This document shows, piece by piece, positions 1 through 25,534 of a stretch of 25,534 bases of DNA. The stretch spans positions 1-25,534 of the IMG/VR virus record IMGVR_UViG_3300036768_000240. The stretch is one strand, 5' to 3'. The position numbers were made by a program, and so were the translations under genes. A model generated the notes under the pieces. That model worked only from the letters and a program-made list of their open reading frames with translations, did not search any database and was not told the origin of the DNA. How positions within the stretch are numbered: the stretch's first letter is position 1; the number at the start of each line of letters is the position of its first letter. The DNA comes from a virus.

Positions 1-230
1 TCGGCATCGACCGAGTGGGTCGTCGTCTCGGTGGCCTTCAGGTCGGCATCGACCGAGTGGGTCTTCGTCCCGATGGCCTTCAGGTCGGCATCGACCGAGT
101 GGGTCGTCGTCTCGGTGGCCTTCAGATCGGCATCGACCGAGTGGGTCATCGTCCCGATGGCCTTCAGGTCGGCATCGACCGAGTGGGTCTTCGTCCCGAT
201 GGCCTTCAGGTCGGCATCGACCGAGTGGGT
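1..230 (-). repeat. 42-bp in-frame tandem repeat, 6 copies, running off the window
   Basis: The 20-nt core tcggcatcgaccgagtgggt begins at 1, 43, 85, 127, 169 and 211, an exact 42-bp period. On the minus strand each unit encodes THSVDADLKA followed by IGTK, IGTM or TETT. In transcription order the linkers are IGTK, IGTM, TETT, IGTK, TETT, so part of the array has an 84-bp higher-order period. Copies are nearly identical at DNA level, which suggests recent expansion or gene conversion. The array may be longer outside the window. There are no unique spacers, so it is not CRISPR. Confidence 0.97.
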
Positions 231-1319
231 TTTTGTTAGGGTGGCTGGTCCCGGCACCGCGTACTGGAGCATCAATGCGCTCCAGCGCGGGTTCGGGCTG
301 GCGTCGGAGGAGAACCCGACCCGACCCTTCACACCGTTCAAGTTCGTCTGCGTCCATCCGCCGGAGGGAGCCGTGATGATGGCGCTCTTGTAGTTGAGCG
401 CCGTGACGTTCATCCCTCCCGAGTAGATGTCGGTCAGGGTATTTCCGGCCGAGTCTACGATGCGGGTCGTGCCGTTGTTGGCCGAGGTGCTAGTAGAGAC
501 ATAGGCCAAGTACCCGTGGACGCCCCAGATGGTCGTCTCGGTCGTGTCCTCGAACTGCACCTCAGCGTAGTTGCCGGTGCCGTTCCCCGTCTGAGCGATG
601 TAGGTCGTGGTATCGGCAGGCCACTCGTCCACGTCTTCCCAGTAGACGTTCGAGGTCCCGGTCGAAGTTATGACCGAACCGGCGTTCGAGGTACCGTCAG
701 CGTTCGGAACAAGCGCGAGGACCTTGTGAGGGCCGATCGGGTAATCCGTCGAGGTATAGGAGAGGACGAAGTCGTCGTACCAGCAGGTCGCGGTGTGGCT
801 CAAGGAACTCGATCCGAACCGGAACGCGGTCATCGTGGTGGCGGTCTGACCGGACAAGCTCGAAGTGGTCTGGGTAACTCCATCGACCGACCACTCGATG
901 GTATAGGTCGTGGAGTTGGTCAGGATGCGGAAGTCCAGCTGGTGCCAGGCCCCGTCCACGATATTGGGGCCATCGACGATAGCTGTACCACCGAAAGCCG
1001 CCCGGATGAGGCCGGTGCTGGTCACCCAGAACTGGGGGTTGCTCGTCGGCCCTATACAGAGCATGATGACGCTGTTGACCGACGGGTTCGCTGTGAGCCG
1101 GATGTAGAGGCTGCCGACGAGGGCCTGCGAGCTGATGGTCTTTTGGATGTTGGTCGCCGTCACTCCGTCCTCGGCGACCTTGAGCGCAGCAGCGCCCGTA
1201 CGTTTGTTCACCGTGTCGATGGTGACGGCAGCAGCGTTCGAGACGTTGCCCCAGATACCGCCCCCGCTCGTGGAGAGTGTCTGATGCTCGAAGCCGTCGA
1301 TGGTGACAGGAGTGGGCAT
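1..1319 (-). CDS. Tail-fibre/lectin-like structural protein with 14-residue tandem repeats (partial, C-terminus beyond window)
   Basis: This frame is open from an ATG at 1319 to the window edge (439 codons, no stop). AGGAG lies 7-8 nt upstream of the ATG. Residues 1 to about 200 are Thr/Ser/Gly-rich and beta-strand-like, with YDDFVLSY near residue 180, which resembles LamG/concanavalin-A-like lectin domains of phage fibre and appendage proteins. A second beta-rich stretch follows, ending PNPRWSALMLQYAVPGP near residue 360. From residue 364 the protein enters repeats of THSVDADLKA plus four variable residues. I infer a virion surface protein that contacts the host; the lectin fold is suggested, not shown. 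The gene is GC-richer than the genes upstream. It follows the lysozyme gene, separated by a structured RNA. Several open plus-strand frames across it are by-products of the repeat and GC bias. Confidence 0.8.
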   Translation of the reverse strand, partial: MPTPVTIDGFEHQTLSTSGGGIWGNVSNAAAVTIDTVNKRTGAAALKVAEDGVTATNIQKTISSQALVGSLYIRLTANPSVNSVIMLCIGPTSNPQFWVTSTGLIRAAFGGTAIVDGPNIVDGAWHQLDFRILTNSTTYTIEWSVDGVTQTTSSLSGQTATTMTAFRFGSSSLSHTATCWYDDFVLSYTSTDYPIGPHKVLALVPNADGTSNAGSVITSTGTSNVYWEDVDEWPADTTTYIAQTGNGTGNYAEVQFEDTTETTIWGVHGYLAYVSTSTSANNGTTRIVDSAGNTLTDIYSGGMNVTALNYKSAIITAPSGGWTQTNLNGVKGRVGFSSDASPNPRWSALMLQYAVPGPATLTKTHSVDADLKAIGTKTHSVDADLKAIGTMTHSVDADLKATETTTHSVDADLKAIGTKTHSVDADLKATETTTHSVDA

Positions 1320-1344
1320 CTAGCCAATCACTCCTGATGTCTTA

Positions 1345-1415
1345 GTAGTCATAAGCATTGTATTGCCTCACTATGAGCCCATTGTATTGGGCTTTACCAT
1401 AGTGAGTATGACTAC
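1345..1415 (-). ncRNA. Structured RNA: predicted three-way junction with two identical AUACAA hexaloops
   Basis: The 71-nt minus-strand RNA between the lysozyme and tail-fibre genes has three nested perfect pairings. P1 is GUAGUCAUA (1415-1407) with UAUGACUAC (1353-1345). P2 is CUCACUAUG (1406-1398) with CAUAGUGAG (1375-1367), continued across a GUAA bulge by AGCCCA (1393-1388) with UGGGCU (1381-1376), closing loop AUACAA. The remaining 13 nt (1366-1354) form a mini-hairpin P3, GCA/UGC, with the same AUACAA loop. The ribosome site AGGAG (1335-1331) of the tail-fibre gene starts about 9 nt after P1. There is no U-tract, so it is not a simple terminator, and no T-loop, so it is not a tRNA. A 5' UTR regulator, processing site or small RNA are all possible. 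Confidence 0.6.
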
Positions 1416-1435
1416 GAGAGGATTAAGAATCTACT

Positions 1436-1921
1436 TCAAGCGCACGACCATGGCTCCCATCCACCGTTGTGAGCCATCCTGATTGCGATGATGACGTTCG
1501 CCCTGGTAAGATAGGCGGCTCCTGGGTATATAGTGGCATCGCGGTTGATCCTTTCCCACTGCTGATCAGTGAACCACCGCTTCTTCAGGAAAGAATGAAC
1601 CCTATCACGCCAGTAGTTATCTTTATGCTGGAAAACACCGAGGTTATCCCCGCCTTTGGCCCACGGCCAGAAGCCTGACTCGCATTCAGCCACATCGAGC
1701 GCCTTCGAGGCGCCTCCTGGCACCGACCAGCGATCAGTCACGCACCGGATGAGCGCTTTCACCCGCCTTGCGACCTCATCGTGACCCATGCGTGGCTTCA
1801 CATCGTAGAAGTCGCTTGAGCAGACACCGTAACCAGAGGCATGCGCCTCAGTGAAATTGCCATCAGATATGACAATATTGAATGATACAAAAAGAGCCAG
1901 CAAAATCCGGAAGAACAACAA
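1436..1921 (-). CDS. Secreted lysozyme / lytic-transglycosylase-like protein
   Basis: About 161 residues. The N-terminus is a hydrophobic signal peptide or anchor (LFFRILLALFVSFNIVIS) ending near AHASG. The core contains ALDVAECESGFWPWAKGG followed by DNLGVFQHKDNYW, the E-S-G-F...G-x-F-Q pattern of the SLT/lysozyme-like fold; the Glu of CESGF is the predicted catalytic acid. The C-terminus (AYLTRANVIIAIRMAHNGGWEPWSCA) also fits that fold. A GTG at 1930 abuts the ribosome site GGAGG too closely, so I prefer the TTG at 1921, 8 nt downstream of it. Likely role: peptidoglycan cleavage at lysis or entry. It sits just upstream of the tail-fibre gene, so a virion-associated hydrolase is possible. 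No holin was recognised next to it. Confidence 0.75.
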   Translation of the reverse strand: MLFFRILLALFVSFNIVISDGNFTEAHASGYGVCSSDFYDVKPRMGHDEVARRVKALIRCVTDRWSVPGGASKALDVAECESGFWPWAKGGDNLGVFQHKDNYWRDRVHSFLKKRWFTDQQWERINRDATIYPGAAYLTRANVIIAIRMAHNGGWEPWSCA

Positions 1922-2005
1922 TAATCCCACCTCCGTAAGGTCTTCAGTGGCTGGCCTTCACGGCAAGGTCGTTACTTTCTATCACCCCCTTTATCGTATC
2001 CACCA

Positions 2006-2278
2006 CTAGATGGTCACCAAGTTGTAGTGCCAGGTTATCACCTGGTAGTCGAATATGACATCTTCTTCTTTAAGTCGATCCCTGTATCGCCTCAGTGCGT
2101 CTTGGATTACCTTGACGCATCTGAACCTTAGGTTCTCATGGTCTTCCGGGCTATCACCATAGATGCCCACCACGTACCTGATGTCTTTAGGTGTATCCCA
2201 ACTAAAGGAGATTGACTTCACACCAGGGATTCTGCCGAGCGTAGTGGTAATCTCCTCAACCATGTCGTAAACATTCAC
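2006..2278 (-). CDS. Hypothetical protein (90 aa)
   Basis: This 90-residue acidic/basic mixed protein has no recognised family. It has an N-terminal amphipathic helix (VYDMVEEITTTLGRIPGV), a strand (KSISFSW), a charged helix (CVKVIQDALRRYRDRLKEED) and a C-terminal strand (VIFDYQVITWHYNLVTI), a small alpha/beta layout. It starts at GTG 2278, overlapping the glycosyltransferase stop by 4 nt (GTGA), so translation is probably coupled. No signal peptide or membrane segment is seen. Confidence 0.7.
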   Translation of the reverse strand: MNVYDMVEEITTTLGRIPGVKSISFSWDTPKDIRYVVGIYGDSPEDHENLRFRCVKVIQDALRRYRDRLKEEDVIFDYQVITWHYNLVTI

Positions 2279-3036
2279 CGCTCCATCATCCCTCGCACAT
2301 AATCTGGACTAAGATATTCGGCTGTCCTCACGTAATACCCACCCTCGATACGACCGGCTCTAGCGGACAGGGTATCAGGATGTTCCCTCCGGTACATGGC
2401 CGGGACAGGAATCTTCACATACCCGGCATGATACCTCAAGATGTCGGTGATATACCCTGCATCCCAGGAATGCGGGTGGCCTTTGTAGCCCTTCCTCCAT
2501 TTCACGTCACATTTCCTGAAACACTCAGATCTGTGCGCGAAGGCACCGAGGTTCCACCATGTCGTCGAAGCGATATCCTCTTCCTTTAACTCTATCAGGA
2601 ATCCCAATCTCCCATCCTCGAACGGGTCTTCACCGTCATAGAAGTAGTACATATCGCCCACTACGACATGTAGGTTGGGGTTCTTCATCAACATGTCATC
2701 GACATAAACAAGCCAGTCTGGGTGAAGGATATCATCATCACATAGGTACGTGATGGTCTGCCCGTCAGGTATCTTCGAGAGGAGCCAGTTCATGTTGGTA
2801 GACCATCTGGTGCTTCCAGGGCGTACCCGTTCTTCCGGAGTGACTTTATCAGCAACGGCAAGTACTACTCTATTGTCTCCGATATCCTCTATGACTGACC
2901 GTATGTCGAAGTCGCTCCCATCATCGTAGACCCAACACACTACCTCGGCCTTTGAAGCGAGAACACTCCTTATAGCCTCCCGCACCATACGAGGACGATT
3001 ATACGACATCACGATGACGTTGTTAATCATAGTCAT
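2275..3036 (-). CDS. Glycosyltransferase family 2 (paralogue A)
   Basis: 253 residues. NNVIVMSYNRPRMVREAIRS at the N-terminus is the nucleotide-binding first strand and helix of GT-A enzymes. DDGSDFD (residues 38-44) is the GT2 signature, and LCDDDILHPDWL (DDD at 100-102) is the metal/nucleotide-sugar-binding DXD-type motif. The C-terminus holds YRREHPDTLSARAGR. It is clearly paralogous to the gene at 4199-5047, sharing YNRP, DDGSDFD, EERV, LCDDDI, YRREHP..LSA and the GMME tail. It presumably transfers a sugar from a nucleotide donor; the acceptor (virion protein, modified DNA base or host glycan) cannot be told. Start is ATG 3036, or ATG 3030, which would give an 8-nt overlap with the upstream stop. 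Confidence 0.9.
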   Translation of the reverse strand: MTMINNVIVMSYNRPRMVREAIRSVLASKAEVVCWVYDDGSDFDIRSVIEDIGDNRVVLAVADKVTPEERVRPGSTRWSTNMNWLLSKIPDGQTITYLCDDDILHPDWLVYVDDMLMKNPNLHVVVGDMYYFYDGEDPFEDGRLGFLIELKEEDIASTTWWNLGAFAHRSECFRKCDVKWRKGYKGHPHSWDAGYITDILRYHAGYVKIPVPAMYRREHPDTLSARAGRIEGGYYVRTAEYLSPDYVRGMMER

Positions 3037-3283
3037 AATACTTATGTACTACATAATCGACATCTAACTTGTCAGCAATATAACCGACAACATCGTTAAG
3101 ATATTCAACTGTTTCGACCATCTTCTTGAAAGTATCATTGATGGCGTCTTTTTTCTGCTCAAGCTCTTCTAGTTTTTTTATCCTCCTTTCGAGACGACCA
3201 ACTTCTTTCTTGAGTTCTTTAATCTGATCTCCAGCTATCTGCTCTATCATAGATTCCGGCACATCGACCCTAAGCTTAGCCAT
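3023..3283 (-). CDS. Small coiled-coil protein
   Basis: 86 residues from the ATG at 3283 (MAKLRVDVPE), which overlaps the upstream ligase stop by 8 nt (ATGGCTAA) and has AAGGG about 8 nt upstream; an in-frame extension to 3310 lacks such support. Residues 18-50 are a heptad-rich charged helix (IKELKKEVGRLERRIKKLEE), almost certainly a coiled coil. The C-terminus (NDVVGYIADKLDVDYVVHKY) is a second amphipathic segment. The function is unknown. It lies between an RNA ligase and a glycosyltransferase in a coupled operon, so it may be an oligomerising partner of one of them, but that is only positional inference. Confidence 0.75.
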   Translation of the reverse strand: MAKLRVDVPESMIEQIAGDQIKELKKEVGRLERRIKKLEELEQKKDAINDTFKKMVETVEYLNDVVGYIADKLDVDYVVHKYYDYD

Positions 3284-4202
3284 CTTCATCACCCTTGAAC
3301 TGTAAATCAAGGAGTTTCTGTTTGTACCACTCTGGCAAACCCCTGGTGGATTTCCGTTGGATCTCTGGCAGAATGAACTTCATGAACCTGCCTGCTATGT
3401 ATTCATACTCCTCTTCTGCGATGTCTTCCCATACCTCTTTGAGGATCTTCCCGATGTCACGAGGTGACCACTCTAGTTCTCCGCGCTCATCGAGATGCAT
3501 AACCGCTTTCTGCCACCTGGCAGGCGAACGCAACTCATCCACCAGATGATCGAGAACATCGCCTATGGTCGGATTACCCTTGCGCCACTCCTTCCTGTGA
3601 ACCTCCTTGAAAGATTCAGCCACGTGTTTGCCCATAAGAACCTTCCCGGTCCTCTCGTCGAACATGTCGTAGTTCTTTATGACGACACCCTCGACCTTAG
3701 ACTTGCCGAGCATGCTCTCCCTCTCCAAGAAGGAATCCAGGAAATCTTTAGTTACTTCCTCTCCTGGCATGGTGATGGCATCGACCATCTCCAGTCCGAG
3801 CCTTTCACACTCTGACTTAACTTCATCTGGGCGCAAGAAGTCATTCGGGGCCCGCTCGATGTCGAACACCACGAGGTTACCGACTGGCACCCTACCGTAT
3901 TCGATGGTGTTGTGCCGTTCACGGAAGATTGCCTCGCATCGGTAGATGTAACCAGGAGTAAGTAGCCCCTTCTTGTTGAGTTTCCGCATGGTTGCGATGG
4001 AACGAATGAATAGCTGATTGGTTTCCGTTTCGTATAGGGTTGTCCCCTTGGACCGCATGTAGAGATTGCCCTCTTCATCGACCACAGCAGAGAATTGACT
4101 ACCGTCAATCTTCTCACTCACATGGACGACCCCATCGAGGAGGTTCTTCAGTACCGGATGGCCGAGGTTGTGGACCTTTGGATAAGAGTGTATCTCCATC
4201 AT
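3276..4202 (-). CDS. RNA ligase, Rnl2-like nucleotidyltransferase
   Basis: 308 residues. SEKIDGSQF holds motif I (K-x-D-G, nucleophile Lys31), which would be adenylated by ATP. RSKG near residue 51 fits motif Ia, YRCEAIF and VVFDIE fit the region of motifs III/IIIa, VEGVVIKNYD is motif IV, and GKHVAESFKEVHRKEW near residue 198 fits motif V. A helical C-terminal domain of about 100 residues follows. The layout matches T4 Rnl2-type RNA ligases, which seal nicked RNA, for example in tRNA repair after host anticodon cleavage. A DNA ligase is less likely because no OB or BRCT domain is apparent. It starts at ATG 4202, a 4-nt ATGA overlap with the upstream glycosyltransferase. No polynucleotide kinase is seen nearby. 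Confidence 0.85.
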   Translation of the reverse strand: MMEIHSYPKVHNLGHPVLKNLLDGVVHVSEKIDGSQFSAVVDEEGNLYMRSKGTTLYETETNQLFIRSIATMRKLNKKGLLTPGYIYRCEAIFRERHNTIEYGRVPVGNLVVFDIERAPNDFLRPDEVKSECERLGLEMVDAITMPGEEVTKDFLDSFLERESMLGKSKVEGVVIKNYDMFDERTGKVLMGKHVAESFKEVHRKEWRKGNPTIGDVLDHLVDELRSPARWQKAVMHLDERGELEWSPRDIGKILKEVWEDIAEEEYEYIAGRFMKFILPEIQRKSTRGLPEWYKQKLLDLQFKGDEDG

Positions 4203-5047
4203 TCCATCATCCCTTCGATGTGCTCTCGTTTCGCTGGTGGGGGGATATAGCCTGGCTTATATCTTCCCTCTTCATCTTTCCTGCCCAGCTTAGCAGAAAG
4301 GGCCTTCGGATGTTCCCTCCTGTAAACGGATGGGCTCGGGATATAGAGGTAGTCTGAATGTAGATTCCAGAGATCTAGGATGAAATTAGCATCTTGCGAG
4401 TGGAGATGGTAGTTGTCCTTCCACCATACCCCTTCTTCCTTGCAACACTTCACCCTATGACCGAAACTCCCGGTGGACCAATACGCGATCGGGATGCCTG
4501 ACGCCTCATAGGTAGATAGCCCGTACCTCGCCTCGGCTCTCCAATCCTGGCCATCATCGAAATACCAAGACTCTCCAGCCACGACATGGATAGCCGGATA
4601 GTTTATGAACCCAATCATGGCCCGCAATATCCAGTTCGGAGCCATGATATCGTCATCACAGAGGTAGAAAACTACATCATCGTTATCGAGTGTCTCGATG
4701 ACTGAATTCAGGTTCCTCCCGAGCCGGCTCACCTTTACCCTTTCCTCGACCGGGATTTTCGGAGCCTGAGCGAGCAGCAATCTGGGATTTTCGAACTCTT
4801 TTATAATCCCCCAAACGTCGAAGTCACTTCCGTCATCTACGATGTAGATGTCGAGGTCACCATATTGCTGTTCCAGGACAGACTCGATAGCCTGCCGGAG
4901 CATCTTTGGGCGATTGTACGAAAGGATAAGTACGTTCGCTTTAAACGAAGGCGTGACGGGTTCTTCTTTGAACTGCCGCTCATCCTTGGTCATCATTATA
5001 ATGTCTTTCTGCATGTCGAACTTAGGTTCTTCTATAATCCTTTTCAT
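4199..5047 (-). CDS. Glycosyltransferase family 2 (paralogue B)
   Basis: 282 residues. A charged N-terminal extension of about 35 residues precedes NVLILSYNRPKMLRQAIESV. DDGSDFD lies at 71-77 and LCDDDIMAPNWI carries the DDD motif at 131-133. The C-terminal half (SQDANFILDLW, YRREHPKALSAKLGR, EGMME) aligns by eye with paralogue A at 2275-3036, so the pair arose by duplication. The extension distinguishes the two and may change partner or substrate. ATG 5047 follows GGCGGAG closely; a later start at residue 12, 18 or 19 is possible. The stop overlaps the RNA ligase start (ATGA). Predicted soluble: no signal peptide or membrane helix is seen. Confidence 0.9.
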   Translation of the reverse strand: MKRIIEEPKFDMQKDIIMMTKDERQFKEEPVTPSFKANVLILSYNRPKMLRQAIESVLEQQYGDLDIYIVDDGSDFDVWGIIKEFENPRLLLAQAPKIPVEERVKVSRLGRNLNSVIETLDNDDVVFYLCDDDIMAPNWILRAMIGFINYPAIHVVAGESWYFDDGQDWRAEARYGLSTYEASGIPIAYWSTGSFGHRVKCCKEEGVWWKDNYHLHSQDANFILDLWNLHSDYLYIPSPSVYRREHPKALSAKLGRKDEEGRYKPGYIPPPAKREHIEGMME

Positions 5048-5059
5048 ATCTCCGCCTAT

Positions 5060-5149
5060 CTATTTTTTCAGCATTCCCAGCGACCTTAGGACTACGAACG
5101 CCAAGATAACCACCACGCCAATCGATAGTAAGATTGCGTAATCAGTCAC
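5060..5149 (-). CDS. 29-residue single-pass membrane peptide
   Basis: A GTG at 5149 opens a 29-codon frame: a polar start (MTDYA), one hydrophobic helix (ILLSIGVVVILAFVVL) and a basic tail (RSLGMLKK), ending TAG at 5060-5062. GAGG lies 9 nt upstream, and the start overlaps the previous stop by 8 nt (GTGACTGA), the same overlap style as several neighbours. The positive-inside rule suggests N-out/C-in. It fills what would otherwise be a 94-nt gap. It could be a holin-like or other membrane-modulating peptide; the size alone does not decide. Confidence 0.6.
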   Translation of the reverse strand: MTDYAILLSIGVVVILAFVVLRSLGMLKK

Positions 5150-5399
5150 TACCGAATTCCTCGATTATCCATGAAACTGTCAGTGTCCTTATCTTTCCAT
5201 TATTGTCTAGTGTACCAGAAACACACACATTATCTGGGTTCAGGTGGATATGTTCAGGGCTATCACTGCGATCGAAATTCATACGGACGTAGCGCTTCCT
5301 TACGCCGTTATCTGAAACCGTGTCGAACTCATCTATAACTACTTCCATTATACGTCTGCCGTCTGGCGTTTTATCTATTTCCTTCTTCTTTCGGAACAT
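5142..5399 (-). CDS. Hypothetical protein (85 aa)
   Basis: 85 residues with a basic start (MFRKKKEIDK) followed by mostly beta-strand-like sequence (RIMEVVIDEFDTV, KRYVRMNFD, VCVSGTLDN, IRTLTVSWIIEEF). No family is recognised. ATG 5399 lies inside the end of the upstream gene (29-nt overlap). Its own stop overlaps the start of the 29-residue membrane peptide by 8 nt. It belongs to a run of three small unknown soluble proteins between the SPFH and glycosyltransferase genes. Confidence 0.65.
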   Translation of the reverse strand: MFRKKKEIDKTPDGRRIMEVVIDEFDTVSDNGVRKRYVRMNFDRSDSPEHIHLNPDNVCVSGTLDNNGKIRTLTVSWIIEEFGSD

Positions 5400-5619
5400 A
5401 CCTCGCCTTATCGCCTTTCCATTTCACAGTTCCTAGGAAGTACAGATTGCCACCAACGAATCCTTTGTAGACGTACACCTCATCACCGTTTCCCACTTGC
5501 TCGACGAAAGAGGAGGCATCATCAATCGCATTCTGAAGGGTCGCATACCCTTCGGTCGCTTCTCCTCCATGCAAAACGTTGTTGTCGTCTATGTAGTAAC
5601 CGGTGATTATGGTGTACAT
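5371..5619 (-). CDS. Hypothetical protein (82 aa)
   Basis: 82 residues, start ATG 5619 two nt after the upstream stop. The sequence alternates strands and one helix (YTIITGYYIDDNNVLHGGEA, TLQNAIDDASSFVEQV, EVYVYKGF, LYFLGTVKWKG). No Cys, signal peptide or membrane segment is present, and I do not recognise a family. Coupled spacing places it in the same operon as its neighbours. Confidence 0.65.
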   Translation of the reverse strand: MYTIITGYYIDDNNVLHGGEATEGYATLQNAIDDASSFVEQVGNGDEVYVYKGFVGGNLYFLGTVKWKGDKARYVPKEEGNR

Positions 5620-5621
5620 AC

Positions 5622-5945
5622 TTACTTGCGCAAACCATTCATGATGCGCTCTGCCAAGAACCTCTCCCCATCGATATCAATCCACTCCACTTCTTTCTTG
5701 TCTTGGTTGTAGTCGAGGTATTGTATCTTGACCGATGTGTCGAAGAAGTTCTTCACATTCACGAGCGCAGCCCGCTGCTTCTCCTTGGTCTCATAAATCC
5801 TCAGACAGAACGGGTTATCGTTATAGGTTCGCTCGCTTGGGATTATCCTTGAATACGTGACCTTCCAATCGCTTGGAATTTCGACCTTTATAACATCGTG
5901 ATCGAGCTGGATGATGTAGGTTCTCGTTTCTTCCTTGTCAGCCAT
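5622..5945 (-). CDS. Hypothetical protein (107 aa)
   Basis: 107 residues. The ATG at 5945 (MADKEETRTY) is preceded 7 nt upstream by AAAGGAG; the GTG codon just before it is less likely. Predicted alternating strands (TYIIQLDHDVIKVEIP, CLRIYETKEK, SVKIQYLDYN) and a C-terminal helix (GERFLAERIMNGLRK). No family is recognised. It is the first gene after the SPFH gene, with its own strong ribosome site. Confidence 0.7.
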   Translation of the reverse strand: MADKEETRTYIIQLDHDVIKVEIPSDWKVTYSRIIPSERTYNDNPFCLRIYETKEKQRAALVNVKNFFDTSVKIQYLDYNQDKKEVEWIDIDGERFLAERIMNGLRK

Positions 5946-5981
5946 CACTTTTCTCCTTTCATCATATTGCGTCCTAGACGG

Positions 5982-6911
5982 TTACCTCGGCCCACCGGGC
6001 AGGGTGAGTGAAAGATCTTTGTCGCTAGGTATAACCCAGAACGTAATCTTACCGGACTTGATTGCCTCGTAGAGGACACACGTTTGACCGCACTCCGTGA
6101 GGGCCTTCTGGCGCTCACGGATGGCCTCGGCCTCGAGCTTGGCCTGCTCGACCTCGTTCAGCTTCGTCTGCACCGCAATCTGCGAGGTCCGGTTGGCCTC
6201 GAACGCCTCCTTCACGGAAGCCGGGATTGAGATATGTTTGATGACGAACGTGAAGTCGGGGCACTCATCCGGACGAGCGATGTTGTACTCAACCCCGCAG
6301 AAGTAGTCATCTCCTAGGACATCGTTGATGTTCTCCTTAAGAGAGATGCCGACTTCGTGCTGGATTTCTGTCAAGGTCTGGCTGTCTGCGTAGATGTCGG
6401 CGACATCGTATTTGCGGGCCTCGCGCTGGAGCGCGAACTCGATCTGCTGCCGGAAGGACTCGGACAGCATGCGCTCCCACCCGCCATCCGTCCAAGCCTG
6501 GTACTTGAGCCCGATGGTCTCGTGGAACTGCCGGATGAGCGAAAGGTTCAGCTTGAAGTAGGTTGCGACCTCGAAGTCAACCTGGATTCGATCACGAGAC
6601 GGAGCAGAGATTGCCCCCTTTATGTCACCCTCATCAGAGCGACTTATGATGTATGAACGTTGAGTAACTGGGTAAAGGTAAATCTTATCCCCCCAACCGT
6701 TGAAGAAGATTGACGAACCTGGCTGCACTACTCCCTGGAAATGTGCTCCCTCAAAGAAACCGCCTCCGTAAGAGAGCCCAATCTTATCCCGAGGAGTTTT
6801 CTTGAAGGGCCATAAAACAGCACCGATTATTGCCGCGATTACCAGCAAGAATATCAAAATCCCCACCAAAGTTTGCACTAAGAGTTCACGAGCACGAGCA
6901 TCAGGGTCCAT
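5982..6911 (-). CDS. SPFH/Band 7 (prohibitin-like) membrane protein
   Basis: 309 residues from ATG 6911, with AAAGGAG 7 nt upstream. After a short acidic N-terminus, one membrane helix runs about residues 11-34 ([20 protein letters not shown]). It is followed by an SPFH-type domain: [48 protein letters not shown], then a helical [23 protein letters not shown] Glu/Ala/Lys-rich coiled helix ([20 protein letters not shown]) fits the C-terminal oligomerisation segment of flotillin/stomatin relatives. Such proteins assemble membrane microdomains or cages around proteases and channels; proteins described this way are also annotated in actinophages. Its start is coupled (TGATG) to a remnant gene fragment downstream of the phosphoesterase. 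Confidence 0.85.
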
Positions 6912-7003
6912 CAATTATCTCCTTTCTCGCTAACTTTCCTGGCGACCCAGTCATCTAACAGATTAACTGGGATTACCGTGCGGCGAATCGGGTCAGCCAT
7001 CAT
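6911..7003 (-). pseudogene. 3' remnant of a duplicate of the 13767-14189 gene
   Basis: A 30-codon frame directly after the phosphoesterase gene reads MMADP...[18 protein letters not shown]. It matches the C-terminal part of the intact 140-residue protein at 13767-14189 (AMMLADP and VNLLDSWVARKVREK). At DNA level 40 of 45 bases agree between 6923-6967 and 13860-13904. Its TGA overlaps the SPFH start as TGATG, so before interruption it was the last part of a gene coupled to SPFH. It is probably a leftover, though still translatable. Confidence 0.75.
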
Positions 7004-7896
7004 AGCGGAATCGGCGTGGCCGACGCCGCGTCACCGAGTCGCGGCAGACCGTAGGCGTCCTCGATTGCGGCGAGGATCGAGTAGTGCGTATACGGTGTCG
7101 CGTCGGTCGAACCGGCCGGAACGTTGGGCCCTACCTCGACCGCGTACAGCGTCCCCGACTCGTCATAGGTCACGATTACCTCGGCGCCAGCGGAGAGCAA
7201 GGGCGGCAGGTTGGCCGCGAGCCAGTCATCACCGCGCTTGTACAGCTCTGGGGTCTTCGGGTAGCAGTTCGCGAACTTCGGCGTGCCATCGGGCCATACC
7301 GCCTTTGTGCCGTGCTGGTCGTTGCAGATACCAGGGGCGATGAATGACACGGCAGGCAGGTTGGCGGGATCGATGCTCGAAAACGGCAGGACGTGCGCCC
7401 GGCACAGAGTCTGGTCGCCGAAGATGCTCGGGAAGGGAGTGGCCGGGTTGTGCTTCAAGGCGTACGGCGTGTCCAACGCGAAGTTTTGATAGTTGGCCTT
7501 CGCGTAACACGGCTGGGGCATCGCATCCTCGTAGACGGCCCAGCTGATGCCCGCGTCCTGGAGCTGGTTCCATAGCGTCGTCGGACAGGCGGCGCCGATG
7601 TCGGCCTCACCGGCTGAGACCTTATCGCTATCTTTGCCGCACCGCGAGCCCGCTGCAATCTCCAGGTAGTCGGGGAGCGATGGGCCGGTGGGGTCACCCT
7701 CCTTGTAGTTGGTGAAGTACCGGCCCTGAGAGACGAGGCTGTTCAGATAGGGCGTGTACGGATTGCCGAGGATCATGGAGGCATGCTTGTTCTCCATGAA
7801 CACAATCACGATCGGAGCGATGCTCGACAACACCGGCGGAGGAGGGGACGCAATCGCGAGTGGGATGAGAGACAGGACCAAGAGCAGTTTCCGCAT
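7000..7896 (-). CDS. Secreted phosphoesterase (AcpA/phospholipase-C-like, alkaline-phosphatase superfamily)
   Basis: 298 residues from ATG 7896, with GGAGG 6 nt upstream. The signal peptide is MRKLLLVLSLIPLAIASP. Phosphoesterase-family marks: IVIVFMENKHASMILGN (conserved M-E-N-K, metal/nucleophile region), TPYLNSLVSQGRYFTNY, LPDYLEIAAGS, EVIVTYDESG (metal-binding DE) and PYTHYSILAAIEDAYGLPRLG, the typical family end. Six or more Cys suggest extracytoplasmic disulfides. It should hydrolyse phosphate esters outside the cell. GC content is visibly above the flanking phage genes. An in-frame extension to 7920 (MSVYRRPA) derives from the interrupted recipient gene, and the TGA stop lies in recipient sequence. 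I read it as a transferred cargo (moron) gene. Confidence 0.88.
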   Translation of the reverse strand: MRKLLLVLSLIPLAIASPPPPVLSSIAPIVIVFMENKHASMILGNPYTPYLNSLVSQGRYFTNYKEGDPTGPSLPDYLEIAAGSRCGKDSDKVSAGEADIGAACPTTLWNQLQDAGISWAVYEDAMPQPCYAKANYQNFALDTPYALKHNPATPFPSIFGDQTLCRAHVLPFSSIDPANLPAVSFIAPGICNDQHGTKAVWPDGTPKFANCYPKTPELYKRGDDWLAANLPPLLSAGAEVIVTYDESGTLYAVEVGPNVPAGSTDATPYTHYSILAAIEDAYGLPRLGDAASATPIPL

Positions 7897-7932
7897 GGCT
7901 GGCCTCCTATATACCGACATCGATTAACCTCT
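7897..7932 (-). pseudogene. 5' remnant of the same interrupted duplicate gene (start region)
   Basis: Minus-strand sequence here gives a ribosome site (AGAGG), ATG at 7920 and codons for MSVYRRPA. It agrees at 29 of 36 positions with 14166-14201, the start of the intact gene (MSVYRGPA). Similarity stops at the ATG of the phosphoesterase. With the 6911-7003 fragment it brackets the inserted gene. Confidence 0.7.
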
Positions 7933-7939
7933 TAAAGAT

Positions 7940-8488
7940 TCACTCGACCTCGAACCTAGCCGAGTCAACCAACCTTGCAAGGACATGGGAGATGTCCCAA
8001 TTCACTCCTTGAGCGAAGATGTTGCGCTGCTCACGAGGAGGAGAGATGGGTACTTCGCCCTTCTTCCGCCACACATCGATAATCCTCACCCCCCTTCTGG
8101 CCGGAGGCACCGAAACCTTCACGAAATACGTATAACCATCATATTCACTAGCGAAGACGAGACGATAAGGAGAGATAGGGTTAGAAATACCCTCATTGGA
8201 GAACTCGTAAGGAATCCCCTCGGAAACCGTGTTGACGACGTGCCGATATTCCGGCACATCGTTCAGTCTTCCGATATTCTCCTTAACAAACTCCATCTCC
8301 TCATCTATGACATCGAGGTCATTCGGCAAGATGCCTCGTTCGATCATCTTCTTGATGACGAACGGCGGAATGAATACATAGCACTTGGCCATGTAATCCT
8401 GCAACTCATCGAGCATGTCGATTTCACGCTCGGTGAAATCCCGATAGAACTTCTTCTTGATGATGTGATGCTGCTTAACCATCACCAT
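7940..8488 (-). CDS. Hypothetical protein (182 aa)
   Basis: 182 residues from ATG 8488, with GAGAGGAG 7-8 nt upstream and a 14-nt overlap with the previous stop. The N-terminal half is helical and charged (YRDFTEREIDMLDELQDYMA, PPFVIKKMIERGILPNDLDV). The C-terminal half is strand-rich (YRLVFASEYDGYTYFVKVSV, RRGVRIIDVWRK). No catalytic motif, Cys cluster or membrane segment is seen, and the family is not recognised. It lies between another unknown and the inserted phosphoesterase. Confidence 0.7.
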   Translation of the reverse strand: MVMVKQHHIIKKKFYRDFTEREIDMLDELQDYMAKCYVFIPPFVIKKMIERGILPNDLDVIDEEMEFVKENIGRLNDVPEYRHVVNTVSEGIPYEFSNEGISNPISPYRLVFASEYDGYTYFVKVSVPPARRGVRIIDVWRKKGEVPISPPREQRNIFAQGVNWDISHVLARLVDSARFEVE

Positions 8489-8864
8489 TTAGCCACTCCT
8501 CTCCGAAAACTGCTGCCGATGCAATCCTAACTGCGTCGAACTTATCGACGAACATCGGCCTAAGGATTACAAGGTTGTAGTATTTCACCACGGGGATCTT
8601 CTCGATGACCGCCTCTTCCGGTTCGAAACCGAACCAGACCCCACCTTCTGCCCCCATCCAATCATACCGAACTTGTGGAAGTTCGGCTATGATTGCCTTA
8701 TCGAGACGACTTATCGGTGTCCATCGATCAGCCCTATATATGGACACCTCCAACCCGCCGGTCGGAGCCTCCCACAGGGCGAACGTGCCCATATGTTTGA
8801 CACCTATAGGGCCAAACTTCGTCCTTTCGGGTCCGCTTATGCCGAAGAAATCTGTTTTGCGCAC
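8475..8864 (-). CDS. Hypothetical protein (129 aa)
   Basis: 129 residues from GTG 8864, starting 3 nt after the Ku stop with GAGG about 9 nt upstream, so it is probably co-translated with Ku. It is rich in aromatic and strand-like segments (MGTFALWEAPTGGLEVSIY, GVWFGFEPEEAVIEKIPVV, YYNLVILRPMFVDKFDAVRI). No family is recognised. Its position straight after Ku makes a DNA-end function conceivable, but nothing in the sequence shows this. Confidence 0.7.
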   Translation of the reverse strand: MRKTDFFGISGPERTKFGPIGVKHMGTFALWEAPTGGLEVSIYRADRWTPISRLDKAIIAELPQVRYDWMGAEGGVWFGFEPEEAVIEKIPVVKYYNLVILRPMFVDKFDAVRIASAAVFGEEWLNGDG

Positions 8865-8867
8865 TTA

Positions 8868-9776
8868 TCACTTCCTCTTCTTAGAGCCGACCGTCTTGGG
8901 CTTGACCTTGGTGGCCGACACCTTCTTGGTCTTCGGAGTAAGCGAGTCAAGGAACCCCCTGATGTCAACGAGCGGGGCAGGCAATCCCTCTGCGGGGGCC
9001 TCGATGGGCCTCGCGGTGATGACCTTCTCCTTGGTGTCGAGCAACGCTGCCACCTTCTCGTACTGTTCCTGACCAGACGGAGCCTCCATGATGGGACGCT
9101 CCTTCGCCTTGAAGAACTTCGAGATTGCGGCAAACTCCCGCTTGTCGTATCCCTCGCCGGGGCCATACATAAGGGGGATGGGCTCCCTGATTTCCTCCTG
9201 ATAACGGATGGTGATGAGGTTTCCAGTTGGGAACAAGATCCCCATCCTGATGCCGCCCGAAACTGGCACGGAAACGTAGAGTCCCTGGTTGTTCTTGTCG
9301 AGCGCGTCGAATAGCAGCCGAAGCTGTCGTTCGACGGAGGGCAATGCCTCGCGCTTCTTGCTCCCGGTCTTGAAGCCCCTCACGAGGTAGTGGTCAACCG
9401 GCGAGATAACCCCTGAGTCGATTAGCCTCGGGATATCGTCGAGAGGGATGGGGTGGATGATCTCGATAGCGGCACTATCTCCGCCGAGAGCCTCCTTGAC
9501 CTCCTCCCGAGAAACGAGCACGAAAGCATCACCGTATTCCGCCATCTTCGTAACTTCTGTCTTCGGAACGGTGATATCGCAAACAGGGCAATAGTAGTTG
9601 TACCTTACCCTGGTTGAACAGTCGGTGTGGTAAAGATGGAACTCTACACCGCCAGCTCGGATGTCGGAAGACATCTTGTAGAGAAAGACGGGGATCGAGA
9701 TGTGACCGTCTTCAGCGTCGTAGTTCAACGTGCCCTTGAATAGGGCAGACCTGGGCTGAGCCCGCATCGCACACAT
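8868..9776 (-). CDS. ku: Ku-family DNA end-binding protein
   Basis: 302 residues from ATG 9776, with AAAGGAGG 5-7 nt upstream. The N-terminus follows bacterial Ku: SALFKGTLNYDAEDGHISIP then VFLYKMSSD, VEFHLYHTDCSTRVRYNYYC and PVCDITVPKTEV, then an acidic block with YGDAFVLVSREEVKEAL, IEIIHPIPLDDIP and YLVRGFKTGSKK. GGIRMGILFPTGNLITIRY and EEIREP correspond to the later core that forms the DNA-encircling ring. The C-terminal tail is Lys-rich (TKKVSATKVKPKTVGSKKRK), as in mycobacterial Ku. Bacterial Ku dimers bind double-strand ends and recruit LigD. Phage Ku proteins are known from mycobacteriophages Omega and Corndog. No LigD is visible here, so a host ligase would be required. Confidence 0.88.
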   Translation of the reverse strand: MCAMRAQPRSALFKGTLNYDAEDGHISIPVFLYKMSSDIRAGGVEFHLYHTDCSTRVRYNYYCPVCDITVPKTEVTKMAEYGDAFVLVSREEVKEALGGDSAAIEIIHPIPLDDIPRLIDSGVISPVDHYLVRGFKTGSKKREALPSVERQLRLLFDALDKNNQGLYVSVPVSGGIRMGILFPTGNLITIRYQEEIREPIPLMYGPGEGYDKREFAAISKFFKAKERPIMEAPSGQEQYEKVAALLDTKEKVITARPIEAPAEGLPAPLVDIRGFLDSLTPKTKKVSATKVKPKTVGSKKRK

Positions 9777-9820
9777 CGTTTCCTCCTTTCCCACGCGAAT
9801 CGCTTTACGGCATCACCATC

Positions 9821-9849
9821 ATGATAGACAAGGCGCAAATGTATGTCAT
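9821..9849 (-). promoter_or_regulatory. Candidate sigma70-type promoter for the Ku gene
   Basis: On the minus strand ATGACA (9849-9844) and TATCAT (9826-9821) are separated by 17 nt and match the consensus hexamers at 10 of 12 positions. They lie in the 76-nt gap between the zinc mini-protein stop and the Ku start. A start near 9814 would give a leader of about 38 nt carrying AAAGGAGG. Confidence 0.4.
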
Positions 9850-9852
9850 ATC

Positions 9853-10020
9853 TTATTTAGAGGACTTATCGATTCCACCAATGTCGTCATGAATGCACAG
9901 CTGACAAATCCCCGCATAAACGTAATTCGGCCCCCACGGTGCCGGACCGAACTTCCTGAAACAGGTGCCACAGATAAGACATTCAGTTATATGTTCAGTC
10001 CACTGAACAGCTTTGTTCAT
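9853..10020 (-). CDS. Zinc-knuckle mini-protein (55 aa)
   Basis: A 55-codon frame from ATG 10020, overlapping the methyltransferase stop by 4 nt (ATGA), to TAA at 9853-9855. Cys at residues 14, 17, 20, 39 and 42 (CLICGTC ... CQLC) suggest a treble-clef or zinc-ribbon site; His10 and His44 may add ligands. It is coupled to the methyltransferase and followed by Ku. A nucleic-acid-binding accessory role is likely but not shown. It fills the apparent gap between 10017 and Ku. Confidence 0.7.
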   Translation of the reverse strand: MNKAVQWTEHITECLICGTCFRKFGPAPWGPNYVYAGICQLCIHDDIGGIDKSSK

Positions 10021-10952
10021 TGCCCATTACCCCGTCCTCTGGTCTTACTGTACCGAGTGGCCGCCGACTTCCTGCGGGTGCCGAGTCGCTCTGCATCGAT
10101 AGCAATCTTGTCGAAACTCGCGACCAACTGCTGATGTCGTACCGCGAGAGACGCTTGGATGCGATCCCTCGCGTAGCAGACGTACTTTTCCACGATGTCG
10201 TAACCGACGTAATGCCGACCGAGATTCCGCGCTACCTTGAGCGTCTGTCCAGACCCGCAGAACGGGTCCAGGACTAAATCTCCTGGGTATGAATAGAGCT
10301 GGATCAGCCGCCAGGGGATTTCCTCAGGGAAGGGGCATGGGTGATCCAGATGACCAGGTGGCACGGGCGCTATGTGCCACACGTTGTGCGCGACTTCGTT
10401 CGTGAAAAGTCGTCCTGTTGGGACTACTGCTTCTTCCTTATCTATGCTAGTTCGCATCTCATATATCTGAGGTCCTGGCTTTCGGAAAACCAAGATGTAC
10501 TCGGTCATGATATTGGGGTAGAAGTACCCGGGATATGGTTTCTGGAGGAAGACGCCGGCGCGCTTAACGCCTCCAGTCACTTTATGCCAGATTATGTCTT
10601 GACGAAACTCCCAGCCCTTACGCCAAAGTATGGATGTGATATCGAAAGGAGCCGGGTAGTGCGTTCCCTCCAAGAGGACGGTTCCGACCACGACCGCATA
10701 GAAGCCACCTGGTTTTGTGACCCGAAGCACTTCATCAGAGATGCACGAGAACCACTCGAGATATTCTTCATATCGTTTGAAACCAGCGGAGTAACTACGC
10801 GTCCTGTAGTTGAGAGTCGGATCTGACGCATGTACGTCGTAATCGATCGCGTTCCAGTAGGGCGGAGAGGTGACCGTAAGGGCGACTACGCCGTCCGGGA
10901 TCTCCGCCATAGACTCGCTGGACTTACAGAATACATTGTCGATATAGAGCAC
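10017..10952 (-). CDS. DNA methyltransferase, N4-cytosine type (beta class)
   Basis: 311 residues from GTG 10952 (GGGAGG about 10 nt upstream, overlapping the previous gene by 29 nt). Motif IV comes first, TSPPYW at 28-33, typical of m4C and some m6A enzymes. DPFCGSG at 229-235 is the AdoMet-binding motif I and is followed by HYVGYDIVEKY. The IV-before-I order defines the beta class. Between them, EYLEWFSCISDEVLRVTKPG and DIIWHK are conserved in this fold. The tail after residue 280 is basic. No restriction partner is adjacent, so a solitary phage methyltransferase that masks host restriction sites is the simplest reading. Confidence 0.92.
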   Translation of the reverse strand: MLYIDNVFCKSSESMAEIPDGVVALTVTSPPYWNAIDYDVHASDPTLNYRTRSYSAGFKRYEEYLEWFSCISDEVLRVTKPGGFYAVVVGTVLLEGTHYPAPFDITSILWRKGWEFRQDIIWHKVTGGVKRAGVFLQKPYPGYFYPNIMTEYILVFRKPGPQIYEMRTSIDKEEAVVPTGRLFTNEVAHNVWHIAPVPPGHLDHPCPFPEEIPWRLIQLYSYPGDLVLDPFCGSGQTLKVARNLGRHYVGYDIVEKYVCYARDRIQASLAVRHQQLVASFDKIAIDAERLGTRRKSAATRYSKTRGRGNGQ

Positions 10953-11328
10953 CCGTTGATTGCCTCCCTAGTTGTTTGTAAATCTTTGCGATCATCGCTT
11001 CCCAAATCCGATGCAAAGAGAACCTTGCGTATCGCTTAACGCCAATCTTAGGGTTGACTGAGTAAAACGCATCATCCTTAAGATGGCGGAGCAGCCAAGC
11101 GAAATCCTCAAGACTCATCGTGACGAGCCAGCGTCCATGATCGGGCCGAGTCGCCAAGATGAACATCCACTTATCACCACTCTCGTCGCGGTCTGGATAC
11201 CTGTTCCGTTCTACATCCCATGGAACCCCTGTGGAGGTCCGCCTAAACGTTATGTCCGAGCCCTCCAGGCCCTCGATCACTTCATTCTCGGCCTCGGCTT
11301 CCGTATGCTTCTTGCCAAGATTACCCAT
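10924..11328 (-). CDS. Hypothetical protein (134 aa)
   Basis: 134 residues if started at ATG 11328, which overlaps the upstream stop (TGATG) with AGGA 8 nt upstream; a longer frame to 11397 would run through the neighbouring gene. The N-terminus is acidic (KKHTEAEAENEVIEGLEG). The middle has GDKWMFILATRPDHGRWLVT and SLEDFAWLLRHLKD, followed by a basic helical end (RIWEAMIAKIYKQLGRQ). No family is recognised. The stop lies 29 nt inside the methyltransferase gene. Confidence 0.6.
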   Translation of the reverse strand: MGNLGKKHTEAEAENEVIEGLEGSDITFRRTSTGVPWDVERNRYPDRDESGDKWMFILATRPDHGRWLVTMSLEDFAWLLRHLKDDAFYSVNPKIGVKRYARFSLHRIWEAMIAKIYKQLGRQSTGALYRQCIL

Positions 11329-11543
11329 CAGCAATCCAATCCTGACTGCATATCTTCGAGGAGAACGGTTACACTGCAACGATGTTCGTTCTGCCAATGC
11401 TTAACATCTTCTGGACAATCGAATGGGTCACTCATCTCGTGACACCAGTTGCACTCACCTTGCCACATAGGGCCATAAAGGACGAACCGATCATCCTTGT
11501 GCAACTCCTGATTCATCTTGAATTCATCTACTCGCACAGTCAT
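11328..11543 (-). CDS. Small zinc-finger-like protein (71 aa)
   Basis: 71 residues from ATG 11543, 3 nt after the previous stop. ECNWCHEM, FDCPEDVKHWQNEHRC and a C-terminal Cys form a C-x2-C...H...H-x-C-like arrangement that could hold one zinc. The N-terminus is charged. No precise family is recognised. It is one of a series of small Cys-rich proteins in this region. Translation of the next gene is coupled by TGATG. Confidence 0.6.
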   Translation of the reverse strand: MTVRVDEFKMNQELHKDDRFVLYGPMWQGECNWCHEMSDPFDCPEDVKHWQNEHRCSVTVLLEDMQSGLDC

Positions 11544-11546
11544 ATA

Positions 11547-12083
11547 TTATCGACTCCCAATATTGCCCAAAGACCACATAACCCGTTTGGCGCATTGCGG
11601 GCCGATACCATCTTTAACGCTCTTCTCGTCGCTCAGAGTGGCGCCACATACGCAACAGGTGCCATACAGGATACCCCACTCCTTTGCTTCCTCCAATGAC
11701 ATCTTATATTCTGGCTTCAGATGAAGGACCGCTCCCCTTTCGTATCGGAAGCGAGCTTTATTGCCATCATAGTTCAAGATTAGTCTCTTCGCATAAACCT
11801 TATCATTCTTGCGGTTCTTCTGAACCTTGAATATACTTCCATCGGGCATCCTATAGATGCCCTCGTCTATGTCGGCGTACTCGCCTTTTCCGTCGCCTTC
11901 TTCCTGATTCCTCCACTGGTTTTCGAGATTGATGCACTTCTCAGCAGCTCTAAGTTGCCGACGGGTTAGTTCGAACCCATGCTCAACATGCCACTTAAGG
12001 TCTTTCAGGAATTGGAATTCACCTTCATACTTCACCAAGAAGTTGAGGATTTCTGCTCGTGAAAGGCGGGGAGATTCATCCAT
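11547..12083 (-). CDS. DUF6011-type zinc-ribbon protein
   Basis: About 178 residues. The C-terminus, GTCCVCGATLSDEKSVKDG followed by IGPQCAKRV, fits the C-x2-C-x-L-x(4)-S-x3-G-I-G-P-x-C signature of DUF6011, a zinc domain I know from actinophage and actinobacterial proteins. The N-terminal part is helical (AEILNFLVKYEGEFQFLKDL, LTRRQLRAAEKCINLE), and the middle has a strand-rich DGSIFKVQKNRKNDKVYAK segment. I prefer ATG 12083, which gives the 8-nt overlap (ATGGATGA) seen elsewhere here; ATG 12092 is also possible. Function is unknown; a nucleic-acid role is inferred. Confidence 0.75.
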   Translation of the reverse strand: MDESPRLSRAEILNFLVKYEGEFQFLKDLKWHVEHGFELTRRQLRAAEKCINLENQWRNQEEGDGKGEYADIDEGIYRMPDGSIFKVQKNRKNDKVYAKRLILNYDGNKARFRYERGAVLHLKPEYKMSLEEAKEWGILYGTCCVCGATLSDEKSVKDGIGPQCAKRVMWSLGNIGSR

Positions 12084-12468
12084 TCTTCTCATCAACCGGA
12101 TAGTACCTTGAAGAAGTCCTTGACCCCTCGATACGGATCAACCCCATATCCCGCAAGCGCTTCCCTGCGGCGGAGATGGCCGCACCGGTAGCCCCGGTAA
12201 GCTCGGCGTACTCACGAGGGTGCAGACCGGGATTAGCCTTAATGAGCTTCATGAGCTGCTCGCGTCGCCACGCCCTGTCCTTACCATTGCCGTTACCGGT
12301 AATGACCTGCTCGGCCTCTGATTCGATACGGAGCCGCTGGATATGCTTCTGACAACGAACGATAGTGAAAGGCTCGATGTCCGGTGAAGCTACCGCGACA
12401 ACCCTCAGAACGATACCGTCGTTAGGGCAAACATCGCAGAGCGGGATCTCGATAGTGCGCGTCCTCAT
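12076..12468 (-). CDS. Winged-helix regulator with N-terminal zinc-binding motif
   Basis: 130 residues from ATG 12468, overlapping the upstream stop by 4 nt, with GGAGG upstream. The N-terminus has CDVCPNDG and later VRCQKH, a possible C-x2-C...C-x2-H zinc site. From residue 66 a winged-helix fold is apparent: WRREQLMKLIKANPGLHPRE, YAELTGATGAAISAAGKRL (recognition helix) and DMGLIRIEGSRTSSRYYPV (wing). It probably binds DNA as a transcription regulator; the target is unknown. A comparable two-part design occurs in some actinophage regulators, but I cannot name the family. Confidence 0.7.
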   Translation of the reverse strand: MRTRTIEIPLCDVCPNDGIVLRVVAVASPDIEPFTIVRCQKHIQRLRIESEAEQVITGNGNGKDRAWRREQLMKLIKANPGLHPREYAELTGATGAAISAAGKRLRDMGLIRIEGSRTSSRYYPVDEKNG

Positions 12469-12815
12469 CGCTCATCACCTCCAGACGACAGCCTGTTTGC
12501 TTCGGCAACCAACCTCTGAAGCAGGACAATCCGAACGGCCTTGTTCACGGCCAGCCTGCCGCCAAGGTTCTCGATGTCCTTCAGGCAATAACCGGAAGCA
12601 TAGGAGTAGCCCCGGTTGTCGATATCCCCGTTATTGGCGACGCTATCCTTCCTAAGGGTATCGCAACGAAGGCACCGCCACTCGGCACGGAAGTACTTGC
12701 GCCCACCGTCCCTCTCGACGTAGACGGAAACGGGCTCCCAAGCATGACCGACCATACGGCACTTCAAGTAATCGTTCGCCAGATCTGGCACCTTGCGAAT
12801 CTTGGCCTTCGCCAT
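12465..12815 (-). CDS. Actinophage-type small zinc protein (C..GH.W...C..C)
   Basis: 116 residues from ATG 12815, with AAAGGAG about 7 nt upstream. LKCRMVGHAWEPVSVYV followed by AEWRCLRCDTLRKDSV forms a C-x3-G-H-x-W...C-x2-C zinc site, then RGYSYASGYCLKD. I recognise this arrangement from a widespread small-protein family in mycobacterial and other actinobacterial phages. Its role is not established; DNA binding or host takeover is plausible. The C-terminus is helical (VNKAVRIVLLQRLVAEANRL). A candidate promoter precedes it. Confidence 0.75.
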   Translation of the reverse strand: MAKAKIRKVPDLANDYLKCRMVGHAWEPVSVYVERDGGRKYFRAEWRCLRCDTLRKDSVANNGDIDNRGYSYASGYCLKDIENLGGRLAVNKAVRIVLLQRLVAEANRLSSGGDER

Positions 12816-12848
12816 CTCACCGCTCCTTTCCTCTCAACCCTTGCCAAC

Positions 12849-12877
12849 AGGATACATCACACGACAAAGCCTGTCTA
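12849..12877 (-). promoter_or_regulatory. Candidate promoter upstream of the 12815 gene
   Basis: On the minus strand TAGACA (12877-12872) and TATCCT (12854-12849) are 17 nt apart and match consensus at 9 of 12 positions. They sit in a 74-nt gap that otherwise contains only the ribosome site AAAGGAG. The spacing equals that of the candidate Ku promoter. Confidence 0.3.
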
Positions 12878-12889
12878 CCACCGATAACC

Positions 12890-13087
12890 CTACTCGACAT
12901 CAACCCATCTCATGCACGTAGCGACAAGATGATTATAGTCGCCAGAGGTTGCCTCATCGACGAATCGTTCGATCACCTCCTCCGGGATACCGGCCCTGCG
13001 CATCTCGCGCTGAACACGACTGAGGATGGAGAAGGCATTCCCATCCCGTCCAGACAGCCGGACATGGACTTCAGGGAACTTGATCAT
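12890..13087 (-). CDS. Conserved actinophage small protein (65 aa)
   Basis: 65 residues from ATG 13087, 3 nt after the upstream stop. VHVRLSGRDGNAFSILSRV, RAGIPEEVIERFVDEATSGD and HLVATCMRWVDVE match a small-protein pattern (strand, DGNAF, two helices, EATSGDY, T.M.WV) that I know from many actinobacterial phage genomes as a conserved hypothetical. Its function is unknown. It is a useful marker of phage lineage. Confidence 0.75.
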   Translation of the reverse strand: MIKFPEVHVRLSGRDGNAFSILSRVQREMRRAGIPEEVIERFVDEATSGDYNHLVATCMRWVDVE

Positions 13088-13090
13088 TCT

Positions 13091-13297
13091 CTACTTCCTC
13101 TTCTTCTTCCTCACCAACAGGTGACTTATCTCTCCCATGTTATCAACTAAAGATTTACATTTCTTCGAGCAATAGTCCTTCTTATGCGGGTATTCGATGA
13201 AATAGGTTCCACACCAACGGCAAGATGTGATGGTGTTCTCCGGGTATTTCAACGCCCGCCCAGACTTCGTTCTCCTGTAAAGCCTCCTAGGATACAT
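13091..13297 (-). CDS. Small zinc-finger protein (68 aa)
   Basis: 68 residues from ATG 13297. CRWCGTYFIEYPHKKDYC and SKKC give a C-x2-C...C-x3-C knuckle, flanked by basic N-terminal (YPRRLYRRTKSGRALKY) and C-terminal (VRKKKRK) tails. This fits a nucleic-acid-binding zinc mini-protein. The ribosome site is weak, so translation may be coupled to the upstream HTH gene. Specific function is unknown. Confidence 0.65.
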   Translation of the reverse strand: MYPRRLYRRTKSGRALKYPENTITSCRWCGTYFIEYPHKKDYCSKKCKSLVDNMGEISHLLVRKKKRK

Positions 13298-13306
13298 ATC
13301 TCATTA

Positions 13307-13834
13307 TCATCCTCTAACCTTCATCCTATAGTACCCATGCATGCGTAGAGCACGAACTACCGTCTGGTAAGACACACCGAACTTCTGTGCGATTTTATGG
13401 AGCGGCTCATTCGGGTTCTGCTTGGCATAAAGGTACATCTCCTCGTACCGCTTCCTAGTCTTCTCTTTCCTCCCCGCCCATCCAGGAGCGAAGATGCCGT
13501 TCTCATGAAGGATCTTGATGACGAAGCTTGTCGTCGCTCCTGTATCTTTGGCAATCTTCCTTATCGAAGCGCCCTGCTTGCCCATCTCGATGATCTTATC
13601 CTTATATGGCAGCTGCTTCCGATAAGACTTAGACGGGATATACCTCTTTCCTGTATATCCGTACTTACTGATGATCTGCTGGATACGCTGACGACTAACG
13701 CCATATTTCTTTGCTATATCGCCCATCGATGCGTACGCATCAGAGAAGTACTCATCGATGATGGCCTTATGTAGCTCGGGAATCCCCCTTGGAGGATTCT
13801 TGACGATCAGGTTGCTGAACTTCTTCTCGGTCAT
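13307..13834 (-). CDS. Triple helix-turn-helix DNA-binding protein
   Basis: 175 residues from ATG 13834 (AGGAG 6 nt upstream); the frame is open to 13882 but without a ribosome site. Three HTH units are visible: MGDIAKKYGVSRQRIQQIIS (about 38-60), IRKIAKDTGATTSFVIKILH (about 89-113) and LHKIAQKFGVSYQTVVRALR (about 143-168). They are separated by basic linkers (RYIPSKSYRKQ, GRKEKTRKRYEE). Each ends in a Gly-aromatic or Gly-Ile turn, as in sigma-4/resolvase-type HTHs. No catalytic domain follows, so it is probably a regulator that reads an extended or repeated DNA site. The start overlaps the upstream gene by 68 nt. Confidence 0.75.
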   Translation of the reverse strand: MTEKKFSNLIVKNPPRGIPELHKAIIDEYFSDAYASMGDIAKKYGVSRQRIQQIISKYGYTGKRYIPSKSYRKQLPYKDKIIEMGKQGASIRKIAKDTGATTSFVIKILHENGIFAPGWAGRKEKTRKRYEEMYLYAKQNPNEPLHKIAQKFGVSYQTVVRALRMHGYYRMKVRG

Positions 13835-14189
13835 GATAACTCCTATCAATCTCTGAAAACTTCTCTCTAACTTTCCTGGCAACCCAGCTATCTAACAGAT
13901 TAACAACCCTTTCTGTACGGAGGTTAGGTTTACCGCTCTCCTCTGCGTCTAGTGAATAGTCGTCAGGATCAGCCAGCATCATCGCAATCTCGCCGACCCA
14001 ATCCCCTGTGTTCGCTATCGTGAACGGTTCAACACCGGCTTTCCCATACCCGAGTAGGTTCAGGAGCCAAAGGAGGTTATCGCGCTCGTACCTATTCAAT
14101 ACGAGCACCCACCGCATCCCTTCATGTGCCCTAGAAGGGGGGAGCCCTTGACCTTCGTAGATGACTGCTGGTCCTCTATATACAGACAT
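13767..14189 (-). CDS. Hypothetical protein, intact copy of a duplicated gene (140 aa)
   Basis: 140 residues from ATG 14189, with AGAGG 7-8 nt upstream. Order: MSVYRGPAVIYEGQGLPP; a helical WVLVLNRYERDNLLWLLNLL (about 27-46); EPFTIANTGDWVGEIAMMLA; then VVNLLDSWVARKVREKF near 95-111 and a charged tail. No family is recognised. The same start and end sequences flank the phosphoesterase at 7000-7896, so a second copy once lay there. The tail beyond residue 111 overlaps the downstream HTH start by 68 nt and is absent from the other copy, suggesting that the frame was extended here. Confidence 0.7.
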   Translation of the reverse strand: MSVYRGPAVIYEGQGLPPSRAHEGMRWVLVLNRYERDNLLWLLNLLGYGKAGVEPFTIANTGDWVGEIAMMLADPDDYSLDAEESGKPNLRTERVVNLLDSWVARKVREKFSEIDRSYHDREEVQQPDRQESSKGDSRAT

Positions 14190-14192
14190 AGA

Positions 14193-14543
14193 TCAACCTC
14201 TGAAAAATTCGAACTCTGAAACCTTCTTGCGGCGACCACGCGGAGGAGCATCCCCCACATGATGCCCCCTGAAGTACAGACCAGGGGTATATTTGCCAGC
14301 GTTGTCTGGATGTACGTAGAACGATTCAACCTCTCTACCGGCAATCTTCGCTGCGTAGCCAATCTTACCCATCCAGGCAGATTTCTTCTCGGGTGCAACT
14401 TCTGGCACGCAATACCATGACCCACTATCGGCAGAATCGACGAGGATCTTCACTAGCCGCTCCACCTGAGCTGACCTACGCCGCCTGGTCTTCCGGTCCG
14501 GTAGATGCTCCGGATCGATAGGGATGATATCTTGCTCTGGCAC
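14193..14543 (-). CDS. Hypothetical protein (116 aa)
   Basis: About 116 residues. I prefer GTG 14543, 4 nt after AAAGGAGG; frames to ATG 14558 or TTG 14591 are alternatives. Basic N-terminal region (LPDRKTRRRRSAQVERLVK), then strands (GSWYCVPEVAPEKKSAWMG) and ESFYVHPDN...TPGLYFRG, and a basic C-terminus (PPRGRRKKVSEFEFFRG). No family is recognised. The last codons resemble the stretch in front of the interrupted copy at 7932. A terminator-like hairpin and a candidate extended -10 element lie upstream. Confidence 0.65.
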   Translation of the reverse strand: MPEQDIIPIDPEHLPDRKTRRRRSAQVERLVKILVDSADSGSWYCVPEVAPEKKSAWMGKIGYAAKIAGREVESFYVHPDNAGKYTPGLYFRGHHVGDAPPRGRRKKVSEFEFFRG

Positions 14544-14577
14544 CCTTCCTCCTTTCATGGCATCCAACACACCACCC

Positions 14578-14586
14578 ATCATAGCA
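14578..14586 (-). promoter_or_regulatory. Candidate extended -10 promoter (TGCTATGAT)
   Basis: Minus-strand TGC followed directly by TATGAT is an extended -10 element; no good -35 is seen. It lies after the 14633-14670 hairpin and about 28 nt before the AAAGGAGG/GTG start at 14543. The order hairpin, -10, ribosome site, start suggests a transcription-unit boundary. The evidence is short and could be chance. Confidence 0.25.
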
Positions 14587-14616
14587 AGCAATCAAGACCA
14601 TTTGGCGAACTTAATC

Positions 14617-14670
14617 TCGTTATTAAAATCGGCGGCGAGGCTACCCCATATAAAGAGGTATGCCTCGCCG
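14617..14670 (-). terminator. GC-rich hairpin, terminator-like
   Basis: Minus-strand CGGCGAGGC (14670-14662) pairs perfectly with GCCTCGCCG (14641-14633). The stem continues after a one-base bulge with TACC (14660-14657) and GGTA (14645-14642), leaving an 11-nt loop. Past the stem the RNA reads CCGAUUUUAAUAA, a short and slightly displaced U-run. It is one of the longer intergenic stretches (about 100-150 nt) in the window. Partial intrinsic termination is plausible. Confidence 0.5.
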
Positions 14671-14694
14671 TAACCGATCTGGCGCTATCGAAGG

Positions 14695-14922
14695 TTACAG
14701 GGCGACCGCCGTCTCCCCGGTGAGGGCAACGTCATGGACAGGGCACTTCGCGGTATCGACCTGAGTACCGGAAGAGTTGTAACCGAGTCGTACCGCAGCG
14801 AGAACCTTGTGAGAGTCTACCGGGCACACGTACTTATATACGACAGCGGTATCGGAACCAAGTGGTCTCCACCACAGGACATCGCCGGCCTCCTGGGCGT
14901 TGAATGCAACTACGTTAGCCAT
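14695..14922 (-). CDS. Hypothetical protein (75 aa), possible zinc site
   Basis: 75 residues from ATG 14922, with GGGGGAGGTG about 9 nt upstream and an 8-nt overlap with the previous stop (ATGGCTAA). Short beta-rich sequence: NVVAFNAQEAGDVLWWRPLG, AVVYKYVCPVDSHKVLAAVR, and AKCPVHDVALTGE. CPVDSH and CPVH could bind one metal. No family is recognised; a small capsid- or tail-decorating protein cannot be excluded. It is the last gene before the terminator-like hairpin. Confidence 0.65.
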   Translation of the reverse strand: MANVVAFNAQEAGDVLWWRPLGSDTAVVYKYVCPVDSHKVLAAVRLGYNSSGTQVDTAKCPVHDVALTGETAVAL

Positions 14923-15082
14923 CTATATCTTCACCTCCCCCTTTCTTTTTCCAATATCGTTCCCTTGCAATCTTTTTAGCGCATGAACGACATGGTTGAT
15001 GAACGGCCTTCCTATCTTTACGGCGGTAGAAGTAGGCGTTGAACTTAACTTCTCCGCACATATAGCATCTCGTTCTGGCCAT
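14915..15082 (-). CDS. Zinc-ribbon mini-protein (55 aa), possibly leaderless
   Basis: A 55-codon frame from ATG 15082 to TAA 14915-14917. CYMCGE near the N-terminus (residues 6-9) and CRSC (31-34) form a two-knuckle zinc ribbon. The rest is strongly basic (YRRKDRKAVHQP, KKIARERYWKKKGGGED). No Shine-Dalgarno is visible. The promoter hexamers upstream would start transcription around 6-8 nt before the ATG, so this may be a near-leaderless message, common in actinobacteria. The 8-nt overlap couples it to the next gene. Confidence 0.7.
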   Translation of the reverse strand: MARTRCYMCGEVKFNAYFYRRKDRKAVHQPCRSCAKKIARERYWKKKGGGEDIDG

Positions 15083-15095
15083 ATCATCAAGAGAT

Positions 15096-15123
15096 ATTAT
15101 CTATGACAAAGATTTTTTGTCAA
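15096..15123 (-). promoter_or_regulatory. Strong sigma70-type promoter with overlapping dyad operator
   Basis: On the minus strand TTGACA (15123-15118, perfect) and GATAAT (15101-15096, 5 of 6) are separated by 16 nt. A perfect inverted repeat, TGACAAA and TTTGTCA (arms 15122-15116 and 15110-15104, 5-nt centre), starts inside the -35 and fills most of the spacer. This is the geometry of a repressor operator. It is the best promoter in the window and lies just after the stop of the Tyr-rich protein gene. Confidence 0.65.
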
Positions 15124-15485
15124 CTTTTCAGCCCATCGATCATCTTAGCGAAAACCACGTCAGACATAGCCTCACGAGCCCGACACGGAAGACAACTTCC
15201 ACAATCACCACCTGATATGCAATCCTCCGAAGCCATGTCCCAGATCAGTCTGGACATGTCGATGAACGACTTCTCGAGGATATCCAGCCTACTCAACACC
15301 TCTTGGAGTTTCTGCAGCACCCTCGAATATTCGGAATACGAATACGTATTCTGAGGCGGGTATGTTGGAGTTGATGTGTACGGATATGTAGAGTTGTCAT
15401 CAGATATGTATCTGTAATACGGGTAGTTGTAATACGTATTCGTGCCGGATGACCCGGTGTACTCAAGGTACTCGTACATCGTCAT
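15120..15485 (-). CDS. Tyrosine-rich N-terminus, coiled-coil, Cys-cluster protein (121 aa)
   Basis: 121 residues from ATG 15485, sharing one base with the upstream stop (TAATG), with AAGGAGG upstream. The first 53 residues are low-complexity and contain 15 Tyr plus many Ser/Thr/Pro/Asn. A heptad-like helix follows (YSRVLQKLQEVLSRLDILEK, SFIDMSRLIWDM). Near residue 87 comes a Cys cluster, CISGGDCGSCLPC, which could hold zinc or a cluster. No family is recognised. Tyr-rich segments of this kind can mediate self-association; that is inference only. Confidence 0.7.
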   Translation of the reverse strand: MTMYEYLEYTGSSGTNTYYNYPYYRYISDDNSTYPYTSTPTYPPQNTYSYSEYSRVLQKLQEVLSRLDILEKSFIDMSRLIWDMASEDCISGGDCGSCLPCRAREAMSDVVFAKMIDGLKS

Positions 15486-15727
15486 TACCCCTCCTTACCC
15501 CCATCCTTGGGATACGACTTCAGATACCCGGATAAACCAAGCTCTCCTACAGCATCATCTTTCTTCCCACTGGGTTTCTTCTCGACTTCTACCATCGGCT
15601 GCATGTACCCCTTACGATCTACACAACCAGGACGTGAACACCAGGCCCCTTTGTGCCTGATGTACATCGTAACGGTACCGCCGCACTTCGGACACATCAA
15701 TACGGTTCCTTTATTTTTCTTCGGCAT
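15485..15727 (-). CDS. Zinc-ribbon protein (about 80 aa)
   Basis: 80 residues from ATG 15727 (GGAG just upstream; the frame is open to ATG 15739). MCPKCGGTVTMYIRHKGAWC and SRPGC form a four-Cys zinc ribbon resembling the topoisomerase C-terminal/transcription-factor type. A Lys/Glu linker and a short end (GLSGYLKSYPKDGGKEG) follow. Probably a nucleic-acid-binding accessory protein. It sits between WhiB and the Tyr-rich protein in an overlapping operon. Confidence 0.7.
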   Translation of the reverse strand: MPKKNKGTVLMCPKCGGTVTMYIRHKGAWCSRPGCVDRKGYMQPMVEVEKKPSGKKDDAVGELGLSGYLKSYPKDGGKEG

Positions 15728-15971
15728 CTCCATCTCCATAATCGAGTTCTACTTGTACCACCTGGCCGAACGAGAGCCACTTACCCCCCCAAACGCCGGT
15801 CGATTTCGTCGTTTCTCCATAACGGAAACATATATCCCTAACCTGACACTCCATACATAAGTCGTTTACCTGATTGAACACCTCCAATGATCTGAGGTAA
15901 TCATCGAAGAAGTGATTCAGCGGTATGTCAAGTTCAGCGCATAATGCTTTCTCCATCCACTTCGGTGCCAA
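15711..15971 (-). CDS. whiB: WhiB-family Fe-S transcription regulator
   Basis: 86 residues from TTG 15971, one nt after the terminase stop; ATG 15956 is an alternative. Four Cys at 11, 39, 42 and 48 (ALCAELD, LCMECQVRDIC) have the C...C-x2-C-x5-C spacing of WhiB proteins, which bind a [4Fe-4S] cluster. GVWGG at 59-63 is the family turn motif that contacts the primary sigma factor. The usual basic C-terminal DNA-binding tail is absent; the end is acidic (VELDYGDGDAEEK). Phage WhiB proteins such as WhiBTM4 of mycobacteriophage TM4 act as dominant-negative regulators of host WhiB genes. The family is essentially confined to actinobacteria and their phages, so it is strong host evidence. Confidence 0.9.
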   Translation of the reverse strand: MAPKWMEKALCAELDIPLNHFFDDYLRSLEVFNQVNDLCMECQVRDICFRYGETTKSTGVWGGKWLSFGQVVQVELDYGDGDAEEK

Positions 15972-15972
15972 T

Positions 15973-18231
15973 TCAGATTAACCCCATCCCGCCGAGATAC
16001 TCTTCTATGTCATCCGGCATCTCTTTCTCCTGGACGTGTTCCTCTCGCTTCTCCTTCTCCTCTTCGTCGCGTTTGACAGATTGCGTAGTACCGAGGATGT
16101 CGATATCGATGACCTCCTCGACCGGAGTATTCACAGTGCAGGTATATACAGCGCCAGCTAAGGAGTCGGCTCCGTCCTTGAACCCCTTCCTTGGGTGATC
16201 GACCTTGTTCCCCCTGATGAGCTGCAACTTCAGGAGTTCCTGATCGACGAGGATGGGATGGTAATACGCACGAAGACGCCCATCATAGATGGAGGTGGAA
16301 AGCGTATCGTAGTGGTCTTTCTTCACCACCATGAACTCCGTGTAGATGCCTTTGTTCATGAAGATGTTCTTCGTATCGACGCTCTGCCACCTGTCCATCG
16401 TCACCATCGCCACATTGAACCTGTCGTTCAGCATGAACACGAATCTGCGAACGTCATTGAAGTCTATCTCGCCGTTCGGAGGGGCTTCCCAATACTTGAT
16501 GAGGTCCATCCGTATCACAGGCATTATCTGCCCATCCGTTTCACTTTTCATGAATCCTTCACAGTGAACCATACACAGCGCAGACCTGTCGCGGTTAAGG
16601 CCGAGGTCGATATGGATGAACCTCGGTGCTGCGCTGTCATCTTTATCCCGGAACATAGGAGGCAGACGCCCTTCCTCGTCGAACGGCGACCGAACGCAAT
16701 ACTTATCCGTACAAGATTCATCGTGTTTATGGAAGCAGGCCATGACCCTATATGGATCGCGGAAATACGCTTCCGCCATCTTCGGTGGCCGGCAAAGGAT
16801 GCGTGCGTTCGCATTCACCGGGTCACGTATGAAGTCGGAGGTGAAATCTTCTGGTTTCTTGGTGGGATTGGATACGAAAGTGGGGCACTTTATAGCCCAT
16901 ACCCTCGGTTCTCGATACTCGAGGATCTCATCATCTTCCCACCATACCGTTATCGGGCCGAGATCCTTCGTCACCTTCCTCGTGATCTTCCTCTCTATCA
17001 CCCCATCGTACCGTTGCTGGATGAAGTCGTTCTCATACCTCGGGAACGAAAGCAGCGCAACCTTTCCGACCTGGGGGAAACGCGAGATGACCGACAGCCT
17101 CGCCATGTCGTAGATGGCCTTAGCAGAAAACTTCACGGATTCTTGGGTGTGGGAAGAGTCATCCTGAGTTTTGAATGCGGAGATCTCGTCCAACGTAACC
17201 GCAATCAGGTTATACCCCTCCCACCCCTCAGCCTCAGAGTGGCCAGAGAAACACCTGATGGGTCGCTCCATGAACTCGATCTTCTTGCTCATCGGGATGA
17301 ACCCCTTCTTCTGGAAATACGGGCTGGCGATGAGCAAGTTCTTCAATGGGTCGAAGAATACCCGTTGTGCCTGCTCGGAGTTCAGAGCGATGTTCAGGAG
17401 GTCGATGTACTCCCCATGACCGATACCGTAATAGTCAAGTGGGTCCCTTAAGCAATGCATCAGATAGATGATCCTGGCGAACGCTATACGAAGGGTATTG
17501 CCGGTCAATATATTGCCCTCTAAGGTGAAGTTATGTATCTCTGGAACGTCCGGGCAATATGTTTGTTCAACCCTATCCGTTTCCTCGACCGATACCACCT
17601 TCCAGTGAGCCTCTGGGCCAGGATGGATATCGCGATGCTCATAGTTAACCTGTAACCAACTACCCGGCACCAAGTCGCAAGTGTAAGTCTCTTCGAACTT
17701 CCTCTTGGCCCTATCTAAGGTCTTAGTCGCAAACCATCTGTGATATCTGGTCGTGTGGATCTCTTTCGTTTCGTCGCCCCGTTTCACAACCAACTTCCAT
17801 ATCGGAAGCACACTCGTCTCGAGGACCTTAGCTTCTTTCCATCCCTGCGAAGTCAGCAGCGTCTGAACGGTGTTCGCCACATCCCCGATCTTCCTTATCC
17901 CGTCTTTGGTGATTATTTCGGTTTCATACGCGAAGCACCAATCTTTCCCCCCACCTTTGCCGATCTGACATATAACCTCATTTACCGTGGACTCCCAGAT
18001 CTGTTGCGCTTCCTTCTTCCCATGCATCTTCTCTAGTGTGTGGGGGAGGAAGATCTGGGTCATCTTCGACGCGATCTGCTCCTGTACAGGAGACAGTGGT
18101 TTAAGCCCTAAAAAATACGGGTCCGTCACGAACCTATGCAGATCGACCGGCTCTTCCTCGAACTCCTCCTTCTGGAGCAAAGACCTGAAGTCTTCAAGCG
18201 TTATGTTCCCGCCGAATCTACGCATGGTCAT
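15973..18231 (-). CDS. terL: Terminase large subunit interrupted by a mini-intein
   Basis: 752 residues from ATG 18231 (4-nt ATGA overlap with the upstream gene). Walker A is QIGKGGGKDW (89-98), split by an intein (99-245) and resuming at TLRIA; without it the protein is 605 residues, normal for TerL. Walker B is NLIAVTLDE (about 341-349). The RNase-H-like nuclease domain shows IHIDLGLNRDRSALCMVH (D542, D548), VTMDRWQS (D613) and FKDGADSLAGAVY (D686/D689), suitable metal ligands. The C-terminus is acidic and charged. The enzyme packages DNA into proheads with ATP and cuts concatemers; since the intein splits the ATP-binding loop, it cannot work until spliced. Confidence 0.95.
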   Translation of the reverse strand: MTMRRFGGNITLEDFRSLLQKEEFEEEPVDLHRFVTDPYFLGLKPLSPVQEQIASKMTQIFLPHTLEKMHGKKEAQQIWESTVNEVICQIGKGGGKDWCFAYETEIITKDGIRKIGDVANTVQTLLTSQGWKEAKVLETSVLPIWKLVVKRGDETKEIHTTRYHRWFATKTLDRAKRKFEETYTCDLVPGSWLQVNYEHRDIHPGPEAHWKVVSVEETDRVEQTYCPDVPEIHNFTLEGNILTGNTLRIAFARIIYLMHCLRDPLDYYGIGHGEYIDLLNIALNSEQAQRVFFDPLKNLLIASPYFQKKGFIPMSKKIEFMERPIRCFSGHSEAEGWEGYNLIAVTLDEISAFKTQDDSSHTQESVKFSAKAIYDMARLSVISRFPQVGKVALLSFPRYENDFIQQRYDGVIERKITRKVTKDLGPITVWWEDDEILEYREPRVWAIKCPTFVSNPTKKPEDFTSDFIRDPVNANARILCRPPKMAEAYFRDPYRVMACFHKHDESCTDKYCVRSPFDEEGRLPPMFRDKDDSAAPRFIHIDLGLNRDRSALCMVHCEGFMKSETDGQIMPVIRMDLIKYWEAPPNGEIDFNDVRRFVFMLNDRFNVAMVTMDRWQSVDTKNIFMNKGIYTEFMVVKKDHYDTLSTSIYDGRLRAYYHPILVDQELLKLQLIRGNKVDHPRKGFKDGADSLAGAVYTCTVNTPVEEVIDIDILGTTQSVKRDEEEKEKREEHVQEKEMPDDIEEYLGGMGLI
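17497..17937 (-). other. Mini-intein (147 residues) in the TerL Walker A loop
   Basis: Residues 99-245 of TerL have intein splicing blocks. Block A is CFAYETEIITKDGIRKIGD (Cys1). Block B is HTTRYHRWFA, with the T-x2-H motif at 161-164. Block F is VPEIHNFTLEGN and block G is ILTGN, ending in Asn245; the first C-extein residue is Thr246. No LAGLIDADG or HNH endonuclease is present and the size is minimal. The penultimate residue is Gly rather than the usual His, which can slow Asn cyclisation. Removal joins GKGGGKDW to TLRIA and restores the P-loop. Confidence 0.88.
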
Positions 18232-18794
18232 CTGTCTAGCGTTTCTCCATCACTAAGCTCTGGTTGGTTACGCCAGGCATCCTGCAACTGCGACCAAGCG
18301 AGGTCAGAGCATCTGGGGCAGTTACTTATGGTAGTCCTGATTATCTCCGACAAAATTGAGTTAACGCGCTCAACTTTCTTGGTCCGCTCGATGTACCCGG
18401 ATTCGAGTCGCGGGGACATAAGCTGGAAGAGCCGAGCCTTGGTCTCCATGAGGTCTTTCGCCAAACGAAGAGCCTGTAGTTTCGTTGACATGGCGCCATT
18501 CTCTTCGGCCAACCTCACGACTTCCCATGCCTGCTCATTGATCATCCTTATCTCTTCATCGAACCTGAAGACGTTCTCGGTGAACTTCTCCATGATGTCG
18601 GGGTCGGCTTCTGCGCGCATCGATATGTATTCATCCCACTCTTTGATGGCCTTCTCCACGGTGCTAAGTGGGATATCAAGTTCCTTTGCTATCGACACCT
18701 TCGGTTTGCCCTGCATGTAGAGCCTGGCGATCATGTAGACCTTCTCGGCCCTTTCGAAGTCGTTCATCTTATCGAGAGAAGATTTGGCACCCAT
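18228..18794 (-). CDS. terS: Candidate terminase small subunit (HTH, coiled-coil)
   Basis: 188 residues from ATG 18794. An N-terminal HTH (AEKVYMIARLYMQGKPKVSI, AKELDIPLSTVEKAIKEW) precedes a long helical middle (ENVFRFDEEIRMINEQAWEV, LQALRLAKDLMETKARLFQL) and a C-terminal tail with NCPRCSDLAW. HTH plus oligomerising helices directly upstream of terL, with a 4-nt overlap, is the usual small-terminase design. It would recognise the packaging site and recruit TerL. The identification rests on layout and context, not on a family motif. The Cys pair in the tail is unusual for TerS. Confidence 0.7.
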   Translation of the reverse strand: MGAKSSLDKMNDFERAEKVYMIARLYMQGKPKVSIAKELDIPLSTVEKAIKEWDEYISMRAEADPDIMEKFTENVFRFDEEIRMINEQAWEVVRLAEENGAMSTKLQALRLAKDLMETKARLFQLMSPRLESGYIERTKKVERVNSILSEIIRTTISNCPRCSDLAWSQLQDAWRNQPELSDGETLDR

Positions 18795-18822
18795 CGTTTG
18801 AATATTCCCATATGAAGTGTGG

Positions 18823-19743
18823 TTATGTCAATGGCTTCAACTCTACAGCCCTCGGGTTCCTCCATATCGTCTCTATCCGAGAAGCATGCTTGAGCAGAGC
18901 ACCCTTGCCAACTGTTTTCGTCCCACGGTTCCTCGCCGCTGCACTCGCATAAGACTTGAATGGTATCTTCTCCCACCCAGCATCTTCAAGTGGGGTATAG
19001 ACGGGATGCTCATACCCGATGAGCACGACGGCCGACCTGAGTTTCAATATGGTGTCCACCAGGAGTTCGTGGTGTTCTATTGGTTGGTCTATATGATAGA
19101 CTTTTTTATTAACTCGCGTATCTGGGACATATGGAGGGTCCAGGAATACGGTCGTATCATCACTATCGTATTCGAGCATCACCTCGATGGCGTCCCTGTT
19201 CAAAATCTCGACCCCCTGCAACCTCTCATGCTGACGAGGGAGTCTGTCTATCCGTATGGTGTACGTCCTTACCTTCTTCGCTACACCTTTGTCATCCGTG
19301 AAGGCGCGCCCCCAATGGCCCGGTAGGTGCGATATTCCCCCATACCCCTGGTTCTGGATTACGAAGAAAGCCCATGCCTTATCATCATCACTTGCCGATG
19401 GGTCTTTCATGACCTCCAGACCACGGACGAACTCGCTCCTCGAATAGAGGGTATAGAAAACCCTATGGTATAGGAGCCTGAAACGATCCGGGTCCTGGAT
19501 GGTCTTGAGCAAGTTCACTATCCGCCAGTCGAGATCGCTATAGACTTCAAGGTCTGAGCGATCCTTAGAAAGGAGCACCGATGCTGCGCCGCCGTAAGGC
19601 TCAACATATGTGCTGGTGATGGGGAGAACCTTCAATATCCTTGGCAAGTTCCAGGAGCCTTTCCCGCCGTACCATAGGACAGGGCCGGGCAATCTCTGCT
19701 CTTTGAACCATTTCGATCCGAATGCGGCATTCACATCAACCAT
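18823..19743 (-). CDS. DNA adenine methyltransferase, D12 class (Dam-like), intact
   Basis: 306 residues from ATG 19743, which overlaps the upstream stop by 8 nt (ATGGTTGA); a TTG at 19749 is an alternative. PVLWYGGKGSWN holds the N-terminal Gly-Gly-Lys motif of the D12 class. VEPYGGAASVLL is AdoMet motif I, YSDLDWRIVNLL follows, and TTVFLDPPYVPDTR carries the catalytic DPPY. IWRNPRAVELK is near the end. It should methylate adenine N6 in a short site. The gene is immediately preceded by a decayed duplicate. No restriction enzyme is adjacent; a role in protection from host restriction or in marking DNA for packaging is plausible. Confidence 0.92.
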   Translation of the reverse strand: MVDVNAAFGSKWFKEQRLPGPVLWYGGKGSWNLPRILKVLPITSTYVEPYGGAASVLLSKDRSDLEVYSDLDWRIVNLLKTIQDPDRFRLLYHRVFYTLYSRSEFVRGLEVMKDPSASDDDKAWAFFVIQNQGYGGISHLPGHWGRAFTDDKGVAKKVRTYTIRIDRLPRQHERLQGVEILNRDAIEVMLEYDSDDTTVFLDPPYVPDTRVNKKVYHIDQPIEHHELLVDTILKLRSAVVLIGYEHPVYTPLEDAGWEKIPFKSYASAAARNRGTKTVGKGALLKHASRIETIWRNPRAVELKPLT

Positions 19744-20359
19744 CTTCAACAGCCCTCGGATTGCGGTAGATGTTCACCTGCTCGTTAAGGCTGACCTTCA
19801 CCCAGCCAGCACTTAAGAGGTCTTCGTAATCGTTGCCATCACAACAAGTCGACATAACAATCTTGCCATCGCACGACATGATGGCTCTCAACAGATACTC
19901 ATCGCAGGTTCTACCGCATGGTATATTTACGTACTGAGTCGTATCATCACCATCCCAATAAGCAATAACATCAAGTATTGGACGAGAATCAACCTGTACG
20001 TGAGAGATGATGTCAAACCATCTGCTAAACATCTCGATAGAAGCAACAGTAGTTCTATCTAATGCGTAGACCCTTCGCCAATCGTCATCGAATGATGGCA
20101 ACGATACTCCACCAGTTTGGAACCTGAATATCTCAAGTGACCGATTGATGTCGAGGTCATGGGTATCGTATCCGCCAGAGATCAAGTGCTGACGGAAGAC
20201 CACCTCTGACTCGGGATCTTGCAACAATCGAACCAAATCTATGAGCCACCCGTCTACGTCGTTGAACACCTCAACTGGGCGCGGCTTCATCCGGAAGAAC
20301 AATGAATCAACACCGCCTAACGGCTCAACGTAAACCTGTGACCATGGTATGAATCTCAA
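19736..20359 (-). CDS. Degenerate D12-class methyltransferase paralogue, likely inactive or pseudogene
   Basis: 207 codons from a TTG at 20359. VYVEPLGGVDSLFF, VFNDVDGWLIDLVRLLQDPE, WDGDDTTQYVNIPC and IYRNPRAVE align by eye with the intact neighbour (VEPYGGAASVLL, YSDLDWRIVNLLKTIQDPD, DSDDTTVFLDPPY, IWRNPRAVE). The catalytic DPPY is NIPC (145-148), so methylation should be impossible. Homology continues upstream of the TTG in the same frame (FGHRKQIEDRIL, replacing YGGKG...PRIL) to a likely original GTG at 20437 behind GAGGGG, but codon 11 of that frame is TGA. The intact frame over 620 bp leaves room for a non-catalytic partner protein instead of simple decay. Confidence 0.75.
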   Translation of the reverse strand: MRFIPWSQVYVEPLGGVDSLFFRMKPRPVEVFNDVDGWLIDLVRLLQDPESEVVFRQHLISGGYDTHDLDINRSLEIFRFQTGGVSLPSFDDDWRRVYALDRTTVASIEMFSRWFDIISHVQVDSRPILDVIAYWDGDDTTQYVNIPCGRTCDEYLLRAIMSCDGKIVMSTCCDGNDYEDLLSAGWVKVSLNEQVNIYRNPRAVEDG

Positions 20360-20456
20360 AATCCTATCCTCGATCTGCTTCCTATGTCCGAATCTCGTTT
20401 CCCATCACATCCGAAATGAGAGTTTCCAAGTCGGCACCCCCTCAGGAATGCCTTGT

Positions 20457-20648
20457 TTACCAATCCCTTTTGATTACTCTTCGGCCGAGACTTCTTCCTT
20501 TTCCTTTGTATCTCAAAAGATCGAACTTCTTGAGCCAGTTATATATCGTCATCTCTGTGACGCCTACATCATCGGCTATATCTTTCGCCGTCCTACCTTG
20601 CTTCACGTATTGTTCAAACAGCCAATCTCTGTCCTCATAAATCTTCAA
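20457..20648 (-). CDS. Small HTH protein (63 aa)
   Basis: 63 residues from TTG 20648 (AGGTG about 8 nt upstream). YEDRDWLFEQYVKQGRTAKD then IADDVGVTEMTIYNWLKKF is a resolvase/transposase-like HTH, followed by a basic end (RYKGKGRSLGRRVIKRDW). The same N-terminal module often precedes HNH homing endonucleases, but no HNH domain follows here. It may be a stand-alone regulator or the remnant of a mobile endonuclease gene. Confidence 0.7.
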   Translation of the reverse strand: MKIYEDRDWLFEQYVKQGRTAKDIADDVGVTEMTIYNWLKKFDLLRYKGKGRSLGRRVIKRDW

Positions 20649-20655
20649 GTTGGAA

Positions 20656-21009
20656 TCACCTACCCATCAGGAACCTTATAAATGCCCTATTATCCCTGAT
20701 AACACTGAGGAGGAATGGTGATATGCGTGCTACCAGATCCTCCTCTTCATCATTGTTCATCTCGTTATAACCAGATACGAATATGATCGCATGCAACACC
20801 TCATGCAGCAGCGAGTCAGCCATGGCGTCATCAGCCTGTTCTTCTTCAAGCAGGATTACCTGGTGTTCTCGCTGCGTGATCCCGTAGTTGATGTCCCCAG
20901 CACCGAATGGGTCGAGCGAAGTCACCTTAACTTGATACCTATACGGCCCGATCTTTATGCTGTTCGGGACCGTTACCTCGTCTGGCACCTTGTGCTCCAC
21001 GTCCTCCAT
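20656..21009 (-). CDS. HExxH metallopeptidase-like protein (117 aa)
   Basis: 117 residues from ATG 21009. SLLHEVLHAIIFVSGY carries the H-E-x2-H zinc-protease motif on a helix. It is preceded by strands (IKIGPYRYQVKVTSLDPF, INYGITQREHQVILLEE) in the order seen in ImmA/IrrE-like and related phage metallopeptidases. The downstream helix (NDEEEDLVARISPFLLSVIR) could supply a third ligand. A substrate cannot be inferred; phage members may process virion proteins or inactivate repressors. Confidence 0.75.
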   Translation of the reverse strand: MEDVEHKVPDEVTVPNSIKIGPYRYQVKVTSLDPFGAGDINYGITQREHQVILLEEEQADDAMADSLLHEVLHAIIFVSGYNEMNNDEEEDLVARISPFLLSVIRDNRAFIRFLMGR

Positions 21010-21033
21010 TTTAGTCCATTCCCCATTTTTTGA

Positions 21034-21606
21034 CTAGTTGTGTTTGCCTAGTTTCTCCCAACAGTACAATGCGATACCTAGAGCATCGGCCAAGTCGTCC
21101 GATTCGAGCTGTTTAGCGAACATCGGATACCTATCCTTCAGTTTCTCCTGCACCTGCGCTTTCCTGATCTTGCGCAACTCCTTCCGTCCCTCAGTCTCTC
21201 CATATTCCGACAGCACCCTCTCACGCTCTTGCTTCGATATAGCCCGATACCCGATATGGCTTTTCCACTCCATAGGGGGCACGTCTGCTGTTTCTATGCC
21301 TCGTTCGAGGCATTCACCGAAGAGGATGCCGACCATGTAGGCAAGATGCTTCGTAGCGAGCGGGTTCTGTACCAATATCGGTGCCTCGATGTAGCAAGCG
21401 CCAGGCTTATACACATCGAGGACGATCGAGAACCATTTCCTGGCATATGAAAGTCTCAAATTGATATCTCCCCGTGGGAGACCAACGGACACGAGAGCAA
21501 GTGGTTCACCACGATCAACTACAGTAACAGCTATGAGTTTCGTCGAGACATCGATACCGATGACCCTGTCGTACCTCTTCGCCACTGATTGAACCGCTTT
21601 CTTCAT
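21034..21606 (-). CDS. ruvC: RuvC-like Holliday-junction resolvase
   Basis: 190 residues from ATG 21606 (4-nt overlap with the upstream stop). RVIGIDVSTKLIAVTVVD gives the first catalytic Asp (D19), CYIEAPILVQNPLATKHLAY the Glu (E73), and LESDDLADALGIALYCWEKL the C-terminal Asp pair. Between them, MEWKSHIGYRAISKQERERV is a basic DNA-binding stretch. This is the RNase-H fold of RuvC-type resolvases, which cut four-way junctions formed during recombination or before packaging. It lies with RecA, the Cas4-like nuclease and polymerase in one operon. Confidence 0.9.
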   Translation of the reverse strand: MKKAVQSVAKRYDRVIGIDVSTKLIAVTVVDRGEPLALVSVGLPRGDINLRLSYARKWFSIVLDVYKPGACYIEAPILVQNPLATKHLAYMVGILFGECLERGIETADVPPMEWKSHIGYRAISKQERERVLSEYGETEGRKELRKIRKAQVQEKLKDRYPMFAKQLESDDLADALGIALYCWEKLGKHN

Positions 21607-21845
21607 GCGTTCACCAAGAGGGCCAAAGCGAACTGCTCATTATGGACGTATTTGTAGTGGCATATCACTTTCCTATAGTACTTCATGCTGTCTCCCCTAA
21701 CCGAAGATGCACCGATGGTTATCTTGCAAAGATCGCACCACCAATCATCGAAACGGAAGGAGTGCGACCCGAAGCGCATCCTCATGATGGTGCGGACGAA
21801 GACCCGCATCGCTAAGATCTTCTCCACCTCATCTTCAGCACTCAT
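21603..21845 (-). CDS. Small zinc-finger-like protein (80 aa)
   Basis: 80 residues from ATG 21845 (ATGA overlap). DDWWCDLCKITIGASS and KVICHYKYVHNEQ give a C-x2-C...C-H...H arrangement compatible with one zinc ion. The N-terminal part is helical (EDEVEKILAMRVFVRTIMRM). Family and function are unknown. It is coupled to the RuvC start (ATGA). Confidence 0.65.
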   Translation of the reverse strand: MSAEDEVEKILAMRVFVRTIMRMRFGSHSFRFDDWWCDLCKITIGASSVRGDSMKYYRKVICHYKYVHNEQFALALLVNA

Positions 21846-22092
21846 AACAACCCTATATCCTCAGCGCATCTGTAGCAGTACTCGCTTTTGTTGTAAACAG
21901 ATAGGATGGTCCCGCACCCATCGGTTTTGCATGTCCGACCAGGTTTCGGGCGTTTCTTGTTCTCGTGATATCTCTGCAGGATCTTCCTGTTGGTTGCAAC
22001 TCGACAACATTCCTGAGAACAGTATTTGCTGTTATGTGAACGTTTCTTGAACTTCTTTCCACACTCTGGTAATGCGCAAGTGATAATCTCAT
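21842..22092 (-). CDS. Zinc-finger protein with a disrupted start (possible 1-nt deletion)
   Basis: About 82 codons ending at 21842 carry two Cys clusters: TCALPECGKKFKKRSHNSKY then CSQECCR (C-x4-C...C-x3-C), and CKTDGCGTILSVYNKSEYC then YRC. These fit treble-clef or zinc-knuckle folds. No normal start codon exists in this frame after the upstream stop. An ATG at 22092, in TGATG overlap with that stop, is one base out of frame. One extra A after ATGAGA would give MRIITCALPEC. Either a 1-nt deletion or sequence error lies here, an ATT at 22087 starts the protein, or it starts inside the upstream gene (ATG 22207 or 22225). Confidence 0.6.
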
Positions 22093-22865
22093 CACGTATG
22101 ACTATCTTTCTGGTCGCTATCTGGCAACACCTCCCAGCAGTATTTCTCAAGATCGCACGCTGAGCAATGAGACGAATCCCGTTTGTACGGCCGAGAAGGC
22201 AAGACATCCCTCTGGATATAGTCATACGCTTTAGACCAAACCTTAGCCCTTTTTTCGAACTCAGAATCATCGCGCTCGATCTCGAATATCAGGAGTTCCT
22301 GACTCCCCTTCGATTCGTAGATGACGAACCCATTCTCGAGCTTTAGTGCTCGGAGATATACCTGAGCTTGTGCGTTATGCTCGGGCTTGGGCTTGTTGTA
22401 GTATTTCCTGAACTGGAAACCCTCTGGGGATATACTTTTCAACTCGATGAGTTTATATCCGTCCCAATCGATCACCCCGTCTGCAGTCCCAACTATCGGC
22501 ACAGGGGTGTCCAGTTTTATCGGTATCTCCCTGTCAACCAATATCCCCATCTCTTTGAGGTAACCGCATATACGCTCATGCATGAGATGGCCATTATCGA
22601 AGATCCGGTACAACCTCGCATCAATCTTGGGAGTCACTTCGACCCCCTTGAACATCAGATACCACCATCTTGGGCATACCTGGTTGTAAGAAGGGTGGAA
22701 CCCATTCAGTTTCTTGAAGACAGGAGCATTCCTCTCGAGCAGATACGAGTCGATCGACTTCTTCAAGCTATCAGCCGTACCCCCTGGCGGAGCTGTTCTG
22801 ACTTTGTCTGACTTATGGGTTACGAATCTCTTATCGTGCCTTTTTAGGATTCTTTCTAGCGACAT
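22092..22865 (-). CDS. Cas4-like PD-(D/E)XK nuclease with Fe-S cluster
   Basis: 257 residues from ATG 22865. IVGTADGVIDWDGYKLIELK holds Asp129 and E141-L-K143, the PD-(D/E)XK metal site. AQAQVYLRALK (Gln166/168) is the RecB-family motif that follows. Four Cys, C64 (QVCPRWW) and C234, C237, C243 (HCSACDLEKYC), have the spacing of the [4Fe-4S] cluster of Cas4/AddB-type nucleases. These enzymes resect DNA ends. No cas1, cas2 or CRISPR array is present, so it belongs to the phage recombination set. Its stop is next to the disrupted zinc-finger gene. Confidence 0.88.
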   Translation of the reverse strand: MSLERILKRHDKRFVTHKSDKVRTAPPGGTADSLKKSIDSYLLERNAPVFKKLNGFHPSYNQVCPRWWYLMFKGVEVTPKIDARLYRIFDNGHLMHERICGYLKEMGILVDREIPIKLDTPVPIVGTADGVIDWDGYKLIELKSISPEGFQFRKYYNKPKPEHNAQAQVYLRALKLENGFVIYESKGSQELLIFEIERDDSEFEKRAKVWSKAYDYIQRDVLPSRPYKRDSSHCSACDLEKYCWEVLPDSDQKDSHT

Positions 22866-22866
22866 A

Positions 22867-23067
22867 TCACATCTCTACTTTCACGTAGTTTAGGGTCGCG
22901 ATTTCTTCTCCCGGTTCTGGTCCGGCGTATAGGTAATCTTCCCTGCCTGAGGAGTAAACTACATATCCGTGCTTTTCTGCATAATTATTCATCTCATGAA
23001 TAGCTATGCTTTCTGACAGGAAGCACCTAACCCCTTCCGGAGATACCAGAACCCACAGGAATATCAC
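22867..23067 (-). CDS. Hypothetical protein (66 aa)
   Basis: 66 residues from GTG 23067, overlapping the upstream stop by 4 nt (GTGA). Strand-rich: IFLWVLVSPEGVRCFLSES, a helix (IHEMNNYAEKHG), YVVYSSGREDYLYAGPEPG and ATLNYVKVEM. The hydrophobic start is short and reads as a strand, not a signal peptide. No family is recognised. Confidence 0.6.
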   Translation of the reverse strand: MIFLWVLVSPEGVRCFLSESIAIHEMNNYAEKHGYVVYSSGREDYLYAGPEPGEEIATLNYVKVEM

Positions 23068-23342
23068 TCTGCCTCCCCGGCCCAGTAGTTTTTGAAATCT
23101 GTGTATGACCTGTACTGATACTTCAGCGTTCCTATAAGCCCCTCTAATCCCTTGATGAGATCCTTTATCTTCCTAGCCTCCTCCTTGTTCTCTGCATCAT
23201 GGGCCGCCAAGTAGAGGTGCCCTACTATCGCCGCCAGCTCATTCATCATGGGTACCAACTCTTCTTTTGGCACCATCGGCGAGTCGATAACCGCATCGAG
23301 ACGCTCGACCGCCTTCTTCACGAGATACCTCGGATCTGCCAT
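23064..23342 (-). CDS. Hypothetical helical protein (92 aa)
   Basis: 92 residues from ATG 23342 (GGGAGG 4-5 nt upstream; the frame is open to 23354). Almost entirely helical: YLVKKAVERLDAVIDSP, ELVPMMNELAAIVGHLYLAA, ENKEEARKIKDLIKGLEGLI, ending YRSYTDFKNYWAGEAE. It is probably a helical bundle and has no recognised family. It overlaps the upstream gene by 25 nt. Confidence 0.65.
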   Translation of the reverse strand: MADPRYLVKKAVERLDAVIDSPMVPKEELVPMMNELAAIVGHLYLAAHDAENKEEARKIKDLIKGLEGLIGTLKYQYRSYTDFKNYWAGEAE

Positions 23343-23608
23343 CCTTCCTCCCAATCATCGTAATCCATCACTACCAGTCTCATCCCATCTTTGAACTCGA
23401 CCAATAAAACCGGGACGTATTCCCATCCATACGTGGATGCATCAGTACATACCTTGGCCCATACAGACTTATTCAGTGAGAAAGACCTCTCGACCTCTTT
23501 GAGGTCGAAGACGACCCTGCCTTTGATCATGTCGCCCTTCCTCAAGCCGCGCCCCGAGTTCTTGACCTTTTTGGCCCCAATCTTCTTCGCTACCGATGCC
23601 TCGCTCAC
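23318..23608 (-). CDS. Hypothetical protein (96 aa)
   Basis: 96 residues if started at GTG 23608, which shares one base with the upstream stop; the frame extends to an ATG at 23650 without a ribosome site. The N-terminal region is basic (VAKKIGAKKVKNSGRGLRKG), followed by strands (IKGRVVFDLKEVERSF, VWAKVCTD, YVPVLLVEFKDGMRLVVMDY) and an acidic/aromatic end. No family is recognised. The layout is consistent with a small beta-barrel domain, but that is speculative. Confidence 0.55.
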   Translation of the reverse strand: MSEASVAKKIGAKKVKNSGRGLRKGDMIKGRVVFDLKEVERSFSLNKSVWAKVCTDASTYGWEYVPVLLVEFKDGMRLVVMDYDDWEEGWQIRGIS

Positions 23609-23814
23609 TAAAACCACTTCACTTTCTTCAGCGATTCGCATTCGGGGCATATGAACACTGCGGTTTGAGGGTCATCCACAAGAACCCCACCCTCCATCTT
23701 GCCCCAATACTCACAACCGTCGCACTGGATAGTAGCTTGGAACTTATTGCGCACCTGTAGTTTCTGCTCCTCAGGCTCTTCTTGCTCAATCTTCTTCTTG
23801 AGGAACTTCAACAT
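23608..23814 (-). CDS. Zinc-ribbon protein (68 aa)
   Basis: 68 residues from ATG 23814, with AAGGTG 5 nt upstream, overlapping the recA end by 29 nt. A charged N-terminal helix (LKFLKKKIEQEEPEEQKLQV) precedes IQCDGCEYWGKMEGG and AVFICPECESLKKVKW, a C-x2-C...C-x2-C zinc ribbon. It may be an accessory to RecA or polymerase given its position, but no specific role can be read. Confidence 0.65.
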   Translation of the reverse strand: MLKFLKKKIEQEEPEEQKLQVRNKFQATIQCDGCEYWGKMEGGVLVDDPQTAVFICPECESLKKVKWF

Positions 23815-24796
23815 CGAACACCTTCTTTTTGATCTCTTCAGATACTGATTGGTTCTCCTGTATGAACTTCCTCAGATCGTTTTCGCCATGGAACTTCTCG
23901 TCACCGATCTTGAACCAACTACCAGCCCTTTCAACCACACCGCATTTCAAGGCCAAGTCGATGAGTTCGATAGAGTCATCGCGTCTACCATCTGCATACA
24001 GAGGGAACTGTCCAGACAAGAATGGGTTCGATACCTTCGACTTCGTTATCTCCCATTTGATCATCTGGCCTATCTTAACTTCTATGACCCTGCCCCCGAC
24101 ATTCTTCTTCTCGTATAGGAATGACGTTTTGTCTTTACCTGAGAATAGTTTCACGATGACGGATGGGAAGTGCTCTGCCGCAAGCCCTCCTCCATGATCA
24201 GCGAACACCATCGTTCCGGCGAATTTGTTCCTGGCCTGGGATATGAGGATTATCAGCGCATCCTGGTTCCAGGCGTTCCACTTCGAAAGGAGTTCACCAA
24301 CAGCCCGTGCGTTCTGGCCTATAGAGTTGTTCTCTTCTTCGAAGAACTTCGGTGAATTTATGGTATTTATCGAATCCAGTGCTATGACATCGACCATGTT
24401 GTTCTGTAGTAGATCTTTCGTGGCGGACAGGATGTCGTCGAGATTGTTCTTCCTCATCACCAACAACGACTCTGTATCGACACCATTCTTCTCCGCCCAA
24501 GTGGCGTCATACCCTTTCTCTGCATCGATATAGAGGCATCGCCTCATCCCGGCCCTCTGGGCTTCAGCTATGCTGCGCAAACAGAGTGTGCTTTTCCCGC
24601 TAGACCTATTCCCCCAAAGCATTACGAATCGACCAGCCGGCCACCCGCCACCCAACGCATGGTCCAAGGATAGCGAACCCGTTGGCACTCTTGCTGGTAT
24701 GCTGTATTCAGATCCGGTACCGATGACTTTCTGGCCGAACTTCCTGTTTATCTCGTTGACCTGGTTGATGAGTTCTTCCAAGCTAAGTTCGCCCAT
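23786..24796 (-). CDS. recA: RecA-like recombinase
   Basis: 336 residues from ATG 24796 (GAGGGGGCAGG directly upstream; 14-nt overlap with the polymerase stop). IPARVPTGSLSLDHALGGGW leads into Walker A WGNRSSGKSTLCL (61-73). RCLYIDAEKGYDATWAEKNG, then VDVIALDSINTI (Walker B) and ALIILISQARNKF follow in RecA order. DHGGGLAAEHFPSVIVKLF corresponds to the L2/GG...A region, and KKNVGGRVIEVKIGQMIKWE to the later strand. The C-terminal part is acidic. It should form ATP-dependent filaments on single-stranded DNA for strand exchange. It is shorter at the N-terminus than bacterial RecA, as phage versions often are. Confidence 0.92.
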   Translation of the reverse strand: MGELSLEELINQVNEINRKFGQKVIGTGSEYSIPARVPTGSLSLDHALGGGWPAGRFVMLWGNRSSGKSTLCLRSIAEAQRAGMRRCLYIDAEKGYDATWAEKNGVDTESLLVMRKNNLDDILSATKDLLQNNMVDVIALDSINTINSPKFFEEENNSIGQNARAVGELLSKWNAWNQDALIILISQARNKFAGTMVFADHGGGLAAEHFPSVIVKLFSGKDKTSFLYEKKNVGGRVIEVKIGQMIKWEITKSKVSNPFLSGQFPLYADGRRDDSIELIDLALKCGVVERAGSWFKIGDEKFHGENDLRKFIQENQSVSEEIKKKVFDVEVPQEED

Positions 24797-25534
24797 CCTG
24801 CCCCCTCTTCAGCTCTAGAATCCTGGAGGCCAGGATGAGGCCATCATCGGCAAGGGTGAGATCTCCGCTATCCGTTCTGGTTGTCTTGATGCATATCTTC
24901 GTATACGGCTGTAGCCAAGCGGCTACCTTCTTGTATTGGCTTGGAAATATCACTATATCTTCTACGTTTTCCCCATCGGTCACTATGGCCCTGGCCATGT
25001 ACTCACCCTTCCTGGTTTTGAATGTCCTCACCGACAGGGGTGCGACCAGTGCCTTTGCGTCGGTGAGTTTTCCGATACCGTGATTATACAACTCTTTCTC
25101 GTCCTCTGAGAAGATATCTCCCTCACAGAGCCGTTCGAATGGAGTGAGGGGCAGCCCGGCCCGTTTCCTCTGTTGGTAGTCAGCAAGATAAGTGAAGCCG
25201 GCCAGCCTGTTTCCGCAAACCAAGCCGATGATGACCGCATCCTCATCGACGACACCGGAGTCGACATATACCGTCATCGACCCAGACTGATCTTCTATGG
25301 TTATCCTGGTGTTGTCCGAATACTTCTTCACTTCTTTGACGATCGCTTTCACAATCCCAGCCCCATCGATATCACCGATACCGACGGTTTCGAAGGGGAT
25401 GTCTAGCTCATCTAGGTCTACGATGCCGAGCAGTTCATACGCCTTACGCTCATCACCAGGATGCCCTATCTCCGAGAACGCTCCAGCCTCTTGAAGACGA
25501 GCGACAACTGCAGATGTGCATTTCCTCCTGGCGA
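24783..25534 (-). CDS. dnaE: DNA polymerase III alpha subunit (DnaE-type), C-terminal part (partial)
   Basis: The frame is open from the window edge to TGA 24783; about 250 C-terminal residues are visible and the catalytic domain lies outside. ARRKCTSAVVARLQEAGAFS followed by EIGHPGDERKAYELLGI matches the helix-hairpin-helix/thumb-end pattern of DnaE (LxxAGAFD...R). Two OB-like stretches follow: VKKYSDNTRITIEDQSGSMT, and LVAPLSVRTFKTRKGEYMAR with DGENVEDIVIFPSQYKKVAA and YTKICIKTTRTDSGDLTLAD, the C-terminal OB fold of DnaE (T-x-K-G-x-x-M...D....I.VFP). A GTG at 25352 is an internal Val, not the start. It is the first gene of the visible replication operon. Confidence 0.85.
   Translation of the reverse strand, partial: ARRKCTSAVVARLQEAGAFSEIGHPGDERKAYELLGIVDLDELDIPFETVGIGDIDGAGIVKAIVKEVKKYSDNTRITIEDQSGSMTVYVDSGVVDEDAVIIGLVCGNRLAGFTYLADYQQRKRAGLPLTPFERLCEGDIFSEDEKELYNHGIGKLTDAKALVAPLSVRTFKTRKGEYMARAIVTDGENVEDIVIFPSQYKKVAAWLQPYTKICIKTTRTDSGDLTLADDGLILASRILELKRGQDGRT

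Follow-up and report, generated by a model that had tools for sequence, protein, structure and literature searches.

The window analyzed here, a 25.5-kb virus record (25,534 nt) from an uncultured phage whose genes lie on the minus strand, contains a small intergenic element that belongs, at the level of sequence and structure, to a family of RNAs built from two hairpins closed on the same hexaloop. This family is previously uncatalogued and occurs in many unrelated bacterial viruses. The comparison of its members revealed a conserved, covarying twin-hairpin element in two expression contexts and linked to a protein of approximately 135 amino acids, designated DN. We consider it fairly probable that the window element belongs to a family of phage cis-regulatory RNAs, controls the DN/tail-fibre module, and is probably read by a loop-binding protein, with DN as the leading candidate.

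The genes flanking the element (1436–1930 and 3–1319) are both on the minus strand, which is therefore taken as its mRNA strand; a plus-strand reading was dropped because the genes and start codons lie on the minus strand. The features of the region are as follows.

1436–1930, minus strand: upstream gene, 164 aa, function unassigned by family searches
1345–1415, minus strand: whole three-way-junction RNA (minimum free energy [MFE] fold, z −8.3), kept at locus L004 of the close relative G001, where one pair is missing and another has been added
1415–1407 with 1353–1345, minus strand: outer stem, 9 bp (GUAGUCAUA/UAUGACUAC; MFE fold)
1367–1406, minus strand: long hairpin (MFE fold), found only in the window and L004
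1406–1398 with 1375–1367, minus strand: second stem, 9 bp (CUCACUAUG/CAUAGUGAG), with a GUAA bulge at 1397–1394
1376–1393, minus strand: family hairpin 1 (MFE fold and model match), stem covarying in relatives
1393–1388 with 1381–1376, minus strand: stem of hairpin 1, AGCCCA/UGGGCU, 6 bp; hexaloop AUACAA at 1387–1382
1355–1366, minus strand: family hairpin 2, the mini-hairpin (MFE fold and model match), stem covarying in relatives
1366–1364 with 1357–1355, minus strand: stem of hairpin 2, GCA/UGC; hexaloop AUACAA at 1363–1358; AUG inside
1353–1393, minus strand: match to covariance model R1, 40 bits, E 9.8e-8
1366–1369, minus strand: GAGG, Shine-Dalgarno (SD)-like, 7 nt before the hairpin-2 AUG and inside the stem/spacer (from sequence)
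1320–1358, minus strand: 12-codon ORF from the hairpin-2 AUG, MLMTTKTSGVIG and a UAG stop that abuts the fibre AUG
1331–1335, minus strand: AGGAG, SD of the fibre-like gene, outside the fold (from sequence)
3–1319, minus strand: fibre-like gene downstream of the element, with 14-aa repeats, running off the contig

The predicted MFE structure (−33.1 kcal/mol) is exactly the three-way junction described in the first-pass annotation, with every stem and loop in its place on the transcript strand, and none of 200 shuffled sequences was equally stable. The AUACAA loop and the 10-nt string that were reported as duplicated do occur twice (CAAUACAAUG), while AATACAAT is found nowhere else in the window, and the ribosome site reported about 9 nt past the closing stem corresponds to AGGAG, which starts after 9 nt. 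Pairs of identical hexaloops are not rare on their own, with approximately 25 non-family pairs in 618 kb of phage strands when the stem thresholds were loose; the signal beyond chance is the fold energy together with the recurrence of the element in other phages.

Neither the fibre-like gene nor the 164-aa upstream gene matched Pfam or PHROG, so that the earlier label “lysozyme” for the upstream gene is left unsupported, whereas “tail fibre” agrees with the 14-aa repeats and with the general appearance of the sequence but has no family match behind it. The 42-bp tandem repeats encoding them (14-aa, THSVDADLKA-type) occupy window positions 1–287 within this gene, and because the window and G001 both end inside such repeats, the sequence beyond them is missing. 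Elsewhere in the window, a terminase large subunit (15973–18231, minus) is approximately 41% identical to its counterparts in Streptomyces phages (e.g., StarPlatinum and Karimac), and an RNA ligase, an SPFH/band 7 protein, a phosphoesterase, and two family-2 glycosyltransferases are encoded at 3276–4202, 5982–6914, 7000–7920, 2275–3036, and 4199–5047 (all minus). A 44-bp direct repeat, 91% identical and 7 kb apart (6924–6967 and 13861–13904), is possibly a second regulatory or duplicated element. A phage DNA similarity search with the window returned no relatives, and none were found among named phages for its upstream protein, the fibre, UP (a neighboring protein used below), or DN.

The arrangement CAAUACAAUG-spacer-CAAUACAAUG was found in about 70 uncultured phage contigs, and the pattern CAATACAATG-N(8–38)-CAATACAATG in 103 viral stretches, with spacers concentrated at 8–14 nt, most of those copies having complementary flanks. 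Coding repeats (Q-Y-N; L016, L024, L027, L031, L076, and others) were excluded as false pattern matches, and a CTCACTATGGTAAAGCCC match in L003 was set aside as a chance occurrence in coding sequence. When 257 Gb of bacterial genomes were scanned in a similar way, most matches were stemless repeats, the clear exceptions being a 1.1-Mb Daviesbacteria (Patescibacteria) contig and two other MAG contigs. In the Daviesbacteria contig (320–339 kb, L312), the element lies in what, read by eye, appears to be the structural operon of a prophage, apparently one of a Patescibacterium. For sampling independent of the motif, loci were collected by searching with UP (alignment A4): approximately half had twin loops behind UP, and many others had variants or a single motif. 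Some phages had a single loop motif only, at the start of DN. Single CAAUACAAUG start codons with an SD also occurred in phages with the element. The covariance model R1, trained without the window, found the window element as its only match there, although its seed pattern came from the window, so that the loops match by construction while the stems and context are independent. R1 describes two hairpins with AAYNCAAU-type loops approximately 18–28 nt apart, and the window element conforms to this description. Among 20 records, several of them fragments, 17 carried one copy of the element, one carried two, and two carried none. Nine element records, when compared, had little in common beyond UP, DN, and the fibre, which are widely recurrent; a short gene for a zinc-finger-like protein, described below, was recognized subsequently.

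No Rfam 15 family reached its gathering score in the window, where positions 1250–1500 gave only two chance snoRNA matches (E 6–9.5). Eight relatives gave no match, and a further check of 15 relatives gave only two chance matches of miRNA type lying off the element (E 0.26 and 0.51). The element thus has no Rfam match, and it was not found described in the literature searched. In L226 and L227, downstream of position 2414, the same locus instead holds twin hairpins that share a quite different hexaloop (UUACCG/UUACCU) and are accompanied by a terminator.

The stems of both hairpins covary. In the UP-derived set, to which no stem filter was applied, pairs 1–3 of hairpin 1 exceeded shuffles by z values of 7.0, 10.2, and 9.1, and those of hairpin 2 by 8.4, 5.2, and 3.8, where the main signal stops. 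In a 67-sequence alignment, covariation was 0.461, compared with 0.123 when shuffled and at most 0.086 when slid; because the rows of this alignment were selected with some stem, the UP-derived set gives the fairer comparison. Directly under the hexaloop, G-C replaces the A-U pair in L233/L238 and L235/L242, which supports the hexaloop as first drawn. Within the stems, G-U pairs occur no more often than A-C; thus, pairing alone does not prove RNA over single-stranded DNA, and the strand is identified from context and not from wobble pairs.

Meanwhile, the loops vary in a matched manner. The variants AUACAA, ACUCAA, AUCCAA, AUGCAA, and AUUCAA are mostly identical in the two copies within an element; the few mixed pairs usually differ by a single base, and eight apparent AUACAA/AUGC-type pairs are register artefacts. 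On the UP tree, the label ACUCAA/ACUCAA required 10 changes for 11 rows, at least seven of which were forced by supported branches, indicating many occasions on which the two loops changed, or were exchanged, jointly. The suggestion of the first-pass annotation that one factor recognizes the hexaloop twice is well supported by these comparative data, in that the twin hairpins recur, their stems covary, and their loops usually change jointly.

The closest relative of the window, G001 (IMGVR_UViG_3300010938_000067, 44 kb; loci L004, L287, L288, and L313), encodes an upstream protein 92% identical to that of the window and carries the same element. In its outer stem, the innermost A-U pair is lost and a C-G pair is gained at the opposite end, and a C inserted near hairpin 1 could lengthen the second stem. 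The outer stems of the three-way junction were seen only in the window and L004 among the relatives, and because the differences in G001 are one-sided, the junction rests on energy and conservation, not covariation. The three-way junction is not a general feature of the family, and its outer stems show no compensatory change; the stems of the twin hairpins covary in relatives.

The downstream context was compared in 87 elements, including those of the window and L004, and two expression platforms were distinguished from their sequences. In the first, the start codon of the next gene lies in the second loop, often with an SD in the spacer: among the 54 elements without a terminator, an ORF of at least 60 aa began at the second AUG in 40, the spacer was SD-like in 27, and spacer:downstream pairing was seen in four. 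In the second, the spacer is predicted to be an antiterminator strand competing with hairpin 2 and a downstream terminator. A strong terminator-like hairpin followed 33 of the 87 elements; spacer:downstream pairing exceeded swapped controls in 20 of these, while few had an SD-like spacer (3/33) or a second AUG opening an ORF of 60 aa or longer (4/33). In nascent-RNA folds, the spacer initially paired with the 5′ portion of the terminator, a pairing that gave way to hairpin 2 and the terminator; in other words, the antiterminator and terminator of these relatives are mutually exclusive, as in an attenuator. The earlier remark that no terminator is matched is correct for the window, but approximately one-third of the relatives carry an intrinsic-terminator-like hairpin with the element. 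The element is usually close behind the stop codon of the upstream gene and is thus intercistronic. The window copy fits neither common platform: it has no terminator, its main start codon is outside hairpin 2, and its spacer pairs upstream (CUCACUAUG) instead. This mismatch weakens the claim on how the window copy works, whereas the sequence-structure match is unaffected. Since the 12-codon ORF that starts at the second AUG (frame and stop preserved in L004) runs up to the fibre AUG, control in the window may pass through this short ORF or through coupling.

DN accompanies the element closely. An iterated profile found it in 57 of 68 element loci, compared with 5 of 34 other pattern matches (p 1e-11), a count in which the 68/34 split was made by judgement, near-identical contigs were kept separate, and the five resemble real elements. 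A search of whole records further detected DN in four element records lacking it in the fetched locus and in G001 (match at 40482–40841, E 3e-29; DN at 40476–40913, corresponding to L313:1976–2413, plus strand), where 39 kb separate it from the element, which is on the other strand; DN is absent from the 25.5-kb window fragment. Furthermore, over 34 loci, the ACUC loop class required three changes on the DN tree, a number as low as which was reached in none of 500 shuffles, whereas on the UP and zinc-finger trees of the same loci it required seven changes each, the same as when shuffled. The loop type therefore tracks the DN tree and not the trees of the upstream genes. This association fits co-evolution of the loops and DN as well as joint transfer of the element and DN, and the two may track each other through moving as one block.

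DN was predicted with high confidence to be all-beta (pLDDT 96.6). Fold-library searches gave nothing convincing (VIA-align Z at best 4.3, Foldseek E at best 0.04), with no PDB match and no recognizable RNA-binding fold, and therefore no fold-based function is claimed. Sequence searches gave only weak matches to an unnamed PHROG, and DN is a new protein family accompanying the element. Two other neighbors were considered as loop binders. In many phages, the gene that follows UP and immediately precedes the element (e.g., L018:5276–5443, plus; L012:442–615, minus) encodes a conserved 55–70-aa protein with a CxxC...HxC zinc-finger-like motif and a basic tail; the cysteines are lost in some phages, and this protein was rejected because the loop class fails to follow its tree. 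The gene of a KhpA-like KH-domain protein (PF13083, E 9e-17) adjoins the UP gene in two phages (L125:1867–2145, minus; L053:684–965, plus) and was rejected because it is found in few loci only.

In the mechanism we favor, the two hairpins with a (nearly) identical hexaloop lie in the intergenic region upstream of DN and/or the tail-fibre gene, and a trans-acting factor would bind both loops. If both hairpins were held closed in this way, the ribosome site would be hidden in the start-codon form, and in the terminator form the antiterminator would be broken and the terminator could fold; in either case, expression of the downstream gene would be reduced. As the leading candidate for this factor, singled out by its co-occurrence with the element, DN would autoregulate its own gene and would also control the fibre gene where DN is encoded elsewhere, as in G001. 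Loop binding, DN as the binder, repression by binding, and the role of the short ORF in the window are inferred, and control through the 12-codon ORF or coupling is the least certain step. More tentatively, and with less confidence than in the regulatory role itself, we suggest a new RNA class in which an all-beta DN would read two identical hexaloops with co-evolving specificity, the same aptamer pair being plugged into a start codon or a terminator and so governing how strongly the tail-fibre module is expressed.

The same regulatory RNA could instead be read by a host factor, for example the KH domains of NusA (boxC-like sites) or another general RNA-binding protein, which would suit phages that have few other genes in common; we regard this as unlikely, and it would leave unexplained why the loop type follows DN. 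NusA acts at terminators, and the loop allele AACUCAAU matches the core of an RNA reportedly co-crystallized with Mycobacterium tuberculosis NusA. The entries 2ASB and 2ATW are NusA entries, and binding of NusA to boxC is cited in PMC6614801. However, the commonest allele, AAUACAAU, mismatches, and no AAYNCAAU was found in the rrn leader of the element-carrying Daviesbacteria genome, one likely host genome.

Slightly less likely still, there may be no dedicated reader, the motifs being favorable start contexts or mRNA-stabilizing hairpins and the twins a by-product of CAAUACAAUG duplication. The single CAAUACAAUG start codons with an SD in the same phages, the DN genes with one copy only, and the expectation of approximately one identical hexaloop pair by chance per 25-kb strand (loose thresholds) agree with such an origin; it is at odds with stems that covary under constant loops, with loops that change pairwise, with closing pairs that turn from C-G to U-A and destroy the AUG, and with terminator-type elements at which no gene starts.

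It is very improbable that the hairpins act in single-stranded DNA as a recombination point for fibre-module swapping. The element does travel with the DN/fibre module among otherwise unrelated phages, and G-U pairs are not in excess over A-C; nevertheless, a module flanked by two or more sites is not what the records show, most of them having one copy and hence no flanked cassette, and the SD/start-codon and antiterminator platforms run in transcript orientation. Least probable of all is that the window fold is an incidental stable intergenic RNA (e.g., an mRNA stabilizer) and no working family member. Its platform is unlike both common types and its outer stems lack compensatory change, but it matches the model at E 1e-7, occupies the same position before a fibre-like gene, and has a closest relative that encodes DN.

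The regulatory element favored here has partial parallels among known systems. The phage-encoded protein gp43 of T4 represses translation of its own gene by binding a hairpin loop that adjoins the ribosome site (PMC3014915). By analogy with the T4/RB69 gp43 operator, and also with the gp32 and RegA sites, the SD-type element would work alike, but the gp43 operator has one hairpin, no identical loop pair, and no attenuator form, gene 43 encodes a DNA polymerase, and no sequence relation between operator and element was found. The TwoAYGGAY RNA motif is defined by two hairpins sharing one loop; it is alike in having a same-loop hairpin pair, but the loop and context differ, and the element has no Rfam match. 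In the BglG/LicT RAT, PyrR, and TRAP attenuators, one strand chooses between antiterminator and terminator, and a protein-bindable hairpin overlaps it. The element has a similar choice with an overlapping hairpin, but differs from these attenuators in its twin identical hexaloops, in its association with a phage tail module, and in the use of the same loops at start codons; no homologue of a known regulator was found. The nut/boxB sites of lambda and put of HK022 are small nascent-RNA hairpins that are read by proteins and affect terminators. The LoaP hairpin is of the same kind (PMC12691694). Unlike these, the element usually occurs once in a phage and is placed right on a single terminator or start codon, and its spacer pairs with the terminator. 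Because its loop binder is inferred, we file it under neither translational operators nor attenuators.

If this interpretation is correct, phages known from sequence alone harbor a regulatory RNA family of wide distribution together with a protein family lacking a known fold match, and the jointly changing matched loops would constitute a natural series of RNA-recognition specificities. The use of one twin-hairpin pair in two expression platforms makes the mechanism directly testable by simple reporters. Furthermore, the element bears on how phages dose their fibre genes, the genes of host recognition.

What the first reader, a model, noticed from the sequence alone, without database searches (positions are those of the whole stretch)
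6911..7932. Secreted phosphoesterase gene inserted into a duplicated phage gene, with both junctions readable
The phosphoesterase is bracketed by the start and end of a second copy of the gene at 13767-14189. The left flank (7897-7932) agrees with 14166-14201 at 29 of 36 bases and encodes MSVYRRPA versus MSVYRGPA. The right flank (6923-6967) agrees with 13860-13904 at 40 of 45 and encodes VNLLDDWVARKVSEK versus VNLLDSWVARKVREK. Similarity ends at the phosphoesterase ATG on one side. On the other, the insert's TGA stop falls within the recipient's own ATGATG (Met-Met codons 70-71 of the intact copy). The insert is GC-richer, carries a signal peptide, and uses an AGGAGG that lies in recipient sequence. 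It looks like cargo that replaced codons 9-69 of a phage gene and borrowed its translation signals at both ends.
Basis: seen in the sequence. Interest (0 to 1): 0.85.

Follow-up and report, generated by a model that had tools for sequence, protein, structure and literature searches.

The report
Phage gene replaced by secreted phosphatase
In a bacterial virus known only from metagenomes, a small viral gene now sits in a new place and its old slot is occupied by a probable secreted phosphatase gene that keeps the old gene's first and last codons; a sister virus still shows the original arrangement, so the exchange can be read almost base by base.

Summary
A sister phage contig (IMGVR_UViG_3300010938_000067, 91-95% identical) carries an intact gene X, the homologue of window 13767-14189, exactly where the window has the phosphoesterase. 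It lacks X at 13861-14205; a third contig is also empty there. So in the window's lineage X was inserted into the last codons of gene Y, about 6.9 kb away, and a PF04185 phosphatase gene took X's old slot. The cargo kept X's leader, its first 8 codons (with AGGAGG) and its last 15 or so codons, which carry the ribosome-binding site of the next gene, SPFH. Both flanks of the phosphatase are colinear with the sister phage, so an assembly chimera is unlikely, but no reads were available. All seven residues essential in mycobacterial SapM appear present. The gene is GC-rich and no close relative was found (best local matches up to 41%). Two corrections: the lost stretch of X runs from codon 9 to about 95, not 69, and the claim that the stop lies in X's own ATGATG is only weakly supported (p 0.005-0.014). 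This is a clean example of known phage mosaicism, not a new kind of system.

The parts
7000..7896 (-). Phosphoesterase (PE), 298 aa, PF04185, probable secreted phosphatase (an in-frame start at 7920 would add MSVYRRPA)
   Evidence: Pfam E=2.1e-16; fold matches to phospholipases C and the alkaline-phosphatase superfamily; E35, N36, S73, H149, H195, D245, E246 invariant in the 13-sequence alignment
7897..7941 (-). Retained 5' end of gene X at its old site: leader from GAAT plus codons 1-8 (MSVYRRPA), containing AGGAGG
   Evidence: 35/43 to the window copy, 38/43 to the sister phage, 0 of 1000 shuffles reach the score
6911..6967 (-). Retained 3' end of gene X ([18 protein letters not shown]) with the AAAGGAGAT ribosome-binding site of SPFH
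   Evidence: 40/44 to 13861-13904; colinear with the sister phage
6968..7010 (-). Junction stretch of uncertain origin, including the ATGATG overlap of the PE stop with a 30-codon mini-ORF (6911-7003)
   Evidence: similarity to X p = 0.005-0.014 only
5982..6911 (-). SPFH/Band 7 protein gene downstream
   Evidence: Pfam PF01145 E=2.4e-12
7940..8488 (-). Conserved upstream phage gene, 96% identical in the sister phage
13767..14189 (-). Gene X at its new site; homology to sister X covers 13861-14205, and the C-terminus beyond residue 110 is read-through into local sequence
   Evidence: 92.5% over 345 bp to the sister X; dN 0.030, dS 0.235 over 110 codons
14193..14591 (-). Gene Y, whose last codons were split by the X copy (ends SEFEFFRG* instead of SEFE[WL]KKFSEI*)
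13846..13862 (-). Displaced Y tail (KFSEI), now read at the end of the X ORF

Best explanation
Step 1 (shown by comparison): in the lineage of the window and of the 84.7-kb contig, a 345-bp copy of gene X, from a few bases before its start to codon 110, was inserted into the last codons of gene Y, about 6.9 kb from its old site. Step 2 (shown by comparison; its order after step 1 is inferred): at the old site the interior of X was replaced by a GC-rich, probably horizontally acquired gene for a PF04185 phosphatase. The cargo can be read from its own ATG with an AGGAGG that lies in X codons 5-6. The retained 3' end of X keeps the ribosome-binding site and stop/start overlap of SPFH, so the operon stays translatable on both sides. 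Mechanism (inferred): illegitimate recombination at short matches (GAAT and GAGAA at the X copy). Function (inferred from family and catalytic residues): the phosphatase is active and exported during infection, and releases phosphate from phosphomonoesters or alters envelope phosphates.
For: The sister contig has X at the PE site and none at site 1. A third contig also lacks X at site 1 and keeps Y's tail ELKKFSEI, which polarises the insertion. The 84.7-kb contig, 99.99% identical, contains the left X junction and 35 bases past the right one. Both PE flanks are colinear with the sister. PE is a GC outlier. PF04185 is absent from the three relatives' contigs. X shows purifying selection (dN/dS about 0.13), and its conserved core is what PE displaced. 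Catalytic residues are complete against SapM mutagenesis (PMC6635428).
Against: No reads or second contig span the PE junctions; the 84.7-kb contig stops before them. The site patterns do not date the copy cleanly: the left flank favours old site with sister (5 sites against 2 and 3), the right flank favours the two window copies (5 against 2 and 2). No close donor was found. Secretion and activity are predictions.
Confidence: 0.62

Rival explanations
1. Same end state, other order or source: PE replaced X first, or the X now at 13767-14189 came from another phage of the group by inter-phage recombination rather than by copying within the genome.
For: Site patterns are mixed, and window-to-sister divergence of X (7.5%) is close to the genome background, so X at site 1 need not be a recent intragenomic copy.
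Against: Right-flank patterns favour common descent of the two window copies (5 sites against 2 and 2); losing X before regaining it would need X to be dispensable, while X shows purifying selection.
Confidence: 0.28
2. Assembly chimera: PE belongs to another organism and was joined into the phage contig.
For: GC jump; no second contig carries the junctions.
Against: It needs two separate false joins, both inside remnants of the same gene, with the phage colinear on either side, a start codon 6 nt behind AGGAGG, and the SPFH signal intact. The new site of X is supported separately by the 84.7-kb contig.
Confidence: 0.07
3. Reverse polarity: PE was ancestral at this site and the sister phage's X replaced it.
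For: Only one relative covers the PE site.
Against: Remnants of both X ends flank PE, while the sister has no PE remnant; PE is compositionally foreign and absent from relatives.
Confidence: 0.03

Closest known systems
Gene substitution and insertion between mycobacteriophages Brujita and Island3 (PMC3029335, section 13)
   Same: Nearly identical phages differ by gene replacement with boundaries near start and stop codons, ascribed to illegitimate exchange; Island3 gene 68 shares its C-terminal 18 codons with the preceding gene 67.
   Different: Here the replaced gene leaves both ends behind and survives elsewhere in the genome, and the cargo is a recognisable enzyme with a signal-peptide-like N-terminus.
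Phage morons and auxiliary metabolic genes, e.g. phosphorus-acquisition genes of soil phages (PMC10987575)
   Same: Extra host-type phosphatase gene in a phage, absent from close relatives.
   Different: That study lists phoD, ugpQ and others, and its main text does not contain the word phosphoesterase. This cargo appears to borrow translation signals of the gene it replaced.
SapM-type PF04185 phosphatases (PMC6635428)
   Same: Seven essential residues (SapM E59, N60, S95, H160, H204, D238, E239) correspond to PE E35, N36, S73, H149, H195, D245, E246.
   Different: The correspondence was made by motif and spacing, SapM itself was not aligned here; PE has a long insertion between H195 and D245 and is phage-borne.

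Membership tests
PF04185 phosphoesterase family | Sequence match above the curated cut-off | tested here: met
   60.5 bits against cut-off 23
PF04185 phosphoesterase family | Metal-binding and nucleophile residues (E-N, S, H, H, D-E) | tested here: met
   all invariant in alignment A5; roles taken from SapM mutagenesis
PF04185 phosphoesterase family | Alkaline-phosphatase-superfamily fold | tested here: met
   model pLDDT 77, pTM 0.80; best PDB match 8k3g, E=4.5e-9, though TM-score only 0.57
PF04185 phosphoesterase family | Phosphatase activity | not testable with these tools
   needs expression and assay
Secreted protein (Sec signal peptide) | Charged n-region, hydrophobic core, small residues at the cleavage site | tested here: inconclusive
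   seen by eye in MRKLLLVLSLIPLAIA/S; no predictor was run
Phage moron / cargo gene | Present in one genome and absent from an otherwise colinear relative | tested here: met
Phage moron / cargo gene | Own promoter and terminator | not tested
   no promoter or terminator scan was run; retained X signals suggest expression from the operon
Auxiliary metabolic gene for phosphorus acquisition | Raises phosphate supply of the infected host | not testable with these tools
   host unknown

The most novel reading that the evidence does not exclude
The phage's own Ku homologue (8868-9794, about 1 kb from the cargo) captured foreign DNA by end joining, so that the short-match junctions and the filler-like sequence at 6968-7010 are traces of phage-encoded non-homologous end joining acting as a way to acquire genes.
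Probability: 0.07. Interest if true: 0.7.

Novelty: new member of a known kind. Interest (0 to 1): 0.42.

Why it matters
Phage mosaicism is usually inferred from joins whose prior state is lost. Here close relatives preserve the prior state of both loci, so the way function was kept can be read: X survives elsewhere, and translation signals are preserved on both sides of the cargo. It suggests how a compact operon can accept a foreign, probably secreted enzyme without losing an apparently constrained gene.

Tried and rejected
No phosphoesterase hit with the window protein in viral contigs or phage records. An alignment query found 12 viral contigs at 24-32% identity, none within the relatives found for this phage. 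Donor search: plasmids up to 31%, genome contigs 28-30%, 98 of 400 genomes of one phylum and 23 of 148 of another with local identities up to 41%: no close donor. The 5-sequence alignment was too diverse for a genome scan. X in two large-phage contigs (L004, L005) lies among ORFs that did not look like the window's neighbours, so it cannot polarise the locus. Fold of X: pLDDT 47.7, uninformative. A codon-weight test did not separate PE from phage genes (0.094 against -0.061 to 0.13); only GC and GC3 did. DNA ligase PF01068 was absent from the held records, which does not help the end-joining reading. No PDB chain matched meaningfully by sequence.

Full report
What is there. Gene order (all on the - strand) around the finding is: gene 7940-8488, phosphoesterase (PE), SPFH 5982-6911. 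The finding's two flanks are real: 40/44 on the right and 35/43 on the left, with 0 of 1000 dinucleotide shuffles reaching either score. The window is a 25.5-kb virus record.

The empty site. A viral contig in the public collection, IMGVR_UViG_3300010938_000067 (44 kb; G002; loci L003, L007, L008), has the 7940-8488 gene (96%), then an intact 113-residue gene X (homologue of 13767-14189), then SPFH (97%). The window is colinear with it at 91-95% on both sides of PE: 49-6961 and 7898-11071. PE thus occupies X's slot, with its neighbours in place.

The other site. In the same contig X is absent at window 13861-14205; gene Y (14193-14591) runs directly into the HTH gene. A third contig, IMGVR_UViG_3300043543_000382 (G005), is empty there as well. 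In both, Y ends SEFE[W/L]KKFSEI*. In the window Y ends SEFEFFRG*, and the codons KFSEI now follow X. X was therefore inserted into Y's last codons. The 84.7-kb contig IMGVR_UViG_3300035183_000841 (G001), 99.99% identical over 11,709 bases, has the same X insertion, with 35 bases beyond its right border before the contig ends. The X copy begins near GAAT and ends near GAGAA, short matches shared with Y. An alternative reading is a near-perfect 15-bp repeat, TTTTCAGAG[G/A]TTGAT, on both sides of the copy (seen in the sequence); these two readings were not separated.

Which order. Copy first and replacement second is the simplest, since X stays constrained (dN 0.030, dS 0.235) and its core is conserved in large phages. 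But the three-way site patterns on the short remnants conflict, so X may also have come from another phage of the group. Leaving the order open, I would put the end state (X displaced, PE in X's old slot) at about 0.9.

Junction detail. On the 5' side phage sequence continues up to the PE ATG, and AGGAGG in X codons 5-6 sits 6 nt before it. On the 3' side certain X sequence begins at codon 96 (6967). The 43 bases before it, including ATGATG, resemble X codons 69-75 only weakly (p 0.014 and 0.005). Most inspected PE relatives run a few residues past the point where PE ends, which fits a truncated 3' end with a stop supplied at the junction but does not prove it. The mini-ORF 6911-7003 overlaps the PE stop and ends on the SPFH ATG, so coupled translation is plausible (inferred).

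What PE is. PF04185 (60.5 bits); model pLDDT 77, pTM 0.80; best solved match a non-specific phospholipase C, 8k3g (E 4.5e-9, TM 0.57); best viral match a Hyperionvirus phosphoesterase (TM 0.67). E35, N36, S73, H149, H195, D245 and E246 are invariant in the 13-sequence alignment and correspond by motif and spacing to the residues whose mutation abolishes activity of SapM (PMC6635428). GC3 is 0.813 against 0.48-0.74 for 16 other genes. The family is common in bacteria, but no near relative was found, so the donor is unknown.

Novelty. Replacement of genes near their boundaries between close phages is known (Brujita/Island3, PMC3029335), and phage-borne phosphorus genes are known (PMC10987575). 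This case adds a displaced and preserved recipient gene, two retained ends, and a readable prior state at both loci.

Noticed in passing
window 17497-17937: A 441-bp in-frame stretch in the terminase gene, with a weak intein N-terminal match, is missing from relative G005: probably a mini-intein with an empty site in a close relative.
   Followed up: partly
window 1-230: 42-bp tandem repeat, about five copies, at the contig end; sister contig G002 also ends in this array, so both assemblies probably broke there.
   Followed up: partly
window 8868-9794: Ku homologue (PF02735) in the phage; no DNA ligase PF01068 in the 84.7-kb, 44-kb or 19.5-kb relatives.
   Followed up: partly
window 2275-3036 and 4199-5047: Two family-2 glycosyltransferase genes that share sequence (family D6): another probable paralogue pair in this phage.
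   Followed up: no
window 11072-11300: 229 bases absent from sister contig G002 inside an uncharacterised ORF.
   Followed up: no

Follow-up and report, generated by a model that had tools for sequence, protein, structure and literature searches.

A divergent Ku homologue with an altered synapsis hairpin in a phage related to the Stanwilliamsviridae

The Ku gene and its surroundings

The window analysed here—the whole 25,534-bp stretch of an IMG/VR virus record, IMGVR_UViG_3300036768_000240—carries on its minus strand a 302-aa open reading frame that runs from the ATG at 9776 to the stop codon at 8868–8870 (Table 1). The profile search for Ku proposed in an earlier note on this DNA returned Pfam PF02735 at 3.6e-15 (56.8 bits versus a curated cut-off of 25); the product also matched PHROG 4873, "Ku-like DNA end binding" (1.5e-7), and, in a sequence search, solved bacterial Ku chains (6.9e-5). 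Together with the structural match described below, these results bear out the full-length Ku homologue that had been reported, and we consider it almost certain that the frame encodes a Ku fold. A second virus, IMGVR_UViG_3300010938_000067 (a 44,256-bp contig, hereafter the twin), has a Ku gene of 95% amino-acid identity; the dN/dS between the two copies was ca. 0.105, the other 12 genes compared giving 0.026–0.19, which value indicates purifying selection. A further contig, G009 (84,709 bp), is 99.99–100% identical to the window over 11.7 kb, so that some 98 kb of the same phage was open to inspection.

The promoter of its own that had been ascribed to the Ku gene fared less well: a 10/12 match was located at 9849–9821, and both of its hexamers are unchanged in the twin, but the number of promoter-like sites in the region (2 found, 1.7 expected by chance) is at the level of chance, and the site may count as a weak candidate only. 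The spacing given for the downstream 129-aa gene, which begins 3 nt after the Ku stop, is correct. The dN/dS of that gene relative to the twin was 0.12; Pfam, PHROG, and further profile and sequence searches returned neither relatives beyond the twin nor a recognisable domain, and its product is a possible partner of Ku. The overlapping 182-aa gene likely belongs to the same transcription unit.

Farther along lies a 306-aa phosphoesterase-like ORF (PF04185; window 7000–7920, minus strand) in a GC-rich island (62%); the twin lacks this ORF. At the corresponding site the twin has a copy of an element seen at window 13861–14205, and G009 ends at the same repeat; the region resembles a cassette that is mobile or has been exchanged. 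The window itself opens, at the contig end (positions 1–230), with 5.5 copies of a 42-bp tandem repeat, also found at the contig end of the twin, which is likely a coding repeat that broke both assemblies.

Table 1. Features of the window discussed in the text
Feature	Position	Strand	Remarks
RNA-ligase-family nucleotidyltransferase, KIDG motif	3276..4202	(-)	PF09414, 53.8 bits; PHROG 548, 81.5 bits
182-aa gene	7940..8488	(-)	14-nt overlap with the 129-aa gene
129-aa gene	8475..8864	(-)	3 nt downstream of Ku; twin copy 97% identical
Ku gene	8868..9776	(-)	302 aa; PF02735, 56.8 bits; structural match Z 12.6; dN/dS 0.105 with twin
Basic extended C-terminus	8871..8936	(-)	10 K/R and 0 D/E in 22 residues
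Counterpart of the minimal C-terminal region, PLVDIRGFLDSLT	8937..8975	(-)	D kept; invariant Ser is Leu
DNA-encircling bridge	9546..9641	(-)	Zinc-ribbon-like ligands H50, C53, C63, C66; pore DNA contacts R58, Y59, K77
Beta-hairpin 1 turn, residues 20–31	9684..9719	(-)	Insertion DAED plus GHISIP replacing GLV[NST][IV]P; Ku–Ku synapsis/filament surface of bacterial Ku
Ribosome-binding site, AAAGGAGG	9782..9789	(-)	5 nt upstream of the ATG at 9776; read from sequence, same in twin
55-aa ORF, two CxxC pairs	9853..10020	(-)	Just upstream of Ku; kept in twin
WhiB-family match	15783..15959	(-)	Actinobacterial host marker
Terminase large subunit	15973..18231	(-)	In-frame intein-like insert; places the phage near Stanwilliamsviridae

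Ring, synapsis hairpin and C-terminus of the predicted protein

A monomer modelled with AlphaFold2 (mean pLDDT 73) aligned over residues 9–196 with B. subtilis Ku (Z 12.6; 3.8 Å over 163 residues) and with M. tuberculosis (Mtb) Ku (Z 12.5; 3.6 Å over 164 residues), these values and the structural statements below referring to the VIA re-alignment, since the Foldseek TM-scores were low with an rmsd near 20 Å. The barrel and the DNA-encircling bridge are both present in this predicted structure, and the four zinc-type ligands of the bridge are retained; loss of the bridge residues, named earlier as what would speak against Ku, was not what we found. Among the pore DNA contacts named in two DNA-bound Ku structures (PMC12784961, PMC12784962), most are retained—Mtb Y21, R43, Y44, and R62 correspond to Y33, R58, Y59, and K77, and B. 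subtilis R188 to R197—whereas Mtb Q33, R46, R58, and R88 are changed to L48, Y61, T73, and A102. Most likely the protein would form, like other Ku, a homodimeric ring threading onto double-stranded DNA ends.

The phage Ku shares with B. subtilis YkoV and Mtb Ku the barrel and bridge fold (ca. 163 residues), most pore contacts, and the bridge ligands, but differs from both in a remodelled beta-hairpin 1, in the loss of the arm arginine (B. subtilis R161 is S173 here), in a degenerate minimal C-terminus, and in extra loops (residues 119–146). The divergence is general: the protein keeps 13 of the 26 columns that are otherwise 90% conserved, whereas other long-branch Ku proteins keep 15–21 of 22–24, and in a protein divergent everywhere single residue changes may be compensated.

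In bacterial Ku the GLVN turn of beta-hairpin 1 is the Ku–Ku contact that bridges DNA ends; with the substitutions L30G in B. subtilis and L13A/V14A in Mtb, DNA is still bound but filaments no longer form, and a ku deletion is not complemented by the M. smegmatis counterpart of the latter (PMC12784961, PMC12658125). The conserved motif GLV[NST][IV]P is absent from the phage Ku, whose turn reads YDAEDGHISIP, with four extra, partly acidic residues (NTED in the twin) ahead of GHISIP and with His in the place of the critical L30 of B. subtilis. In alignments of 52 and of 36 rows the twin alone shares the insertion, and neither this insertion nor the Leu-to-His change was seen in any other sequence examined. 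Most of the compared sequences had been fetched by a pattern search using the hairpin motif itself, and the comparison was repeated with a set independent of that motif, namely 30 actinobacterial Ku proteins retrieved by Pfam profile, which, as the best 30 of the matches, lean toward canonical Ku: all 30 have Leu30, Arg161, and Ser258, and none has the insertion. The position of B. subtilis K36 (Phe here) was dropped as a lost invariant upon this repetition, being conserved in 50/50 of the motif-fetched sequences but Lys or Arg in only 13/30 of the independent ones. Synapsis is possibly governed by loop topology rather than by side chains (PMC12784962); the insertion, as read from the sequence, is an alteration of that topology too.

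The lysine-rich tail noted earlier is present (Table 1). Just before it, the minimal C-terminal consensus V-x-D-L-M-x-A-L-K-x-S is represented by LVDIRGFLDSL, in which the D is kept, Leu is replaced by Ile, and Ser by Leu; the profile score of the C-terminal region at the homologous position (0.014 and 0.10 versus shuffles) is not distinguishable from chance. At the expected place the LigD-binding motif has a weak equivalent (D271, I272, and L276), whereas the LigD-affinity serine of Mtb, S258, present in all 30 profile-fetched sequences, is Leu here. The S258A change in Mtb causes only a modest drop in LigD affinity, and the Mtb Ku core suffices for LigD binding (PMC9638933); the phage Ku, therefore, may or may not recruit LigD. 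Taken together, the altered hairpin, the lost arm arginine, and the changed C-terminal motif suggest that the usual end-bridging filament is not formed.

Kinship, ligases, host and phage lineage

In a tree of 50 sequences the window Ku and its twin occupy a branch of their own (100/100), apart from bacterial and mycobacteriophage Ku, the length of that branch—3.9 changes per column—rendering its deep placement uncertain. On the NCBIfam equivalog model of bacterial Ku, TIGR02772, the phage Ku scored 56.9 bits, below the cut-off of 150, which threshold the controls passed (Firecracker 167.7, Wanda 261.6, and Streptomyces 288.7 bits). A tblastn search of GenBank phages down to E 10 disclosed no closer Ku relative, 81 of the 82 records with phage Ku matches being mycobacteriophages; IMG/VR yielded the 44-kb twin and, beyond it, only distant Ku at 20–34% identity, and a Streptomyces plasmid Ku is ca. 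25% identical. The kinship with Omega and Corndog is contradicted by the tree position and the TIGR02772 score, and the analogy drawn earlier with those phages, for which a phylogeny had been proposed, is accordingly weak. The Ku proteins of Corndog and Firecracker (cluster O) and of Omega and Wanda (cluster J) are, like the present one, phage-encoded and single-domain, with a basic or extended C-terminus and an actinobacterial host, and the two records tested, Firecracker and Wanda, likewise gave no match to a phage DNA-ligase family; the identity, however, is only ca. 20–27% and the clade is another. Matches about as weak as that of the phage Ku were observed in two Actinomycetota genomes (G164, 5e-12; G289, 3e-16), and these may be divergent or prophage Ku.

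The observation that only Ku and no LigD is encoded holds in the window, the 44-kb twin, and the 84.7-kb contig: neither there nor in a 19.6-kb contig, all of these being incomplete, did we find a LigD ligase or Prim-Pol domain (PF01068, PF21686), so that none lies within the ca. 98 kb of the window phage. The sole nucleic-acid ligase found is the product of the gene at 3276–4202, missed by the earlier note and present in both window phage and twin. Its closest families are RNA ligases, it lacks LigD domains, it lies 5 kb from Ku, and its fold is predicted with low confidence only (pLDDT 38). Because the relative BillNye, with no detectable Ku, also has two annotated RNA ligases, by analogy the gene would more likely serve RNA repair than DNA end joining. 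In other viral contigs a Ku gene does occur near a gene with a DNA-ligase domain (PF01068), as in L012 (2060–2875 and 2872–3636), whose Ku is Bacillota-like, and in L013 (ca. 9962–10768), apparent phage-borne modules of Ku plus ligase.

WhiB is a marker of actinobacteria. The window phage has two WhiB-family matches, which make an actinobacterial host very probable, a control search having exceeded the cut-off in one control genome only. Ku was present in at least 152 of the 296 Actinomycetota genomes sampled, and LigD polymerase in all ten of the Ku-bearing ones tested; host end joining is thus a realistic partner.

The terminase is ca. 41% identical to that of Streptomyces phage StarPlatinum and the Pol III alpha ca. 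38% to that of Daubenski, and the core gene order—DnaB helicase, primase, Pol III, RecA, Cas4-like exonuclease, RuvC, terminase—is the order of the Stanwilliamsviridae. These comparisons place the phage, on sequence grounds, in a lineage related to that family (ca. 40% identity) and outside any described genus. StarPlatinum, Daubenski, and BillNye share the homologous terminase, the Pol III alpha, and the gene order, but their three records gave no Pfam Ku match; neither Pfam nor two local profiles detected in MG757153 the Ku domain that is listed for BillNye (PMC11936186, Table 2).

Direct terminal repeats, 100% identical, measure 2,262 bp in BillNye and 12,199 bp in StarPlatinum, and those of BE1 phages ca. 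11 kb (PMC5764925), whereas the genomes of Omega- and Corndog-type phages end in 4-base 3' overhangs (PMC3706429, PMC4351075). The repeats were seen in relatives of ca. 40% terminase identity only, the window phage's own ends not being located in the contigs. Since the window phage has RecA, together with weak Cas4-like and RuvC matches, circularisation by recombination would be available to a genome with such repeats, and the earlier idea of a circularisation of short cohesive ends finds no echo in the known relatives.

Several other features of this lineage are recorded here in their own right. The insert of the terminase (ca. 147 aa) lies just past the P-loop, between GGGKDW and T, beginning CFAYETEI and ending NFTLEGNILTGN (cf. 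L026 13401–15212); the terminase of a 94%-identical relative (G010) is without it, with a gap of 441 bp and 603 versus 752 aa. An intein-like segment of ca. 300 aa, bearing the LAGLIDADG-type motif LAGLIDTDG, interrupts the ribonucleotide reductase large subunit of the same phage (L022 2079–4841, plus strand). The coding region of DNA polymerase III alpha is divided between two overlapping ORFs in different frames (L024 10152–11441 and 11386–13752, plus strand), and the same split occurs in L004 and L026—hence in three independent contigs; it may be a programmed frameshift, a split gene, or some other arrangement. The twin also carries a gene of the IMP dehydrogenase/GMP reductase family (L004 15131–16321, plus strand), with a possible role in purine metabolism or DNA modification.

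Possible roles of the phage Ku

Our leading reading, held tentatively, is that the phage Ku is a genuine, very divergent Ku that binds and protects DNA ends and would leave their sealing to host enzymes. We prefer protecting to joining because the synapsis surface is changed while the pore and bridge are mostly kept. With the fold and pore residues described above, and as the DNA-binding dimer that we infer, the ring would load on DNA ends and would chiefly cap and protect those of the phage, both at entry and at breaks; the phage RecA system or host enzymes would act thereafter, with sealing left to LigD or another ligase of the host, and the closing of short cohesive genome ends is probably not the purpose of the protein. 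The fallback idea of the earlier note, that Ku shields ends from nucleases, fits the residue pattern better than does a joining of short ends of the Omega and Corndog type. The job proposed for the Gam protein of phage Mu, that of a dimeric Ku-type protein which keeps nucleases away from the ends of linear phage DNA (PMC1378119), is similar, but the phage Ku falls into the canonical Ku barrel family: a Pfam scan at E ≤ 0.001 gave Ku alone, with no match to the Gam family. More loosely still we hold the idea of a separation-of-function Ku that would have kept the ring, given up both the synapsis surface and canonical LigD recruitment, and become a dedicated Gam-like end cap. Against the leading reading may count the divergence of the protein throughout, its retained basic tail, the LigD binding of the Mtb core, and the fact that the terminal repeats were seen in relatives only.

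The main rival, which we judge rather doubtful, is that the phage Ku would recruit host LigD so that the ends of phage DNA are joined, whether to circularise the genome or to repair breaks, as in Omega and Corndog. For a phage Ku working with host LigD there is a precedent in Pitcher et al. (2006), as that study is cited in PMC4351075 and PMC3706429, and the actinobacterial host with its common Ku and LigD polymerase, the basic tail, and the weak LigD-motif counterpart agree with such a use; the position outside the mycobacteriophage Ku clade, the changes in the synapsis hairpin and at the Ser258 position, and relatives with long terminal repeats in place of 4-base overhangs do not. Of what had been proposed in this respect, the use of host LigD stands as possible, but a short-cohesive-end circularisation is unsupported. 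If, alternatively, the protein occupied ends or paired with host Ku or LigD, it might block a host end joining that could scramble or degrade phage DNA: an end-binding, non-bridging Ku would be dominant negative, which expectation follows from the same residue changes, but hetero-pairing with host Ku is doubtful at ca. 20–25% identity, and we regard such interference as improbable. Distinctly improbable, too, is a two-part joining system of the phage's own, composed of Ku and either the 129-aa protein or the RNA-ligase-family protein; the spacing and dN/dS of the 129-aa gene and the occurrence of the ligase gene in both phages would suit that system, but no domain is recognisable in the 129-aa protein, the ligase is distant from Ku and of RNA-ligase type, and BillNye keeps its RNA ligases without a detectable Ku. 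That the gene is a degenerating Ku without function is, finally, very improbable, for although the branch is very long and only half of the columns conserved elsewhere are kept, the ORF is full-length, has a good ribosome-binding site, and evolves with a dN/dS like that of its neighbours.

Phage Ku is usually explained by the LigD-dependent closing of short-ended genomes, and the cases matched here among GenBank phages are almost all from mycobacteriophages. The present Ku is of a different lineage, and the known members of its phage group, with their long terminal repeats, should not require such closing; what is new, as far as the sequences indicate, is a phage Ku that is both divergent and remodelled at its end-bridging surface, from a phage lineage where short-end circularisation is unlikely. 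The end-protecting reading bears on the purpose of phage Ku and on the ways in which loading of the ring, bridging of ends, and recruitment of a ligase can become uncoupled; if the separation-of-function idea is true, a phage would have made a factor for joining ends into one whose sole task is to cap them.
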